Shown here: positions 1 to 64,000 of the stretch, piece by piece
Layout of the letters: every line of letters starts with the position of its first letter
Numbering within the stretch: the stretch's first letter is position 1
Assembly (NCBI RefSeq): GCF_000512915.1
Contig: NZ_CP007034.1
Coordinates: forward strand, 2,730,001 to 2,794,000
Source: Barnesiella viscericola DSM 18177
Lineage (GTDB): Bacteria > Bacteroidota > Bacteroidia > Bacteroidales > Barnesiellaceae
Reading direction: 5' to 3'
DNA: 64,000 nucleotides
Program-made: the position numbers and the translations under genes
The notes under the pieces: generated by a model
Databases searched by the model: none
What the model was told of the DNA's origin: nothing
The model's input: only the letters and a program-made list of their open reading frames with translations

Positions 1-88
1 CGGGCCGTTTTTTCAGTTCGTCGATATAGTTGAAGGCCTTTTTGCAAAAGGGACAACGAGCTTGGTAGAAAAGTTTGATCGGTTTCAT
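1..88 (-). CDS. Glutaredoxin-like protein, N-terminal part (runs off window)
   Basis: Read on the minus strand from the ATG at 88, the first 29 codons give MKPIKLFYQ-ARCPFCKK followed by AFNYIDELKK. The CPFC motif placed after a short first beta strand is the redox-active CxxC of the glutaredoxin/thioredoxin fold. Such proteins reduce disulfides or glutathione adducts in the cytoplasm. Only about a third of a typical 80-residue glutaredoxin is inside the window, so the class (classical glutaredoxin or a glutaredoxin domain of a larger protein) cannot be settled. A promoter-like box lies just upstream at 117-124. Confidence 0.6.
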   Translation of the reverse strand, partial: MKPIKLFYQARCPFCKKAFNYIDELKKRP

Positions 89-116
89 GTCGATGATTTT
101 ATTTCATGTTTCAGGA

Positions 117-124
117 CAAATATA
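117..124 (-). promoter_or_regulatory. Putative -7 promoter box for the glutaredoxin-like gene
   Basis: On the minus strand this reads TATATTTG, a perfect match to the Bacteroidales -7 consensus TAnnTTTG, 28 bases upstream of the ATG at 88. No convincing -33 TTTG was found at the usual spacing. The rest of 125-287 shows nothing that can be supported as a gene. Confidence 0.4.
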
Positions 125-287
125 CTCTATTTCGGGAGATGTCGAGCCGGTTGACGGTATTAATTACAAAGATGATGAATTTTTGTTCGGCAGAGTGTGG
201 AATATCGTATTGTATAAATCGCTGTTGATGAGAAGAAACCCTCTATTTGAGCGCTACTGTAACCCTTGAAAAAGTTTTGTCGGCTCA

Positions 288-318
288 TTGTTTGCATTTC
301 AACTTTTCTGTATTTTTG
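288..318 (+). promoter_or_regulatory. Promoter for the structured RNA
   Basis: TTG at 288-290 and TATTTTTG at 311-318 are separated by 20 bases. This matches the Bacteroidales vegetative promoter (-33 TTTG, -7 TAnnTTTG). Transcription would begin around 322-326, directly at the 5' hairpin of the RNA that follows. Confidence 0.6.
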
Positions 319-319
319 C

Positions 320-535
320 ACCGAGATTGAGCAAGCTCAATCGGTGACATATTTAAGAAGAAGCGTTATGCTTATCTTGTAGTTTGAAAACGTAGGAAAT
401 TTTCTAAACGAGATGCAAGGTTAGGCATAGTGGTTCTCACGCATCACGGCGTGGGCTGCTATCTCATATCTGTATCTCGGGTTTTTCCTACGGCCTTCAA
501 ACTGCGGTATGAGTGTTCAGTTCCACGCTTGAACC
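320..535 (+). ncRNA. Rod-shaped structured RNA, 6S-like (possibly the Bacteroidales-1 motif)
   Basis: No reading frame is present. The sequence begins with a tight hairpin (ACCGAGATTGAG paired with CTCAATCGGT, about 320-344). It then folds into a long rod: GTAGTTTGAA (379-388) pairs with TTCAAACTGC (496-505), CGTAGGAAA with TTTCCTACG, CGAGAT with ATCTCG, ATAGTGG with CTGCTAT, and CTCACGC with GCGTGGG around a small terminal loop. A single rod broken by internal loops is the 6S RNA architecture, which binds RNA polymerase holoenzyme. Length of about 200 nt and the strong promoter fit. I recall a Bacteroidales-1 motif proposed as the phylum's 6S RNA, but identity was not checked. Nothing else is seen from 536 to 717. 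Confidence 0.55.
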
Positions 536-717
536 AATAATAATTATGTATAACCCTGATACAAAGGCCAATGATGAGGTCCTATCTACAAATTGATACC
601 ATAATGTTCCCGTTATTGTCAATGATTCAAACACAATCAAGGTCGTTTATAGGAATAATCATAGTCCAAGAATAGGAGTAATAAACTTCGAGTTTTTATT
701 GCTTAGTAAAAATGGTT

Positions 718-1398
718 TTAATCTGTAACATTAACGTGAATATCGTATTCGTCTTTTTTGTCTTGAATCTTTTTAACTTCATTAATCCAAAAGCTAACAT
801 TGTTAATAAAACTATCCCATCTAACCATATGTATGTAACTGACATAACCACGGTAAACATTATCGCCAATATTGCAAATTGAATGTGTTTTCTCTATTTG
901 ATTAAACATATTCGCTCGTAAAACTTTAAATAGTTTATTTGTATGCCATAACATACATCCTGACTGACAGCATCTCTTCGGTTCGAGCATATAATCATAC
1001 CTACCGTTAATATCAGGAAGAACGACTGCCAGTATACCATTTCTTCTGCTGGTTCTGTCATTTCGAGTTGTCTCTCTTAGAGAATAAGACACTTCCCAAG
1101 GAATCCATTGATCATCTTCGCTTTTATTTAATTCTTTCATATTAGGAGAAATAAGTACAATAGTAATGCTACTATCAAAAATTTTGTTTCTTAATTTTGA
1201 CTCCACAGTGGAGTCTTTAAAATTGGATAGATCCTCACCATCTAGTTCTCCTTTATTAATGAGATCATCATCTTCAAGCTTATCCTGTAGCTCATCAACA
1301 TAGTGACGAACTTTGGTTGATTCGTACCAAGGTGTTCTTTCAAGATGTTCCACAGAAGTATCACCATATTTATATGATATAAAAATCTTATGTCCCAT
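718..1398 (-). CDS. TIR-like domain protein (DUF1863 / Thoeris ThsB-like), orphan
   Basis: The 226-residue product begins MGHKIFISYKYGD, the FISY strand of TIR and MTH538-type TIR-like domains. It continues with an aspartate-serine strand (SSITIVLISPNM) and WIPWEVSYSLRE, matching the region that carries the conserved glutamate in TIR NADases. Proteins of this family sense phage and make NAD-derived signal molecules in the Thoeris system, where a ThsA effector sits next to them. No ThsA-like gene is present here. An IS end lies 19 bases upstream of the start codon, so the native promoter and any upstream partner may have been removed. The C-terminal half is less characteristic. It could also be a standalone TIR effector. 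Confidence 0.65.
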   Translation of the reverse strand: MGHKIFISYKYGDTSVEHLERTPWYESTKVRHYVDELQDKLEDDDLINKGELDGEDLSNFKDSTVESKLRNKIFDSSITIVLISPNMKELNKSEDDQWIPWEVSYSLRETTRNDRTSRRNGILAVVLPDINGRYDYMLEPKRCCQSGCMLWHTNKLFKVLRANMFNQIEKTHSICNIGDNVYRGYVSYIHMVRWDSFINNVSFWINEVKKIQDKKDEYDIHVNVTD

Positions 1399-1417
1399 GA
1401 TTATTTATAAATTAAGT

Positions 1418-2739
1418 CACTAGTGTCCGGAAAAAAATTCTCCGACAATGTTTTAATTATTAAACATCAATAAGTTACAAACATCAGAAAATTTTTCGAT
1501 TAGAACATCAGTAACTTTGCGGTAGCCATCAAGAGGTTATCCGCAAGCCATGAACAAAGGAAAAACAATCTTCGCTCAGATTATGTCTCTCATTAACGAA
1601 TACGAGTTCAAGAAATGTGTCGACCGCTACAAAGGTGACCGGCATGCTATCAAATTCAATTGTCGTGACCAGTTCATGGTGATGAGTTTTGCACAGTTCA
1701 CTGACAGAGCTGGTTTGAGAGATATAGAGACTACACTTAACCTCTGCGGCGACCTCTATCGCTCCGGAATCAAGGCAATACCTCGATCCACGCTTGCGGA
1801 GGCCAATGAGAAGAAGGATTGGCGTATATATCAATACTTTGCGATGACTTTGGTAAAGGAAGCCACGATACTTTACAAGGATGAAAAGCTGCGAATTGGT
1901 CTTGAGGAGATGATATATGCGTTTGACAGCAGTACCATTGACCTGTGTCTTAAGTTGTGTCCATGGGCCGAGTTTCATCATGGTAAGGGTGCGTTCAAGA
2001 TACATACACTGATGGATCTGCGAGGCTCGATTCCCACATTTGTCATGCTCACGCCAGGCAAGGTTAACGATGCCAGGATGATGGACAAGATTCCTGTTGA
2101 AGCAGGTGCTTTCTACCTGATGGATAGGGGATATGTTGCCTTTGAAAAACTTTACAAGCATTTCCAGCAAAAGGGCGCCTACTTTGTTACACGCGCCAAG
2201 GACAATATGTCTTATGAGGTTATTGAGTCCAGACCTGTCAACAAAGACTCGGGCGTTCTTTCGGATGAGACTATCAGACTTGCTGGATATTACTCTACCA
2301 GAAAGTATCCCGACACATTGAGACTTGTTGTATATGAAGACATTGAGACTGGAAGAGTATATCGATTTCTGACCAACAACTTTGCGATTGACGATCCGCT
2401 GACTATTGCGGAACTCTACCGTGAACGCTGGCTGATAGAACTGTTCTTCAAATGGATCAAGCAGCATCTTCACATCAGGACTTTCTACGGCACTTCCAAG
2501 AACGCCGTGTACACGCAGATATGGATAGCCATTTGTGACTATCTTCTGCTCATCATTGCGAAGAAGCGATACGGGTTGGATCCAAGTCTTCATTCTATCT
2601 CTAACTCAATCGGACAAGTCCTCTTCCAGAGGGCGGATATCCGTGAAATTTATAATCAGCCGACAACTCCCGTTTGTGTTCCGGAGGCGGGTTCTGTCGA
2701 GCAACCTACTTTATGGTAAAATTTCTCCGGACAGCAGTG
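1418..2739 (+). mobile_element. IS4-family-type insertion sequence, copy A (1322 bp)
   Basis: The left end begins CACTAGTGTCCGGA and the right end, read inward, begins CACTGCTGTCCGGAG, giving imperfect terminal inverted repeats. A second copy of the same 1322-bp length is at 39348-40669. No matching target duplication flanks the element: the right side continues into an ATPase gene remnant whose 5' part is absent on the left. That indicates a deletion or recombination after insertion. Confidence 0.85.
1550..2719 (+). CDS. IS4-type DDE transposase, copy A
   Basis: The 389-residue protein cuts and joins the ends of the surrounding IS. An N-terminal DNA-binding region (MNKGKTIFAQIMSLINEYEF, resembling DUF4372) precedes the catalytic core. 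The core includes YAFDSSTIDL (first Asp), YLMDRGYVAFE (second Asp) and YRERWLIELFFKWIKQHL, the YREK-like signature with the catalytic Glu. Copy B differs by only a few residues (for example Y/D, I/M, D/E, I/F and N/S), so both are recent. A 354-residue antisense frame over the same DNA is a shadow. Confidence 0.9.
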   Translation: MNKGKTIFAQIMSLINEYEFKKCVDRYKGDRHAIKFNCRDQFMVMSFAQFTDRAGLRDIETTLNLCGDLYRSGIKAIPRSTLAEANEKKDWRIYQYFAMTLVKEATILYKDEKLRIGLEEMIYAFDSSTIDLCLKLCPWAEFHHGKGAFKIHTLMDLRGSIPTFVMLTPGKVNDARMMDKIPVEAGAFYLMDRGYVAFEKLYKHFQQKGAYFVTRAKDNMSYEVIESRPVNKDSGVLSDETIRLAGYYSTRKYPDTLRLVVYEDIETGRVYRFLTNNFAIDDPLTIAELYRERWLIELFFKWIKQHLHIRTFYGTSKNAVYTQIWIAICDYLLLIIAKKRYGLDPSLHSISNSIGQVLFQRADIREIYNQPTTPVCVPEAGSVEQPTLW

Positions 2740-2823
2740 ATATTGGATAATAAGGCCGGTGAAATCTCGTTCCAAGACCCGATTTATGCCTATTGGTTGA
2801 AGACTGAGTTCTTTGCAAAATAA
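2740..2823 (+). pseudogene. 3'-terminal remnant of an AAA ATPase (DUF234-type) gene
   Basis: The first base after the IS right end opens a 27-codon frame (ILDNKAGEISFQDPIYAYWL and on to the stop) that matches the last 27 codons of the remnants at 4452-4751 and 58494-58802. The upstream part of the gene is absent. Homology stops right after the stop codon, unlike the other two copies, which share long downstream DNA. Confidence 0.7.
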
Positions 2824-2885
2824 TAAGACTATGAATAAGTATAACCTTACTTGGATTGACTTCGCCAATAAGAAAAGGTGCAGGC

Positions 2886-2912
2886 TTACTAAAGCTATAA
2901 ATACTTTAGTAG
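2886..2912 (-). terminator. Putative terminator of the abiE pair
   Basis: TACTAAAG (2887-2894) pairs with CTTTAGTA around a short AT loop, about 30 bases beyond the stop of the AbiEii gene. It is AT-rich with a modest stem, so strength is uncertain. Confidence 0.35.
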
Positions 2913-2941
2913 TTATTTCTTGGAGAAAGCTTAATGTTGTA

Positions 2942-3769
2942 TTATTCTATTCTTACCATCCCGGCCAACTGCACGAAATAATCATTTGACCAAATATCAA
3001 GTTCTTTTGGATTGCGCACGAAAGGCAATACATCTTCTTTCACTTGTTTTATATCAGCTGAAGAGAGACGCTCAATGAGTTTCTCCTTGAATAACTCTGG
3101 AGTGATATTCTCATTGTTGAACTGCTTGCATCGTTCTGCCAAATGAGCAAAATCAAGTGGAATATTATGGCGTACATACCATTCAAAGTCGTACCAATCA
3201 CGACCTTTTACTCTGTTCTTCCACGCACGATATACTAAGGCGTGCATCTTGCCTGCAAACAAGTCGGGAAGTGTAAAACAACGGGTCATAAATGAATATG
3301 GCTGAAGCAATAGCTTCTGTTCCATCTTGAAGTTCAACGGTGGGCAAGTATCTACTTCTATCTTTATCTTTATAGATTTCTCTGTTTGGAAAGTCACATC
3401 ATACACATCGGTATTATCTTTAAGAAATGCCGATTCGACCTTTCCGAAATTCCTCTTGTCTTTTTTCTTTATTTCAACCTCACGGCCTACCATTGTAAAA
3501 GCATCAACGATAGCAGGAAAGTATTTCGTAAAATCGAACTTATCATCTTGCGTAAGCAATGAAAAATCCATATCCTCACTGAAACGCTGTAAGCCATGAA
3601 AGATTCTCAAGCAAGTTCCACCATAGAAAGCCGCCGACTCAAAAAAGCCTCCGGCATACAAGCCAGCAAGTATCACTTGTTGGTTCACTTCAAATATAGC
3701 GTTTCTCTTCTGTTGCTCTGTTGTTAAATCATAACGGGAGAGCATATTGTCGAATATTTCATTTTTCAT
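2942..3769 (-). CDS. AbiEii-type nucleotidyltransferase toxin
   Basis: The 275-residue protein matches the AbiEii/AbiGii toxin family, the nucleotidyltransferase toxin of type IV toxin-antitoxin and abortive-infection systems. The motif YGGTCLRIFHGLQRFSEDMDF (about residues 49-69) carries the GG-(S/T) and the D-x-D-type acidic pair of the nucleotidyltransferase fold; KIEVDTCPP supplies the later acidic strand. The DLFAGKMHALVYR segment is the usual lysine-bearing helix. Known relatives transfer nucleotides to tRNA or proteins and stop growth. Its start overlaps the stop of the antitoxin gene by four bases, indicating translational coupling. Confidence 0.85.
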   Translation of the reverse strand: MKNEIFDNMLSRYDLTTEQQKRNAIFEVNQQVILAGLYAGGFFESAAFYGGTCLRIFHGLQRFSEDMDFSLLTQDDKFDFTKYFPAIVDAFTMVGREVEIKKKDKRNFGKVESAFLKDNTDVYDVTFQTEKSIKIKIEVDTCPPLNFKMEQKLLLQPYSFMTRCFTLPDLFAGKMHALVYRAWKNRVKGRDWYDFEWYVRHNIPLDFAHLAERCKQFNNENITPELFKEKLIERLSSADIKQVKEDVLPFVRNPKELDIWSNDYFVQLAGMVRIE

Positions 3770-4392
3770 CGTCTTAAGAATTTTAAAAGTGTCGAAATTG
3801 AATCGGCCTTTTTGCCAACTTTTATGTAGTCTTCGAATATGGTTTTATCCATCTTATTGAACTCATCCATATCCATACGAATATCCTGTTCAAGATATGT
3901 TTCCACATCTTTCATATAGCGAAGATTGACCTGCGAGGAATTGGCAATCAAATCACACAAAGCCTTTTCCGGTGATGCAATAAGAAAAGCATAATTATCC
4001 TTATACATACTCCTTACTCCTATTGGAAATGCTATTTTTGAGATATGTTTGTAGTCATAACAGCCGACCGGAGTTTGAAAGCTACGCGAATGCTTTACCG
4101 TCATTGATTGATGAACATATACAGCCTCGGGGATAAGTCCATAATATCGTAGTGCAGTAGACATTGAAATATACGAAGGTGTATAGAGATGATTGGCTAT
4201 CAACTCACTCGATAGGGTCTTTCCTGAATATTCGGGGTTGATCACATAAAGTCCTCGCTTCAATCTGATGATAATCCCTTGCTTTTCGAGCCAGGTTACT
4301 TTCTTGTCAGCAGACTTAAGTTCTGGATATAACGATTCAATGATTGAAGTCGTTACTGGAATGGTTCCTATTTCATTTAATTGCCTGTCCAT
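3766..4392 (-). CDS. AbiEi-type antitoxin / transcriptional repressor
   Basis: The 208-residue protein has an N-terminal winged helix (about residues 1-65: WLEKQGIIIRLKRGLYVI is the recognition-helix and wing region) and the C-terminal AbiEi antitoxin domain. The segments PSYISMSTALRYYGLIPE and SPEKALCDLI are typical of the family. AbiEi proteins neutralise AbiEii and repress their own operon by binding inverted repeats upstream. The promoter box TATATTTG ends only four bases before the ATG, so the transcript may be nearly leaderless. A later internal start cannot be excluded. Confidence 0.85.
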   Translation of the reverse strand: MDRQLNEIGTIPVTTSIIESLYPELKSADKKVTWLEKQGIIIRLKRGLYVINPEYSGKTLSSELIANHLYTPSYISMSTALRYYGLIPEAVYVHQSMTVKHSRSFQTPVGCYDYKHISKIAFPIGVRSMYKDNYAFLIASPEKALCDLIANSSQVNLRYMKDVETYLEQDIRMDMDEFNKMDKTIFEDYIKVGKKADSISTLLKFLRR

Positions 4393-4396
4393 ACTG

Positions 4397-4460
4397 CAAA
4401 TATAGTAATATTTTGAACAATAAAAGAAATAATACTTCTTTTTCTGCTCAAAATATTACT
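4397..4460 (-). promoter_or_regulatory. abiE promoter with flanking inverted repeat, possible AbiEi operator
   Basis: The minus-strand -7 box TATATTTG occupies 4404-4397. AGTAATATTTTGAACA (4404-4419) is an inverted copy, with one mismatch, of TGCTCAAAATATTACT (4445-4460). AbiEi family repressors bind paired inverted repeats near their promoter, so this is a plausible operator. A caution is that the right arm also falls at the start of the ATPase remnant repeat, and a variant of it occurs at the other repeat copy near 58791-58806. Confidence 0.45.
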
Positions 4461-4751
4461 ACTCGGACAATCTTAAGAAATAGCGACCGCTGCCACATAA
4501 GGCTGTTGTTTGTAACAATCACCGAAACACTGACCACACAGCAACTAAACAATATTAACCTTATAGCCGGAGAAAAGGCCCTCAGTTCAACTGAAGTGAT
4601 GCATCGCTATCAAATATCTTCAACGACTTCAATATCACGCTCAAAGGCAGCCCTTATCAAGAATGATATATTGGATAATAAAGCCGGTGAAATCTCGTTT
4701 CAGGACCCGATTTATGCCTATTGGTTGAAGACTGAGTACTTTGCAAAATAA
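4452..4751 (+). pseudogene. ATPase gene remnant, C-terminal ~100 codons (copy L)
   Basis: The open frame reads NITTRTILRNSDRCH, LLFVTITETL, STEVMHRYQISSTTSISRSK and ends DPIYAYWLKTEYFAK. This is the winged-helix C-terminus found in Bacteroides ATP-binding proteins of the AAA/DUF234 (COG1672) type. No Walker motifs or N-terminal portion are present, so it is a fragment. It lies at the outer end of a 559-bp repeat whose inverted partner near 58.5 kb carries the same fragment. Confidence 0.7.
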
Positions 4752-5009
4752 TCATAATGTGGCTCTCGGTTTCAGAGCCATTTTTGTACCTTTTCTTATC
4801 AAAAAACGGCATTTTTCACAAGTTTTTGTACCGCACATTTTGATATTCAAGAAATTACACTTACTTTTACTTTCCAAAATGGAGGTACAAGCCGAGAATG
4901 GTGCTAAATATCACTAACTTACACATTCTCAGATACTTGCCAACCTGCTGGTTGTACCTTTTAGAGCGCTATACTATTGATAATCAACGATGTACACATA
5001 CTGCATCGG
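4452..5009 (+). repeat. Long inverted repeat, left arm (about 558 bp)
   Basis: This segment matches the reverse complement of 58242-58802. It covers the ATPase remnant and some 260 bp of downstream non-coding DNA with the landmarks GGAGGTACAAGCCGAGAATG, TTGCCAACCTGCTGGTTGTA and GATGTACACATACTGCATCG. Homology stops sharply after GCATCGG. The arms enclose about 53 kb including the PUL and the mobilizable element. From 5010 to 5286 no gene is visible. Confidence 0.8.
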
Positions 5010-5286
5010 GAAATGTCTTATATAAACAATTGATTACCAATAAGTTACAATTTTAAAAAGTTCGAATTTTCGCACAATCTTGTTGCCCGACTTTCAAAAG
5101 AGCAACAATAGCAACAATTTTATAGGCTTTCACAAATTTGCCTCTGACATTCCAAAAAAATTCGCTCCCGATTGAGGCTACTCGACTCTATCTGCTTTTG
5201 TATCCGATTCTCATTCATTTATTGCTGTGAATCGCTCAAATCTTGTTTATCATATTGCACACCTATCATTTATTACGTTTATCCCA

Positions 5287-5555
5287 TGCTCTTCGACAAT
5301 AAGGATGACCATTGCAAGAAATTCAGTTTTTATATGATCAAGAACTCCGATACAGGAGCCTGGCATTAGAGGCTTGCACCGGCATACGACCTCACGCTAT
5401 ACACCGAAGGATATAACGGAGAACACGTAGCCTTCGTCAATGGCACAGGTCATCCTGAATTATCCGACTTTATCGCTGTTGGCACAAAAATAAAAATCCC
5501 TAAAACAAGATGCCGCGAGATAATTGACGAAGTCCGTTCGGCTGCCAGGAATTAA
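5287..5555 (+). pseudogene. HipA toxin C-terminal remnant
   Basis: The frame reads FDNKDDHCKKFSF, then a TAG stop at 5367-5369, then in the same frame LAPAYDLTLYTEGYNGEHV and VNGTGHPELSDF up to TAA at 5553-5555. NxDDHxKNFSF and LAPAYDLT are the catalytic loop and metal-binding segments of HipA Ser/Thr kinases. The upstream region back to 5172 does not resemble HipA, so the gene is truncated as well as stopped. It does not match the intact HipA at 59349-60620 closely and belongs to a different HipA subgroup. Confidence 0.7.
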
Positions 5556-5689
5556 TTCGCTATGACATTATGCGATAAAGGTATTCTGTTCCAATTGTAT
5601 AGCTGACAACCGTACATTATATATCTAAACAACACTATTTAACATCATTATGCCAGTTTCTTGCACATGCCTTTTATTAACTTTATTCC

Positions 5690-6634
5690 ATGAAAACATC
5701 GAAGATAAAACTGACATTGAGTGACGGTAGCGTTGTTGAGGCGCAAGCCCCACTAATTGTATCTGCGAGTCGTGCGACAGATATTCCTGCGTTTTATGCC
5801 GGTTGGTTCTTCAATCGGCTTCGGCAAGGATATGTACGTTGGCGCAATCCATATAATGGAAAAGACTCTTATGTTTCTTTCGCCAACACGAAGTTCATCG
5901 TTTTCTGGTCAAAAAATCCAAAACCGCTTCTACCATTCCTCCCTATCCTAAAAGAGATGGAAATCGGGTGCTATATTCAATACACACTGAACGACTACTT
6001 TGTAGAGGGATTGGAGCCGAATGTCCCGGCGCTCGCCGAGCGAATCGACACATTCAAGCGGTTGGTTGATGAATTGGGCATCGGAGCTGTTGTTTGGCGT
6101 TTCGATCCGTTGATTCTTACCAACAAGATCTCAACAGATGATTTATTGAATAAAATTGAATACATTGCCAATCAACTGCGTGGATATACCGATAAACTCG
6201 TTTTCAGTTTTGCAGATATCTCTGCATACCGAAAAGTCGGCAGAAACCTCTCGGAAGCCGGTGTGCATTATCGTGAATGGACTGAATATGAAATGATTGA
6301 TTTCTCTCACCGGCTTTCTGAGCTGAATCTCGGTTTGGAACTTGCCACTTGCGCCGAAAAGGTGGATTTGTTACAGTTCGGAATAGTTCACAACCGCTGC
6401 ATAGACCCCAATTTGATCAGCCGTTTGAAACCGGAACTGCAACCATATATCCAAAATCTAAAAACAGACAAGGGGCAACGTACACTTTGCGGCTGCATTA
6501 CATCAAACGACATTGGCACATACAACAGCTGTCCACACGGCTGTGTCTATTGCTACGCCAATGCCAATCCTTTTTCAGCCAAACAAAACTTCATCAGACA
6601 TCAGCAAAACCCCAACAACGACTCGATTCTTTAA
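5690..6634 (+). CDS. DUF1848 family protein (predicted Fe-S / radical-type TIM barrel)
   Basis: The 314-residue protein matches the DUF1848 family. It starts with PLIVSASRATDIPAFY, includes FIVFWSKNPKP and YTLNDY, and ends with a cysteine-rich tail CGCITSNDIGTYNSCPHGCVYCYAN (about residues 266-290). The spaced cysteines would bind an Fe-S cluster and recall the DNA photolyase-like SPL superfamily. The reaction is unknown. It stands alone, with a converging terminator downstream, so no operon partner suggests a role. Confidence 0.8.
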   Translation: MKTSKIKLTLSDGSVVEAQAPLIVSASRATDIPAFYAGWFFNRLRQGYVRWRNPYNGKDSYVSFANTKFIVFWSKNPKPLLPFLPILKEMEIGCYIQYTLNDYFVEGLEPNVPALAERIDTFKRLVDELGIGAVVWRFDPLILTNKISTDDLLNKIEYIANQLRGYTDKLVFSFADISAYRKVGRNLSEAGVHYREWTEYEMIDFSHRLSELNLGLELATCAEKVDLLQFGIVHNRCIDPNLISRLKPELQPYIQNLKTDKGQRTLCGCITSNDIGTYNSCPHGCVYCYANANPFSAKQNFIRHQQNPNNDSIL

Positions 6635-6763
6635 TTTTGAAAACCGGTGATTTTTTTGTTACTTTTATAGTTACAAAATACAAAAAAGTGAATTCCAAAG
6701 TTTTATAATTGGGTGTCAGTAAGATATAATTTTAGATTGTCTAATAAATCACCGAAATGGAAA

Positions 6764-6797
6764 TCACCCTCGCCAGAGGTTGTTCTGACGAGGGTGA
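6764..6797. terminator. Bidirectional hairpin terminator between converging genes
   Basis: TCACCCTCGCCAGA pairs with TCTGACGAGGGTGA with one mismatch around a six-base loop. It lies between the plus-strand DUF1848 gene and the minus-strand epimerase gene. There is no strong T-run on either side, so it may act as a hairpin barrier rather than a canonical intrinsic terminator. Confidence 0.6.
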
Positions 6798-6859
6798 AAT
6801 CTCTAAAACCGAATTTGTTGGACGGCCCTGTTTTTTAATATAATTCTTTGGTTGCCGAA

Positions 6860-7990
6860 CTAATTACTAAATTTATAGATGCAAGTGCTTGAATAGGTCT
6901 TGTCGGGAGTTACTACAACCGACGGCCATGCAGGTTTGTTGGGTGAATCGGGGAAATGTTGCGTTTCAAGGCAGACTGCACTACGGCAAGGGTATGCAAT
7001 ACCGTGTTTGCCTTTGACCGTTCCATCAAGAAAATTACCTGCATAGAATTGGATTCCCGGCTCATCGGTGAACACGTCCATCGCTATTCCGCTCGTCGGG
7101 TCATATAAGCGGGCGGCTACGACTGAAATATCACCGGCTGTATCGAGCACGAAGTTGTGATCGTAGCCCAACCCGTTGGCAATCTGCTTATTCCCAGAGT
7201 TTATACTGTCACCAATCACACGTCCCTTACGAAAATCGAAAGGTGTACCCTCGACCGTCAGTATCTCGCCTGTGGTCATGAATGTACTGTCGATCGGCGT
7301 GAACGACGAAGCGTTCATTATAAGAGTTTCAGCGAGTATATCCTGCGAGGGATTTCCCGATAAGTTAAAGTAGCTGTGGTTGGTGAGGTTGAGTATGGTT
7401 GGCTTGTCGGTTGTCGCACGATATGCGATACGCAGGGCATTGTCGGACGTGAGCGTATAAGTAACCTGTACATCGACATTGCCCGGGAATCCGGCGTACC
7501 CGTCGGGGGTATTCAGCCGAAGTGTCAGCAGCGTATCAGAAATTTGGACCATATCCCAAACCGAGTGATGGAAGCCTTTCTCTCCTCCGTGCAGACAATG
7601 TCCGAAGTTATTTTTAGGCAGATCATATTCAACGCCATCGAGGGTAAACTTCCCTTTGTCGATACGGTTTCCATAGCGGCCTATAAGCGCACCAAAATTA
7701 TTGTCGATGTTTCTATAATCCGCTATCAAGTCGTGCCCGAGCACTACATCGCGCAGTTCACCGTTTTTATCCGGGACCATAAGCGATACCACACGTCCGC
7801 CATAGTTCGTTATACATGCCTCAATGCCATTGGCATTTGTCAAGGTATATAGAGAGGTATGTTTTCCATCTATAACAGCCTCAAAATTTTCGGGATTCAG
7901 CCCCGACTTTGTCAAGCCGGTTTTATCACTTACAGAACACGATGCCAATAATGCGCCCAGAAAGACGGAGATAATTACTTTATTTTTCAT
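6860..7990 (-). CDS. galM: Aldose 1-epimerase (galactose mutarotase), lipoprotein
   Basis: The 376-residue protein interconverts alpha and beta anomers of hexoses. A signal peptide ends in the lipobox LLASC with no acidic residues after Cys, suggesting retention on the periplasmic face. Family motifs are ITNYGGRVVSLMVPD, GRYGNRIDKGKF, LHGGEKGFHHSVW, LNLTNHSYFNLSG (the catalytic His region), GLGYDHNFVLD and ETQHFPDSPN with the late Glu. It is the last gene of the minus-strand side of the PUL. Hairpin 8028-8070 separates it from GH3, and a TAATTTTG box at 8002-7995 suggests its own promoter. Confidence 0.9.
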   Translation of the reverse strand: MKNKVIISVFLGALLASCSVSDKTGLTKSGLNPENFEAVIDGKHTSLYTLTNANGIEACITNYGGRVVSLMVPDKNGELRDVVLGHDLIADYRNIDNNFGALIGRYGNRIDKGKFTLDGVEYDLPKNNFGHCLHGGEKGFHHSVWDMVQISDTLLTLRLNTPDGYAGFPGNVDVQVTYTLTSDNALRIAYRATTDKPTILNLTNHSYFNLSGNPSQDILAETLIMNASSFTPIDSTFMTTGEILTVEGTPFDFRKGRVIGDSINSGNKQIANGLGYDHNFVLDTAGDISVVAARLYDPTSGIAMDVFTDEPGIQFYAGNFLDGTVKGKHGIAYPCRSAVCLETQHFPDSPNKPAWPSVVVTPDKTYSSTCIYKFSN

Positions 7991-7994
7991 TGCA

Positions 7995-8002
7995 AAATTA
8001 TT
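7995..8002 (-). promoter_or_regulatory. Putative -7 box for galM
   Basis: The minus-strand TAATTTTG matches TAnnTTTG. It ends four bases upstream of the annotated ATG, so the transcript would be almost leaderless or the box is fortuitous. No clear -33 element was found. Confidence 0.3.
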
Positions 8003-8027
8003 TTTCTATTTAAGGTGTAAACTAAAA

Positions 8028-8070
8028 AGAAGCAAAAGCACCAAGTGCGTAGATGCTTTTGCTTCTTTAT
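8028..8070 (-). terminator. Intrinsic terminator after the GH3 gene
   Basis: AAAGAAGCAAAAGCA and TGCTTTTGCTTCTTT form a 15-bp stem with a loop of about 12 bases. On the minus strand the second arm ends in a T-rich tail. It lies between GH3 and galM. Confidence 0.65.
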
Positions 8071-8107
8071 TATGAAATAACGAGATTTTACATAACCGGC
8101 AAAATCA

Positions 8108-10327
8108 TCATTTATACGAGAACCGGACAGTCGATCGTATGTCGGTAGAAGATGCGCCGATCATAGCTTTGAATTTACCGGGTTCGGCAATCCATTCGTG
8201 TTTGGAGTCGTCGAAGAATTTCAGGTCATCGGGGGTAATTGAAAATGAGACTTCCGTTGTCTGACCGGGAGCAAGATGGATTTTTCTAAATCCTTTGAGT
8301 TCCTTTACAGGACGAGGAAGGGATGATTTTTCATCTTGGATGTAGAGTTGGACTGTTTCTTTTCCGTCTACATCGCCGGTATTGATAACGGGTACTGTAA
8401 CCGTGATTGTTCCGTTATCCGACATTTCTTTTGAGGAAAGTGCGGCTTTTCCGTATTTGAATGTCGTATAACTCAGACCATGCCCGAACGGGAATAGTGC
8501 CGGAATCTTCTTGGTGTCATGCCAGCGGTACCCCACGAATATATCTTCGAGATATTCTTGTTGCGGACCCTTGCCGGGGATTTCGATACCCGGATACGAA
8601 ATTTCACCGAAATGGTGTGCTCCATTATCTTCCAGCCGTTTCGGGAAAGAGAAAGGCAGTTTGCCGCTGGGATTGGCTTTGCCTGAAATCACATCAGCCA
8701 TCGACGGTCCTATCATGGTGCCAAGATACCAACTTTGTAAAATCGCAGGGACTTTATCGACCCACGGCATAGCGTATGCATTGCCCGAGATATTTGCCAC
8801 GACGAGATTGGGGTTTACTGCAACCAGATCCTCAATCAGCTTGTCCTGATTCCACGGCAGGTTGTATTCGCGGCGGTCGGTCGATTCGCACTCCTGAAAG
8901 CCGTTTTTATTCAATCCGCCGATGTAGATAACGACATCGGCTTTCTTTGCCAACTCCACGGCTTCATTATGCAGTGAATCGAGAATTTCATCAGGAATAA
9001 TTTCTTCCCACCCAAAGAACGGACGACCCGTGCGGTAACCTTCGGCGAACTTCACTCCGTTGCCATAAGTTTCACGTATAGCTTCAAGAGGTGTGAACAT
9101 ATCTTTGGCTTTGAGTTCCGACGAACCGCCACCATCGGAGAGTATACGTACTGCATTCTCACCTACTACAAGGACATTGTCGTACTTGGCAGGATCGAGC
9201 GGAAGCAGTCCGTTGTTTTTCAGCAGGACAATTGCCTCGACAGCCACCTGTTTTGCTGCGGCATAGTGCTCAGGAGTAGTCATCGAACCGAACGGCTTGT
9301 CGGTATTCATTGCAGTCCGGAAGATCAGACGCAGAATGTTGCGGGCTTTGTCATCGACTGTTGATTCGGGAATCTCACCACGCTTGATCATTTCGAGATA
9401 AGGGGTAGCCAGATAGAAAGCATCGTAACCGTACATCGACTCGGTTGCAAGTCCATCGGTATAAGATCCCATTTCGATGTCAAGACCGTTAAGAGCCGCC
9501 TGTTTTGTGTCGTGTGTAGCACCCCAGTCGGAAACAACAGCACCGTCGAATCCCCATTCGCCACGCAGAATATCATTGAGCAAGCGGGCATTATGGCAAC
9601 AATGCTCATCCCACACTCTGTTATAGGCACCCATTACGCTCCATGCCTTGCCTTCCTGCACGGCTCGTTTGAAAGCGGGGAGGTATATTTCATATAGTGC
9701 ACGGTCCGATACCTTGACATTGACATTATCGCGCCATTTTTCCTGATTGTTAAGAGCGAAATGTTTCACACAGGCTGCCACGCCGTTTTTTTGAAGTTCC
9801 TGAATATAGGGAACAGCCATTTCACCGGCAAGATACGGGTCTTCGCCCATATACTCGAAGTTCCGTCCATTGAGCGGGGTGCGCGATATATTCACTCCCG
9901 GTCCGAGAAGTATATCTTTTTCGCGGTAACGGGCTTCTTCGCCGACACTTTTGCCATACAATGCCGATAATTCCGGATTCCATGTGGCGGCAAGTGCCGT
10001 AAGGGCGGGAAATACCGTACAGGAATCATTGGTCCAGTTTGCATAGTCCCAGTTATCCCAGTTAAATTCGGCACGGACACCGTGAGGTCCGTCGCTCAGC
10101 CATACTTCGGGAATCCCGAGCCGGCGTACACCTGCCGATGAGAATTTGCTTTGCGCATGGCATAACGCAACCTTTTCTTCGAGTGTCATGCGGGAGAGCG
10201 CATCCTCTACGCGTTCTTCGATAGGCTTGCTCCTGTCCAGATAGACCGGGAGGTCTGCCCGAGCGGAAACAGGCAGTAAACCGGCAGCAAGAACCGCCGA
10301 TAAAATAATCTTTTGAATTTGTACCAT
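8108..10327 (-). CDS. GH3 family beta-glucosidase-type glycoside hydrolase
   Basis: The 739-residue enzyme hydrolyses terminal beta-linked sugars with retention. It has a type I signal peptide (MVQIQKIILSAVLAAGLLPVSARA) and no lipobox, so it is periplasmic. The N-terminal TIM barrel carries WLSDGPHGVR, KHFALNNQE and GFDGAVVSDWGATHD, where Asp267 is the expected nucleophile. The second alpha/beta domain (about residues 375-590) includes EIPGKGPQQEYLEDIFVGYRW. The C-terminal fibronectin III-like domain is complete. Length is normal for the family. It follows GH97 by 34 bases in a minus-strand operon with the regulators. Exact linkage specificity cannot be read from sequence. Confidence 0.92.
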   Translation of the reverse strand: MVQIQKIILSAVLAAGLLPVSARADLPVYLDRSKPIEERVEDALSRMTLEEKVALCHAQSKFSSAGVRRLGIPEVWLSDGPHGVRAEFNWDNWDYANWTNDSCTVFPALTALAATWNPELSALYGKSVGEEARYREKDILLGPGVNISRTPLNGRNFEYMGEDPYLAGEMAVPYIQELQKNGVAACVKHFALNNQEKWRDNVNVKVSDRALYEIYLPAFKRAVQEGKAWSVMGAYNRVWDEHCCHNARLLNDILRGEWGFDGAVVSDWGATHDTKQAALNGLDIEMGSYTDGLATESMYGYDAFYLATPYLEMIKRGEIPESTVDDKARNILRLIFRTAMNTDKPFGSMTTPEHYAAAKQVAVEAIVLLKNNGLLPLDPAKYDNVLVVGENAVRILSDGGGSSELKAKDMFTPLEAIRETYGNGVKFAEGYRTGRPFFGWEEIIPDEILDSLHNEAVELAKKADVVIYIGGLNKNGFQECESTDRREYNLPWNQDKLIEDLVAVNPNLVVANISGNAYAMPWVDKVPAILQSWYLGTMIGPSMADVISGKANPSGKLPFSFPKRLEDNGAHHFGEISYPGIEIPGKGPQQEYLEDIFVGYRWHDTKKIPALFPFGHGLSYTTFKYGKAALSSKEMSDNGTITVTVPVINTGDVDGKETVQLYIQDEKSSLPRPVKELKGFRKIHLAPGQTTEVSFSITPDDLKFFDDSKHEWIAEPGKFKAMIGASSTDIRSTVRFSYK

Positions 10328-10361
10328 ATAGGAGTGTGTTTAATTAGTCGATCCCTCTTGT

Positions 10362-12473
10362 TTAAATTATAGGTTTGAGCGATATGGCAAACCCTCCGGC
10401 TACTGCCATGCGCACTTGAATATTGTCGCTGCTATTGACTTCGCGGGTCGAAATCGAGTAGTCGTTGCTGTTCGTGTAACCGTTTGCCCTCTTTCCGTCT
10501 GCGTAAATAGTTGCCATATATTTCATGTCCGGATCGAGGAAATCAAGATCCAATACAACGTCGCGTGCTTCTTCGGCATTGACACCGCCGACAAACCAGT
10601 CGTCACTGTTCTTGTCTTTACGCGCCACGATGATAAATTCGCCCGGCTCGGCATCGATATACCGGCTCTCGCTCCAATCCAAAGGAACGTCTTTAATGAA
10701 CTGGAATGCATCCATTTTGCGTTCGTAGTTATCGGGAGTGTCGGCAGCCATCTGTAAAGGCGAATACATTGTCATATACAATCCTAACTGATTGGCGATG
10801 GTGGCATTTTTGTGGAGCTTATTGCCGAGGGCTGTTTTAGACAGATCCATCTCAAAGATACCGGGAGTGAAATCCATCGGACCGCCTTTGAGCCGTGTAA
10901 ACGGCAATATGGTGCAATGCTTCGGCGACATGGCCTGGTATTCCTGTCCCATAGCACTTTCGTTTCCGACGAGATTGGGATATGTGCGGCACAGTCCGGT
11001 AGGACGCACGGCTTCATGGGCATTCACCATAATATGCTTGTCGGCAGCCTTTTTGACCGCATTCAGGTAATGGCTCACCTGCTTCTGGCTATAATGATGC
11101 TCTCCACGGGGAATGATATTTCCTACATATCCGCTCTTGACGACATCGTAGCCATATTTTTTCATCAGATCGTAAGCCTTGTCCATGTGCCGGTCGTAAT
11201 TATCCACAGCCGCTGATGTCTCGTGATGCATCATAAGCCGGATGCCTTTGTCGTGAGCATATTTGTTAAGGGCGGCAATATCAAAGTCCGGATACGGTGT
11301 TACAAAATCGAATACATAGTCTTTCTCTTTTCCGAACCAATCCTCCCAACCTATATTCCAGCCTTCAACGAGAAGTTGATCGAAGCCGTGACGTGCGGCA
11401 AAGTCGATATAACGGCGCACATTTTCGTTGTTGGCTGCATGACGACCGTTAGGCTTGGCTTTCGAGTAATCGAATGTGGAGAGATCGAAATTTTCGGCAT
11501 CGGTATAGTTCCATGAACTTGCGCCTGTAATCATCTCCCACCATACGCCCATATATTTTGTAGGATGAATCCATGAAACATCGTCGAGCGCGCAAGGATC
11601 GTTCAGGTTAAGGATGAGATTCGAAGCCAAGATATCGGTGGCTTTCTCGCCGATAGTCACTGTGCGCCAAGGGGTTTTGAACGGGGTATCGAAAGTAGCC
11701 ATAGTGCCGTCAGGACCGGGCGTAAGGTGAGCCTTGAATACCAAAGTGCTATCGTCGAGATCGAGGTGCATCGCAGGGAAATCGACCAAAGCCGCTTCGT
11801 GCAGGCTCAGATACAAGCCATCGTCGGTTTTTAGCAGCAGAGCTGTTTGTACGCCGGTCGGCGAAAAGCGTTGCGACGAAACGTTAGGCATGAACTCATC
11901 GTCGGCATGGCTGCGGATTTCACTGAGCCGCGAACGGGTATATTCGTATTCCTGAGTATCGTAATCGCCGGGAATCCACCATGCGGTGTGGTCGCCCGCC
12001 ATCGCAAACTGCGTCATCTCGTCGGTGACGACATACTGTTTTGCAGGTTGTTCGGGGAAGAGATACCGGAAACCGAACCCATCGTCATAGACACGGAATT
12101 CAATATTCATCTTTAAATCACCCCGACTCAGGTTCACCGCCATCTGACGGTAGTTATTTACAATGGAATCATTTTCGCCCCATACAGGAGCCCATGTTTC
12201 ATGGGTTTCCGAACTATTTACTCCGTCCATGCGAAAGCCGCCGGTCAGCGGTTCGGCATCCTTGATTTCGAATCCCATGAGCGAGTTCGCTACTATGGGA
12301 CGGTCTTTGTAAGTTGCCGAATAGGTCGGTTCGCCCTGAGGAGTAAGGCAAAATTTGATTTCGATATTGCCGTCGGGAGACGACACGGTTTCTGTCCGGT
12401 CTGCCGAGCATGCGACAGACAGAGCAGTGGCAAGCAAAAGCAATGCCATCAAAGGGTGTTGTATCTTTTTCAT
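10362..12473 (-). CDS. GH97 family, inverting (SusB-like) alpha-glucosidase
   Basis: The 703-residue enzyme belongs to the same GH97 branch as B. thetaiotaomicron SusB. Glutamates at about 370 (LLVEGWN), 418 (MMHHETS), 487 (VNAHEAVRPTG) and 511 (MGQEYQ) have the spacing 48/69/24, the same as SusB E391/E439/E508/E532, where 439 and 508 act as bases and 532 as acid in a calcium-dependent inverting mechanism. The signal peptide ends LSVAC, a slightly atypical lipobox. Its ATG overlaps the fecR stop by four bases, so enzyme and anti-sigma factor are co-translated, an unusual arrangement that ties some enzyme production to regulator expression. Confidence 0.9.
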   Translation of the reverse strand: MKKIQHPLMALLLLATALSVACSADRTETVSSPDGNIEIKFCLTPQGEPTYSATYKDRPIVANSLMGFEIKDAEPLTGGFRMDGVNSSETHETWAPVWGENDSIVNNYRQMAVNLSRGDLKMNIEFRVYDDGFGFRYLFPEQPAKQYVVTDEMTQFAMAGDHTAWWIPGDYDTQEYEYTRSRLSEIRSHADDEFMPNVSSQRFSPTGVQTALLLKTDDGLYLSLHEAALVDFPAMHLDLDDSTLVFKAHLTPGPDGTMATFDTPFKTPWRTVTIGEKATDILASNLILNLNDPCALDDVSWIHPTKYMGVWWEMITGASSWNYTDAENFDLSTFDYSKAKPNGRHAANNENVRRYIDFAARHGFDQLLVEGWNIGWEDWFGKEKDYVFDFVTPYPDFDIAALNKYAHDKGIRLMMHHETSAAVDNYDRHMDKAYDLMKKYGYDVVKSGYVGNIIPRGEHHYSQKQVSHYLNAVKKAADKHIMVNAHEAVRPTGLCRTYPNLVGNESAMGQEYQAMSPKHCTILPFTRLKGGPMDFTPGIFEMDLSKTALGNKLHKNATIANQLGLYMTMYSPLQMAADTPDNYERKMDAFQFIKDVPLDWSESRYIDAEPGEFIIVARKDKNSDDWFVGGVNAEEARDVVLDLDFLDPDMKYMATIYADGKRANGYTNSNDYSISTREVNSSDNIQVRMAVAGGFAISLKPII

Positions 12474-13498
12474 AATGGTGTTATGTGGATGATCTGAGGT
12501 GAACTTATTGAATCGGATGTATGACTGTCGCTGTCGGTAATGCAGACAACCGGTGCTGTCAATTGGAAAAGGCTCATTATCTCGGTGAGGCTCTCTCCTT
12601 TCAATATAAACCGGAAAGTGTAGCCGGTCAGAGCGGGGTCAATATCAAACTCGACATTATAAATCTGCTGCAATCGGCGACAGATGTCATGAATCGGCTC
12701 ATCTTCAAAAATAAGGATTCCATTGCGCCATGCACAATACCTATCCGGATCGACATCTTTACAGATAACCGACTTCCCATCCCGAATTGTCAGATGTTCG
12801 CCGGGCTGCAACGACACGCTGTTTTCGGCATCGGCAGCCACGACTTTCCCTTCGACCAAAGTTACCGAAGTGTTCCGGTCATAAGCATTGACATTGAATT
12901 CGGTACCGATTGCAGTGACAGTCATATTGGCTGTATGGACATTGAAAGGATGCGACGCATCGGCATGGACATCGAAATAAGCCTCGCCGTGGAGATTGAC
13001 ATCGCGGCTGTCGCCGCCCATATCCTGCGAATATACCAAAGCACTGTTCGCATTCAACCATACGACGGAGCCATCGGGAAGCGATGCTTTGCTCGTGCAT
13101 CCATAATCGGTAGAGAGAGTTACTTCTTGATGTACGGTATTGCCGGTCCTGTGGAAGAAATATATGGTGACGGCGAGCAACGGCAGGATCGCCACTGCCG
13201 CAACCCTCGACCAAAACACAAACAGCTTCCGCATCATGCCGAATCCTCGCGGCATGATTCCGGTTCTTATCAGCAACTTCCGTTCAGCCTTTTCAATATC
13301 GCTGTCAGTGACCTCGAATGACGGGTTCAAGGCTTCCCAAATATCTTGCTGTTCAAAGAAAAGTTTTTTATTCTCCGAAGAGAGTTCAATCCATTTCCGA
13401 AGCCGATCGATTTCATCAGGTGTCGCATCACCGCCGAAATAGCGGGCTATGATGATATCCATATTCATGTTGTCGTTATCCATGTGATTCATATCCAT
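12470..13498 (-). CDS. FecR-type anti-sigma factor
   Basis: The 342-residue inner-membrane regulator has a cytoplasmic N-terminal sigma-binding region (MDIIIARYFGGDATPDEIDRL and on), one transmembrane helix at about residues 90-112 (VAAVAILPLLAVTIYFF) and a periplasmic FecR domain. The FecR domain includes LPDGSVVWLNANSALVY, GEAYFDV, VTAIGTEFNVNAY and LQPGEH. The C-terminal STN-like region DEPIHDICRRLQQIYNVEFDI would contact the signalling domain of SusC. The N-terminus is rich in Met, Asn and Asp, so the true start could be a few codons further in. It sits 14 bases after the sigma gene. Confidence 0.9.
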   Translation of the reverse strand: MDMNHMDNDNMNMDIIIARYFGGDATPDEIDRLRKWIELSSENKKLFFEQQDIWEALNPSFEVTDSDIEKAERKLLIRTGIMPRGFGMMRKLFVFWSRVAAVAILPLLAVTIYFFHRTGNTVHQEVTLSTDYGCTSKASLPDGSVVWLNANSALVYSQDMGGDSRDVNLHGEAYFDVHADASHPFNVHTANMTVTAIGTEFNVNAYDRNTSVTLVEGKVVAADAENSVSLQPGEHLTIRDGKSVICKDVDPDRYCAWRNGILIFEDEPIHDICRRLQQIYNVEFDIDPALTGYTFRFILKGESLTEIMSLFQLTAPVVCITDSDSHTSDSISSPQIIHITPL

Positions 13499-13512
13499 AT
13501 ATTATTGGTATA

Positions 13513-14100
13513 TTATAGGAAATTACAAGCGCATAAGGTTATAAACAGCAGCACCCTATAAATCTGCAAATTATGTTGAAGAAATTTAAGAGCTTTGCTT
13601 ATACGTGCTTCAACGGTGCGTACAGATATATCGAGACGTTGGGCAATCTCTGCATATTTCAGTTTTTCCTGTCTGCTGAGCAGCAATGTCTCACGGACCT
13701 CCGGATCGAGTTTTGCCAATGCCGTTTCGTATGCGCCATACAATTCCGAAAAAAACATATGCTCTTCGGGCGACAGCGAAAGAATTATTTCATGGTTCAT
13801 ATCCTGATATTGCATCTTGACTTTCGTATGTCTCAGCTCGTTAAGAGCGAGATTCTGGACAAGCGATATCAGATAAGAGCTGATGGAGGTATCTGTTTCC
13901 AGTCTTTTACGATTGGTCCAGAGTTTGATAAATGCCTCCTGCACAATGTCTTCACAAGTGCTTTTATCCGGGATAAAGCGGGCTGTGAAACGGACAAGAT
14001 CAGCATAATACCGATGAAAAATTTTCACAAAGGCTTCGTGGCTGTCAATTTTGAGGGCTGCCACCAAAAGCGCATCGTTCTTACATTCTTCGGTTGTCAT
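13513..14100 (-). CDS. ECF-type RNA polymerase sigma factor (PUL regulator)
   Basis: The 195-residue sigma-70 family protein has region 2 (DLVRFTARFIPDKSTCEDIVQEAFIKLW, about residues 34-62) and region 4 (LKYAEIAQRLDISVRTVEARISKALKFL, about 148-176). With the adjacent FecR and the STN-bearing SusC it forms the standard Bacteroidetes trans-envelope switch: ligand import by SusC relieves FecR and frees the sigma factor to transcribe the PUL. It is divergently oriented to susC. Its promoter contains a perfect palindrome, suggesting a further layer of control. Confidence 0.92.
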   Translation of the reverse strand: MTTEECKNDALLVAALKIDSHEAFVKIFHRYYADLVRFTARFIPDKSTCEDIVQEAFIKLWTNRKRLETDTSISSYLISLVQNLALNELRHTKVKMQYQDMNHEIILSLSPEEHMFFSELYGAYETALAKLDPEVRETLLLSRQEKLKYAEIAQRLDISVRTVEARISKALKFLQHNLQIYRVLLFITLCACNFL

Positions 14101-14116
14101 TTCATGGTATTTTTTG

Positions 14117-14147
14117 CGAAAGTATGGAGAACGTTCTCAAAAACCAA
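14117..14147 (-). promoter_or_regulatory. Sigma-factor gene promoter with a 12-bp palindromic operator
   Basis: On the minus strand TTG (14147-14145), a 20-base spacer and TACTTTCG (14124-14117) resemble the -33/-7 promoter; the -7 box has one deviation. The spacer contains GAGAACGTTCTC at 14127-14138, a perfect palindrome with a central CG. Its placement between the promoter boxes would let a dimeric repressor block polymerase. Confidence 0.5.
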
Positions 14148-14174
14148 GAGCTTTTAAGGAAATTTTCCCAAACA

Positions 14175-14353
14175 TAAAATTTTGTGATTTTGCGATGTGG
14201 TTTTTTGAAGGTCAAGTGTTTATTAAATATTAAAGTTATGGAAATGCTATAATATACCTTAAAAATACCGCATAAACACATAAACGCTAGCTAAATTTTC
14301 ATGAATGTAAAATTTTGTGATTTTATGATGTGGTTTTTTGAAGGTCAAGTGTT
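14175..14353 (+). repeat. Direct 46-bp repeats, part of a ~133-bp tandem duplication of the susC leader
   Basis: 14175-14220 and 14308-14353 agree at all but two positions, starting TAAAATTTTGTGATTTT and ending GAAGGTCAAGTGTT. The DNA after each copy is also alike: both contain a degenerate ...TAAAGT...GAAAT...CCGCA segment followed by ACATAAAC and TAAATT, and the second unit ends at the susC start codon. This looks like duplication of a promoter/leader unit. No reading frame occupies 14101-14463. Confidence 0.75.
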
Positions 14354-14463
14354 CTTTTAATAAAGTCACCGAAATACTAATTATAAACACAATAAAACCG
14401 CAGAAATATCAATTATATTATAGATATTAAAAAATCACATAAACACCAATTAAATTATTTGTA

Positions 14464-17400
14464 ATGAACAATCTAATACCAATTCCAAGCCGCTACCGAT
14501 TAGGCAAGGCGTTAAGACCGTTTTTGGTCTTGCTTATGCTTTGTATCGGAGCATCGGGCTATGCAGCCGACAACAAGGTCACACTTGATGCCAGGAACGT
14601 AACTCTCAAAAGTGTTCTACGCTCGATCGAGAAACAAACAGACTACCGTTTCTTTTATAGTAAAGAAACAATCAATGTTAATGTCCATGTAACCGTCAAT
14701 GTCCAGAACGAGCCGCTGACGGCTGTCTTGGACAAAATCTTGCCGGCACATGGGATAAACTATGTGATAAACAACAAGAGGATATCATTAAATCAGGCTT
14801 CCTCTGCAACAAAAGACAAGCATATAAAGATTGTCGGCACAGTGACCGACACGCAAGGCGAGCCGCTCATCGCAGCATCAGTTGTGGTAAAGGGCTCCCA
14901 AACGGCAACGGTCACCAATGAAGAGGGTGCGTTTCAATTGAATAACGTAGACCCCAATGCCACATTGAGAGTGTCGTATATCGGATATAAGACCCAGTAT
15001 GTATCCTTGAAAGGGTGTTCCGACATAAAAATCGTACTTCAAGAGGATAGCAAGGGCCTGAGTGAAGCGATTGTCATCGGTTACGGTACTATCGACAAGA
15101 AAGAGCTGACATCTGCCATATCGCATGTCAGCGCCAAAGATTTCCAGTCGGTCGCGGCTACGGATGTGTCCATGCTTATCCAAGGGAAGGTACCGGGACT
15201 TTCGGTAGTGAATACTGCCGCTGCCGACCCGAACTCTGCCGCAAGTCTGCAAATACGCGGCGTATCGTCGCGCGAAGCAAGCGTAAGCCCGCTGATCGTG
15301 CTCGACGGTATCCCAGGAGCAAGCCTGACCAATATCAATCCGAACGACATCGAATCGTTCGACGTGCTTAAAGACGGTGCCGCATCGGCAATCTACGGTA
15401 CCCGCGGTTCCAATGGTGTCATCATCATCACCACAAAGAAAGGTCCTCGCGACGGTAAAACCCATACCACCTATTCGGCAACGTTATCGTGGGACAAAGC
15501 CAACCGCGACCTCGACATGATGAATGCCGAAGATTACCGCAACCTGCGTATCCCTGCGGGTGATGCGGCTGCCGATCTCGGCGCGAGCGAAGATCTCTTC
15601 GACCTCGTGCAACAAGTAGGTTTCAAGCAGCAACACACATTGAGCATCAGTGGCGGTAACGCTAACTCGAACTATCGCGTGACAGTCGATTACCGCAATG
15701 CCGACGGCGTTGAGAGACGCGGTAACCGCGAGGAGTACGGTGCGCGTGCCACAGTAAACCACACCACAAAAGACGGGCTGTTTTCTGTAAACGTGAATGT
15801 TGCTCCCCGCGTAGTTTACCGTAACCTCGCCGACAACGATGTTTTTCGCCGCGCGATCGAAGCAAACCCGACCACACCGGTATGGAATCCCAACGATCCC
15901 AGCCGCTACTACGACTTCACCGACTATAACGGTTTTGTCAATCCCATCGAATCGATGAATTTGGTCAGAAACAAAAGCCAAGAGAAAGTCATCGACTGGG
16001 ACGGTACGCTGAAACTCAACCTGCTTCCGCTATTTATGCCGGATGCCAAATACGAGCAGATACTCAACACACAGGTTACATTTGCCGACCACCAGTACAA
16101 CAACGACGTCAATTACTACGAGCCATCGACGATGAACCAGAATCGCCGCAACGACAGAAAAGGCTACGGTTCGCGTACTTCTAACAACGCCCGCAACCTC
16201 AGCCTTGAATGGATCGGCAATTACAGTATCAACATCAACAAACACAACCTCCGCGCAATGGTCGGATATTCATACCAATATTGGCAGAATTCCGGATTCA
16301 GCAGCGAAAACTATGATTTCGCCAACGATGGTATCGGAGCCGACAACTTGGGTGCAGGCGACGGAATGAAAGAGGAAGGTAATATCGGTATGAGCAGTTA
16401 CAAGAACGACAACAAACTGATCGCATTCTTCGGTCGAGTGAGCTATGACTACGACAGTCGCTATCTGTTCACCGCATCGATGCGCCGCGAAGGGTCGTCG
16501 AAATTCGGTAAGGACCACAAGTGGGGTAATTTCCCTGCTGTTTCAGTCGGTTGGCGCATCTCCAAAGAGAGCTTTATGGAAGGAGCTTCGTCTTGGTTGG
16601 ACGACTTGAAGATTCGTGCAGACTTCGGTGTGACAGGTAACCAAGAGTTCGGTAGCTACCTGTCGCTCGACACCATGGGTCCGTTCGGATACAGCTACTA
16701 CAACGGAGAGTGGATTAAAGTTTGGGGACCCAACAAGAATGTCAATCCGGACCTCCACTGGGAACAAGGCAAAAACTGGAACGTCGGTCTTGATTTCTCG
16801 ATGTTCAACAACCGGCTTTACGGTTCGTTCAACTACTTCCTCCGCCATCAGCAAGACCTGCTCGGCAGCTATCGCGTGCCTATGCCTCCCTATCTGTTCA
16901 CCCACACCTATGTAAACGTGGGTACGATGGAAAATCAGGGCTTCGAGTTCGACATCACTTTCAATGCCGTGCAGACCCGTAATTTCTCCTACACGATGAA
17001 TTTCATCGGTTCCACACAGTCGAACAAGTTCGTGGATTTCAGCAACTCCGAATTCGTCGGTAACGATTATTATGATGTAGCTTACACCGAGATCCCCTAT
17101 CCTAACATTCCCTTGCAACGCATAGAAAAAGGTCGCTCGATCGGCGGATTCCATATGTTCAAGTATGCCGGTATAAGCACCGATGGCGAATGGCTTATCT
17201 ACGACAAGGATGGCGATATCATCCAAGGAATCCAAGGTACAGAAGCCGACCGCCAGTATGTCGGAAACGGTCTGCCCAAGTTCACCCTTTCGACCGGCCA
17301 TAACTTCCGCTATAAGAACTTCGACCTTTCGCTCTTTTTCAGCGGAGCATTCGGGTTCCACATTTTCAACATCCATGATTTCTATTACGGCACACGCAAC

Positions 17401-17733
17401 TTCACCGGGAACACACTCCGCAAGGCATACGGTAAAAACTTCCTGATCTCACCGGATCAGAACCCGATTGTCAGCGACTACTTCCTTGAACGCGGCGATT
17501 ATTTCAAGCTCGACTACCTTACGCTCGGCTACACATTGCCCTTGCGTAATATTCGTTTCTTGAACTCGTTCCGCATCTACGGAACAGTGCGCAACGTGTT
17601 TACTATCACCAAATACAGCGGTATGGACCCGTCGAATTTCAATGTCAATGGACTGAACCCCGGAGCACACAGCGGCCGTGGCTATTATCCCACTACTCGC
17701 CAGTTCCTACTCGGTGTACAGCTTGATTTCTAA
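14464..17733 (+). CDS. susC: SusC-type TonB-dependent outer-membrane glycan importer with STN domain
   Basis: The 1089-residue protein forms the outer-membrane channel that imports oligosaccharides with SusD as lid. After the signal peptide (ends GASGYAAD) comes an STN signalling domain (about 36-112, VTLDARNVTLKSVLRSIEKQ), which contacts FecR. A carboxypeptidase D regulatory-like domain follows (about 122-205, VGTVTDTQGEPLIAASVVVKG). Next are the TonB box region EAIVIGYGT, the plug (VPGLSVVN, LQIRGVSS, PLIVLDGIPG, IYGTRGSNGVIIITTKKG) and a long beta barrel ending in FLLGVQLDF with the terminal aromatic. It heads the plus-strand operon; susD follows after 27 bases. Confidence 0.95.
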   Translation: MNNLIPIPSRYRLGKALRPFLVLLMLCIGASGYAADNKVTLDARNVTLKSVLRSIEKQTDYRFFYSKETINVNVHVTVNVQNEPLTAVLDKILPAHGINYVINNKRISLNQASSATKDKHIKIVGTVTDTQGEPLIAASVVVKGSQTATVTNEEGAFQLNNVDPNATLRVSYIGYKTQYVSLKGCSDIKIVLQEDSKGLSEAIVIGYGTIDKKELTSAISHVSAKDFQSVAATDVSMLIQGKVPGLSVVNTAAADPNSAASLQIRGVSSREASVSPLIVLDGIPGASLTNINPNDIESFDVLKDGAASAIYGTRGSNGVIIITTKKGPRDGKTHTTYSATLSWDKANRDLDMMNAEDYRNLRIPAGDAAADLGASEDLFDLVQQVGFKQQHTLSISGGNANSNYRVTVDYRNADGVERRGNREEYGARATVNHTTKDGLFSVNVNVAPRVVYRNLADNDVFRRAIEANPTTPVWNPNDPSRYYDFTDYNGFVNPIESMNLVRNKSQEKVIDWDGTLKLNLLPLFMPDAKYEQILNTQVTFADHQYNNDVNYYEPSTMNQNRRNDRKGYGSRTSNNARNLSLEWIGNYSININKHNLRAMVGYSYQYWQNSGFSSENYDFANDGIGADNLGAGDGMKEEGNIGMSSYKNDNKLIAFFGRVSYDYDSRYLFTASMRREGSSKFGKDHKWGNFPAVSVGWRISKESFMEGASSWLDDLKIRADFGVTGNQEFGSYLSLDTMGPFGYSYYNGEWIKVWGPNKNVNPDLHWEQGKNWNVGLDFSMFNNRLYGSFNYFLRHQQDLLGSYRVPMPPYLFTHTYVNVGTMENQGFEFDITFNAVQTRNFSYTMNFIGSTQSNKFVDFSNSEFVGNDYYDVAYTEIPYPNIPLQRIEKGRSIGGFHMFKYAGISTDGEWLIYDKDGDIIQGIQGTEADRQYVGNGLPKFTLSTGHNFRYKNFDLSLFFSGAFGFHIFNIHDFYYGTRNFTGNTLRKAYGKNFLISPDQNPIVSDYFLERGDYFKLDYLTLGYTLPLRNIRFLNSFRIYGTVRNVFTITKYSGMDPSNFNVNGLNPGAHSGRGYYPTTRQFLLGVQLDF

Positions 17734-17760
17734 TCAATATCAAACAAAAATCAAATTACA

Positions 17761-19488
17761 ATGAAAGCATATAAATATTTGACCTGCCTGGCTTTGGCCG
17801 TAACGTCTCTATCGGCTTGTACCGATCTGGACGAGAATCTTTATAGCGAGATAGGCTCCAACAACTATTTCAATACCCGCGACGATGTTATAGCGATGGC
17901 ATTCCGCTCGTTTGAACACGGCTATTGGACCATCGTACCGCGTTTCAGAATAAACGAACTCCCTGCCGACCAGCTGATCATTCCCCGCCGCGACGGCAGT
18001 TGGGATGACGGCGGTGTGTGGCGTCAGTTCCACTATCACACATGGACGCCCGATATCTCGCGCCATGTGCACGACGAATGGGACTCGCAGTTCGCAGGTA
18101 TCGCCCAAGCCAATTTCGCCATTGACCGTTTCAACGAACTGGATCCGAAAAAATTCGATTTTCAGGAGGATGAGTGGAATGCATTGAAGATGCAGAACAG
18201 AGTTTTGCGTTGCTGGTATTATCTTCGTCTGCTCGACGCTTTCCGCAACGTGCCCTTCTGCATAAGCTACGACGACCCGTCGCAGAACACCCTCTCGCAG
18301 GTTCCGCCTGAAAAGATCTTCAATTTCATCGAGAAAGAGCTTACAGATGCCATTCCGCTCCTCTATAAGAAAAACAGCTTGGGCAGCGGATCGCAGTATG
18401 CAAACATGTGGACGCAGGCAGGTGCAGCAGCATTGTTGGTGCGTTTGTATCTGAATGCCAAAGAATATATAGGAGTAGACCGTCTTGCAGATTGTGAAAA
18501 GGTAGCTCAGGATATTGTCGATGGCGTTTACGGAGAGTATAAGGTAGCCGACCGCTGGGATGCTCCTTTCGATTCCGACAACGACAGCTGCGACGAGCTG
18601 ATCTTCTTCTTCTCCGGATCCTGCAACTACACCAGCTGGCATTACAACCAATTATACAACTGGGGCGTGCCCTCTTACTCGGAACTATTTTTCGACGATG
18701 CCAAAGTGAAACACGGCGGTCATAACGGCGAATTCGTATGTTCGCCGAGTTATGACCCGACCGGCAACCTCTATGATTTCAAATTAGGTATGACCATACA
18801 GAAGTTCCGCAAGTATCCCGGCGACGTACGCCTTAAGAAATATAAAAACCTCGGAGGAGGCAAACGCGAAGGCATGTTCCTGTTCGGCTATCTCGAATAT
18901 ATGCAGAACGGCATACCCCGCAAACTCAAAGCCCCTGAAATGCCTTACGAGCTTTGCATCCGCGATGCTGTGGGTCAGTTCCATTATAAGAAAGAAGGTC
19001 AATGGCTCACATCGCCCGAAAGCAACATGACCACGGGCGACTACAACTCCGGATGGTACACGGTGAAATATCCGATGTACAGCAACAATGACCCCGGTGC
19101 CGGAGAAAGCGATTTCGCAGAAATACGTCTGCCCGAAATCATATATGCGCTCGCCGAATGCAAACTGCGCCGTGGCGACGACAAAGAAGCCGGCAAACTG
19201 CTCAACAGTGTGCGCCGCCGCTACTATCCGAGCGACAAACACAAAGAGGTGCTCTATCAGCCCGAAGGCAACATAACCCTTGACCTCGACGAGATGCTCG
19301 ATGAATGGGGTCGCGAATTTCTGGCAGAAGGACGTCGCCGCATCGACCTTATCCGTTTCGACAAGTTCAACAAAGGTACATGGTGGGACAAACAGCCCGA
19401 TGCCGACGACCATACCAAAATCTATCCTGTGCCGCGTGTACAGATCACTACCAATGCAGCACTCAAACAGAATCCGGGATATAAATAA
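17761..19488 (+). CDS. susD: SusD-type glycan-binding surface lipoprotein
   Basis: The 575-residue protein matches the RagB/SusD family. The lipobox SLSAC is followed by TDLDENLYSEIGSNNYF, the usual SusD N-terminus. Tetratricopeptide-like segments include ALKMQNRVLRCWYYLRLLDAFRNVPF and QAGAAALLVRLYLNAKEY. The C-terminal LDEMLDEWGREFLAEGRRRIDLIRF and YPVPRVQITTNAALKQNPGY are family hallmarks. It closes over SusC and binds glycan at the cell surface. Aromatic-rich loops (WHYNQLYNWG) could form the binding platform, though the ligand cannot be deduced. Confidence 0.95.
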   Translation: MKAYKYLTCLALAVTSLSACTDLDENLYSEIGSNNYFNTRDDVIAMAFRSFEHGYWTIVPRFRINELPADQLIIPRRDGSWDDGGVWRQFHYHTWTPDISRHVHDEWDSQFAGIAQANFAIDRFNELDPKKFDFQEDEWNALKMQNRVLRCWYYLRLLDAFRNVPFCISYDDPSQNTLSQVPPEKIFNFIEKELTDAIPLLYKKNSLGSGSQYANMWTQAGAAALLVRLYLNAKEYIGVDRLADCEKVAQDIVDGVYGEYKVADRWDAPFDSDNDSCDELIFFFSGSCNYTSWHYNQLYNWGVPSYSELFFDDAKVKHGGHNGEFVCSPSYDPTGNLYDFKLGMTIQKFRKYPGDVRLKKYKNLGGGKREGMFLFGYLEYMQNGIPRKLKAPEMPYELCIRDAVGQFHYKKEGQWLTSPESNMTTGDYNSGWYTVKYPMYSNNDPGAGESDFAEIRLPEIIYALAECKLRRGDDKEAGKLLNSVRRRYYPSDKHKEVLYQPEGNITLDLDEMLDEWGREFLAEGRRRIDLIRFDKFNKGTWWDKQPDADDHTKIYPVPRVQITTNAALKQNPGYK

Positions 19489-19506
19489 TTTTAAACCGAT
19501 ATAAAA

Positions 19507-19965
19507 ATGAAGACGCATAAATTCACAGCGATTGTCGCAATAATGCTTATGGGACTTTTTATGGCAAGTTGCGACGAAGAAAAAGATATAATCGTTATTG
19601 ATGGCAATATTCCCATCAAGACTTCCACCCTCTATATCGTAGGCGATGCCACTCCTGCCTTATGGGATGTAAACAACATGTATCCCTTGGAAATGAGCGA
19701 AGAGGATCATCTTGTATTTATCTACGACGGAAATCTTTCGCAAGGAGAGCTTAAAGCGTACCTTACGCAAGGCAGTTGGGATCAAGCCCCCTGCGTACGC
19801 CCGATGACAGCAGGCTCACCCATAAGCAAGGCCGACAACACCGAGCAATTCCAGCTCTACACCGGAGGAGAAGACCTTAAATGGTCTGTAAAAGATTCAG
19901 GTCACTATCGTCTGGTGTTCGACTTGCGCAACTGGACTCTCAGCACTACTTTCCTCGGTTATTAA
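19507..19965 (+). CDS. Small SusE-like surface glycan-binding lipoprotein
   Basis: The 152-residue lipoprotein has MASC as lipobox followed by DEEKD, an acidic stretch like the Bacteroidetes lipoprotein export signal, so surface exposure is likely. It contains one SusE/SusF-type beta-sandwich module: LYIVGDATPALWDV, FIYDGNLSQGELKAYL and HYRLVFDLRNWTLST. It is much shorter than SusE or SusF, which have two or three starch-binding modules. Position directly after susD is the canonical susE place. It likely helps hold substrate at the surface. Confidence 0.8.
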   Translation: MKTHKFTAIVAIMLMGLFMASCDEEKDIIVIDGNIPIKTSTLYIVGDATPALWDVNNMYPLEMSEEDHLVFIYDGNLSQGELKAYLTQGSWDQAPCVRPMTAGSPISKADNTEQFQLYTGGEDLKWSVKDSGHYRLVFDLRNWTLSTTFLGY

Positions 19966-20020
19966 GTCGAGAGTCAAAGTAAGTATGAAGGTTGTTTAGG
20001 TTTACAATGAGCTCTTCCGG

Positions 20021-20040
20021 TTCCGGCTTTTTTGCCGGAA
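20021..20040 (+). terminator. Intergenic hairpin between the SusE-like and GH27-like genes
   Basis: TTCCGGC and GCCGGAA form a 7-bp stem with a T6 loop. No T-run follows, so it may be a processing or mRNA-stabilising hairpin rather than a terminator. Similar hairpins recur between genes of this operon. Confidence 0.45.
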
Positions 20041-20081
20041 CGCAGGATGCCTCATCAAATGAAACAAATAAAACAGATAAT

Positions 20082-21538
20082 ATGACAAGACACTCGATTA
20101 TAAACAAATTTGCAGTTGCGGCAATCTTATTCTCGACCGCCATTTTTTCGACCGCCTGCGACGATGACAATAAAAAAGGCGGAAGCATCGTTCCGGAACC
20201 TCCGACTCCCGAGCTTCCAGAACTGCCTGTTCCCGGCGATATCCATAAATACAAAGCTCCGCTTTATTGGTCGATCTATGAATATGCCCGGGAATTCGAA
20301 ATTGCCGGTATTCCCTACGATCAGATGGATCTTACTTCCGACCAATGGGATGCGGTAATCGACATGATGGCCACCAAATTCAAGCCTTACGGCTACGATA
20401 TGATCTGTACCGACGGCTTCCTGCCCCAACAGGCTCGGGACGGCGGCATCTATATGTCGCACTACGGGTCGATGCCGCTCAAAGAACTCGTAAAGCGCGC
20501 CAAAGCCAAAGGGCTTCGGGTAGGCGTCTACGACAACCCCTTGTGGATCAAAGGCAAACTCAACAGCAAAGTGCCCGGCACAAACTATACCCTGCGCTCG
20601 CTCACCCGCAATCCACAGGATGTCGTGATGTATCCCAATGTGACCGACCGGACTGATTTCACTTGGCTTGTGACCGACCACCCCGGCGCCCGCGAATACA
20701 TCGACGGATGGTTCAAACATTATCACGACCTCGGGGTGGACTTCGTGCGCATGGACTTCATGTGTTGGTATGAAGACGGAGACCCCGGACGCGATTATCC
20801 CGTGACCTGCGGCTACGGTCGCGAGCGTTATGAACGCGGATTGGCATACATCTGCGAGGCGGCGACCAAATACGGCATATTCACGTCGATCGTGATGCCC
20901 GAGCTTTACAACGATGCCGAACTCGAAAGGAAATACTGCAACATGACACGCATCGTGCAGGATACCAACATCGGCGGCTGGCACCATTTCTCGTCGTTCA
21001 ACCGAGGTACCATCTACGACCGCTGGCCTTATGCCGACAACCAGATGGACGGCTTCACCCATTGGAGCCATATCGGCGGACGCGGAAAATTATCCTTGAC
21101 GGCGATTTCCTGCGGCTGAACAAATGCACGACCGACCACGAACGCCGCTCGCAGGTATCGCTGCAACTGATTGCCGGAGGTCCGGTAGCTATCGCCGACA
21201 CCCCCGAGACGATCGGAAATCTCGACCGCTTCTACACCAACACGGAACTTCTGGCTCTCAATGCCGACGGATTCGTGGGCAAACCTCTGTCGGATGAAAT
21301 CGACAGCGAAGGCAGCTGCATCTGGTGGGGAACGATGAGCAACGGCGATGTGGTTCTTGCCATGTTCAACCGCGAAGATTCACCGAAAAAAATGTCGGTA
21401 AGCTTATCCGATATGGCTCTCGAAGGCGAATTCAAAGCACGTGACCTCTGGGAGCATGCCGACGAGGGTACGGTTTCAGGCAACATCGAAGCTATGGTGC
21501 CGCGTCACGGATGTAAAGTATTGAAATTGACCAAATAA
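20082..21538 (+). pseudogene. GH27-like (clan GH-D) surface glycosidase lipoprotein, frameshifted copy
   Basis: The start chosen at 20082 gives a signal peptide and FSTAC lipobox followed by DDDN, a surface-export-like signal. The TIM barrel matches the intact paralog at 23460: WSIYEYAREFEI, YDMICTDGFLPQQARDGG and GVDFVRMDFMCWYEDGD, with the Asp of VRMDF as expected nucleophile. At 21086-21089 there are four A residues where the paralog has five (24440-24444), so the frame ends at 21119. The rest (KIILDGDFLRLNKC to a beta-sandwich end) continues in another frame to 21538. Without the shift the protein would be about 485 residues and lack SusE modules. A sequencing error cannot be excluded. 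Confidence 0.8.
20244..21380 (+). repeat. Near-identical 1.14-kb duplication, first copy (partner 23598-24735)
   Basis: The two segments match base for base over long stretches, apart from one missing A, a D/G codon difference near 21302 and a diverged patch of about 80 bases at 20487-20565. The boundaries are sharp: the sequences differ upstream of CATAAATACAAAG and after GCGAAGATT. Confidence 0.85.
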
Positions 21539-21550
21539 CAAAATAAACAA

Positions 21551-21588
21551 GGGGGCGCGGGACTGCGATTTCGGGACTGCGCTCCCCC
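21551..21588 (+). terminator. GC-rich hairpin after the GH27-like pseudogene
   Basis: GGGGGCGC and GCGCTCCCCC pair with one bulge around a loop that can itself pair. It follows the stop at 21538 by 12 bases and lacks a T-run. It may partly terminate or stabilise upstream mRNA. Confidence 0.5.
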
Positions 21589-21621
21589 ATGTAAAACCTA
21601 ATCTAATATAACTCAAAATTT

Positions 21622-23424
21622 ATGAAACACATCTATTTAAAAAGTGTAATTGCGGGTGCTGCCATGTTACTCAGCACAACGGCTGCAAACGCCGCAATTC
21701 CGGAGCACCTCTACATGGTAGGTCCGGCATCGCCAAGTCTGTGGGTACTCGATGTCGCACAGGAAATGACTAACGAAGGCGAAGGAGTATTCTCTTACGT
21801 AGGCAATCTCTATAAGGGAGAGTTACAGTTCATAAACGAAAAAAACTGGGATACCGGCATACGCTATGTACCTGAGGCGAGCGGCTGGCACATTGTAAAC
21901 GCTCAGACAGCCACAGTCATTCAGGAAATCAACAGCGAGAGAAAATGGTGGGTTCCGGAGTTCGGCACATGGGAAGTGAAAGCCTTTTTTGCAGACGAGG
22001 GCAATTCGGTAATGTTCACGGCACAACGTATCGACGACCTCTCCCCGATGGTCGTTCCTATGGGTGGAGCATCAGGTCAATGGGATTCAGCTTTCCCAAA
22101 TCCGGCTTGCAACATCTATCCTCAGGAAGGAACAACCGATGTTTTCGTGTGGGAAGGCACGATGCCGGCAGGTGAACGCAATCAGTTGAAGTTCATCGCT
22201 TATCCGACGAACTGGTGGGAAGCCGAGTTCTATCTGCCCGAGTCGGTAGATGAAGGTAAAAGCTACAAGACCGTGAAAACCGGAGTGAAATACCCGGTGA
22301 AAAAAGGTACTAATGCCAACGGTGACAACCTCGACCATTATTGGGGTTTCGCGGTTGAAGACTGCGCTCCTTACAGAAAATACCGGGCAACACTGAACCT
22401 GACAGATATGACAATCGAATTCGCCGGCGGTGAAGAGACGTATGTTCCCGAGCAACTCTACATGGTAGGCACCGCATCGCCGAGCTTGTGGAATATCGAG
22501 GACTGTCAGGAAATGGTTAATGAAGGTAACGGTGTGTTCAGCTACCACGGCAACCTCTATAACGGAGAATTGCAATTCATAGATGCAAGAGACTGGGGTA
22601 TCGCCATACGCTATGTACCTGAGGCGAGCGGCTGGCACATTGTAAACGCTCAGACAGCCACAGTCATTCAGGAAATCAACAGCGAGAGAAAATGGTGGGT
22701 TCCCGAATACGGTAATTGGGATGTAGAAGTACGTTTCACCGACGAAGGCAGAAGTGTGAGTGTCACAGCAGAACGTGTCGGCGATATGGTTCCGCAGGCA
22801 ATCGGCTTAGGACATGCCATCGGTCAATGGGATTGCCAGTGGCCGACTCCCTCAGCCTACCTGCAACCCAAAGAAGATGCCGAAAATGTTTTCGTTTGGG
22901 AAGGAACACTTACCCCCGACCTCGATGGTTCTGGTCAGGATTTGCGCAGACATATCAAATTTATCGCATATCCGAAAGCATGGGATCAAGGATGTATCTT
23001 CTATGTACCTGAATCGGTAGATCATAACGGCAATGTAAAAACGGTGCAAGTTGGCGACAAACTTCCTCTTCAACAGACAACCAACGGTAATGGACCCTTA
23101 GACTGGTTCTGGGGCTTCCCGGCAGAGGAATGTACTCCCGACAAGACATACAGGATAACGTTAAATCTGAACGATAACACCGTAGAGTTCACCGATGCCA
23201 ACGGAGATCCCACCGGCATTTCCGATGCCGCCGCAGACGGAATGAAAGCTGCCTTTATCGGAGATAATCTTGTAGTAGAAGGCGCGACTTCGGCAATTGC
23301 CGTTTACGACATAGCAGGTCGCAGAGTTGCCTATTCAACGAACGGCGAACTGACTGCTACCGGACTGCCCAAAGGGGTCTATGTAGTACAGAGCGCCCGG
23401 AACGCAGTCAAAGTTATCAAATAA
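21622..23424 (+). CDS. SusE/F-like multi-module glycan-binding protein with T9SS sorting domain
   Basis: The 600-residue protein has a type I signal peptide (ends TAANAA) without a lipobox. It carries two tandem units, each with two SusE/F-type modules. Unit 1 is about residues 27-275 (EHLYMVGPASPSLWVL, VVPMGGASGQWDS). Unit 2 is about 276-525 (EQLYMVGTASPSLWNI, AIGLGHAIGQWDC). The C-terminal ~75 residues (AVYDIAGRRVAYSTNGEL, GLPKGVYVV, KVIK) form a type A T9SS sorting domain, so it is probably exported by type IX secretion and anchored without lipid. Paired aromatic residues (WWVPEF, NWWEAEFYLPE) may stack on sugar rings. No catalytic motif is visible. Confidence 0.8.
   Translation: MKHIYLKSVIAGAAMLLSTTAANAAIPEHLYMVGPASPSLWVLDVAQEMTNEGEGVFSYVGNLYKGELQFINEKNWDTGIRYVPEASGWHIVNAQTATVIQEINSERKWWVPEFGTWEVKAFFADEGNSVMFTAQRIDDLSPMVVPMGGASGQWDSAFPNPACNIYPQEGTTDVFVWEGTMPAGERNQLKFIAYPTNWWEAEFYLPESVDEGKSYKTVKTGVKYPVKKGTNANGDNLDHYWGFAVEDCAPYRKYRATLNLTDMTIEFAGGEETYVPEQLYMVGTASPSLWNIEDCQEMVNEGNGVFSYHGNLYNGELQFIDARDWGIAIRYVPEASGWHIVNAQTATVIQEINSERKWWVPEYGNWDVEVRFTDEGRSVSVTAERVGDMVPQAIGLGHAIGQWDCQWPTPSAYLQPKEDAENVFVWEGTLTPDLDGSGQDLRRHIKFIAYPKAWDQGCIFYVPESVDHNGNVKTVQVGDKLPLQQTTNGNGPLDWFWGFPAEECTPDKTYRITLNLNDNTVEFTDANGDPTGISDAAADGMKAAFIGDNLVVEGATSAIAVYDIAGRRVAYSTNGELTATGLPKGVYVVQSARNAVKVIK
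21858..22703 (+). repeat. Two identical 99-bp intragenic repeats (21858-21956, 22605-22703)
   Basis: Both copies run from CATACGCTATGTACCTGAGG to AAAATGGTGGGTTCC without a difference, while neighbouring module sequence has diverged. They lie 747 bases apart in frame and encode the same segment (RYVPEASGWHIV onward) in both halves of the protein. This points to recent gene conversion and offers a site for in-frame contraction or expansion. Confidence 0.9.
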
Positions 23425-23459
23425 CCAGATATACTACGAATGTTCCATATAACAATTTT

Positions 23460-25850
23460 ATGAACCGTAATATGATCAACAAGTTTGTTCAGATATTTTT
23501 ATGCACACTTCTTACCCCGGCATTTTTATGCCGGGGCGAAGTGAGTGTCGGACAGACACGCGTCGCACAAGAAGCCTTACCGGTTCCCGGTGATATTCAT
23601 AAATACAAAGCTCCGCTTTATTGGTCGATCTATGAATATGCCCGGGAATTCGAAATTGCCGGTATTCCCTACGATCAGATGGATCTTACTTCCGACCAAT
23701 GGGATGCGGTAATCGACATGATGGCCACCAAATTCAAGCCTTACGGCTACGATATGATCTGTACCGACGGCTTCCTGCCCCAACAGGCTCGGGACGGCGG
23801 CATCTATATGTCGCACTACGGGTCGATGCCGCTCAAAGAACTTATCAGAAGAGCCAGAGCAAAAGGTTTGAAAGTGGGTGTCTATGACAATCCTTTGTGG
23901 ATCAAAGGTAATCTCGACAGCAAAGTGCCCGGCACAAACTATACCCTGCGCTCGCTCACCCGCAATCCACAGGATGTCGTGATGTATCCCAATGTGACCG
24001 ACCGGACTGATTTCACTTGGCTTGTGACCGACCACCCCGGCGCCCGCGAATACATCGACGGATGGTTCAAACATTATCACGACCTCGGGGTGGACTTCGT
24101 GCGCATGGACTTCATGTGTTGGTATGAAGACGGAGACCCCGGACGCGATTATCCCGTGACCTGCGGCTACGGTCGCGAGCGTTATGAACGCGGATTGGCA
24201 TACATCTGCGAGGCGGCGACCAAATACGGCATATTCACGTCGATCGTGATGCCCGAGCTTTACAACGATGCCGAACTCGAAAGGAAATACTGCAACATGA
24301 CACGCATCGTGCAGGATACCAACATCGGCGGCTGGCACCATTTCTCGTCGTTCAACCGAGGTACCATCTACGACCGCTGGCCTTATGCCGACAACCAGAT
24401 GGACGGCTTCACCCATTGGAGCCATATCGGCGGACGCGGAAAAATTATCCTTGACGGCGATTTCCTGCGGCTGAACAAATGCACGACCGACCACGAACGC
24501 CGCTCGCAGGTATCGCTGCAACTGATTGCCGGAGGTCCGGTAGCTATCGCCGACACCCCCGAGACGATCGGAAATCTCGACCGCTTCTACACCAACACGG
24601 AACTTCTGGCTCTCAATGCCGACGGATTCGTGGGCAAACCTCTGTCGGATGAAATCGGCAGCGAAGGCAGCTGCATCTGGTGGGGAACGATGAGCAACGG
24701 CGATGTGGTTCTTGCCATGTTCAACCGCGAAGATTATTCCCGCGAGATGAGCGTCGATCTGTCGAAGTTCGGAATTCATGGGACATGCCGCGTACGAGAC
24801 ATGTGGACGCATGTCTATGAAAACTCTATCAGCGGCACATTCAGCGCCACGGTGCCCGAGCATGGTTGCAAAGTGGTGAAATTATTGCCGGAAACTGCGG
24901 CAAAACCCGAAAGCCTTTATATGATAGGTCGCGCCACACCGGCATTCTGGAATATAGACAATGCCTGCGAGATGACGGTCGAGCAAAACACGTTCGTGTA
25001 TCGCGGGCCGCTATTCAAGGGAGAAGTCAGATTTGTCAGCAAACGCGACTGGAACTCGGTGAATTATATCCCCAAAGGAGATAACGGCACGTGGCTTACC
25101 GACCCGGGAGTTGTGGAGGTGTTTAACGGCGATCCTCACGAGTTTGCAAAAAACTGGTGGATTAATGAGCCGGGGAGCTACGAAGTGCGGATGAAGATTT
25201 CCGATAGCGGAAACCTCGCCTCGCTTTCGGCGACACGCACGGGCGAACTTCCTTCCATGATGACGGTATTGGGCGTCTCGACCGGTTGCTGGAATAATGT
25301 AAACGCTTATATCGCCTATGGCTCCGATGACAATCCCGACATAGTGGAGTGGAACGGTCTTGTCAGACCCGATGCCGACCGTTGCCATTTCAAATTCGCC
25401 GCTTGCCCCGGGGAATGGTGGGAATCCATGTTTTATGTGCCCGAAACCGTAGACTTCAACAACAAGGTGAAGTTGGTCAAACCCGGAGAGACGCATAAAT
25501 ACCGTGAGGATTACGGCGGAGGTCTCGATTATTTCTGGGGCTTCGCACCGGTCGATTGCGGATTTTACCGTGTGACGGTAAACAAGGCTGCCAAAACAGT
25601 GACCTTTACCCCGAGAGGCAGTTCGGATCTCGACCTTACCGAAACAACTGCCGGGGCGAACCGTCTTAACGCATGGCTTTCAGGCAATGTATTGTACGCC
25701 GAAAGCGGCAATGGTCCTGTGAAGGTATATGATATCAACGGACGTTGCCTCGGTCGGTCAGCCGATGGTCTGCTCACCATCGACGGTCTTGCCGCCGGAG
25801 TATATGTGGTGAGAAACCCGTCAGCTTCAATCAAACTAATGAAAAAATAA
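23460..25850 (+). CDS. GH27-like glycosidase fused to SusE/F-type modules and T9SS sorting domain
   Basis: This is the 796-residue intact paralog of the gene at 20082. Domains: signal peptide (about 1-35), GH27-like clan GH-D TIM barrel (about 45-400; GVDFVRMDFMCWYEDGD with Asp217 as likely nucleophile; KIILDGDFLRLNK and DHERRSQVSLQ in the acid/base region), and C-terminal beta sandwich to about 475. Then come two SusE/F-like modules (LYMIGRATPAFWNI, MTVLGVSTGCWNN) and a sorting tail (VKVYDINGRCLGRS, GLAAGVYVV, SIKLMKK). GH27 includes alpha-galactosidases and isomaltodextranases; specificity is not readable. It has no lipobox, unlike the paralog, so the two would reach the surface by different routes. 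Confidence 0.82.
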   Translation: MNRNMINKFVQIFLCTLLTPAFLCRGEVSVGQTRVAQEALPVPGDIHKYKAPLYWSIYEYAREFEIAGIPYDQMDLTSDQWDAVIDMMATKFKPYGYDMICTDGFLPQQARDGGIYMSHYGSMPLKELIRRARAKGLKVGVYDNPLWIKGNLDSKVPGTNYTLRSLTRNPQDVVMYPNVTDRTDFTWLVTDHPGAREYIDGWFKHYHDLGVDFVRMDFMCWYEDGDPGRDYPVTCGYGRERYERGLAYICEAATKYGIFTSIVMPELYNDAELERKYCNMTRIVQDTNIGGWHHFSSFNRGTIYDRWPYADNQMDGFTHWSHIGGRGKIILDGDFLRLNKCTTDHERRSQVSLQLIAGGPVAIADTPETIGNLDRFYTNTELLALNADGFVGKPLSDEIGSEGSCIWWGTMSNGDVVLAMFNREDYSREMSVDLSKFGIHGTCRVRDMWTHVYENSISGTFSATVPEHGCKVVKLLPETAAKPESLYMIGRATPAFWNIDNACEMTVEQNTFVYRGPLFKGEVRFVSKRDWNSVNYIPKGDNGTWLTDPGVVEVFNGDPHEFAKNWWINEPGSYEVRMKISDSGNLASLSATRTGELPSMMTVLGVSTGCWNNVNAYIAYGSDDNPDIVEWNGLVRPDADRCHFKFAACPGEWWESMFYVPETVDFNNKVKLVKPGETHKYREDYGGGLDYFWGFAPVDCGFYRVTVNKAAKTVTFTPRGSSDLDLTETTAGANRLNAWLSGNVLYAESGNGPVKVYDINGRCLGRSADGLLTIDGLAAGVYVVRNPSASIKLMKK
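23506..23543 (+). other. Strong hairpin inside the signal-peptide coding region
   Basis: CCCCGGCAT (23515-23523) and ATGCCGGGG (23528-23536) form a perfect 9-bp stem with a T4 loop, extended by CACTTC with GAAGTG. It lies 46-84 bases inside the frame starting at 23460. It resembles the intergenic hairpins of this operon, as if one had become coding during the duplication. Confidence 0.7.
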
Positions 25851-25855
25851 TCCGT

Positions 25856-25870
25856 CCCTGCCCCGCAGGG
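25856..25870 (+). terminator. Short hairpin after the GH27-SusE fusion gene
   Basis: CCCTGC and GCAGGG form a 6-bp stem with a CCC loop just after the stop at 25850. There is no T-run. It is probably a weak terminator or mRNA 3'-end hairpin. Confidence 0.4.
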
Positions 25871-25916
25871 TGGATTTACAAACAAATTACTAATTATTCA
25901 TTTAACCTTTAATGTT

Positions 25917-26876
25917 ATGAAACGAAATTTACTTTCAAGTATGCTTGCCGGAGCGGCAATGCTACTCGGCACCGCTGCCGCAACAGCTGCAATCCCTGAA
26001 CACCTCTACATGGTAGGCGAAGCTTCGCCCAGTTTGTGGCACATCGACCTCGCAATAGAGATGACCAACGAAGGCGACGGCGTGTTCAGCTATCGCGGTG
26101 CCCTCTATAATCAGAATCTCCAATTCATTGATGCCCGGGACTGGGATACCGGAGTACGTTATGTACCCGAAGTAAGCGGTTCGTGGCTTATCAAAGCCGA
26201 TGAGGCAACCATTATCAGCGGTATCGGCAACGAGAACCGTTGGTGGGTTACCGAACCCGGAACCTACGAAGTCAAAGTTTATTTCGGCGATGACGGCAAT
26301 TCGGTGATGATAACAGCGCAATGGGTAGGAGAACTTGAACCCATGGTGGTCCCCTTGGGAGCCGCATCGGGTCAGTGGGACTGTTCATCCGTTCCCTATA
26401 CCTACAATATCTATCCTAAGAAAGGGACAGAAGATATCTTCGTTTATGAATGTACCGTGATGCCGGGTGCAGATGGCAAACATATCAAGTTCATCTCCTA
26501 CCCCAGCAACTTCTGGGAAACATGGTTCTATCTGCCGGAATCTACCGACAACGGGGTTGTGAAGTTCGTCAAATTCGGTGACAAACTGAACATCCGACGT
26601 GCGTGGAATGACGGTAACCTCGACCAGTTCTGGGGCTTTGCCGATGAAGACTGCACACCCGAGCTGAAAGTCAAGGTGACACTTAACCTCAATGACGATA
26701 CTATCGAATTTTCCGAAGTCGATCCCTCCGGCATCGATGAGATTACGACAACCGCAGACCGCCGTGTCGAAGCTGTCTATAACCTCTCCGGTGCACGGGT
26801 AGACATCGACAACCTCAACAAGGGAATCTATATCGTCCGCTACAACGACGGTACTTCCGAAAAACTGATGAAATAA
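25917..26876 (+). CDS. SusE/F-like glycan-binding protein with T9SS-type C-terminus
   Basis: The 319-residue protein is closely related to the halves of the 600-residue protein at 21622. The signal peptide ends ATAAIPEH; one two-module unit follows (EHLYMVGEASPSLWHI, FIDARDWDTGVRYVPE, VVPLGAASGQWDC, FISYPSNFWETWFYLPE). A short sorting tail (VEAVYNLSGARVDI, LNKGIYIVRY) ends in LMK. Three related proteins within 7 kb indicate local amplification of a surface binder. No lipobox and no catalytic motif are seen. Confidence 0.78.
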   Translation: MKRNLLSSMLAGAAMLLGTAAATAAIPEHLYMVGEASPSLWHIDLAIEMTNEGDGVFSYRGALYNQNLQFIDARDWDTGVRYVPEVSGSWLIKADEATIISGIGNENRWWVTEPGTYEVKVYFGDDGNSVMITAQWVGELEPMVVPLGAASGQWDCSSVPYTYNIYPKKGTEDIFVYECTVMPGADGKHIKFISYPSNFWETWFYLPESTDNGVVKFVKFGDKLNIRRAWNDGNLDQFWGFADEDCTPELKVKVTLNLNDDTIEFSEVDPSGIDEITTTADRRVEAVYNLSGARVDIDNLNKGIYIVRYNDGTSEKLMK

Positions 26877-26922
26877 CGTCCATCTCCGGAATATCCAAGT
26901 AAAGAACCCTGATGTTTTTATA

Positions 26923-26960
26923 AGATGTGCTTCGCCTCTTTTTTGAAACGAAGCGCATCT
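26923..26960 (+). terminator. Hairpin upstream of the GH43 gene
   Basis: AGATGTGCTTCG pairs with CGAAGCGCATCT with one wobble; the loop is rich in T. It is followed by ATTTTACTA and precedes the GH43 start by 30 bases. It is a candidate partial terminator separating binding-protein genes from the enzyme genes. Confidence 0.5.
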
Positions 26961-26990
26961 ATTTTACTAAAATGTAACCGTAATGCCATA

Positions 26991-27974
26991 ATGAAACCCG
27001 TTTTCTGCCTTTTGCTATTTTGCTGCGGATTGTGTCAAATGTCAGCCCTGAACATCGACGATATCAACATCCGTGATCCTTTTATTCTTACCGACAATGT
27101 GAAAAAGATTTACTACATGTATCGCACCTCCGACTCCATCATGGCAGACGGCAAGGTACGTGGAGGCGTGGAAGTATTCACAAGCCGCGACCTGAAAAAG
27201 TGGAACGGTCCGCAGACTGTGATGCGCATACCTGCCGACAATGGTCTGACAGGTACTGTATGGGCTCCCGAAGTACATAAATACCATGGCAAATATTACT
27301 TGTTTGCCACCATCAACAGCGACATCAAGTGGAAAAAGAGAAAAGAAGGATGGGGAGACTACACTTGGCGTGGCACACAGATTTTCCATGCCGACCGACC
27401 CGAAGGTCCGTTCAAGCCGTTCGACTGTTTTGTCACTACCCCGATGGACTGGATGGCACTCGACGGTACGCTGTGGGTGGAAAACGGTACGCCCTATATG
27501 GTATTCTGCCACGAATGGGTGCAGACCGAAGACGGCACTATGGAAGCCGTAGAACTAAAATCGGATCTATCGGCTATGGCAGGCGAACCACAGACACTCT
27601 TCTACGGCTCCGCCCCCGACTGGTCTACCGGCATAGAGCCTTCGCCCGGATCGCCCAAGGGCTACATTACCGACGGATGCTATCTCTACCGTACCAAGAC
27701 CGGAAAACTGCTGATGATCTGGTCGAGTTTCAGCAACGGCGACTATGCCATCGGCATAGCCGAATCGATCACCGGAAGTGTGAAAGGTCCATGGCGTCAG
27801 CAGGAAAAACCGTTATTCGTGAAAAACGGCGGGCACGGCATGATTTTCAAGACTTTCGACGGAGGTCTGAGGCTGATCCTGCACCAACCCAACAGCCCCC
27901 TCGGTGCCGAACGGGCAAAGATCTTCGAGCTGGAAGATACGGGTAACACCTTGCAGTTAAAAAACAAACAATAA
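26991..27974 (+). CDS. GH43 family glycosidase
   Basis: From the ATG at 26991 (an upstream in-frame start at 26925 overlaps the hairpin and gives no signal peptide at the N-terminus) the product is 327 residues. A signal peptide (MKPVFCLLLFCCGLCQMSA) precedes a single five-bladed propeller. DINIRDPFIL supplies the catalytic base Asp, MALDGTLWVENG the pKa-modulating Asp, and YMVFCHEWV the acid Glu region. GTVWAPEVHKYHGKYYLFA is the family signature. GH43 enzymes usually remove alpha-L-arabinofuranose or beta-xylose units. No accessory domain is present. It is the first of six closely spaced enzyme genes. Confidence 0.88.
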   Translation: MKPVFCLLLFCCGLCQMSALNIDDINIRDPFILTDNVKKIYYMYRTSDSIMADGKVRGGVEVFTSRDLKKWNGPQTVMRIPADNGLTGTVWAPEVHKYHGKYYLFATINSDIKWKKRKEGWGDYTWRGTQIFHADRPEGPFKPFDCFVTTPMDWMALDGTLWVENGTPYMVFCHEWVQTEDGTMEAVELKSDLSAMAGEPQTLFYGSAPDWSTGIEPSPGSPKGYITDGCYLYRTKTGKLLMIWSSFSNGDYAIGIAESITGSVKGPWRQQEKPLFVKNGGHGMIFKTFDGGLRLILHQPNSPLGAERAKIFELEDTGNTLQLKNKQ

Positions 27975-28009
27975 GTGAATCCAAAACCCAATCAGTCATA
28001 ATTCATGTC

Positions 28010-30025
28010 ATGAGAACAATCAAGTTTTACGCATTCGCACTCCTTCTGCTGTCGAGTTTCAACAGCATTTCGGCGAAAGAATACCGCCTGCAATCTCCTT
28101 CGGGCAAAATCGCTGCAAATATCGACTGCGGCGACAACCTGAGTTTTTCCGTCTGCTGCAATGGCAAAGAAGTCCTTGCCAAATCGCCCGTTTCGATGAC
28201 ACTGTCCGACGGGACTGTGTGGGGAGAGAAAGCCAAGACAACCAAAGCTGTGCGTAAATCGAACAAGAGCATTATCGAAAGCCCGTTTTCTCCGTCGGCA
28301 ACTATGCCCGATGTCTACAACTCTCTTACCTTGCGTATGAAGGGAGGATGGAGCGTAGAGTTCCGCGCTTATGACGACGGTTTTGCCTACCGCTTTGCAA
28401 GCACATTGGACAAGCCCTACGAAATAGCCACGGAGCAGACCGACTTCAATTTCCCCGCCGACTATACCGCCTCGGTGCCCTATGTGCGCACGGGATCGGA
28501 CGACAACATGCAGTCGCAGTTTTTCAACTCTTTTGAAAACCTCTACACGGTAGAGAGACTATCGGCTCTCAACCCGCGTCGTCTTGCATTTCTCCCCCTT
28601 TCGGTCGATACCGACGGCGTGACCGTAGCTATTACGGAAACCGACCTGAACGATTATCCGGGGCTTTATCTCTACAACCCCGACGGCACAAATTCACTCA
28701 AAGGCAAACATGCGCCCTACCCGACAAAAATTGTCGATGGCGGATATAACAATATAGAAGGCGTTGTCACCGAGACAGCCGACTATATCGCCCGCGTCGA
28801 TGGTCCGCGCACATTCCCGTGGCGTATCCTTGTCATCGGCGATGACAAAGTCGTTGCATCAAGCAACCTGAGTTATCTGTTGGCGGAGCCGTCGCGCATC
28901 GCCGACACCTCATGGATCAAACCCGGCAAGGTGGCATGGGACTGGTGGAACAGCTGGAATATTACCGGAGTTGATTTCGAGGCTGGCATCAACACACCCA
29001 CTTACAAGCATTATATCGACTTCGCGTCGGAGAACGGCATCGAATATGTGATTCTCGACGACGGCTGGGCTGCGGGCAAAGGGGAAAACCTCTTTATCCT
29101 CAATCCTGAAATCGACCTTCAAGAAATAATCGCATACGCCGGAAGAAAGAATGTCGGCATCATTCTATGGGCTGGTTACCGCGCCTTCGAACGCGACCTC
29201 GAAAAGGTGTGCAAGCATTATTCGGAGTTGGGAGTGAAAGGGTTCAAAGTAGATTTCGAAGACCGCGACGACCAACTGATGACCGCCTTCAACTACCGTG
29301 CTGCCGAAGTAGCTGCACGCTATCACCTCGTGCTCGACCTGCACGGGTCATATAAACCGGCAGGTATCAACCGCACGTGGCCCAACGTGCTCAACGTAGA
29401 GGGTGTGAACGGACTTGAAAACGTGAAATGGACCGAAATAGGCGATTTCGACATCATACAATATGATACCATGCTTCCTTTCCTTCGTCAGTTAGCCGGT
29501 CCGATGGACTATACCCAGGGGGCAATGGTCAATGCCGCGCGCCACAATTTCCGCCCTATCCACAGCCAGCCCATGGCACCCGGAACACGTGCACACCAGC
29601 TGGCACTGTACATGATCCTTTTCTCTCCGCTCAACATGCTCTGCGACTCGCCCAGCAACTATCGCCGCGAACAGGAATGTACCGATTTCATAGCCTCGGT
29701 TCCTACCGTATGGGACGAAACGAAAGTGCTCGACGGCAAAATGGGCGAATATATCGTGACCGCACGCCGAAAAGGCAACGACTGGTTTATCGGAGGTATC
29801 ACCAATTGGACTCCTCGCGACCTGACCATCGACCTCAGCCCGCTGAACTTGAAAGAGGGTACTGAAATGACCATATTCACCGACGGAGCCAACGCACACC
29901 GCAACGGCAACGATTACCGGAGCCAAACCACTACTGTCGCTTCGGACTCTCTTCATGTACATCTCGCCCCCGGCGGAGGCTTTGCCGCCCACATCTGCGG
30001 CACAGATCCGACAAGCGATAAGTAA
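28010..30025 (+). CDS. GH97 family, retaining-type (alpha-galactosidase-like)
   Basis: The 671-residue enzyme differs from the minus-strand GH97 in its active site. The paired bases of the inverting group are absent. Instead Asp415 in GFKVDFEDRDDQ takes the place of the nucleophile of the retaining branch (such as BT1871), with Glu470 in VEGVNGLEN as the acid/base candidate. The N-terminal beta-sandwich (YRLQSPSGKIAANI) and TIM barrel (VAWDWWNSWNITGVDFEAG, YVILDDGWA) are complete. A signal peptide (ends SSFNSISA) places it in the periplasm. The retaining branch characterised so far acts on alpha-galactosides, which fits the GH27-like genes nearby. Confidence 0.88.
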   Translation: MRTIKFYAFALLLLSSFNSISAKEYRLQSPSGKIAANIDCGDNLSFSVCCNGKEVLAKSPVSMTLSDGTVWGEKAKTTKAVRKSNKSIIESPFSPSATMPDVYNSLTLRMKGGWSVEFRAYDDGFAYRFASTLDKPYEIATEQTDFNFPADYTASVPYVRTGSDDNMQSQFFNSFENLYTVERLSALNPRRLAFLPLSVDTDGVTVAITETDLNDYPGLYLYNPDGTNSLKGKHAPYPTKIVDGGYNNIEGVVTETADYIARVDGPRTFPWRILVIGDDKVVASSNLSYLLAEPSRIADTSWIKPGKVAWDWWNSWNITGVDFEAGINTPTYKHYIDFASENGIEYVILDDGWAAGKGENLFILNPEIDLQEIIAYAGRKNVGIILWAGYRAFERDLEKVCKHYSELGVKGFKVDFEDRDDQLMTAFNYRAAEVAARYHLVLDLHGSYKPAGINRTWPNVLNVEGVNGLENVKWTEIGDFDIIQYDTMLPFLRQLAGPMDYTQGAMVNAARHNFRPIHSQPMAPGTRAHQLALYMILFSPLNMLCDSPSNYRREQECTDFIASVPTVWDETKVLDGKMGEYIVTARRKGNDWFIGGITNWTPRDLTIDLSPLNLKEGTEMTIFTDGANAHRNGNDYRSQTTTVASDSLHVHLAPGGGFAAHICGTDPTSDK

Positions 30026-30052
30026 CTTCCAATCCAATGACCAATTTCAGAT

Positions 30053-31573
30053 ATGAAAATCTTAAAAACATTTATTGCTATCGTCTTCGGACTCTTTGCA
30101 ATGACAACAACGGCAGCCAACGATATTGCCAATTTTAACAGATATGCCAACGACAACAAACGTATAATGGAATTGCCCAACACAGGATCGCGTGTGGTGT
30201 TCATGGGCAACTCGATCACGGATTTCTGGCCGACCAACCGTCCGGAATTCTTTACCCTTAACGATTTCATCGGCAGAGGCATCTCCGGTCAGACCTCGTA
30301 CGAAATGATCATGCGTTTCCGCGAAGATGTGGTGCGCCTCGCCCCGGCAGGTGTGGTAATCTGTGCCGGCACCAATGACATCGCTCAAAATCTCGACATC
30401 CCGTATGACGAGGAGCGCACGCTCGGCAACATCCTTTCAATGGCAGAAATAGCCAGTGCAAACGGCATACAGGTGTTTCTTGCATCGGTGCTTCCGGTAA
30501 CCAGTTTCCAATGGAATCCCGCCATCACGAACCATAAAGATAAAATCGAAAACCTTAACAGGCGGATAAAGGAATATGCCGACGCACATGATATGCCGTA
30601 TATCGACTACTATTCGGCACTGGTCTACGGCGACCGTGAATTCAACTATGCCCTTACCGGAGACGGCGTTCACCCCAATGCAGAGGGATACCGCATAATG
30701 GAAGGCGTTGTCCTGCCGATTATCCGCGAACGTATACAATTCGAAGGAGGTGTGATCCCCCAACAGGTAACGCTTTCGGGTTCGGCGATTGCCGAAGCCA
30801 ATCCGGTAGTCTGCACCAAAGTGTCAATCACCGGATTCGAGGCTTTCGCAGAACTGAAAGCAGGCGGAAACCTCGAAATCAAGAATGAGGAAAACACATC
30901 GTTTTTCATAACAGACAACAAGATCGCAGAAAACGGACAACCGATGCAGGTTGCAAAAGACGGAGTGTACTGCATTTCTCTCGATTTCCTGACCAAGGTA
31001 GCTTCTGTCAAGGAGGTGACCTCGATGTGCGTGCTCAACTGCTTTAACAAAAAGAGCCTGGCAGACCTGACTTATGCCGGAGAGGGCAAATGGATCGGCG
31101 ATTGGAACGTAAACCTTCAAATGGCATGGGGCGAAGAAAACCGCTACCGCCTGATGATGACTCTCGGCGACGAGAAAGTGAACTGGGGCTATACACGGGG
31201 TGCGACCATGGAACCTGACGGTACGGAAGATTATTTCCACATGATGCGTGTAGAACCAGCCAGCACTTGGGCTAATACCTGGCGTATCCCCGCAAGTTAC
31301 GATGGGAAAACAGTCCGCCTGACAGTTGTTCTGCGAGGCACTTATACCCACCACTACACGGAAGTATCATCCGTAGCACAGGTAGAGACCAGAAATGCCG
31401 GGATCGTGAAACAGGAAGCCGATGCCTTTGTAAGTCTCGCCGACGCAATGATTTATAATATGGCAGGAGCTAAGGTACTGGCTGTGTCAAAAGGCGATGT
31501 CATCACTCTTCCCGAAGGAATTTATGTAGCCAAGTCCGGACCCTTCGCCGAAAAGTTCATAATAAGAAACTAA
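30053..31573 (+). CDS. SGNH/GDSL esterase fused to SusE/F-like modules and sorting tail
   Basis: The 506-residue protein has a signal peptide (ends TTTAAND) and an SGNH hydrolase domain to about residue 225. Ser54 lies in FMGNSITDFW (block I), the oxyanion region in RGISGQTS, block III is CAGTNDIAQN, and the catalytic Asp/His are in GDGVHPNAEG. SGNH enzymes of this type remove O-acyl groups from sugars. Residues about 240-440 form beta-rich SusE/F-like modules (VVCTKVSITGFEAFAELK, YRLMMTLGDEKVNWG). The tail (AMIYNMAGAKVLAV, LPEGIYVAKS, KFIIRN) looks like a T9SS sorting domain. Fusing an esterase to SusE/F modules mirrors the GH27 fusion. Confidence 0.82.
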   Translation: MKILKTFIAIVFGLFAMTTTAANDIANFNRYANDNKRIMELPNTGSRVVFMGNSITDFWPTNRPEFFTLNDFIGRGISGQTSYEMIMRFREDVVRLAPAGVVICAGTNDIAQNLDIPYDEERTLGNILSMAEIASANGIQVFLASVLPVTSFQWNPAITNHKDKIENLNRRIKEYADAHDMPYIDYYSALVYGDREFNYALTGDGVHPNAEGYRIMEGVVLPIIRERIQFEGGVIPQQVTLSGSAIAEANPVVCTKVSITGFEAFAELKAGGNLEIKNEENTSFFITDNKIAENGQPMQVAKDGVYCISLDFLTKVASVKEVTSMCVLNCFNKKSLADLTYAGEGKWIGDWNVNLQMAWGEENRYRLMMTLGDEKVNWGYTRGATMEPDGTEDYFHMMRVEPASTWANTWRIPASYDGKTVRLTVVLRGTYTHHYTEVSSVAQVETRNAGIVKQEADAFVSLADAMIYNMAGAKVLAVSKGDVITLPEGIYVAKSGPFAEKFIIRN

Positions 31574-31589
31574 CCAACTGCAATAATCT

Positions 31590-33899
31590 ATGAAACGATT
31601 TTTGAACATCATCACATTTTTATCCGCCGCTATGGCTCTCTGGGGAGCAGATCTTAATCCGGTGGCAAACCCTGAGGCGGTAGTGACCGAAGGGGTAGTA
31701 CGCATTACAGTCCTCACTCCCGAGATGATACGCGTGGAATACAGCCCGTCGAAACAGTTCGAGGACCGTGCCACATTTACGGTCGTGAACCGCAATCTGC
31801 CCGTACCTCACTTCACCAAGTCGGAGGATAATGAATTCCTCTACATCAACACAGACAAGCTGAAACTGAGATACCGCAAAGGTACAAATCCCTATTTCGA
31901 GCCGAACCCTCCCGCCAACCTCAGCATAACGATGGAACTCAACGGACGCCCCGTGACCTGGTTTCCCGGTCAGGGCGACGGAAAGAACCTCAAAGGTACT
32001 TACCGTACCCTCGACCGTTGCTTCGGCGACGGCTATCGTTCAAAGTTGGAGGATGGTCTGATTTCGCGTTCGGGCTGGGCTGTAATCGACGATTCGCCAC
32101 AGTGCGTACGTACCGACGGCAGCCGCTCGCTCGCCCTTGTTCCCGATGAAACGGGCGTAGACTGGGTTGCTCCACGCGACGACAAACAGTCGCTCGACCT
32201 CTATTTCCTCGGCTACGGTCACGACTACAAACGCGCACTGCACGACTATACCCTTATTGCCGGCAAGATGCCGCTGCCACCGGACTATGCTTTCGGATAT
32301 TGGTACAGCAAATATGAAAACTATACTGCCGACGATTACCGCAACATCATCAAAGACCTTAAAGAGAATGACATCAATACCGATGTCCTGATTCTCGACA
32401 TGGATTGGCATTGGAACGGCGACCCGGATCCCAACAAATCCAACGGACGCGGCGGATGGACCGGTTGGAGCTGGAACTACAACCTGATTCCCGACCCGAC
32501 AAAACTGCTCAAAGACATCCACGACAACGGACTGCATCTCGCACTCAACCTCCATCCAGCCATGGGCGTGGATGCTTCGGAAGACATTTTCCGAGGCATG
32601 GCGGACGATATGGGTCTCGATGCCGACACCACGAAAGTCATTCCGTGGCAACTCGAAGACAAAAGTTTCTATAAGGCATTCGCAAACAACTTCCTGCGCC
32701 CGTTCGAGAAACAGGGTGTCGATTTCTGGTGGCTCGACTGGCAGCAACATCTTACAAGTCCCTACACCGACGGCTTAGGAGAGACATTCTGGTGTAACCA
32801 TGTTTTCTTCAACGACATGAAAGCAAACCGCTCCGACCGCCGACCGATAATCTTCCACCGCTGGGGAGGTCTGGGTAGCCATCGCTACCAGATCGGCTTT
32901 TCGGGCGACACGTTCATCAACTATGCCTCACTCGCATTCCAGCCTTATTTCACTGCCACGGCTTCAAACGTATGCTACGGATACTGGGGACACGACATCG
33001 GCGGACACATGTGGGACAGCAATTATCCGGTGAACGATCCCGAACTGCTGCTGCGCTGGTTCCAGTTCGGTGTATTCTCTCCGATATTCCGCAGCCATGC
33101 CGCAATCGGCACATGGATCAACCGCAAGATATGGACCTATGAGAATTTCCCGCAACTCAACGCGACGGTGAAGCTACGTTATGCCCTATTCCCCTACATC
33201 TACACCATGGCACGCAAGAGCTATGACACAGGTGTCGGAATCTGCCGCCCAATGTATTACGAGTACCCCGAAAACGACGAAGCCTATGTTTTCGAAGAGC
33301 AGTATTTCTTCGGCGACGACATCCTCGTAGCCCCGATCGTAGAACCCTCGGTCGATGGCGTAAGCAAAAAAAGAATCTGGTTCCCCGAGGGAAACTGGTG
33401 GTCGGTGGCTGACAACAAAATGGTCAAAGGAAATTCGATCCAGATACTCGACTTCACCCTCGACCAGATACCGTATTTCTATCGTGAAGGCGCTATCATC
33501 GTGAACAATCCCCCGGAAGTGAAAAGCACAACCGAACGTCCCGCCAAACTGATAGTCAATATCGTTGCCGGGAAAGACGGAGAAACGACGCTTTATGAGG
33601 ATTCGGGCGACTCGAACGACTACGACACCCGTTTTGCCAACACCCGTTTCGCTCAGAAAACAACCGGATCTCTGGCATCCTACACCATCGCCGCCCGTGA
33701 GGGGATAGCCGACCGGCTGCCTTCGAAACGCGCCTACGAACTCCGCATCTATAACACCGATGCGCCCGCAGATGGAAAAGCAAAAGTAGACGGCAAGGAG
33801 GTGAAAGCCGAATACGATGTATCGACACGTTGCACCATTATCCATGTTCCGTCAGCCAAATGCAACAAAGCTCATGAAATAACCGTAAAATATAAATAA
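31590..33899 (+). CDS. GH31 family alpha-glycosidase
   Basis: The 769-residue retaining enzyme has a signal peptide (ends ALWGAD), an N-terminal beta sandwich, the TIM barrel and C-terminal beta domains with DUF5110-like sequence. The nucleophile is expected at Asp383 in GVDFWWLDWQQ and the acid/base at Asp440 in YQIGFSGDT. Other signatures are VLILDMDWHW, PIIFHRWGGLGSHRYQ, GHDIGGH and RSHAAIGTW. GH31 covers alpha-glucosidases, alpha-xylosidases and alpha-galactosidases. The stop overlaps the next start as TAATG, so translation of GH2 is coupled. A second, more AT-rich relative lies at 42593. Confidence 0.92.
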   Translation: MKRFLNIITFLSAAMALWGADLNPVANPEAVVTEGVVRITVLTPEMIRVEYSPSKQFEDRATFTVVNRNLPVPHFTKSEDNEFLYINTDKLKLRYRKGTNPYFEPNPPANLSITMELNGRPVTWFPGQGDGKNLKGTYRTLDRCFGDGYRSKLEDGLISRSGWAVIDDSPQCVRTDGSRSLALVPDETGVDWVAPRDDKQSLDLYFLGYGHDYKRALHDYTLIAGKMPLPPDYAFGYWYSKYENYTADDYRNIIKDLKENDINTDVLILDMDWHWNGDPDPNKSNGRGGWTGWSWNYNLIPDPTKLLKDIHDNGLHLALNLHPAMGVDASEDIFRGMADDMGLDADTTKVIPWQLEDKSFYKAFANNFLRPFEKQGVDFWWLDWQQHLTSPYTDGLGETFWCNHVFFNDMKANRSDRRPIIFHRWGGLGSHRYQIGFSGDTFINYASLAFQPYFTATASNVCYGYWGHDIGGHMWDSNYPVNDPELLLRWFQFGVFSPIFRSHAAIGTWINRKIWTYENFPQLNATVKLRYALFPYIYTMARKSYDTGVGICRPMYYEYPENDEAYVFEEQYFFGDDILVAPIVEPSVDGVSKKRIWFPEGNWWSVADNKMVKGNSIQILDFTLDQIPYFYREGAIIVNNPPEVKSTTERPAKLIVNIVAGKDGETTLYEDSGDSNDYDTRFANTRFAQKTTGSLASYTIAAREGIADRLPSKRAYELRIYNTDAPADGKAKVDGKEVKAEYDVSTRCTIIHVPSAKCNKAHEITVKYK

Positions 33900-35716
33900 T
33901 GAACCGATATCTTTTAGTAGCTGGCTTATTCGCCGGGGCGATTAACTTCGCCTCGGCTTATAAACCGGCAGGAAATAATATAATGACAACATGGGGCGAG
34001 AACATCGACCCCGCGAAAGTGTGGCAGGAATATCCCCGTCCTATTATGGAGCGCGGCGAATGGCAAAATCTTAACGGTCTGTGGGATTATGCCATCGTCG
34101 GTGCCGATGCCGTCACTCCGGCGGAGTATCAAGGAAAGATACTTGTACCATTCTGCGCCGAATCGGCTCTCTCGGGCGTAGGCAAAGAAGTCGGTGCCGA
34201 CAATGCGCTATGGTATAAACGTTCTTTCACCGTTCCGAAGTCATGGCGCGGACGCGACATCTTGCTCAACTTCGGGGCTGTGGACTGGCAAGCCGACGTG
34301 TGGGTAAATGGTGCGAAAGTAGGAAGCCACACAGGCGGTTACACACCGTTCAGCCTCAATATCACTCCGGCACTCAAAACCGCAGGTGACAATGAACTGG
34401 TAGTGCGCGTATGGGACCCGACCGACCTCGGTCCGCAGCCGCGAGGCAAGCAGGTGGCAAAACCGGAACTTATATGGTACACTCCCGTCTCCGGCATCTG
34501 GCAGACCGTCTGGCTTGAACCGGTAAACCCGACACATATCTCCAATCTGAAAATAACACCCGACATCGACCGCAATACGTTGAGAGTCGAAGTGCTGTCG
34601 GCAGGTTCGGGAAACGGCTATATGACCGAGGTTACGGTAAAAGAAAGCGGCAAGACCATTGCTACGGGAAAAGCCCTCGCAGGCGAACCGATGGTTATCG
34701 GCATGCCCGCCGACGTGAAACTCTGGTCGCCCGACAGCCCCCATCTTTATGATCTTGAAGTGCGCCTCACCGACAAGGGCAAGACTCTCGATAAAGTAGA
34801 CAGTTACGCAGCCATGCGTAAGATTTCCACGAAGATGGGCGACAAAGGAATGGTGCGCCTCCAACTCAACAACAAAGACCTGTTTCACTACGGGCTTCTC
34901 GACCAAGGGTGGTGGCCCGACGGATTGTACACCGCTCCATCCTACGAGGCGATGATATACGACATCGACAAGACCATCGACTGGGGCTACAACATGATAC
35001 GTAAGCATATCAAGGTAGAACCCGCCACATGGTACACCTACTGCGACCGCAAAGGCATTATCGTCTGGCAGGATATGCCCAGCGGCGACAAAAACCCCGA
35101 ATGGCAGGGACGAAACTACTTCGACGGAGAAGAGCTGCAACGCACTCCCGAAAGCGAACAAACCTATCGGAAAGAATGGAAAGAGATCATTGATGCTCTC
35201 TACAACTATCCGTGCATAGCTATATGGGTACCTTTCAATGAAGCTTGGGGCCAGTTCAAAACCAAAGAAATAGCCGACTGGACAAAGAACTACGACCCTT
35301 CGCGTCTGGTGAATCCGGCAAGCGGCGGCAACCACTACCCGTGCGGCGATATGGTCGATGTCCACAGCTATCCGTCACCGCCGGTGACCCATGTCTACGA
35401 TGCCAAACGCGCCAACGTACTTGGCGAATATGGCGGTATCGGAATGGCGGTAGAGGGTCATATCTGGGCTCCCGACCGGAACTGGGGCTATATCCAATAT
35501 AAGACTCCCGCCGAAGTGACCGACGCATACATCGGCTACGCCAACTATCTCGACCAACTTGCCTACGATTGGTTTGTCGGTGCCGTCTACACGCAGACGA
35601 CCGATGTGGAAATCGAGGTGAACGGCTTGATGACCTACGACCGCAAAGTCATAAAAATCGACGAGGACCGCATCAGGGAAACAAACCGGCGGATAATAAA
35701 AAACCACAGTAAATAA
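33899..35716 (+). CDS. GH2 family beta-glycosidase
   Basis: The 605-residue enzyme has a signal peptide, a sugar-binding jelly-roll (WQNLNGLWDYAIV, GAVDWQADVWVNG, GGYTPFSLNIT), an immunoglobulin-like domain (about 210-310) and a TIM barrel. The acid/base is Glu448 in IWVPFNEAWG and the nucleophile Glu510 in NVLGEYGG. It lacks the long C-terminal domains of LacZ-type enzymes and is a compact member of the family. Beta-galactosidase, beta-glucuronidase and beta-mannosidase activities all occur in GH2, so the sugar removed is not determined. Confidence 0.9.
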   Translation: MNRYLLVAGLFAGAINFASAYKPAGNNIMTTWGENIDPAKVWQEYPRPIMERGEWQNLNGLWDYAIVGADAVTPAEYQGKILVPFCAESALSGVGKEVGADNALWYKRSFTVPKSWRGRDILLNFGAVDWQADVWVNGAKVGSHTGGYTPFSLNITPALKTAGDNELVVRVWDPTDLGPQPRGKQVAKPELIWYTPVSGIWQTVWLEPVNPTHISNLKITPDIDRNTLRVEVLSAGSGNGYMTEVTVKESGKTIATGKALAGEPMVIGMPADVKLWSPDSPHLYDLEVRLTDKGKTLDKVDSYAAMRKISTKMGDKGMVRLQLNNKDLFHYGLLDQGWWPDGLYTAPSYEAMIYDIDKTIDWGYNMIRKHIKVEPATWYTYCDRKGIIVWQDMPSGDKNPEWQGRNYFDGEELQRTPESEQTYRKEWKEIIDALYNYPCIAIWVPFNEAWGQFKTKEIADWTKNYDPSRLVNPASGGNHYPCGDMVDVHSYPSPPVTHVYDAKRANVLGEYGGIGMAVEGHIWAPDRNWGYIQYKTPAEVTDAYIGYANYLDQLAYDWFVGAVYTQTTDVEIEVNGLMTYDRKVIKIDEDRIRETNRRIIKNHSK

Positions 35717-35724
35717 AAATACAG

Positions 35725-37659
35725 ATGAATATCATTCGGGGAATAGCAATTGTTGCACTTGCTTCCGTATCTACGGCAGCCATGCAGGCGAAAGTCACGC
35801 TGCCGGCGGTCTTTTCCGACAACATGGTCGTTCAGCAGAACTCGGTTCTGACCGTAACCGGAACAGCCCGCCCGCTGTCTACGGTAACATTCCGTTCAGA
35901 CTGGACCGGAGGTGAGGGTAAAACCAGAACAGGCAAAAACGGACGTTTCGAGTTGAATATCCCGACTCCTCCCGCCGGCGGTCCCTATACGCTCATTTTT
36001 GATGACGGCTCGGGCAATGGGGAGAAGACCGTGCTGCAAAATGTGCTGTCGGGCGAAGTGTGGATTTGTTCGGGTCAGTCGAACATGGAATTCCCCATAA
36101 AGGGAGATTGGGCGCAACTGATGGATGCAGACGAAGTAGTTGCCACAATGCAGCGTCCTGCCCTGCGGCTGTTACAGATCAGGACCACGTCATCAGTCAA
36201 TCCACTTGATGACACGGACGTTGAATACGGCTGGGCGGAATCCTCGCCCGCAGCGGCTTCCTTCTCGGCAATAGGCTATCTGTGCGGCAAAATGCTTCAA
36301 GATTCGCTGAATGTACCGGTAGGTATAATCGATGCAAGTTGGGGCGGCACACCTGTCGAGGCATGGACACCGTACGAAGCACTCAAAGGGGTGCCCGGGC
36401 TTGAATATCAATATGGTCTGCTGGGAAAAGGGAAAAACGAACAGGCTCTGAAAGATATGGAGATAAAGCGGGTTTACGAGTCGTATGACAGCCCCGGTAA
36501 AATAGCTTACCCGTATGACAGAAATGTGATGCAAAAGGGCAAAGGCTGGGGAAAGATGCCTGTACCGTCGATGTGGGAGGAGAACGTACTGCCCGGATTC
36601 GACGGCATTGTTGCGATGCAATATGAACTAATCCTCCCTGCCGAAGCCTCCGGGAAATCGTTAAAACTATGTTTTGGAGCTATTGACGACTGGGACACGG
36701 CATATTTCAACGGTGAAATGGTAGGTAGCGGTCAGATTTTTGACCGCATGCGGGAATACGAAGTAGACAGTCGGCTTGTCAAAGCCGGCAAAAACGTCAT
36801 CACCGTGGAAGTCATCGACAATGGCGGAGGCGGCGGTATATGGAAATCGTCATACGCAATTGTAAATGGCGAAAGCCATAGTCTCGACGGAGAGTGGAAC
36901 TATGCCATCGTGGCTGATTTTTCCAAAACAGACATACGATGCGAATGGCCGGAAAGCCAGTACTACCCCACTGCTCTCTACAACGCGATGATCAACCCGC
37001 TCAGAACGATGCCTGTTGCCGGCGTGTTCTGGTATCAGGGCTGTGCCAATGTCGGTAGAGCCGGGCAATACGAAATTTGTTTCAAAAACATGATAAATGG
37101 TTGGAGAAAAGCATTTGGCAATCCCTCCATGCCGTTCTATTTCGTGCAGCTTGCCGGCTTTATGCAACCTGTCGTTGTACAGCCCGAATCGGAATGGGCA
37201 TTATTGCGTAACGCACAGTCAAAGGCTCTCGAACTGCCGCATACCGACATGGCGACGGCTATCGATCTTGGCAATCCGATTGATATTCACCCCACCAACA
37301 AGGCGGAAGTGGCACGGCGTCTGACTATGCTTGCGCTGGATAAAACCTATGGAATGAAGCAGAAATGTAACACGCCACGTTGCATAGATAGTAAAATCGG
37401 CGGCGGTTATGTGGAGCTGACTTTCAACGATAATATAAAAGCCACGGGAGGAGCCGTTACCGGATTCATAATCAAAGATAAAGATGGCACTTGGGCGTAT
37501 GCAAATGCCCGACTCACCTCCGACCGTACAATAAGGCTGTCGTCGCCATTGGTACAAAATCCTGTGGCAGCCAGATATAACTGGGCGGATTATCCGGGCG
37601 GGAATCTCTATGGCATCGAGTCCGGACTTCCCGTCTTACCTTTCGCTTCCGACAAATAG
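35725..37659 (+). CDS. Sialate O-acetylesterase-like carbohydrate esterase (SASA family)
   Basis: The 644-residue protein has a signal peptide (ends AAMQA) and the SASA/DUF303 architecture: the N-terminal beta strand region LPAVFSDNMVVQQNSVL, the nucleophile Ser119 in WICSGQSNMEF, and the second half FWYQGCANVGRAGQYE and DLGNPIDIHPTNKAEVARRL with the Asp/His pair. A jelly-roll insertion (ILPAEASGKSLKLCFGAIDDWDTAYFNG) splits the catalytic domain, as is common in these long esterases. Despite the family name, plant or microbial O-acetylated glycans are likely targets. It is the last gene of the PUL operon, followed by a strong hairpin. Confidence 0.88.
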   Translation: MNIIRGIAIVALASVSTAAMQAKVTLPAVFSDNMVVQQNSVLTVTGTARPLSTVTFRSDWTGGEGKTRTGKNGRFELNIPTPPAGGPYTLIFDDGSGNGEKTVLQNVLSGEVWICSGQSNMEFPIKGDWAQLMDADEVVATMQRPALRLLQIRTTSSVNPLDDTDVEYGWAESSPAAASFSAIGYLCGKMLQDSLNVPVGIIDASWGGTPVEAWTPYEALKGVPGLEYQYGLLGKGKNEQALKDMEIKRVYESYDSPGKIAYPYDRNVMQKGKGWGKMPVPSMWEENVLPGFDGIVAMQYELILPAEASGKSLKLCFGAIDDWDTAYFNGEMVGSGQIFDRMREYEVDSRLVKAGKNVITVEVIDNGGGGGIWKSSYAIVNGESHSLDGEWNYAIVADFSKTDIRCEWPESQYYPTALYNAMINPLRTMPVAGVFWYQGCANVGRAGQYEICFKNMINGWRKAFGNPSMPFYFVQLAGFMQPVVVQPESEWALLRNAQSKALELPHTDMATAIDLGNPIDIHPTNKAEVARRLTMLALDKTYGMKQKCNTPRCIDSKIGGGYVELTFNDNIKATGGAVTGFIIKDKDGTWAYANARLTSDRTIRLSSPLVQNPVAARYNWADYPGGNLYGIESGLPVLPFASDK

Positions 37660-37725
37660 GGAACAGCTAAAATAGATACTAATGGCTATGAAGTTTTTAC
37701 GTATAATGCCATTAGATCTGTAAGT

Positions 37726-37767
37726 CGCGCCATCATCGACAGTACAAAGGCTACCGATGATGGCGCG
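37726..37767 (+). terminator. Hairpin at the end of the PUL operon
   Basis: CGCGCCATCATCG and CGATGATGGCGCG form a perfect 13-bp stem with a loop of 16 bases, 67 bases after the last PUL gene. The downstream tract is AT-rich rather than a pure T-run. Confidence 0.65.
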
Positions 37768-37823
37768 ATAAATTAAATCGTAAGTTCCGCATGTGCTTGG
37801 AATCCGTCTGACATAGAGCAGCT

Positions 37824-37975
37824 ACACTTTTTCTAGCGAATAAACCAAAGTTCGATACATTTTTTCAAGCGAATAATATATGTAATCTCACACTTTTTCC
37901 AACGAATCAGACTTCTTTAAACACTTTTCCATCAAAATTGAGGCTCGAAATCTACACTTTTCCATGAAATCATCA
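37824..37975 (+). repeat. Five regularly spaced imperfect repeats, transposon-end-like array
   Basis: Repeats begin at 37824, 37857, 37890, 37921 and 37954, spaced 33, 33, 31 and 33 bases. Each starts ACACTTTT(T)CcA and the first three continue to CGAAT. The core is about 18 bases and degenerates toward the right. Such ordered subterminal sites are typical of transposase-binding ends of IS21-type or Tn7/TnsB-type elements. No transposase is adjacent. No gene occupies 37660-38183. Confidence 0.6.
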
Positions 37976-38022
37976 ACTTTACTTTATTCCCGTACTCATA
38001 TATACGCCAATTAAAGTAAAGT
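37976..38022 (+). repeat. Inverted repeat ACTTTACTTTA / TAAAGTAAAGT around an ATATATACGCC core
   Basis: Perfect 11-bp arms flank a 25-base centre containing ATATATACGCC. Nearly the same structure (ACTTTGCTTTATT, ATATATACGCC, AATAAAGTAAAGT) occurs at 53242-53286, next to the mobilisation genes. It follows the five-repeat array directly. Confidence 0.65.
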
Positions 38023-38183
38023 CAAAATAAGGGAAGAAAAGAGATGGCTTCGCCAAACAGGCCAGCCGATTTACCGAAGTCTACCTATGATACTACCTAT
38101 TTTTCTTTTGGCTGCAAAATCTTATAAATGACATATCTGTAATAACAAATTTGGGGTGTCTGATATTTATTTGCCGCTACAAT

Positions 38184-38783
38184 TCATAATGCGCCCGAGA
38201 ACGTTTTCACGGGATTTCCACGCAAGAGTGTAGTATGCTTGCCCCATTTGGACGAGCGAAACGATGCTGCGGCAGAATCTTTTGCTTGCTGTAACTTCAA
38301 GAGAAGCAGATTGCGTGCCATTTCCTTGTTTTGTGACTGTGAACGTTGTGAACAGCATCTGACAGAAAGCCCGGTAGGAAGATGAGTGGTGCGAACCGCA
38401 GTCTCCACTTTGTTGACGTTCTGCCCGCCATGCCCACCGGAGCGCATCGTTTCGTAAACAATATCTTTATCAAACACTTCCGGAAGTGTAACTGGTTCGA
38501 TAAATTCCACTCCGACAAACCAATTCTTACGAGGATAGCCGGGACGGTAACGGTTTGACGTCGCCCGCCACAGTATAGTACCTGTCCACTCCAGTTCTTT
38601 AACGACATCAACTTCAGCAAGAAACAGCATCGACATATAGCAATCCGGCTCCGTGTTGTGCGGTTCGCTTTCCACGAGTTCCGCATCCGGAAAGTCTTTC
38701 AGCAGTTCACGGGCTACAAGCGTGACGGCGCGGGCACATTCCACTGGTCCCCGTCCGGCAGTAAGTTGTATATACTTTTTCAT
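38184..38783 (-). CDS. prfH: Peptide chain release factor H-like protein
   Basis: The 199-residue protein matches PrfH, a release-factor paralog lacking codon-recognition domains. The GGQ peptidyl-hydrolysis motif is at residues 119-121 in [18 protein letters not shown]. The C-terminal [20 protein letters not shown] is also typical. PrfH is normally encoded with an RtcB2 RNA ligase; together they rescue ribosomes whose 16S decoding centre has been cleaved. Here its ATG overlaps the rtcB stop by four bases, but that rtcB is truncated, so coupled expression is lost unless an IS promoter drives it. Confidence 0.9.
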
Positions 38784-39155
38784 TGGGGAATATCTTTAAT
38801 GTTTAAGCTGGGTTTGACCATCGTGGTGACTTCAGCGGTCGGCTCAATCAGGCGTAATATTTCTTCCATCGGCTTATAGGCCTGTGGCGATTCGTCAAGC
38901 GTACCGGGACAAACCGACGTGGAAAATATGCCGTTCATAGACTTTTCAAACTCCTCCATTGCGATATTCTTTTTGGCAGCATTTCTTGACATGACACGTC
39001 CGGCACCGTGCGGGGCAGAACTGTTCCACTCGGGATTCCCTTTTCCCACACAGATGGCAATACCATCGCGCATATTGAAAGGCAGGCAAAAGCGTTCTCC
39101 CGCTCCGGCTGCAACCGCCCCTTTGCGTAGCATGGGATATTCTTCACATACGGAA
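38780..39155 (-). pseudogene. rtcB: RNA ligase RtcB (RtcB2-type), C-terminal fragment
   Basis: About 125 codons remain: EYPMLRKGAVAAGAGERFCL, NSSAPHGAGRVMSR with the guanylylation-site histidine region, and [17 protein letters not shown] at the end. These match the C-terminal third of RtcB ligases that join 2',3'-cyclic phosphate ends. Everything upstream is replaced at 39156 by an IS end. Metal-binding N-terminal residues are missing, so the fragment cannot be active. Confidence 0.85.
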
Positions 39156-39347
39156 CACTGCTGTCCGGAGAAGATTCTCCAAAGCAGCTATTATTAATTA
39201 ATACTCAACTGGTTACGAGGATAATAAAATTTTTCGATTAGAAATCATAGTTTTGCAAGAAGGTATAAACAGCCAATTCTGCAAACTATGAACAAAGGAA
39301 AAACAATATTTGCACAGGTTATGTCTCTTATAAACACATACGAATTC
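39156..39347 (+). mobile_element. Left fragment of a second, related IS4-type element
   Basis: The end CACTGCTGTCCGGAGAAG resembles the terminal repeats of copies A and B. A leader and ATG at 39288 then give MNKGKTIFAQVMSLINTYEF, homologous to the transposase N-terminus but clearly diverged in DNA. After 20 codons it is interrupted by copy B at 39348, making a nested insertion. Its right part is gone. Confidence 0.75.
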
Positions 39348-40669
39348 ACTAGTGTCCGGAGAAAAATTCTCCGACAAGGGTTTAATTATTAAACATCAAT
39401 AATGTTATAAGCATTAGAAAATTTTTCGATTAGAACATCAGTAACTTTGCGGTAGCCATCAAGAGGTTATCCGCAAGCCATGAACAAAGGAAAAACAATC
39501 TTCGCTCAGATTATGTCTCTCATTAACGAATACGAGTTCAAGAAATGTGTCGACCGCTACAAAGGTGACCGGCATGCTATCAAATTCAATTGTCGTGACC
39601 AGTTCATGGTGATGAGTTTTGCACAGTTCACTGACAGAGCTGGTTTGAGAGATATAGAGACTACACTTAACCTCTGCGGCGACCTCTATCGCTCCGGAAT
39701 CAAGGCAATACCTCGATCCACGCTTGCGGAGGCCAATGAGAAGAAGGATTGGCGTATATATCAAGACTTTGCGATGACTTTGGTAAAGGAAGCCACGATG
39801 CTTTACAAGGATGAAAAGCTGCGAATTGGTCTTGAGGAGATGATATATGCGTTTGACAGCAGTACCATTGAACTGTGTCTTAAGTTGTGTCCATGGGCCG
39901 AGTTTCATCATGGTAAGGGCGCGTTCAAGATACATACACTGATGGATCTGCGAGGCTCGATTCCCACATTTGTCATGCTCACGCCAGGCAAGGTTAACGA
40001 TGCCAGGATGATGGACAAGATTCCTGTTGAAGCAGGTGCTTTCTACCTGATGGATAGGGGATATGTTGCCTTTGAGAAACTTTACAAGCATTTCCAGCAA
40101 AAGGGCGCCTACTTTGTTACACGCGCCAAGGACAATATGTCTTATGAGGTTATTGAGTCCAGACCTGTCAATAAAGACTCGGGCGTTCTTTCGGATGAGA
40201 CTATCAGACTTGCTGGATATTACTCTACCAGAAAGTATCCAGACACATTGAGACTTGTTGTGTATGAAGACTTTGAGACTGGAAGAGTATATCGATTTCT
40301 GACCAGCAACTTTGCGATTGACGATCCGCTGACTATTGCGGAACTCTACCGTGAACGCTGGCTGATAGAACTGTTCTTCAAATGGATCAAGCAGCATCTT
40401 CACATCAGGACTTTCTACGGCACTTCCAAGAACGCCGTGTACACGCAGATATGGATAGCCATTTGTGACTATCTGCTGCTCATCATTGCGAAGAAGCGAT
40501 ACGGGTTGGATCCAAGTCTTCATTCTATCTCTAACTCAATCGGACAAGTCCTCTTCCAGAGGGCGGATATCCGTGAAATTTATAATCAGCCGACAACTCC
40601 CGTTTGTGTTCCGGAGGCGGGTTCTGTCGAGCAACCTACTTTATGGTAAAATTTCTCCGGACAGCAGTG
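39348..40669 (+). mobile_element. IS4-family-type insertion sequence, copy B (1322 bp)
   Basis: Same length and same ends (CACTAGTGTCCGGAG at left, CACTGCTGTCCGGAG inward at right) as copy A. Left flank is the related IS fragment and right flank is an hsdS fragment, with no target duplication, so the flanks were joined by deletion or recombination. Confidence 0.85.
39480..40649 (+). CDS. IS4-type DDE transposase, copy B
   Basis: This is a 389-residue intact transposase almost identical to the one at 1550-2719; the visible changes include D for Y near residue 95 (WRIYQDFAM), M for I (EATMLYKD) and F for I (YEDFETG). The DDE residues lie in YAFDSSTIEL, YLMDRGYVAFE and YRERWLIELFFKW. Two near-identical copies about 37 kb apart in direct orientation can recombine and excise or invert nothing but delete the DNA between them. 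Confidence 0.9.
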   Translation: MNKGKTIFAQIMSLINEYEFKKCVDRYKGDRHAIKFNCRDQFMVMSFAQFTDRAGLRDIETTLNLCGDLYRSGIKAIPRSTLAEANEKKDWRIYQDFAMTLVKEATMLYKDEKLRIGLEEMIYAFDSSTIELCLKLCPWAEFHHGKGAFKIHTLMDLRGSIPTFVMLTPGKVNDARMMDKIPVEAGAFYLMDRGYVAFEKLYKHFQQKGAYFVTRAKDNMSYEVIESRPVNKDSGVLSDETIRLAGYYSTRKYPDTLRLVVYEDFETGRVYRFLTSNFAIDDPLTIAELYRERWLIELFFKWIKQHLHIRTFYGTSKNAVYTQIWIAICDYLLLIIAKKRYGLDPSLHSISNSIGQVLFQRADIREIYNQPTTPVCVPEAGSVEQPTLW

Positions 40670-40925
40670 TATTAATAGCCATCTTCCCGACGCCAGCACC
40701 TTTACATACTACAAGCAAATCGTTTAAATATGAATAAACAGACGGATATTCTGTCCATCGGTTTATCACAAGTTGTTCGTTTTCAATATTGCTGGCTCCA
40801 ATGATGTAAGGTATGCCTGAAACATTATCATTATATTTTTCTGGTGAAAAATCTTGCCCAGAAACGAGTTGCAAGATTTCTTCCAATGTTGTCCACACCC
40901 AATTATCAGGCACTTCAAACGGCAT
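40670..40925 (-). pseudogene. hsdS: Type I restriction specificity subunit (hsdS) fragment
   Basis: The minus-strand frame reads MPFEVPDNWVWTTLEEILQL, then VSGQDFSPEKY, IPYIIGASNIENEQLVIN and KGAGVGKMAINT before running into IS copy B. The (I/M)PFEVPDNWVW start of a target-recognition domain is characteristic of HsdS. Both sides are cut: by IS copy B at the 3' end and by the IS1182-like fragment upstream. No hsdM or hsdR is present in the window. Confidence 0.8.
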
Positions 40926-40966
40926 ATTCCCATAATGGGGCGTATGTATAGTAAGTGATGATTAAT

Positions 40967-41731
40967 TAGGGACAGTCGTTTAATTCCGTCATTATGAGTC
41001 AATCGGCAGACTGTCCCGGTAATTTTTCCGATCGAACTCATCTTTTTATATTTTCGGCTCCGTTTCGGAGCCCCTTTTTTCATTTTTGGACCCAACTGGA
41101 GCCAATACTCCAGTGAAAGGGCCGTTTCTCACTCACCTCGAACATCAGGCAGCCTGAGCAATTTCGTTGACTTCCCGCCGGACGAGCTGTACTGCATTCG
41201 CCGTGTGGATGCCAAAGAAGATGTACAGGATTTCGGTCAACTTCGTCCTTGCCTTGATGCGTTTCAGACCATAGTGTTCCTTCTGCGTTCCGAACGAGCC
41301 TTCCATCCTCGTTGCCCTCACCCTCGCCAGCTCGTTGCGGATGATGTCGTTCTCTTTCTTTTCCAAGGACGGACGGCCACGCTTGACGAATGACGTCTGT
41401 ATTCCTCTATCCTTGCAGTACCCCCTGTTGGCGCTGCCGGCATAGCCTGCATCTCCTCCGACCTTCTTCGCGTCCACACCGAAGAGCTTTCGGTGCATCT
41501 TCAGGCAGTGCGTAAGCCTGGTTCCCTCGTTGAAGGCATTGAATGACAGCTTCTCGATGAATGAGAGTCCGTCAACCTGGATATTGTTGCACTTCGCACC
41601 GAACTCTACGCTCTTCACTTCCTTGCCTCTCACGATCGGCCTCACATACGGCTTGCTGATGCTCACTATCCTGTCCTTGACACTCTCGCGAGAATTGTTG
41701 TTCTCGAAGTGGGCCTTCTGCTGGCGGTACA
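40967..41731 (-). mobile_element. Truncated IS1182/ISNCY-like element (transposase 3' part)
   Basis: It begins TAGGGACAGTCGTTTAATTC, the same end as the complete element at 46665-48373, and matches it up to GGTACA at 41731. It then joins a sulfatase fragment. The transposase remnant (41145-41731, about 195 codons ending NEIAQAA) lacks the N-terminal half, so it is inactive. Confidence 0.85.
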
Positions 41732-41995
41732 CTATTTTGATGGAATTTCATTCGCTCCCACATTGCTCGGGAAAGGAAAACAGGCGGAACATGATTTCCT
41801 ATATTGGGAATTTAATGAAACCGACCAGATTGCCGTACGTCAGGGCGACTGGAAATTGATTGTGAAAAAAGGCGTTCCTCACCTGTATAATTTGGCAACC
41901 GATCTTCACGAAGATGTTGATTTGGCATCAAAATATCCGGAACAGGTAGAAAAAATGAAGGAAATCATTTTCCGTGAGCATACCCATAGTCCTGA
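41732..41995 (+). pseudogene. Sulfatase C-terminal fragment
   Basis: The frame reads YFDGISFAPTLLGKGKQAEH, FLYWEFNETDQIAVRQGDWK and LYNLATDLHEDVDLASKYPE. This is the C-terminal subdomain of type I sulfatases (the FLYWEF...GDWKL...LYNL...D...A pattern). The catalytic N-terminal domain with the CxPxR site is missing, replaced by the IS1182-like fragment. The 3' end seems fused to the XRE remnant around 41990-42000, where the frame continues to a stop at 42017. Confidence 0.75.
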
Positions 41996-42137
41996 CAGGA
42001 ATGTCGGCTTCCGCTGATTCAAATTTCTTATATAGTTCTTCGTCCACACTGCAAGCCGACGCCATTTCGGCAATCGTCAGCCCCAGCGCGTCGCGCAAAC
42101 CTTTAAGACGGTTTGCCACTTCTTCAATATGACTCAT
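41994..42137 (-). pseudogene. N-terminal fragment of an XRE-family regulator
   Basis: The minus-strand frame MSHIEEVANRLKGLRDALGL, TIAEMASACSVDEELYKKFE, SAEADIPV is the first helix-turn-helix of an XRE/cupin-type regulator common in Bacteroidales. Homology stops after ADIPV, where the DNA switches to the sulfatase tail. About 48 codons remain. Confidence 0.6.
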
Positions 42138-42516
42138 AGCGTTTCTTTTTTAATGGTTTTACACGTCCTTTCCTTAAGGACTCTCGCAAAATTAGGAAAT
42201 AATTTCGCAGATTGTAGCCGGCTCGGGCAAAAAAATTGCATAAGTTATTCTATATTACACATTTGCGTTCCATGTGTGCAACACACTCCGGCAAGAAGTG
42301 TGCAAAAAATACCCGACACGGCAAGTTTTCACAGCCGTTAACGCTTGCAGAACTAAAAAATCAAACAACTAAATCAAAAATGTTTGTTACGTATGTTTTC
42401 AAAGAAACAATCGCAATAAATACGCAACCGAACTCTACTTTTTTATAATGAATTAAAAACATAATTCACTGTTTATCTTGTAATTAACATTTAATTCTAC
42501 TACTTTATTCCTACTC

Positions 42517-42551
42517 TTGTTTTACAATCCTTTCTGCTCTAATTATATTTG
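42517..42551 (+). promoter_or_regulatory. Promoter upstream of the second GH31 gene
   Basis: TATATTTG at 42544-42551 matches the -7 consensus and lies 41 bases before the ATG at 42593. The -33 element is weak (TTG at 42517-42519 is too far; TTTA at 42521-42524 has the right spacing). The stretch 42138-42516 is AT-rich and shows no gene. Confidence 0.5.
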
Positions 42552-42592
42552 CATAAACACATCACTTTAAACACTAACAAGAAACTAAAAAC

Positions 42593-45196
42593 ATGAAAAA
42601 TCTTTTACTTATCTGTGTATTTTTTATTCTTTCATTTCTGCAAATATTAGCAGCAGAGAACAATCCTGTAGCAGATCCAAAAGCTATTGTCCGATCTGGG
42701 GATATGCGCTTTACAATTCTAACCCCTGAAATGATTCGTATAGAATGGAGTGACAAACAAATCTTTGAAGACCGTGCTTCATTTACTGTGATAAATCGTC
42801 GTTTACCTGTTCCAGAATATGAAACATGGGAAGACGAAGAATTCCTATACATCAAAACAGAAAAACTATTATTACAATATCGCTTAAACAGTTTTCCTGG
42901 CACATTCAATCCAGCCAGCTCTAAAAATTTAAAAATTACATTTGAGGTGGATGGACAGACTGTCGTCTGGTATCCTTGGAAAAAAGACCCATTAAACCTA
43001 AAGGGAACAATGCGCACGCTTGATGGTGCCGACGGAGAAAACAAACGTGCGGAGATGGAAGACGGACTTCTTTCCCGTTCGGGATGGTACGTAATTGATG
43101 AGACAGCTGAACGAGCAGATGGAGGCATCAGCCTAATGTTAGATAAGCGTGAAGATGGTGTTGACTGGGTATCTCAACGTCAGGATCCGCCTGCAATGGA
43201 CTGGTATTTCATGGGATATGGACACAACTACAAAAAAGCTCTTTATGACTTCACTCGCATAGCCGGAAAAATTCCTATGCCACCAATGTATGCATTCGGT
43301 TACTGGTATTCAAAATATGAAGACTATAGTGCAGATGATTATAAGAATCTGACTTTAGAAATGGAAGAAAACGGCCTGCCGCAAGATGTCATGGTCATCG
43401 ACATGGATTGGCACTACTCAGGAAGTGAACTTGACGGAGGAAAAGGTGGATGGACCGGATGGAGTTGGAACACACGTTTGATTCCAGATCCTAAAGGATT
43501 GTTAAACTGGCTACACGAAAAGAAACTTAAAGCCACATTGAACCTTCACCCAGCTTATGGAATAGCCCCTTATGAAGATAATTATCAGGCACTTTACAAT
43601 GACCTTCAATCAAGAGGTATGGATTTGACTGCCGACAGCATCATCAATGAAGATGGTACTATTCGATGGAATTTGGAAAATGAAGATTTTTATAAAGCCT
43701 TTTTTAAAAACATAATCCGCCCACATGAAAATATAGGAGTTGACTTTTGGTGGCTTGACTGGCAACAATGGCTGCTTGCAGAAAACGAAGAAAAACTCAG
43801 TAACACATTTTGGTGCAATCATGTATTTTACAATGACATGAAAGCAAAAGGACAAGCCCGTCCGATAATTTTCCACCGTTGGGGAGGATTGGGCAGTCAT
43901 CGTTATCAGATAGGTTTCTCAGGAGACTCCCACACATCATTCGAAACTCTAAAATTTGAAACATACTTCACATCTACAGCTTCCAACGTCGGTTACGGAT
44001 ACTGGAGTCATGATATAGGCGGACACCATCAAAACGGAGAAAACAATCCCGAGTTATTTTTACGCTGGATCCAATTTGGTGTTTTTTCCCCAATAATCCG
44101 TACACATAGTTCAAACAATCCGGACGTCGAACGCCGAATGTGGAAATATCCCAACTATCCATTAATGCGCGAAGCGGTAAAACTTAGATACGCAATGGTA
44201 CCCTATATATATACACAAGCACGCGTTTCCTACGACACAGGTATTTCCCTCTGCCGTCCATTATATTATGAATGGCCAGAAAACAACGAAGCATATAAGC
44301 ACGATGATGAATATATGTTTGGTAATGATATTTTAGCAGCTCCAATTGTAAAAGCTGCAGATGCAGACGGAACTATAAGTAAAACGATATGGTTACCAGA
44401 AGGTAAATGGTATGAAGTTTGTTCTGGTGAAATCTTAGAAGGTAACCAGTCTTATACCCGTACATTTACACAAAGTGACATACCTCACTATATTAAAGAA
44501 GGTGCCATCATTCCATATTTCCCCGAATTAATGGATTTGAAAAGCCGTCCTGACAAATTGATATTAAAATTCATCCCGGGTTCAAAAGGTGAATTACGCT
44601 ATTACGAGGATGAAAATGATAATGACAATTATGAAAACGGAGCATTTACCTTTACACCTATTACCCAAGAAAAAAATGGGAATGAGGGTATATATACAAT
44701 TCACCCTATCGAAGGATATTTCAACGGAATGCTTAATGAACGTAGCTACGATATTGAATTATTAGCCGTCAATAAGCCTGAGAATGTAGTTGTCAACGGC
44801 CTTACATATACTTATGCAAACGATGAAAAGCCTGGTACTTGGAAATATGACAGCGCAAAACGTACAGCCATAATTTACCTTCCTAAAATTGCATGTGATC
44901 AGGAAACAAAAATAGTTGTAACACACGGCATGAGTTCTATTAACGACATAAAGGAATCCAAACAAGCTGTCATTTCCTACTCAAGCGATAGCCGACAAAT
45001 GCAAGTTTCTCTCGACAAAAATTGCAATAATATACACGTAAGTCTATTCGATGTTATGGGAAAAAACCTATTGTCAGACCATTTCAAAGACGCCCGAAAT
45101 ATCCTGCTTGATTTATCAACAATACCTTCAGACGGATTATGCATTGTTCAACTGACTTACGATAATCATATTCAAACACAAAAAATTATTCTTTAA
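42593..45196 (+). CDS. GH31 family alpha-glycosidase with T9SS sorting domain (AT-rich)
   Basis: The 867-residue enzyme is homologous to the GH31 at 31590 but uses much more A/T-rich codons. A signal peptide ends ILAAE. Active-site segments are GVDFWWLDWQQW (nucleophile Asp) and YQIGFSGDSH (acid/base Asp); GHDIGGH of the paralog appears as SHDIGGHHQ. Unlike the PUL copy it carries about 75 extra C-terminal residues (SLFDVMGKNLLS, STIPSDGLCIVQL, TQKIIL) that look like a T9SS type A sorting domain, so it is probably surface or secreted. It pairs with the downstream SusE/F-like gene, a small independent glycan cassette of foreign base composition. Confidence 0.9.
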   Translation: MKNLLLICVFFILSFLQILAAENNPVADPKAIVRSGDMRFTILTPEMIRIEWSDKQIFEDRASFTVINRRLPVPEYETWEDEEFLYIKTEKLLLQYRLNSFPGTFNPASSKNLKITFEVDGQTVVWYPWKKDPLNLKGTMRTLDGADGENKRAEMEDGLLSRSGWYVIDETAERADGGISLMLDKREDGVDWVSQRQDPPAMDWYFMGYGHNYKKALYDFTRIAGKIPMPPMYAFGYWYSKYEDYSADDYKNLTLEMEENGLPQDVMVIDMDWHYSGSELDGGKGGWTGWSWNTRLIPDPKGLLNWLHEKKLKATLNLHPAYGIAPYEDNYQALYNDLQSRGMDLTADSIINEDGTIRWNLENEDFYKAFFKNIIRPHENIGVDFWWLDWQQWLLAENEEKLSNTFWCNHVFYNDMKAKGQARPIIFHRWGGLGSHRYQIGFSGDSHTSFETLKFETYFTSTASNVGYGYWSHDIGGHHQNGENNPELFLRWIQFGVFSPIIRTHSSNNPDVERRMWKYPNYPLMREAVKLRYAMVPYIYTQARVSYDTGISLCRPLYYEWPENNEAYKHDDEYMFGNDILAAPIVKAADADGTISKTIWLPEGKWYEVCSGEILEGNQSYTRTFTQSDIPHYIKEGAIIPYFPELMDLKSRPDKLILKFIPGSKGELRYYEDENDNDNYENGAFTFTPITQEKNGNEGIYTIHPIEGYFNGMLNERSYDIELLAVNKPENVVVNGLTYTYANDEKPGTWKYDSAKRTAIIYLPKIACDQETKIVVTHGMSSINDIKESKQAVISYSSDSRQMQVSLDKNCNNIHVSLFDVMGKNLLSDHFKDARNILLDLSTIPSDGLCIVQLTYDNHIQTQKIIL

Positions 45197-45249
45197 GACT
45201 TTATAATTTTAATCAAAAACACATTTACTAACTATTAAAAATTAACGCT

Positions 45250-46578
45250 ATGAAACGTATATCACTAATGCTTATCCTTGCCTTACTTTTCTTAAAAGTA
45301 GCGGCCCAAAATTACACCCAAGTCTATCTTATTGGAGGTGCAGCACCTAACGAATGGGATAATAATAAGGCAGAATACATGACACCGGTTTCCACAACTG
45401 AAGAAAACGCCATTTTCACTTGGACAGGTCCGTTGAAAGCAAGTGACTTCAAATTCATCAACACTTTGGGAACTTGGCAACCATCTTTTAATGCTCCAAC
45501 AGAAAATGAGCCTATTGAACTCGGCAAATCTCATAACCTCGTATATAATGAAAGCGGCAATGACCATAAATTCATGTTATCAGAATCCGGGTTTTATACA
45601 GTTACCGTCGATTTGAAGAAACTTACCATGGTAGTTGAAAAGGCCAATGTCGAAATACCGGAAGAATTATGGATAACTGGAACAGCTATTCCAGAAGGAA
45701 CTGTAAAATTATCAAAAATTTATGGAGTAGCCAATTTCGCTTACAACGGCGAACTACAGCAAGGAGAACTTAAAATAATGACAACCCCGACACCAGACGA
45801 AACAACAGAATATATCATTCCTTCTGAAGAAGCAATGGACATTACAGGCAAAACAACTCTGACAACAACAACAGACTCAAAACAACCTGGATGGAACGTC
45901 ATGGTTGCAGATCCTGCTTATAAAATAAAAATAGACCTGGTTGCAAAAGAAGTAAATGCAGAAATATACAAATCACCGGAAATGTTGTATATCGTAGGAG
46001 GTGCAACCGAATGCGGCTGGAATGTTGACTCTGCCATCCCTTTTACAAAGGATACCAACAATCCAGACCAGTTTGTATTCACAGGTGAATTAAAAATACG
46101 TCCTGAAAATGTCGGAAGCAACGAATTCAAAATTCTTGGACAAAGAACTTGGGATCCATACAGTCTACACCCATATACTGAAAATGAAAAAATACTCGAA
46201 TCAACAAGTTTCAGAATCGGCGGAAACGACACCAAATGGATTGTTGATAGTGACAAACAAGGCATTTACACTATTACAGTAAATACTTTCTATGAGACTA
46301 TTTCAGCGCGCTTCGAACCGACCTCCACCAAAGTAGACATGCTTGAAACTGACAAGTATTTTCATTATAATGTATCAGGAAATGAGGTACACGTTTCCAT
46401 GATTGACGGATATTCAGCTGACAACGTACAACTAATAAGCCTCGATGGAAAAATTGTATATTCTGCACAGAATAAAACAAATAGTTTTACAATAAGCAAT
46501 AATAGTGCAACTGGAATATATATATTCAAAATCAGCTGCAATGGAAAAGTTTTTGCCCAACAAGTTGCATTACAATAA
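45250..46578 (+). CDS. SusE/F-like multi-module glycan-binding protein with T9SS tail (AT-rich)
   Basis: The 442-residue protein has a signal peptide (ends KVAAQ) and three SusE/F-type modules: about 22-130 (VYLIGGAAPNEWDNN), 132-240 (LWITGTAIPEGTVKL) and 241-360 (LYIVGGATECGWNVD). The C-terminal sorting tail includes VQLISLDGKIVYSA, NSATGIYIFKI and FAQQVALQ. No lipobox is present. It follows GH31 by 53 bases and shares its AT-rich composition. It likely binds the same glycan that the enzyme cuts. Confidence 0.8.
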   Translation: MKRISLMLILALLFLKVAAQNYTQVYLIGGAAPNEWDNNKAEYMTPVSTTEENAIFTWTGPLKASDFKFINTLGTWQPSFNAPTENEPIELGKSHNLVYNESGNDHKFMLSESGFYTVTVDLKKLTMVVEKANVEIPEELWITGTAIPEGTVKLSKIYGVANFAYNGELQQGELKIMTTPTPDETTEYIIPSEEAMDITGKTTLTTTTDSKQPGWNVMVADPAYKIKIDLVAKEVNAEIYKSPEMLYIVGGATECGWNVDSAIPFTKDTNNPDQFVFTGELKIRPENVGSNEFKILGQRTWDPYSLHPYTENEKILESTSFRIGGNDTKWIVDSDKQGIYTITVNTFYETISARFEPTSTKVDMLETDKYFHYNVSGNEVHVSMIDGYSADNVQLISLDGKIVYSAQNKTNSFTISNNSATGIYIFKISCNGKVFAQQVALQ

Positions 46579-46621
46579 AATGCAAATAATCAAGGGAACA
46601 ACAAACTTTGATGAATAAAAC

Positions 46622-46655
46622 AGAGACCGGCCCAATAATAGTTGGACCGGTCTCT
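46622..46655 (+). terminator. Terminator after the GH31-SusE/F cassette
   Basis: AGAGACCGGCCCAA and TTGGACCGGTCTCT form a 14-bp stem with one mismatch and a six-base loop, 43 bases after the stop. The IS at 46665 begins right after it. Confidence 0.7.
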
Positions 46656-46664
46656 TATTTAAAA

Positions 46665-48373
46665 TAGGGACAGTCGTTTAATTCCGTCATTATGAGTCAA
46701 TCGGCAGACTGTCCCGGTAATTTTTCCGATCGAACTCTTCTTTTTATATTTTCGGCTCCGTTTCGGAGCCCCTTTTTTCATTTTTGGACCCAACTGGAGC
46801 CAATACTCCAGTGAAAGGGCCGTTTCTCACTCACCTCGAACATCAGGCAGCCTGGGCAATTTCGTTGACTTCCCGCCGGACGAGCTGTACTGCATTCGCC
46901 GTGTGGATGCCAAAGAAGATGTACAGGATTTCGGTCAACTTCGTCCTTGCCTTGATGCGTTTCAGGCCATAGTGTTCCTTCTGCGTTCCGAACGAGCCTT
47001 CCATCCTCGTTGCCCTCACCCTCGCCAGCTCGTTGCGGATGATGTCGTTCTCTTTCTTTTCCAAGGACGGACGGCCACGCTTGACGAATGACGTCTGTAT
47101 TCCTCTATCCTTGCAGTACCCCCTGTTGGCGCTGCCGGCATAGCCTGCATCTCCTCCGACCTTCTTCGCGTCCACACCGAAGAGCTTTCGGTGCATCTTC
47201 AGGCAGTGCGTAAGCCTGGTTCCCTCGTTGAAGGCATTGAATGACAGCTTCTCGATGAATGAGAGTCCGTCAACCTGGATGTTGTTGCACTTCGCACCGA
47301 ACTCTACGCTCTTCACTTCCTTGCCTCTCACGATCGGCCTCACATACGGCTTGCTGATGCTCACTATCCTGTCCTTGACACTCTCGCGAGGATTGTTGTT
47401 CTCGAAGTGGGCCTTCTGCTGACGGTACATCCTTGTGATGATTTCAATATCGCTCTTCTGTCTGGCTGTCAGCAATTTCTCCGCACCTGCATTCTCCCTC
47501 TCCAGTGTGCGGGTCTCCTTCAGTATCTTCCCCAAAAGGTTGAGCAGGCGTCTGGTCAGTTTCCTGGTCTGGACTTTCGTATGCCTGCGCCGCTTCCTGT
47601 ACGACAGGTTGGCCTTCTCTACGTCTACGTACTTCGTCCTCGGACGGTGCACATTCAGCTTGGCACTCAGAGTGCACATTATCTCATATGACTTCTCTAT
47701 TCCTTCCCACAGAAGCTTCGGATCCGTAGGATAGTGCATCTCGCTCTCGTAACAGGTCGCATCCGTATACATCGTGTCCAGGTCCTTCATGTACGGTTTC
47801 CAGGCTCTTGCCAGTATCTCCTGCTGCTGTTGGATCTTCAGCCCGCGGGCCAGTTCCGAAAACACGTCGTCCAGAAGTTTGTAGTTCGTCAGAGGATGCA
47901 TCGGGTCTATTCTCACATCGCAGAAGAGCTGATAGTGGACGTTACCGTTAAGATGCTCCATCAACTTCGGGCTGCTCAGACCTGTGTACATCTTCAGGAA
48001 CATCAGCGCAACCTTGCCCTCCGGGGTGAAGTATGTTTTTCGTCCTTTCTTCGCTCTCATGCTCTTGCTTATCAGTCCAAAGTTCTCTGCCATCTCACGT
48101 AGCGGCAGCCTCTTCCTGATTTTTCCCAGCTCGCTAGTCGCGAATGTCTGCCTATGCAATTCATAAAAATCGAACTCCGTGAAAGGAAGATCGGGTGATA
48201 TTCCAGAGAAATTTTGTACCTTAGCCATGCAGATTAATTTTTGCGATACCTCCAAATTTGGCTTTTCCAGGGCGCTTGGGGGTATTCTTTTTATCTTTAG
48301 CTAAGATACGGATTTTATATTACATTAGCAATCAATTCTTTATAAAGTTTTATTCTTTTTACGACAGTCCCTA
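46665..48373 (-). mobile_element. Complete IS1182/ISNCY-like insertion sequence (1709 bp)
   Basis: Terminal repeats are TAGGGACAGTCGT at the left and TAGGGACTGTCGT read inward at the right. A single transposase occupies most of it on the minus strand. An internal hairpin GGCTCCG/CGGAGCC followed by a T-run near 46755-46778 is a terminator at the 3' end of the transposase. The family assignment (IS1182 or ISNCY) is from the transposase type and is not certain. Confidence 0.85.
46843..48228 (-). CDS. IS1182/ISNCY-like transposase
   Basis: The start at 48228 (MAKVQNFSGISP) is preferred over one nine codons upstream because it matches the usual compact N-terminus; the product is then 461 residues. 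An N-terminal domain of DUF772 type (PEGKVALMFLKMYTGLSSPKLM, GNVHYQLFCDV) precedes a DDE core with MYTDATCYESE, GGDAGYAGSANRGYC and RATRMEGSFGTQKEHYGLKR. The C-terminus is intact. A diverged fragment of the same gene lies at 41145-41731. It would mobilise the surrounding element. Confidence 0.85.
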   Translation of the reverse strand: MAKVQNFSGISPDLPFTEFDFYELHRQTFATSELGKIRKRLPLREMAENFGLISKSMRAKKGRKTYFTPEGKVALMFLKMYTGLSSPKLMEHLNGNVHYQLFCDVRIDPMHPLTNYKLLDDVFSELARGLKIQQQQEILARAWKPYMKDLDTMYTDATCYESEMHYPTDPKLLWEGIEKSYEIMCTLSAKLNVHRPRTKYVDVEKANLSYRKRRRHTKVQTRKLTRRLLNLLGKILKETRTLERENAGAEKLLTARQKSDIEIITRMYRQQKAHFENNNPRESVKDRIVSISKPYVRPIVRGKEVKSVEFGAKCNNIQVDGLSFIEKLSFNAFNEGTRLTHCLKMHRKLFGVDAKKVGGDAGYAGSANRGYCKDRGIQTSFVKRGRPSLEKKENDIIRNELARVRATRMEGSFGTQKEHYGLKRIKARTKLTEILYIFFGIHTANAVQLVRREVNEIAQAA

Positions 48374-48416
48374 ATTATACGCTAAAGTTTTTCCGTAACA
48401 TACTTTGAATTAGTTT

Positions 48417-49790
48417 TTATCTTCTATTCCCTTTTTTCTGTTCTCTCCATGGAAGATTAGACGATGAGCCGCCAGAACCAGTACCGACATGAACCTCTGC
48501 CGGACCTCCAGCGGCAAGAGTAAAAGCTGCTCCCAACAGCTCGGCCTGCTTCCCGCTTACCTGTTCCTGCGGCTCGAAGACGGCATTGACAAACTCCTCG
48601 TCCGTGATCTGGCCGTTGAAATGTCTTTGGGCCATATCATAGTCTATCTGGAACTTGGTGTCCTCAAAAAGCTCCTCTCCGACCCGTGTCCAGATGTGAA
48701 GCGACGGATTTCGGTAGTTGGACACGTTGATTCGGACAAGCTCGGCACCGGATGAGAGGCTGTAACGCTGAGGGTTTGCCATCCGGTCGAGCCGGTCTAT
48801 CAGCTTTCGTTGCCTGTCTATGACGGCATCTTTCTCTTCTGACTGCCGTTCGGCGGTTTCCGCCCTGCGGATGGCTTTGTCTATCTCCACTTGATAGCCG
48901 TTTCGCAGTTTCCTGATTTCTGATTTATGCTGTTCCCGCAATCGGATCTTTTCTGCCTGAAGAGCCTTAATCTGTCTATTAAGTTCGGCAATCTGCCCGT
49001 CCTTGTCCGCAAGTTCCTTTTTTGCCTTGGCAAGGTCTCCCTTGCCGAACCACGCGAGGATGGTGCTCCTGCCTTCCTGCGCCTTCTCCACATCAACCTG
49101 CAACTTGGCTATATCCTCTTCATATTGGATTACCTGCTGCCTGTAGTATTCTGAGTTCGCCTGATGCTTGGCTGTGGAGCCGACAATCCCACGCTGCAAC
49201 CCGAACGGTTTCATGGCTGCTGCGTAACTGTTCTGGTATTCATGAAGCTTGGTGCGTCGCATCACATCATCCGCTGACAAACGGGGACCGGATTTCGTCT
49301 CGTACTTCCTCTCTCCCTCCCGCTTCCTGCGGATACGCTCACCGGTTACAATGGGAACGATGGTGGCGTGCAGGTGGGGAGTCTTCTCGTCCATGTGCAG
49401 TACGCACGATACAAGGTTCTCTTCGCCGAAGGTCCCCTTTAGCCATTTGAGATTGGCATCGATCCAACTGTCCAGTCTGTCGTCATTGGCAATCTTCATC
49501 ATCTGCTCATGCGTTCCGGTCAGGATGATACGGATGGCTTTTGTCTGGTTCTTACCGACCTTGCGGCGCAGCCCGGCCGTGTCGATGCGGTGCTGTATCG
49601 CCTCGGTACGATTGGAAACTCCCTCGGGGAACCTGACCAGCTCACGGTTGAGATGTGTCCGGTCCGCATTGGCATTGACCGGCACATAAATTTTTCCCTT
49701 GGTATCCTTCCTTTCTATATGGCATGACATTCCGCTGTCATTACCGCTGCCACGCTGCAAGTGGCAAACCGCGTATTGTGTATTGCTCAT
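48417..49790 (-). CDS. MobV-type relaxase (Pre/Mob plasmid recombination family)
   Basis: The ATG at 49790 is chosen because MSNTQYAVCHLQRG is the usual MobV N-terminus; 20 further upstream codons show no homology. The 457-residue protein carries the metal-binding motif HMDEKTPHLH (about residues 132-141) that positions nicking at oriT. A long coiled coil (about 210-330, rich in E, K, Q and R) and a C-terminal FNGQITDEEF domain follow. Relaxases of this family nick one strand and lead it into a conjugation channel supplied by another element. It is downstream of the DUF6371 gene and may act on an oriT in 49791-49994. Confidence 0.88.
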   Translation of the reverse strand: MSNTQYAVCHLQRGSGNDSGMSCHIERKDTKGKIYVPVNANADRTHLNRELVRFPEGVSNRTEAIQHRIDTAGLRRKVGKNQTKAIRIILTGTHEQMMKIANDDRLDSWIDANLKWLKGTFGEENLVSCVLHMDEKTPHLHATIVPIVTGERIRRKREGERKYETKSGPRLSADDVMRRTKLHEYQNSYAAAMKPFGLQRGIVGSTAKHQANSEYYRQQVIQYEEDIAKLQVDVEKAQEGRSTILAWFGKGDLAKAKKELADKDGQIAELNRQIKALQAEKIRLREQHKSEIRKLRNGYQVEIDKAIRRAETAERQSEEKDAVIDRQRKLIDRLDRMANPQRYSLSSGAELVRINVSNYRNPSLHIWTRVGEELFEDTKFQIDYDMAQRHFNGQITDEEFVNAVFEPQEQVSGKQAELLGAAFTLAAGGPAEVHVGTGSGGSSSNLPWREQKKGNRR

Positions 49791-49994
49791 ATCTGTTCGT
49801 TTTATGGTTGTCATTTCTGTTGTAAAATCCCGTTTTATTGCCGGAGGCATATACTTAAATCCGAAGGGGAGCCCCTCGGCTTATGGGCTTTTTGACTGCC
49901 GGACGCGGAGTGGAGGCGGTGAAAATGCCCTAATAAGCTACGGGATTTTACAACCCCTTTCCCTTGGGACAGCAAGCTGTCCGGTGCCTTCCTG
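49791..49994 (-). other. Intergenic region upstream of the MobV relaxase, candidate oriT
   Basis: No reading frame is supported. CCGAAGGGG and CCCCTCGG (49862-49879) form a compact hairpin, and GC-rich imperfect repeats follow. MobV-type oriT sites usually lie just upstream of the relaxase gene, so this is the likeliest location, but no nick-site consensus was recognised. Confidence 0.3.
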
Positions 49995-51062
49995 TCATTC
50001 CGTTTTTTTCGCATCAATCAGTTCAAGCCCGAAAGCGTCGATGAGGGACCGCAATACGGGATTGCGTTCTATCATCTGTTGAAGGATCATCTGCGGCGTG
50101 TCCTCCATCAGGAGGAAGTCTGCGATGTCCAGTCCGGCTTCACGCTGCGCACCGGTCGCAATCCTCTCCAGCATATCGGAACATGTGGCACGCCTGCAAA
50201 AGGATTCCAGCATCGGCAGCCGTCGCCTCCATTCTTCCGTCGCCTTGAGGTCGGGGAAGAGGACAACCTCCCGGCCGCCCAATACCTGCATGGTCTCGCT
50301 GTTGAAGCACCCGTGCATCCCTCCGGTGGCAAGCCAGATGAAGTCCGGGATGAAAAGGGCGGCGACCAGTGCCGTCTTCTCGCTCTCGACAACGGCTACG
50401 GGCTTGGCGGACATGGCGGCGGAAGTGTCCGACAGCAGATGTTCTCCGAACAGGCACTGCTTCATCCTGAAATCCTGCACCTTCCTCACGGAATGCACCC
50501 AGCTGACTTGGTTAAAAGGCTCCTTGATACGGTGTCCGGTTACGGCATCGTAGCCCATGATCTTGCCCGCACGCACGTTGCTGTTCCGGTCTATCTGCCA
50601 GAATACGGTCGCACCGCCCCACCTCCTTGAGGTACCGACCCTGTATAGGCTGAATAGCTTGTCCACATTCTCCTTGCCCATCACTTTGGGAAAGTATCGG
50701 TACAAGGGGTTGATGTCGTACCTGCGCATGGATTGCTCCACCCAATCAGAGGGAAGAAAAGAAATCCGTGGTTTCTGTTCGGGCAATGCTCTTGCTGGCG
50801 GTCTTGCAGCTATCGGTGTGCCGCCAAACCTTTCCTGCCCATTCAATCTTTCTTTGACAGCCGGATTGTCCCGGAAGTATTCCTTCGGGGTATAGTGGTA
50901 GCCGCAACTGTTGATATGGTCGCAGATGCCCACGTTGTCAGGGAAGGAAATCTCTCCCGCCTCGTCGATATAACGGGTAAAGCAGGACTTCCTGCCGCAC
51001 TCCGGACAGACGGTCTTGCTGCCCGGCCTGTATTTCTGAAGATGGAATCTGTATCCGTTCAT
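49995..51062 (-). CDS. DUF6371 zinc-finger/toprim primase-like protein
   Basis: From the ATG at 51062 (MNGYRFHLQKYRPGSKTVC; a start nine codons upstream is less likely) the protein has 355 residues. Cysteines in CPECGRKSC and CDHINSCGYHY form a primase-type zinc finger. The central WGGATVFWQIDR and KPVAVVESEKTALVAA with PDLKATEEW match a toprim fold (Glu and the later acidic residue). Such proteins accompany MobV relaxases on Bacteroides elements and may prime the complementary strand after transfer. Exact function is unproven. Confidence 0.75.
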   Translation of the reverse strand: MNGYRFHLQKYRPGSKTVCPECGRKSCFTRYIDEAGEISFPDNVGICDHINSCGYHYTPKEYFRDNPAVKERLNGQERFGGTPIAARPPARALPEQKPRISFLPSDWVEQSMRRYDINPLYRYFPKVMGKENVDKLFSLYRVGTSRRWGGATVFWQIDRNSNVRAGKIMGYDAVTGHRIKEPFNQVSWVHSVRKVQDFRMKQCLFGEHLLSDTSAAMSAKPVAVVESEKTALVAALFIPDFIWLATGGMHGCFNSETMQVLGGREVVLFPDLKATEEWRRRLPMLESFCRRATCSDMLERIATGAQREAGLDIADFLLMEDTPQMILQQMIERNPVLRSLIDAFGLELIDAKKTE

Positions 51063-51099
51063 GATGCTCTCTTTTGTGGATTCCTGCAAGTGGAAACCG

Positions 51100-51215
51100 T
51101 CATTTGCAGTTTGCAGTTCCTGCAGTCTTGCAGGAAATACCTGTTTTTAGAACCCTGAAACTGCAAAACTGCAAAGACTGCAGGCTGCAACGAGGGGGTC
51201 ATCCGTTGCAGTCTG
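51100..51215. repeat. Cluster of TGCAGT/ACTGCA sites between the two mobilisation modules
   Basis: TTTGCAGTTTGCAGTT (51103-51118), CAGTCTTGCAGG, AACTGCAAAACTGCAAAG (about 51159-51176), ACTGCAGGCTGCAA and GTTGCAGTC (51205-51213) place about seven copies of the GCAGT word in both orientations. The first and third blocks are inverted copies and could pair. It may be a replication or strand-priming origin or a regulator-binding cluster. No gene is present in 51063-51347. Confidence 0.5.
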
Positions 51216-51287
51216 GGGGTGACGGTTCATTGTCTGTCATATTAAATTTTCCAGATTTATAAAATAATTTTCCCCATATCCGACAAG

Positions 51288-51338
51288 ACAGTCATACAAA
51301 AAGCGGTCGCACGAGGCGACCGCTTTTTGTATGACTGT
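51288..51338 (-). terminator. Very strong terminator at the end of the int-to-mob operon
   Basis: Two perfect 23-base arms (ACAGTCATACAAAAAGCGGTCGC and its complement) enclose a five-base loop. It sits nine bases past the stop of the relaxase at 51348. The A/T tracts within the arms supply the T-run in either direction. Confidence 0.85.
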
Positions 51339-51347
51339 TTCATGACT

Positions 51348-52559
51348 TTATCGTCTTAATCCTGTTCTCGGTTTCTTGCCCAATAGGAGGGTAGCGGTTC
51401 GTGCGCAGCGACGGGCCCATTGCAGGTCGTCATCGTCCTTGTCCCGCCAGGGGAGATTGCTTTGCGAACCTCCGCCGCCACCTCCGGCAGATATGGCTGG
51501 CGTATCAAGCATACCAACAAAGATAGCTACGGCTATGTCGGTCAGCTCACTGCTGTTGGCAACCTCCCGATAGTCGAACTCATCGTTGAAATAGTCAAGC
51601 ACCCGCTCCGGAATATAGAAACGCTGTTCCCTCCCGCTATGGGAAGAAAGCGTGTAGGACACCGAGCCGGAACGATAGTGAGTATAGTCGTCCATATCGG
51701 TTGTCGGTCTTCTAACAGGTTCTGGTCTATGGATTTGAGAAGTATTGACCTGAGCGGCAAGCCTCTCCCGGTAGTGGAGCTTTTGCCACGTACGGGGAAG
51801 TTTCGAAATCATCAGGTTACGGGCCACTCCCAGTTCGGAAGCCTTGTATTTGGCATTTCCTTTGAGGATCGCATATCCACGGAGAACATCTTTCTTGTCT
51901 TTCCGTTCATATACGGAATAGCCTCTCCGGGCAAGTGCCTTCTTGTATTCTTCCCATGACCATGATGGCATGGTTCTCAATACCTCCATGCACTCTCTGC
52001 TTACTTCCGGAATGTTGCGACTTCGGATTTCTTCCGCAGTCTTCCAGCCACGTTTCACTGCAACTCGCTCGGCTGCACGTTGTGCCCGAAGATGAATGTT
52101 ATGGTCATTGTTGATGTTCCCATTTTCATCAAAGCGGCAAATTGCGGCGTGTAGATGGGGAACTTTCCCTTTGGATTCCATGTGCAGGTAAACCGTGTAT
52201 TTGCTGTTTGCCAGATTGGTCGGGCTGGAACGGACTTTACCGTCCTTGCCGGTAATCGTTTGTTTATCGAACTCTTCGGCGAACTCGTGCCAGAGTTTTT
52301 GCCAGTCCTCAATGTCATAGAAACTGGTATGCTCAGGCGATGGACTCAACTCTATTCTGATTATGGAATTCTTTATCGGCCGATGCTGGGAAAGGGTCAA
52401 CTGCATGGAGTTCCATATTCCCATAGCGTCCAGTTCCGGGGGCAACAGATTGTCCAATACCCGATATATTTTTTCCGGATGCTTCTTGTGTTTTGATTCG
52501 CCAGTAATATAACGAAGGTCATTGATGCCGTAAGATATGGCTTTGGCTTTTGCAATCAT
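51348..52559 (-). CDS. Relaxase/mobilization nuclease (BmgA-like, MobP class)
   Basis: The 403-residue protein begins MIAKAKAISYG, then IRIELSPSPEHTSFY and the triad motif HMESKGKVPHLHAAICRFDE (about residues 126-145), whose spaced histidines bind the metal for nicking. The RNIPEVSRECMEVLRTMPSWSWEEYKKALARRGY segment is typical of Bacteroides mobilisation nucleases. A glycine-rich tract precedes a C-terminal SNLPWRDKDDDD tail that resembles the SNLPWREQ tail of the MobV relaxase at 48417, a shared module. Its start overlaps the MobC-like stop by four bases. Confidence 0.85.
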   Translation of the reverse strand: MIAKAKAISYGINDLRYITGESKHKKHPEKIYRVLDNLLPPELDAMGIWNSMQLTLSQHRPIKNSIIRIELSPSPEHTSFYDIEDWQKLWHEFAEEFDKQTITGKDGKVRSSPTNLANSKYTVYLHMESKGKVPHLHAAICRFDENGNINNDHNIHLRAQRAAERVAVKRGWKTAEEIRSRNIPEVSRECMEVLRTMPSWSWEEYKKALARRGYSVYERKDKKDVLRGYAILKGNAKYKASELGVARNLMISKLPRTWQKLHYRERLAAQVNTSQIHRPEPVRRPTTDMDDYTHYRSGSVSYTLSSHSGREQRFYIPERVLDYFNDEFDYREVANSSELTDIAVAIFVGMLDTPAISAGGGGGGSQSNLPWRDKDDDDLQWARRCARTATLLLGKKPRTGLRR

Positions 52560-52975
52560 TTTTCTTCGGATTGAGGGTTGGACGGAATTCTATTTTTCTC
52601 CTTTACGGCTTCCAGGAATTGGTAGACGCCTTCGGCAACATTGGAAAGTTCTCCGAGCCAGCCGACCATGAACGGAATCTGATTGAACATTACCATCCGC
52701 TGCTTTGTGGACATTCCATGAAGTGCGGAGGTATATTTTACGAGATCAGACCGACAATTGTCCAGATTCTGCAGCAGTGCCGCCTCTTCTTTCGTGAGCC
52801 TCGCTTTGGGCTTGAAGTTATATGCACATGACAATATGTAGTCGCTTACGGTCATGCCGCATTGTTCGGCCAGTGATTTTATATGGTCTCTCTGGCTGGG
52901 AGTGACTTTTGCCCCGACAAAAACGCTTCTTGTTTCTTTCGGGGAAGTTGATGTATTGACAATATCTTCTTTCAT
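52556..52975 (-). CDS. MobC-like relaxosome accessory protein
   Basis: The ATG at 52975 (MKEDIVNTSTSPKETRSVFV) is preferred because the 40 upstream codons show no family similarity and run through the oriT-like region. The 139-residue protein has a ribbon-helix-helix-type N-terminus (RSVFVGAKVTPSQRDHIKSLAEQCGMTVSDYILSCAY) and a helical C-terminus. MobC proteins bind oriT and help the relaxase open the strands. It is translationally coupled to the relaxase gene. Confidence 0.82.
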   Translation of the reverse strand: MKEDIVNTSTSPKETRSVFVGAKVTPSQRDHIKSLAEQCGMTVSDYILSCAYNFKPKARLTKEEAALLQNLDNCRSDLVKYTSALHGMSTKQRMVMFNQIPFMVGWLGELSNVAEGVYQFLEAVKEKNRIPSNPQSEEK

Positions 52976-53241
52976 TTGAATCGTTGTTATAATGGTTGAA
53001 AAGGTGCGAGCTTGCGAGTACCGTACTGGCGAAGGAACTGAGCAGTCAAGAGCGCCAATGTACAACCGTAACGCAGTGAGGTTATACCTTGGCATATCTC
53101 GAAACAGTTACCTGTTTATGCTTCCCCGCAAGCCATATCGGATGTGTATAATGAATTGGCTCTTGGACAATGAAATGCAGGATAATATTATCCAATAAAA
53201 GAGGGGAGAAAATAAGTATCTCACATGGTGATTTCCTGCCG
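52976..53241 (-). other. Region upstream of mobC, candidate oriT
   Basis: This 266-base interval between the ATPase stop and the mobC start has no supported gene. It contains nested inverted words around TGCGAGTACCGTACTGGCG (about 53010-53035). oriT sites of Bacteroides mobilizable elements lie just upstream of mobC/mobA, so it is the best candidate for this module. Confidence 0.45.
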
Positions 53242-53286
53242 ACTTTGCTTTATTCTAATATATACGCCCCAGCAATAAAGTAAAGT
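53242..53286. repeat. Inverted repeat with ATATATACGCC core, partner of 37976-38022
   Basis: ACTTTGCTTTATT and AATAAAGTAAAGT form 13-base arms with one mismatch around CTAATATATACGCCCCAGC. It lies five bases past the stop of the ATPase gene, so it could serve as a terminator, but the conserved loop shared with the copy at 37976 suggests a specific recognition site. Confidence 0.65.
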
Positions 53287-53291
53287 TGTAT

Positions 53292-54365
53292 TCAGTAATG
53301 GCATTCCGGATTGAGAATATAATTTTTCCCCTCCTTTATGACCATCCGCTTGTTGCCAAGAAAGGTGGCTACCTTGACCGCCTTGTTGTAGCCGAGCTTT
53401 ACATTGTGCAATCCGTAAGCTTCCTTCAGACGTTCCAGGTAGTCATCGTAACTGCCGATATTGCCATTGGCAAAAGCGGCATCCACTGCAGCACGATGTA
53501 CAGGCTCAGGAATTTCCCTCTCCGGATCGAACGGTTCTTTGGTCGGTCGCCCGCTCTTCTTCTCTTTGGACAGATATGGTTCTACCAGTTCGGGCAGGAC
53601 GTCTTCGTTTATGCGGAAAGCGAAAGGTTCAAAGTCCCGGTCCCGGATGTGCACGGCTTCGACCACGCTTATGGCTTTGTCCTCTTTATCCACTTCTACC
53701 TGCAGGATGGTTTCCGCCTTGTTGTTGAGTTCCGTGCCGATGTGACCACGCGCATGTTCATCATTCTTGTTCTGATGCAGGACAGTATGGATATGGATTT
53801 GTTTATCGTCCGTCCACTGCATGAATTTCGAGATAACTTCGGTAGATTCACTGGATGAATTGATGTCGTAAAGGAAATCACGGATGCCATCTATAATGAC
53901 CAGACCCAAATCAGGTGTGGTGCCGATAGCTTCTTCGACTATCAACAGACGCACTCTTGGTGCAAACTTGCGCAGAGACAACATGATCAGATTTTCCGGC
54001 ACCTTGTCATCCGGCAGTTCCGCCAAACGCAGGATGCGCTTCAGTACCTGTTGACAATGATGGCGTCCCTGTTCCGTGTCGATATACAGAATCTTCCTCT
54101 TGTTCTCGGGGAACATGGAACGGTAACGAAGAACAGTGCGGCCACTCAATGCTGATGCGGCAATGGCCGAAACGTTGAATGTCTTCTTGCTTTTGGCTTT
54201 CCCGATGGAAGCGCTGAAATTCCCCAATGTGCCTATAACAGCATCATCCACCATCAACACCGCCGGCGCCTCTTCATAGTTATTCGTGACGCTCACGGCT
54301 GCTTCCTCTATATAAACAGCCAGTTCTTCACGTGAAGGTATCGTTTCGTCCGTCTTCTCCATCAT
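53292..54365 (-). CDS. RepA/RecA-like AAA ATPase of mobilizable elements
   Basis: The 357-residue protein has a Walker A-like SASIGKAKSKKT (about residues 52-63), an acidic strand KILYIDTEQG and Walker B DLGLVIIDGIRDFL, as in RepA-type hexameric helicases and related ATPases. The C-terminal part (about 270-357) resembles a winged helix. Such ATPases are common next to excisionase-like HTH genes in Bacteroides mobilizable elements and probably support excision or replication. Its ATG overlaps the stop of the HTH gene in TAATG. The second GK of the P-loop is non-canonical. Confidence 0.75.
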   Translation of the reverse strand: MMEKTDETIPSREELAVYIEEAAVSVTNNYEEAPAVLMVDDAVIGTLGNFSASIGKAKSKKTFNVSAIAASALSGRTVLRYRSMFPENKRKILYIDTEQGRHHCQQVLKRILRLAELPDDKVPENLIMLSLRKFAPRVRLLIVEEAIGTTPDLGLVIIDGIRDFLYDINSSSESTEVISKFMQWTDDKQIHIHTVLHQNKNDEHARGHIGTELNNKAETILQVEVDKEDKAISVVEAVHIRDRDFEPFAFRINEDVLPELVEPYLSKEKKSGRPTKEPFDPEREIPEPVHRAAVDAAFANGNIGSYDDYLERLKEAYGLHNVKLGYNKAVKVATFLGNKRMVIKEGKNYILNPECHY

Positions 54366-54739
54366 TACCAGTTTTTAAGGTTAGGTTTACGGCGATGGGA
54401 AGCGAGCATGGCTTCGTTCTCTTCCTCGAAAGTTTGCGGAGCCGGATTCTTTCGGGAGGATTCCAGCCATTTGTCCAGTTCATCCCGGTAGATGTATAGA
54501 TGTTTTCCTTGCTTGATGACTGGAATATCATCTTTTTTGACCTTGTAATAAAATGTCGATAACGGCATTTTGAGATAGGCGCAAGCTTCCTGCACGGTCA
54601 TGGGAACGTGCGTGTTTTCTTTGACTTCATGCTGCTTGGACAGTTTTTCTGTCAGCAGATTCTCCATGCTTGCTATCCGGTCGCAAAGTTCGCCGACTAC
54701 TGCCGGCAAGTCATTGAATGTAAGTTGGTCTGTTTTCAT
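54365..54739 (-). CDS. Excisionase-family helix-turn-helix protein
   Basis: The 124-residue protein has an N-terminal helical region (about 1-45) and an HTH_17/excisionase domain: MTVQEACAYLKMPLSTFYYK and VKKDDIPVIKQGKHLYIYRDELDKWL. Such proteins bend DNA at attachment sites to favour excision or regulate the element. It heads the ATPase-MobC-relaxase transcript. The upstream gap 54740-54840 likely holds the promoter, although none is obvious. Confidence 0.82.
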   Translation of the reverse strand: MKTDQLTFNDLPAVVGELCDRIASMENLLTEKLSKQHEVKENTHVPMTVQEACAYLKMPLSTFYYKVKKDDIPVIKQGKHLYIYRDELDKWLESSRKNPAPQTFEEENEAMLASHRRKPNLKNW

Positions 54740-54840
54740 ATTATAACTTTTTAATCGTTTAACATGCTGCGAACCAACCCAATGAAGCTTTGCAGAACAA
54801 TACAGACCGGATTAATTATTTCATCTGCATACGTTTTTTG

Positions 54841-55683
54841 TTACGACTCATCGTTATCTGTTGCCAAATGGAAGCGATAGTCTCCCTTTTCAGGTACATC
54901 AATTGGAATCTGACTTGCTACCTGATCCCGCAAATTAAGTCTGAGATATTCATGACTCGCGTTTTCAAGTTCGTAGGGGAATGATTCTTTGATAAAGACG
55001 GCTCTTTTCGCCAATGGTACTCTCAATCGTTCACCGACATTCCATGCCAGATGACGAAGTCCCGGTGACCGTAGCGGATTGTCAATATTGGAACGAATCG
55101 GTTTATAGAGCTCCGGCTGATCACAAGCCATGTACTCAATATTGGAAATGAGAGTCGCTATAGCCTCTTTGGAGAGATAGGGAGCAGTCTTTATGGTTAC
55201 ATATTCCCGAATCGCATCCATAACTTTTACTTGCCTTTTCAGTTCTTTCTCTTTGAGTTCTTCCAGAATGGAATCATACTTTTCCAAATGAGATTCATTG
55301 GAACAATCGGGGATGACAGGCTCTTGATTTGACTGTAGGGATGGAGCATACTCCTGTTTAGAAGAATCCGCCGGTTGTTCGGTAGGCGGTGTTTCAGCAA
55401 TACAAACAGGCTCTGTGGTGCTCTCTGATTCTATAACAGGAGAGGATTGTTCACCAAAAGAGAAGTGGGTGGGATTTTTCGTCAGCCAATTATAGAAAAA
55501 TTTCTGCAGGACTCCACACAATATGATGGACGTCGCCAGTCCGAGAATTACAGGAGTTGTTATGCGCATGATGTTGATGTCATGGCAAAGGGTAAAATAA
55601 GTGGCTATGGCCGCAAAAATGATAACGGATAGCGCAAGGATAAAACTTATTTTCTTAGTTCGGATTTGTTCTGTATTTGTCAT
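54841..55683 (-). CDS. Uncharacterised two-helix membrane protein of the mobile element
   Basis: The 280-residue protein is not recognised. Two transmembrane helices are visible (about residues 12-32, ISFILALSVIIFAAIATYFT, and 40-60, ITTPVILGLATSIILCGVL). An acidic, proline- and glutamate-rich linker (about 75-130) follows, then a charged cytoplasmic domain (LEELKEKELKRQVKVMDAI, LISNIEYMACDQPELYKPI, SPGLRHLAWNVGERL). It lies between the integrase and the HTH gene. Many Bacteroides mobilizable elements carry such a gene at this place, but no function is known to me. Confidence 0.6.
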   Translation of the reverse strand: MTNTEQIRTKKISFILALSVIIFAAIATYFTLCHDINIMRITTPVILGLATSIILCGVLQKFFYNWLTKNPTHFSFGEQSSPVIESESTTEPVCIAETPPTEQPADSSKQEYAPSLQSNQEPVIPDCSNESHLEKYDSILEELKEKELKRQVKVMDAIREYVTIKTAPYLSKEAIATLISNIEYMACDQPELYKPIRSNIDNPLRSPGLRHLAWNVGERLRVPLAKRAVFIKESFPYELENASHEYLRLNLRDQVASQIPIDVPEKGDYRFHLATDNDES

Positions 55684-55852
55684 CTTCTATCACTATTTGG
55701 AATTACTGTACGCCAAAGTTATGTGCGTTATTCCAGATACTGATAAATAATGAGTTATAATCGTCCGATTTTACACAAAAAATTACGGATATAGTCCGAT
55801 TTTTCGCTCAAAATCAAACTATATCCGCTAAAACAGGTGGTCAAAATGCTTG

Positions 55853-56968
55853 TCAGTCTTTCCGCATCAGGGTGATTTTCTTGCTGGCTTCACGCTTGTT
55901 GCTGTCCACTACTTTCATATACCTTTGGGTTGTGGTTATACTTTTGTGAGCCATCATGCTTTGTATGGTGCGGATGTCCGTTCCGGCAGCCGCTTGCAGC
56001 GTAGCAAATGTCCTACGATAGGAGTGGAATGTAATCTTCTTGGTGATTCCAGCCGAACGGATCCACCCTTTCATGTAAGTTTGAGTCCAGCAGCGCTGTA
56101 ACCCTTTGAATACCATTCCCCGCTTGTCAGGGCTGTAGCCGATCAGGTCCAGTGCTTCCTCGCTGATGGGGATGATGTCCTCGGAGCGGTTCTTCTTGGT
56201 GACGATGTGTACGCACTTGCCACCGGCCGAATAGTCCACGATGTCCTCCCAGCAGAGGGCGAGGATGTCGCTGATGCGCAGACTGGTCATGCACGAGAAG
56301 AGCGATGCCGTCTTTAGCACAGGCTTCTTGCAGGGTGTCTCGGCCAGCTTGTAGAGTTCTTCCACTGAAAGATAATCCTTGACTACATCCTCGGTCTCGA
56401 TCTTTTCGAGGAAGTCATTGACGTTGTTGCGGATCAGCCCGTTACGGTAGAGGATTTTCAGAAGTCCCCTGAATGTAGACCAATATCCCGATGCGGAGTT
56501 TCGTGTGATGTGTCCGTTACGCTTGAGTTTCTTTGCCGTCAACAGGTACTCACGGAACTTGTTGCAGAGATCAATGTCGAGCTCCTCAAAAGTACATTTC
56601 CCATGCACGAAGTTGCTGAAATGGAGATAGACAAATTCCCTCTTTGGGTCATGTTTACGGAGCTGATTACGGAAATACTCCAGGAAATCAGCCTTGAGTT
56701 TGTACTTGTCGAAGAAATCATACCGTTCATTCACTACCGACTCGAACCTGCGGCAACGGATGACTTCAGCTTTCTCGGCCATTACCTCGTTGAAGTCCTG
56801 TTCCCGCTTGTTCTTCGGATTGGCATATATATAGATGCCAAGCGATTCATGACGGATAACTTTCATTGTTTCCTTGTCTCTATACCCAGGATAATAATCC
56901 AGATAAAACGACAGCATCCTGTTTTTCAAAGGACGTGTTCTTAATGTTACGGTTTTACAATCGTTCAT
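55853..56968 (-). CDS. int: Tyrosine recombinase (integrase) of the mobilizable element
   Basis: The ATG at 56968 (MNDCKTVTLRTRPLKNR) is favoured; 15 upstream codons are unlike the family. The 371-residue enzyme has an N-terminal arm-binding domain, a SAM-like core-binding domain (YLHFSNFVHGKCTFEELDI) and the catalytic domain. Arg lies in MTSLRISDILAL, Lys in VTKKNRSEDIIPI, H-x-x-R in FHSYRRTFATL, His in MMAHKSITTTQRY, whose Tyr is the nucleophile. It integrates and excises the element at an att site. No element boundary could be fixed from repeats in the window. Confidence 0.92.
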   Translation of the reverse strand: MNDCKTVTLRTRPLKNRMLSFYLDYYPGYRDKETMKVIRHESLGIYIYANPKNKREQDFNEVMAEKAEVIRCRRFESVVNERYDFFDKYKLKADFLEYFRNQLRKHDPKREFVYLHFSNFVHGKCTFEELDIDLCNKFREYLLTAKKLKRNGHITRNSASGYWSTFRGLLKILYRNGLIRNNVNDFLEKIETEDVVKDYLSVEELYKLAETPCKKPVLKTASLFSCMTSLRISDILALCWEDIVDYSAGGKCVHIVTKKNRSEDIIPISEEALDLIGYSPDKRGMVFKGLQRCWTQTYMKGWIRSAGITKKITFHSYRRTFATLQAAAGTDIRTIQSMMAHKSITTTQRYMKVVDSNKREASKKITLMRKD

Positions 56969-57085
56969 AATGTTATATTTTTTATGGTTGTTATTAATTC
57001 GCTGGCAAATCACTGTAATGTAACCATGCAGACCACCTTCAGTGAAGATTAATTTTGGAATAATTTACGGTAGCCTATAATCAAG

Positions 57086-57964
57086 TTACTTACGGACACC
57101 CATCACCCGGTCAAAATCCACTTTCAGGAAGCGGACGAAGCGCCCGTTCTTCTCTCGGGGAATCTGGTGGAACTGTAGGATATTATAAACTGAGTCACGG
57201 GAGAGGTTGAATTTTTCCATTGCCTCCTTGACGGTGTAATATTCCGCCTTGCTCTCCTGTTCAGCAGTCTTGGAAAGATCGAAGTGGAGTTTGGAGTAGA
57301 ATATCTGCCCGTGCTCTTTTTTCGAGGGGATATTGTTGCGGTAGACGTGCGAGCGGATGGCGATGCGGGTCATGCCGTATTTCTCCTGGATCTCTTCGGG
57401 CGTGTACCACTCCGTCAGGTCGGAATCCACCTCATACTTGGCAAAGGCAGCGTCGATATGCTTCTTGCTGTAATAGTTGAACTGGCGGATTCTCACTTTC
57501 GGGACCTTGTGCTGCCGCGTGTAGGTCCATACCCATTTGGCGTTGACCTTGTACTTTTGGGCAATCTCCTCGGCGGTATAGTATTCCGTTATCTTGAAGT
57601 CCTCCTTCGGGACCATTCGCTCATAAGGCTTGCTTTTGAGCATGAGCTCGATGTCGGCCCGCCGTATCAACGACATCTTCCCGCTGAGCCGCGATGCGCG
57701 GAGCTTCTCCTCCTTGACCAGTTTGTAGATATACTGGCGGCTTACGCCCATCAAACGTGCCGCCTGCGAAAAGGTGAAGTATTCCTGCTTCTCCAGCGAC
57801 GAGCGCAGTTCCAGCATCTCCTGCATGTGGCGCAGCTCCATCTTCCGCTCCATCATGCGGTGTTTGTAGCCCCGTTTCGAGCATTGCGGGCTGCAATAAC
57901 AAGTCGTCGTTTTCTTGGCGATGAAGGGTTTTCCGCACCATTGACAAATCCTTTTTACCTCCAT
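57086..57964 (-). CDS. Zinc-finger plus multiple helix-turn-helix DNA-binding protein
   Basis: The 292-residue protein starts with a cysteine finger (CQWCGKPF, CYCSPQCSKRGYKHR) and then carries four excisionase-like HTH units, at about residues 62-108 (YFTFSQAARLMGVSRQYIYK), 128-170 (YYTAEEIAQKYKVNAKWVWT), 187-230 (WYTPEEIQEKYGMTRIAIRS) and 240-285 (YYTVKEAMEKFNLSRDSVYN). It is encoded directly upstream of the integrase in the same direction. Repeated HTH units would contact a series of sites, as expected for a factor organising the attachment region. Function is inferred. Confidence 0.75.
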   Translation of the reverse strand: MEVKRICQWCGKPFIAKKTTTCYCSPQCSKRGYKHRMMERKMELRHMQEMLELRSSLEKQEYFTFSQAARLMGVSRQYIYKLVKEEKLRASRLSGKMSLIRRADIELMLKSKPYERMVPKEDFKITEYYTAEEIAQKYKVNAKWVWTYTRQHKVPKVRIRQFNYYSKKHIDAAFAKYEVDSDLTEWYTPEEIQEKYGMTRIAIRSHVYRNNIPSKKEHGQIFYSKLHFDLSKTAEQESKAEYYTVKEAMEKFNLSRDSVYNILQFHQIPREKNGRFVRFLKVDFDRVMGVRK

Positions 57965-58168
57965 ATTTTCCCTCTATTTTCTGTCGTTTCTCATAAATAC
58001 TAATTTCCCCAACTGTCCACACATGTAAACCATTGTCAACACACGTCAACTAATGCGTCACTGTGACATTTCGGCTTGCGTGAAATTTGCTCCGCGGTAG
58101 AAATATGGTAGGAAAATATGGAGAAAATCTGTGATCTCCAAACGACACCTGGAAAGTACATAAAAACA

Positions 58169-58193
58169 AAAGTCGCTGATATACAGCGACTTT
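58169..58193. terminator. Terminator hairpin at the integrase end of the element
   Basis: AAAGTCGCT and AGCGACTTT form a perfect 9-bp stem around GATATAC, followed by TATT. The adjacent GGTTATGGTTGGTTACGGTT (58203-58222) repeats a GGTTA(T/C)GG word and, together with GTCAACACACGTCAAC-type words near 58034, could be integrase-binding sites. From 57965 to 58241 no gene is seen. Confidence 0.6.
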
Positions 58194-58241
58194 ATTCTAA
58201 ATGGTTATGGTTGGTTACGGTTGTTTACAAGCCGTCATTTG

Positions 58242-58802
58242 CCGATGCAGTATGTGTACATCTTTGATTATCAATAGTATATCGCTCTAAAAGGTACAAC
58301 CAGTAGGTTGGCAAGTATCTGAGAATGTGTAAGTTAGTGATTTCTAGCGCCATTCTCGGCTTGTACCTCCATTTTAGAAAGTAAAAGTAAGTGTAATTTC
58401 TTGAATATCAAAGCCTGTTTTGCGAAAACTTATGAATTTTGAGAATTTTTAGGGTGAAAAGGTACAAAAATGGCCTTGAACCTGAGGGCCACATTATGAT
58501 TGTTTTGCGAAGTACTCAGCCTTCAACCAATAGGCATAAATTGGGTCCTGGAACGAGATTTCACAAGCCTTATTATCCAATATATCATTCTTGATAAGGG
58601 CAGTCTTTGAGTGGAATATTGAGGTCGTTGAAGAGATTTGATAGCGATGCATCACTTCGGTTGAACTGATGGCCTTTTCTCCAGCTATAAGAGTCTTGAG
58701 GTAGTTCCGTTGCTGTGAGGTCAGTGTTTCGGTGATTGTTACAAACAACAGACTTATGTGATAGCGGTCACTATTTTTTAAGATAGCCTTAGTAGTAATA
58801 TT
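58242..58802 (-). repeat. Long inverted repeat, right arm (about 561 bp)
   Basis: This is the reverse-complement partner of 4452-5009. Inner homology ends at CCGATGC (58242), outer homology at AGTAGTAATATT (58791-58802). Substitutions are scattered, and a block around 58400-58490 is the least conserved. Such arms can recombine to invert the DNA between them. Confidence 0.8.
58494..58802 (-). pseudogene. ATPase gene remnant, C-terminal ~100 codons (copy R)
   Basis: The minus-strand frame NITTKAILKNSDRYH, LLFVTITETLTSQQRNYLK, STEVMHRYQISSTTS and DPIYAYWLKAEYFAKQS matches the remnants at 4452 and 2740. It has two more residues at the end than copy L. Upstream coding DNA with Walker motifs is missing. 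From 58803 to 59024 there is AT-rich DNA without a gene. Confidence 0.7.
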
Positions 58803-58993
58803 CTGTTCAAATTATTGCTACCTACCTTTCTATAAACAATATATTGTTTGTTATCTATAAAATATCAGCCTTATGAATAATATAATAGCATTTAATATCT
58901 CCAACGCCCAATAAATGTGACCAAAGCAGATTTCAACAGAAATAAATTCAAAAAATTATTTCTGTAACACATCATAAAATAAAGTAAAACTGC

Positions 58994-59001
58994 TATATTT
59001 G
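58994..59001 (+). promoter_or_regulatory. -7 box of the hipBA operon
   Basis: TATATTTG matches TAnnTTTG and lies 23 bases upstream of the ATG at 59025. AT-rich repeats around it (TGCATATTATATGATATG) could be a HipB operator. No good -33 box. Confidence 0.4.
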
Positions 59002-59024
59002 CATATTATATGATATGTTGAGCT

Positions 59025-59345
59025 ATGACGAAAAGTACGATGGGTACCAAGTTACCAAGAAAGCTGGAGCAGAAGATGCAGATAGTAGGAGAACAGATTA
59101 GGCTAGCCAGATTACGCAGAAATCTTAGTATTGCTCAGGTTGCCGAACGTGCCACCTGTTCACCTCTTACAGTTTCTCGCATAGAGAAAGGTGTACCGAC
59201 AGTGGCAATAGGCATTTATCTTAGGGTGCTTTATGCGCTTCAGCTGGATGATGATATTCTTCTGCTTGCAAAAGAAGATGCAATGGGAAAAGCATTACAG
59301 GATTTAAGTCTTAAACAGCGGGAAAGGGCATCCAAAAAAGAATAA
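59025..59345 (+). CDS. hipB: HipB-like XRE antitoxin
   Basis: The 106-residue protein has a helix-turn-helix at about residues 20-75: IRLARLRRNLSIAQVAERAT, CSPLTVSRIEKGVPTVAIGI and YLRVLYALQLDDDILLLAKE. It lies three bases before a HipA gene. HipB-type antitoxins bind the kinase and repress their operon. The helix SPLTVSRIEKG is the recognition helix. No separate C-terminal HipA-binding domain is obvious beyond the LKQRERASKKE tail. Confidence 0.85.
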   Translation: MTKSTMGTKLPRKLEQKMQIVGEQIRLARLRRNLSIAQVAERATCSPLTVSRIEKGVPTVAIGIYLRVLYALQLDDDILLLAKEDAMGKALQDLSLKQRERASKKE

Positions 59346-59348
59346 GGT

Positions 59349-60620
59349 ATGAAAAAACTCTATGTATTTGCTGATTTTGATTGGTTGAAAGAACCAAGGC
59401 TAATTGGAGAGCTGAGTTACGAATCCCTTCGTGGCTCTGATAGCTATGGATTTTGCTATAATGATGAATGGCTCAAGGACTATGGAGGTCTGTTTCTTAG
59501 TGATGACTTGAACAACTATCCCGGTCAGCAATACACGGCTCCCGGCAAGGATATTTTCGGATGTTTTTCTGATGCCCTCCCGGATAGATGGGGACGTACA
59601 TTGATAAATCGTCGGGAGCAGATTCTAGCAAAGGAAGAAAAGCGTCCGGTACGTCGGCTTTCTTCATTCGACTATCTTATCGGGATTGAGGACTTTTCTC
59701 GCATGGGAGCTTTTCGATTCAAGGAGTCTATAAATGGAGATTATATCAATGCAAGCGAAGACCTGCGCATACCACCACTGACAGATATTCGTGAGTTGAT
59801 TGCAGCTAGTTCCGAAATAGAGAAAAGTGAAGATGAGAACAGGTTACCCGAAATGCGTTGGATTGTTCAATTGGTACAACCTGGTTCATCTCTTGGCGGA
59901 GCGCGTCCAAAGGCAAGTGTAATTGACGAGAACAAGATTTTGTATATAGCAAAGTTTCCGTCCCGCAAAGATGATTATGATGCTGGGCTTTGGGAACATT
60001 TCTCACATCTATTGGCAAAGAAGGCCGGTGTCAATGCTGCAGAAACAAGAGTAATCTCTACAAGCGACAAATACCATACTTTGCTTTCCCGGCGATTTGA
60101 CAGAAGGGAAGACGGTAAGCGCATACATTTTGCTTCAGCCATGACTCTTTTGGGCTTAAATGATGGAGACAATGCCAATACTGGTAACGGCTATCTGGAT
60201 ATGGTTGATTTTATACTTCAGAACTGTACTAACGTGGAGGATAATCTGAAAGAACTGTATCGCAGAGTCGCGTTCAATATCTGCATCGGTAATACAGATG
60301 ATCATTTCCGCAATCATGGTTTTCTTCTGACTGCCAAGGGGTGGACTTTATCTCCGGCTTATGATATGAATCCCACTCTGAATGAGTATCAGAGCCTATT
60401 GATCAATAGCTCTACCAATAAATCTGATTTGAATGAACTGCTGAATTCTTGCGAGGAATATATGCTTCAGAAACAGTCGGCTCAGCAAATCATTAGTGAA
60501 GTACTGAATGCAGTCAAGGAATGGCAATCATTGGCTACGAGACTAGGTATTGCTAAAAGCGAACAGGAACGGTTTGTGGTAGTTTTTGAGAGGCAGGTAA
60601 CATCGTATGATAGGGTGTAG
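59349..60620 (+). CDS. hipA: HipA-family serine/threonine kinase toxin
   Basis: The 423-residue protein matches the HipA family, whose members phosphorylate translation factors such as glutamyl-tRNA synthetase and induce dormancy. The HipA_N region (about 1-110, FGCFSDALPDRWGR), the Gly/Ser loop PGSSLGGARPKAS (about 178-190, with a candidate autophosphorylation Ser), the catalytic loop ICIGNTDDHFRNHGFLL and the metal-binding segment LSPAYDMNPT are all present, so it looks intact. It differs from the remnant at 5287. The gene ends 43 bases before the next frame. Confidence 0.9.
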   Translation: MKKLYVFADFDWLKEPRLIGELSYESLRGSDSYGFCYNDEWLKDYGGLFLSDDLNNYPGQQYTAPGKDIFGCFSDALPDRWGRTLINRREQILAKEEKRPVRRLSSFDYLIGIEDFSRMGAFRFKESINGDYINASEDLRIPPLTDIRELIAASSEIEKSEDENRLPEMRWIVQLVQPGSSLGGARPKASVIDENKILYIAKFPSRKDDYDAGLWEHFSHLLAKKAGVNAAETRVISTSDKYHTLLSRRFDRREDGKRIHFASAMTLLGLNDGDNANTGNGYLDMVDFILQNCTNVEDNLKELYRRVAFNICIGNTDDHFRNHGFLLTAKGWTLSPAYDMNPTLNEYQSLLINSSTNKSDLNELLNSCEEYMLQKQSAQQIISEVLNAVKEWQSLATRLGIAKSEQERFVVVFERQVTSYDRV

Positions 60621-61441
60621 AATGCATGTATATATAAATGTTATAAATAACTAATGGATTGTTATGTTTGATGGACGAAATATAAACTTAGGGATGCCTA
60701 AAGAACTTGTTAGAATGGTAAATTTCTTAAATGAAAAAGCATCTGCTGGTGAGTTTGAGTTTAGTGATTCTGTGTCTTATTGGGAGAACAATAAGCATAT
60801 CATCGAATCTTTTAGTTATGATAGTCGTGGATGGTATTTTGCCGTTGCTTTCGCATACATTACATATATGAAAGATGGTAATATTATTTTCGATGAAACT
60901 GATAATATTAGGAAATGGGCTACGGGATTTCGTCTTGTTGCAGGTGCATCTGGATGGGACCCTGAATTCATGAAGCTAAATATTTTGTCATTTGAAGGTA
61001 AAACTGAAAATATAGGTCACCTTGTAGATATAGCAGTTCAAAAATACGCTAGTTCGTATTATGATAATGCCGTTGTCTTAATGTCATTGTTGCCACAATA
61101 CAAGCTGAGTTGCTTTGCTGGTCTGATGGAGAATGATTTTAATAGATATTGTGTGGATTATCCTCCTGAATGTAACATGGAAGAGTTTGCAATTGCTTTT
61201 GTGAAAACGAATCAACTCACAGATGACGACATTAACACTGCTTTTGATATAACTATATCTCACACGTCTTTTATATCAAGTACAGCTATGTCTTTCTTTC
61301 TTTATACGATTGATAGATTAGCTGGGCAAAGAAGGGAAACTTGTGAGCAAAAGATCTTAGAATTGTTGCAAGGCGATGTATCACTGTACGTTAATCCTTT
61401 ATGTAACTGGTTGTTTTTTCAACAAAAGGTTGACTTATTTA

Positions 61442-62472
61442 ACGTGAGTTCGATATAAATTAAAACATCGTGAGTTGTCCGTCTTTGACAAAACGTACGT
61501 CAATGGCGGGCTTCTTTTCAAAGAAGCAGTATGCAGCTATGGCAGAGAGCGAGTTGGCAATAAAGTTATTGAAGGAACGGTGTCTGGAGTGTTCAATCTG
61601 GGCGATGTTCTTTAACTCGTCATTGACTGTTTCAATCAAAGCACGTTTTCTCAGCAGGATTTTGTCCGCTATGCTCATCAGGGAGTTCTTCATGTTGTTC
61701 TTCACTTTGGTTATCAACTGTATGCCGTTAAGAAATAGGTTCTCGAACAAGGTTTGCCCGATATACCCCTTGTCCGCACACAGTTTGCCCTTGATGTTCT
61801 TCAGGAACTTTGTCTGTTTCAGCGGTTCACGGTCATCCACATTTCCCGGAGTAAACATGAAATTGAGAATTTCACCCTTATCGTTGATGATCAGGTGAAG
61901 CTTAAACCCGAAGAACCATCCCATGGAGCATTTTCCACGTTCGGCGAGACCCTTAAAAGTCTTGTGAATCAATATGCGTTGGTTTCGGCATACACGCAGC
62001 GGTGTGGAATCCACAAAGCTGATACCGGTACAAGTACCCAACAGGACTTCCTTGATGAAAATGGTCAGCTGCAGCAGGACTTCCTTTTCCAGTTCTACAA
62101 AACGGTTATAGGACACACGTCTGGGAAAGAGATGCGTCAGATGTTTGCATACATATTCTTTGTAGTAATGCTTGAAACATCTGAAGCCTCCCGAGTGGAA
62201 CAGGACTAGGATGACCATGATTTCCGCATCACTCATCCGGTTCGGCTTATTCCGATGCTTATGATTCTTGTCTTCAACCATATATTTTTCCTGTGTTTTG
62301 GCAAATTCCTTGCAAAAATCATCCGCCATACAAAAAATCTCCGTAACTTTAGCCTCTGAGAACATAGTGGTAGTCGCTTAAATGTTATAATTGAGCACTA
62401 TAAATTTAATGCTTTTATCGCTATGTTCCTAATTTTCAAACTGATAATTTCAATCTTTATATCGAACTCACG
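61442..62472 (-). mobile_element. IS982-family insertion sequence (about 1031 bp)
   Basis: Terminal inverted repeats are ACGTGAGTTCGATATAAA at the left and its complement at the right (TTTATATCGAACTCACG). TTATTTA at 61435-61441 and 62473-62479 is an exact 7-bp target duplication. The element sits inside the gene at 60664. The clean duplication and unbroken host frame indicate recent insertion. Confidence 0.88.
61460..62365 (-). CDS. IS982-family DDE transposase
   Basis: The 301-residue protein matches IS982 transposases. The segments FVDSTPLRVCRNQRI (first Asp), LCADKGYIGQTLFENLF (second Asp) and RALIETVNDELKNIAQIEHSRHR (catalytic Glu) give the DDE triad. The N-terminal half includes MSDAEIMVILVLFHSGGFRCFKHYY, typical of the family. 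It appears intact, so the insertion could still move. Confidence 0.9.
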   Translation of the reverse strand: MFSEAKVTEIFCMADDFCKEFAKTQEKYMVEDKNHKHRNKPNRMSDAEIMVILVLFHSGGFRCFKHYYKEYVCKHLTHLFPRRVSYNRFVELEKEVLLQLTIFIKEVLLGTCTGISFVDSTPLRVCRNQRILIHKTFKGLAERGKCSMGWFFGFKLHLIINDKGEILNFMFTPGNVDDREPLKQTKFLKNIKGKLCADKGYIGQTLFENLFLNGIQLITKVKNNMKNSLMSIADKILLRKRALIETVNDELKNIAQIEHSRHRSFNNFIANSLSAIAAYCFFEKKPAIDVRFVKDGQLTMF

Positions 62473-63367
62473 TTATTTACAGAGAAATGTATCAAATTAT
62501 TAATAAAAGGACTTAAAAGTGAGAATAAAGAAGCCGTACTGAGATGTCTTGATGATTCAATATGTATTCATTTAGAAGATCCTAATTTTTTAGCAGATAT
62601 TTTTATAACTATTGCCGAAAATCTAACTCCAATGGATATTCTAACAATGAAAGGATGTCTGTCTTCTTTCCAAAAGAATAGTGATGATTTTCTAAAATTT
62701 GCTTTGTCGTTTATTATCCACCCAAAAGGGATATATCGTGTTGTGGGGCGTAGGCTATGGGATGATTATCATTTGGAATTTTCAGAATTTAATCCTCAAA
62801 AAGATTTAGATGAAATACCTCAATGTCTATTTATTATAAGTATGCTTCAAGATTATGGTAATCCGGAGACGAGACTTCCGAAGTTATTGCCATTGATAGA
62901 GAGCGATTCAACGCGCGTTCGTAATGTCATAATGAATAGATTGGTACCATATTTAGATGATTATATGGGGCATGTGATTAAAGTTTTTGATAAATTGAAT
63001 ATTAATAATGAGCATGTTATAAAAATCAGGAAGTATTATGACCAAAGAGTCGATGCTATAGAGAAAAGAAGAGCGATTAAAGAATTGTCCCCCAAATACA
63101 GTTACGTGATTGAGTATAAAGAAGCAATGAATACTCAAAAACTATATTGGCAACAACAGATGAAGGAAGCTGAAAAAAATAATGAAAGTTTTTTAAACAA
63201 CATAATGACTAAGGTATTATTGGCAAGAGGAGGAGGTTGGAGGGATGATAGTGGGAATATACAACATTTAGGTTGTATAAAAATTTCAGTACCCTCTAGG
63301 CAATTAGTTCAATCTATGACACCTATGGAACAAAATGAATGGATAAATGAATTATTGAAAGATTGGA

Positions 63368-64000
63368 ATGAAACGGCAGGAAATAATTAAACAATATGTG
63401 GAATCCTTAAAAGAGGATAATGAATTGGACTATATATTTCCTATACTTTTAGAACGTATGGGATATAGAGTTTTATCAACACCACGACAGTCAAAAGGAC
63501 AGTCACAATATGGAAGAGATGTGATAGCAATAAAAAAAATTAAGGGGGTATCTACTCTTTTTTTGTTTGAACTGAAAGGATTTGGCTCCAAGGATATAAC
63601 AGATAGAACACTTAATGAGAAAGATGGTTTGATAGAATCACTAAGAGCATCCAAGTATACCCCTTATGAGGATGTATCTGTTCCTAATCTGTGCAATTTC
63701 CCTAGATATTATGTGTTTGTTCATAATGGTTTGATCGATGCAAATGCCCTTCCAACATTTAATGGATTTATTAAGACAGAATTTCCTAATGGAAATTTTG
63801 AAGAATGGGACGTAAGTGTGTTAACTACTTATTTTTCAGAGTATTTATTTGACGAAACGTTACTAGCTGATGATGAAAGTTACCGCTTATTTAAAAAAAT
63901 ACTTGTTCTATTAGATGGAGAAGGTAATACCTTCAAGGATATTTCGTCCCTCATAGACATACAGTTAAGTAAAATAGGGACTACAAAGAAAGAAAACAAG
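63368..64000 (+). CDS. PD-(D/E)xK nuclease-like protein, N-terminal part (runs off window)
   Basis: The ATG at 63368 overlaps the previous frame by 23 bases and opens a frame of 211 codons that is still open at the window end. After an N-terminal helix (KRQEIIKQYVESLKEDNELD) come YIFPILLERMGYRVLSTPRQ, QYGRDVIAIKK and LFLFELKGFG. The G-Y-V...GRD(V)IA...(F)ELKG pattern is the Asp and Glu-x-Lys core of PD-(D/E)xK nucleases such as Mrr-type restriction proteins. No known family is recognised beyond that. Overlap with the upstream gene suggests a coupled pair, and neighbours suggest antiphage function. Confidence 0.6.
   Translation, partial: MKRQEIIKQYVESLKEDNELDYIFPILLERMGYRVLSTPRQSKGQSQYGRDVIAIKKIKGVSTLFLFELKGFGSKDITDRTLNEKDGLIESLRASKYTPYEDVSVPNLCNFPRYYVFVHNGLIDANALPTFNGFIKTEFPNGNFEEWDVSVLTTYFSEYLFDETLLADDESYRLFKKILVLLDGEGNTFKDISSLIDIQLSKIGTTKKENK

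Follow-up and report, generated by a model that had tools for sequence, protein, structure and literature searches.

Two neighbouring isomaltodextranase-like genes of a Barnesiella polysaccharide utilisation locus, apparently homogenised by gene conversion, with one copy frameshifted in the assembly

Two adjacent genes of the GH27-like type, here called GH27a and GH27b, carry almost the same catalytic-domain sequence, and one of them is read out of frame beyond a single missing A. Both lie in a polysaccharide utilisation locus (PUL) within the window, the 64-kb stretch of Barnesiella viscericola DSM 18177 DNA analysed here. The account that we favour, and hold to be moderately probable, begins with two old isomaltodextranase-like paralogs in one PUL, a short surface-lipoprotein form (GH27a) and a long form with a SusE/F-like part and a T9SS-type tail (GH27b). 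In two or more tracts, catalytic-domain sequence of one paralog would have been overwritten with that of the other through homologous recombination, perhaps from GH27a to GH27b, whereas the parts for export and binding remained different. Later than the last such exchange, GH27a would have dropped one A from the single A5 run of the repeat and become a young pseudogene, whose translation would stop short of the end of the barrel and of the C-terminal sandwich, and GH27b, in which nearly the same catalytic sequence is intact, would buffer the loss.

Results

The window is part of one 3.08-Mb contig of the genome (G000). The PUL has minus-strand genes for an ECF-type sigma factor, FecR, GH97, GH3 and an aldose epimerase, and on the plus strand the order SusC-like, SusD-like, SusE/F, GH27a, SusE/F, GH27b, SusE/F, GH43, GH97, GDSL, GH31, GH2 and SASA. 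The SusC-like and SusD-like genes are presumed to be such from their position. A tRNA scan of the whole window gave none. Feature coordinates are collected in Table 1.

Table 1. Features of the GH27 region, in positions of the window
Feature	Position	Strand	Remarks
Block 99.6% identical to contig 26 of G007	4955..20374	.	stops at the contig end, 131 bp into the repeat
SusC-like and SusD-like genes (presumed, by position) with small SusE/F lipoprotein genes	14464..19965	+	Pfam for SusE/F only
GH27a ('short'): lipoprotein-type signal with CDDDN, catalytic domain, frameshifted, 345 aa as read	20082..21119	+	orthologs L031, L033, L029_short, L030_short
Putative tract 1	20244..20488	+	245 bp identical to GH27b
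Patch, presumably unconverted	20489..20562	+	23 differences in 74 bp
Putative tract 2	20563..21380	+	equals GH27b save the indel and a substitution at 21303
Out-of-frame remainder of GH27a	21062..21538	+	Melibiase_C 67 bits; the TTG start is the ORF lister's only
A4 run (lesion)	21086..21089	+	A5 in GH27b at 24440-24444
SusE/F-type protein, two modules	21622..23424	+	separates GH27a from GH27b
GH27b ('long'): intact catalytic domain, SusE/F-like part, T9SS-type tail (by eye)	23460..25850	+
Third SusE/F-type protein	25917..26876	+	counterpart adjoins the short GH27 copy in L029 and L030

GH27b forms a single uninterrupted frame of 796 aa. In the Pfam scan it matched Melibiase_C (65.1 bits), and its barrel part gave no Pfam match. 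The best solved relative is the GH27 isomaltodextranase 5awo, at E 3.5e-69 when the single sequence is searched and 6.7e-104 when a profile is. A model of residues 1-476 built from 26 aligned sequences (mean pLDDT 79.5, pTM 0.81), which replaced a poor one from 8 sequences only (pLDDT 57.1), again found 5awo as its best match, both in Foldseek (E 1.5e-32) and in VIA-align (Z 39.5, rmsd 2.6 over 412 residues, 32% identity). The putative catalytic residues D217 and D286 are invariant in the 26 homologs and align with Asp residues of 5awo, whose role we take to be catalytic. The predicted structure thus has the GH27 fold, a barrel followed by a C-terminal beta sandwich, and places GH27b in the isomaltodextranase branch, in keeping with the GH27-like label of the first-pass annotation. 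Dextran or another alpha-1,6-glucan is the predicted substrate; given the other enzymes encoded in the locus, it may also be a mixed glycan.

The annotation had also proposed that AAAA against AAAAA splits the frame of GH27a, and here the sequence and the ORF translation agree. Read from the ATG at 20082, GH27a stays in frame through codon 336, continues for nine foreign codons and stops, so that as read it has no complete catalytic domain. The lesion follows the residue matching K328 of GH27b, and D332-G333-D334, just past it, is invariant in the 26 homologs. Mapped onto the model, the frameshift would remove residues 329-476, that is, the end of the barrel and the C-terminal sandwich, and the activity of GH27a has presumably been lost.

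By blastn the repeat comprises 1128 identities in 1156 columns with one gap (20226-21380 against 23580-24735). Chance is no issue as its source: the corresponding pair in L030 is 71.5% identical and has no exact run of 30 bp or more, whereas this repeat contains exact runs of 245, 523, 217 and 77 bp. The reported near-perfect sharing of 1.14 kb is real, but it is not uniform, since the identity is a mosaic. Between the 245- and 523-bp runs lies a 74-bp patch that holds 23 of the 28 differences. The 26 substitutions in 20226-21085 are those 23 and three at the left edge, and the 20 codons changed upstream of the indel divide into 14 synonymous and 6 nonsynonymous. Past the indel the sole substitution is the one at 21303 (D in GH27a, G in GH27b). 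Apart from the A5 at the lesion site, no A-run in the GH27b copy of the repeat reaches five bases; one C5 also occurs there. Outside the tracts identity falls to 46% and 48% in the comparison windows at 20100 and 21400, and to 61% in the last short one.

The flanks of the two genes match different orthologs, and for this reason the pair looks like old paralogs homogenised by gene conversion rather than a fresh duplication. In the 5' flank (20100-20200) GH27a is 60-62% identical to L031 and L033, and GH27b is 60-62% identical to L032 and L030_long, while the two are only 46% identical to each other; GH27a reaches only 41-43% with L030_short and L029_short. A tree of the 3' flank (177 columns) joins GH27a with L031 (support 88) and GH27b with L030_long (71) and L029_long (64). 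In it the short copies do not form one clade, L030_short being unresolved (support 32), and a tree of the patch itself was weak (support 55). Long and short genes stand side by side in L029 (Muribaculaceae Isolate-036) and in L030, whose genome belongs to the same family. The L029 pair shares an exact run of 247 bp, against 66-77% identity in comparison windows 20600 and 21100-21300, which we read as a separate conversion event. The mosaic, the differing flanks and this second exact run all point to gene conversion as the cause of the tracts, as the first-pass annotation had suggested; its further idea that conversion could repair or spread the A-run lesion is plausible. The single gene of L032 matches L029_long in its 5' part and L029_short in its 3' part from about 21185 (window register). 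It may be a crossover product or a metagenome-assembly chimera and is not firm evidence.

At diagnostic sites that distinguish long from short genes, the shared tracts carry 13 short-type, 2 long-type and 1 neither state (first comparison per tract). Because the short state prevails, copying was perhaps from GH27a to GH27b; with L031 replacing L029_short, the count for tract 2 was 7 to 5. Unless GH27b was afterwards restored, the lesion must be younger than the latest exchange that crossed 21086, and we infer that exchange came first and lesion second.

The export parts of the two genes appear to differ. In GH27a, CDDDN begins at codon 26 (nt 20157), in what reads by eye as a STAC-DDDN lipobox; G007, the nearest relative compared and of the same genus, carries an identical CDDDN, and other short copies carry variants. 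The C-terminal tail of GH27b resembles, to our eye, a T9SS-type sorting domain, and had no match in Pfam or NCBIfam. Residues 488-592 of GH27b matched SusF_SusE at 24.0 bits, under the Pfam cut-off of 27.5, which the three separate SusE/F proteins exceed (28.4, 50.6 and 36.5 bits). An NCBIfam scan of five proteins returned nothing. Of the export difference described in the first-pass annotation, then, the CDDDN sequence is present as a putative signal, the T9SS tail is a judgement by eye and the SusE/F match of GH27b lies below threshold. Different export routes for the two enzymes are plausible from these signals.

Over 15.4 kb the window and G007 differ at 61 positions (0.40%), and left of this match G007 and the window lack synteny. 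In G000, the main syntenic matches of two further 20-kb stretches from G007 are 67-90% identical. Because the locus is 99.6% identical against 67-90% elsewhere in the sample, its sequence indicates a recent horizontal transfer between Barnesiella species, at least up to 20374. When 19400-32000 of the window was searched in G007, only positions 1-975 of that query matched. Short-read assemblies break at repeats, as contig 26 of G007 does, and G007 therefore probably carries the homogenised pair too. The tract sequence (about 1,060 bp) shows one substitution and the indel between GH27a and GH27b, where about four differences would be expected had the copies been apart since the split from G007. 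By this rough argument, the last exchange would be about as old as that split, or younger.

With G000 counted wherever it belonged to the set, gene searches found 11 positives among 60 relatives (G000, four others of the genus and six of the order), 7 of 393 genomes in the order at E <= 1e-60 and 48 of 397 in one family at E <= 1e-100, with the close type in only four genomes, those of L029, L030, L031 and L033. A search of genome contigs for the gene gave six loci. Apart from G000, none of the positive genomes is known as the same species.

Discussion

The most serious alternative, which we regard as appreciable although clearly the less likely, is that the missing A is a consensus error: the strain itself would carry an unbroken GH27a, and gene conversion alone would be real. 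The change is of one base, the repeat around it is about 1.15 kb long and has no other A5, and a homopolymer in a near-perfect repeat is a typical site of residual error: in the part of the source considered here, homopolymer-length errors are described as the commonest residual errors of long-read assemblies, and those in repeats as often outlasting polishing (PMC8812927). The contig of the nearest relative ends before 21086 and thus offers no second sequence at the lesion.

Against such an error stands the quality of the assembly elsewhere. When 145 ORFs of G007 were compared with G000, 67 were matched, and 64 of these, amounting to 95.7 kb of coding DNA, were covered to more than 90% in a single frame, with no split flagged; the reverse check of 151 ORFs gave 60 full-length cases among 71 matches and again no flag. 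As a control, planted single deletions cost all 64 genes their full length and were flagged in 51, and GH27a compared with GH27b was flagged as well. Throughout the 15.4 kb shared with G007 the only isolated 1-bp indel is at 14163, outside genes; five further gaps belong to the ragged left edge of the match. Every gap in the two stretches that are 99.8% identical in G002, 13.5 and 4.36 kb long, has a length divisible by three. Another match to G002, of 1.26 kb and 94% identity, has one 2-bp gap and two pairs of 1-bp gaps that compensate within each pair; at such divergence we take these for shifts of the alignment. The window contains two further repeats, of 1,332 and 787 columns and about 98.4% identity, whose matched transposase genes have no indel save a 2-bp gap at the ragged end of the second. 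These two are more divergent than the GH27 repeat and easier to assemble. Since none of the 64 comparable G000 genes is frameshifted, we consider the missing A to be probably a true mutation.

A second possibility is that the frameshift is reversible, with slippage in the A-run, as put forward in the first-pass annotation, or recoding toggling GH27a between its short and full-length products. The two states are indeed one base apart in an A-run, and the other frame lies within reach of a -1 slip on AAA. Conservation of the run is lacking, however: seven other aligned genes have two to four A at this site, and all of them are read through in frame. Contingency tracts are generally longer than A4 or A5, and there is no canonical slippery heptamer, so that we judge a switch very improbable and do not retain the proposal.

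Slightly less credible still is that truncated GH27a remains functional, for instance as a surface glycan-binding protein. The lipoprotein signal and D225 and D294, the equivalents of the putative catalytic Asp residues, all precede the lesion; yet, judged from the model, a protein that lacks the end of its barrel and the sandwich at its C terminus would be unlikely to fold, and an internal stop occurs in none among the matches listed in the one-family gene search. Weakest is a fresh tandem duplication now diverging, which despite exact identity across most of the catalytic domain is hardly tenable, as divergence in the 74-bp patch and on either flank far exceeds that in the tracts, the flanks resemble different genes elsewhere, and long and short forms are already paired in L029 and L030.

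Conversion of old paralogs followed by the breakage of GH27a thus remains the reading that we prefer. Conversion between neighbouring paralogs, then probable decay of one, is an ordinary process of a known kind. The pair, in a locus that recently moved between species, preserves a clear trace of conversion that rewrote the catalytic domains of two PUL enzymes but left their export parts alone, and L029 gives a sign that this also took place in another gut lineage. It also carries a warning that a frameshift inside such a repeat needs reads before a pseudogene is called. More speculatively, and with little confidence, recurrent conversion between the lipoprotein and the T9SS-type gene might maintain a shared catalytic cassette, in which either copy could be broken and later restored, or have its specificity rewritten, with its neighbour as the source, while the export and binding contexts stay fixed. 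If this were so, the pair could be repaired and would move with its locus from one gut species to another, and the frameshift would be a temporary condition of it.

The closest known enzyme to GH27b, in sequence and in fold, is the GH27 isomaltodextranase of Arthrobacter globiformis T6 (PDB 5awo, 5awp, 5awq). Unlike it, the present enzymes belong to a Bacteroidota PUL and combine putative lipoprotein or T9SS-type export with a SusE/F-like part. The branched-dextran PUL of Flavobacterium johnsoniae likewise joins SusC-, SusD- and SusE-type genes with GH31 and GH97; it uses GH66 and GH65 and, in the part of the report considered here, is described without GH27 (PMC10316084). In contrast to that system, the genes scanned here gave no GH66 or GH65 match, and the locus has GH27, GH43, GH2, GH3 and esterases in addition. 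A literature search on gene conversion with polysaccharide utilization or Bacteroides paralogs found no such pair in titles and abstract openings. The nearest precedent within the Bacteroidales is Porphyromonas gingivalis, for whose surface-protein genes the authors propose, in the portion of the paper drawn on, gene conversion and allelic exchange (PMC5266723). That recombination, as described there (PMC5266723), concerns variation between strains, whereas here two neighbouring enzymes of one locus appear to have been homogenised.

Architecture of the GH27 genes

A GC-rich hairpin recurs at the start of several GH27 genes, with stem bases that are altered yet still paired. It is contained in the signal-peptide codons of GH27b (the long, intact copy) and of L030_long, a long-type copy elsewhere, and in its exact GH27b form it occurs only once in the genome.

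In Muribaculaceae Isolate-036 (L029), the SusD-like and long GH27 genes are joined in frame as a single reading frame of 1189 aa. The small SusE/F lipoprotein gene, placed between the SusD-like and long GH27 genes, had no match in L029 at E <= 1e-8. By eye in the raw sequence, there appears to be an insertion sequence in L031, a further locus with GH27 orthologs, directly 3' of the short GH27 gene and ahead of a SusE/F gene.

Genomic surroundings and related loci

The PUL is adjoined by mobilisable-element genes (Mob_Pre, relaxase, NikA-like and integrase); genes for a ThsB-like TIR protein and an AbiE toxin-antitoxin flank it at one end, and a HipA-like gene at the other. The inverted arms share 87-89% identity, and the match of G007, another Barnesiella species, begins within the left arm.

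Two transposase-gene copies in direct orientation enclose a GH31 and a SusE/F gene, a stretch that shares 99.8% identity with G002, a genome from another species of the same genus. This segment is perhaps a composite transposon with glycan genes as its cargo. The locus of the third GH27 paralog (49% identical) likewise matches G002 at 99.8% identity, across 13.5 kb, and may perhaps represent another recently moved PUL.

Coordinates of the features (window positions unless a locus is named)
Feature	Position	Remark
ThsB-like TIR protein and AbiE toxin-antitoxin genes	718-4392	one side
HipA-like gene	59349-60620	opposite side
Left inverted arm	4449-5015	
Other inverted arm	58236-58805	
Mobilisable-element genes	48417-58805	
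Transposase-flanked segment	40964-48255	
GH31 and SusE/F stretch	42417-46772	
Hairpin copies	23515-23536; 20020-20041; L030:5333-5354; L033:5799-5820	L030, L033: loci elsewhere with GH27 orthologs
SusD-like-GH27 fusion	L029:2379-5948	
Apparent insertion sequence	L031:7449-8600	
Third GH27 paralog locus	L050:6477-20000	G000:C1 2486477-2500000 (same genome as window)
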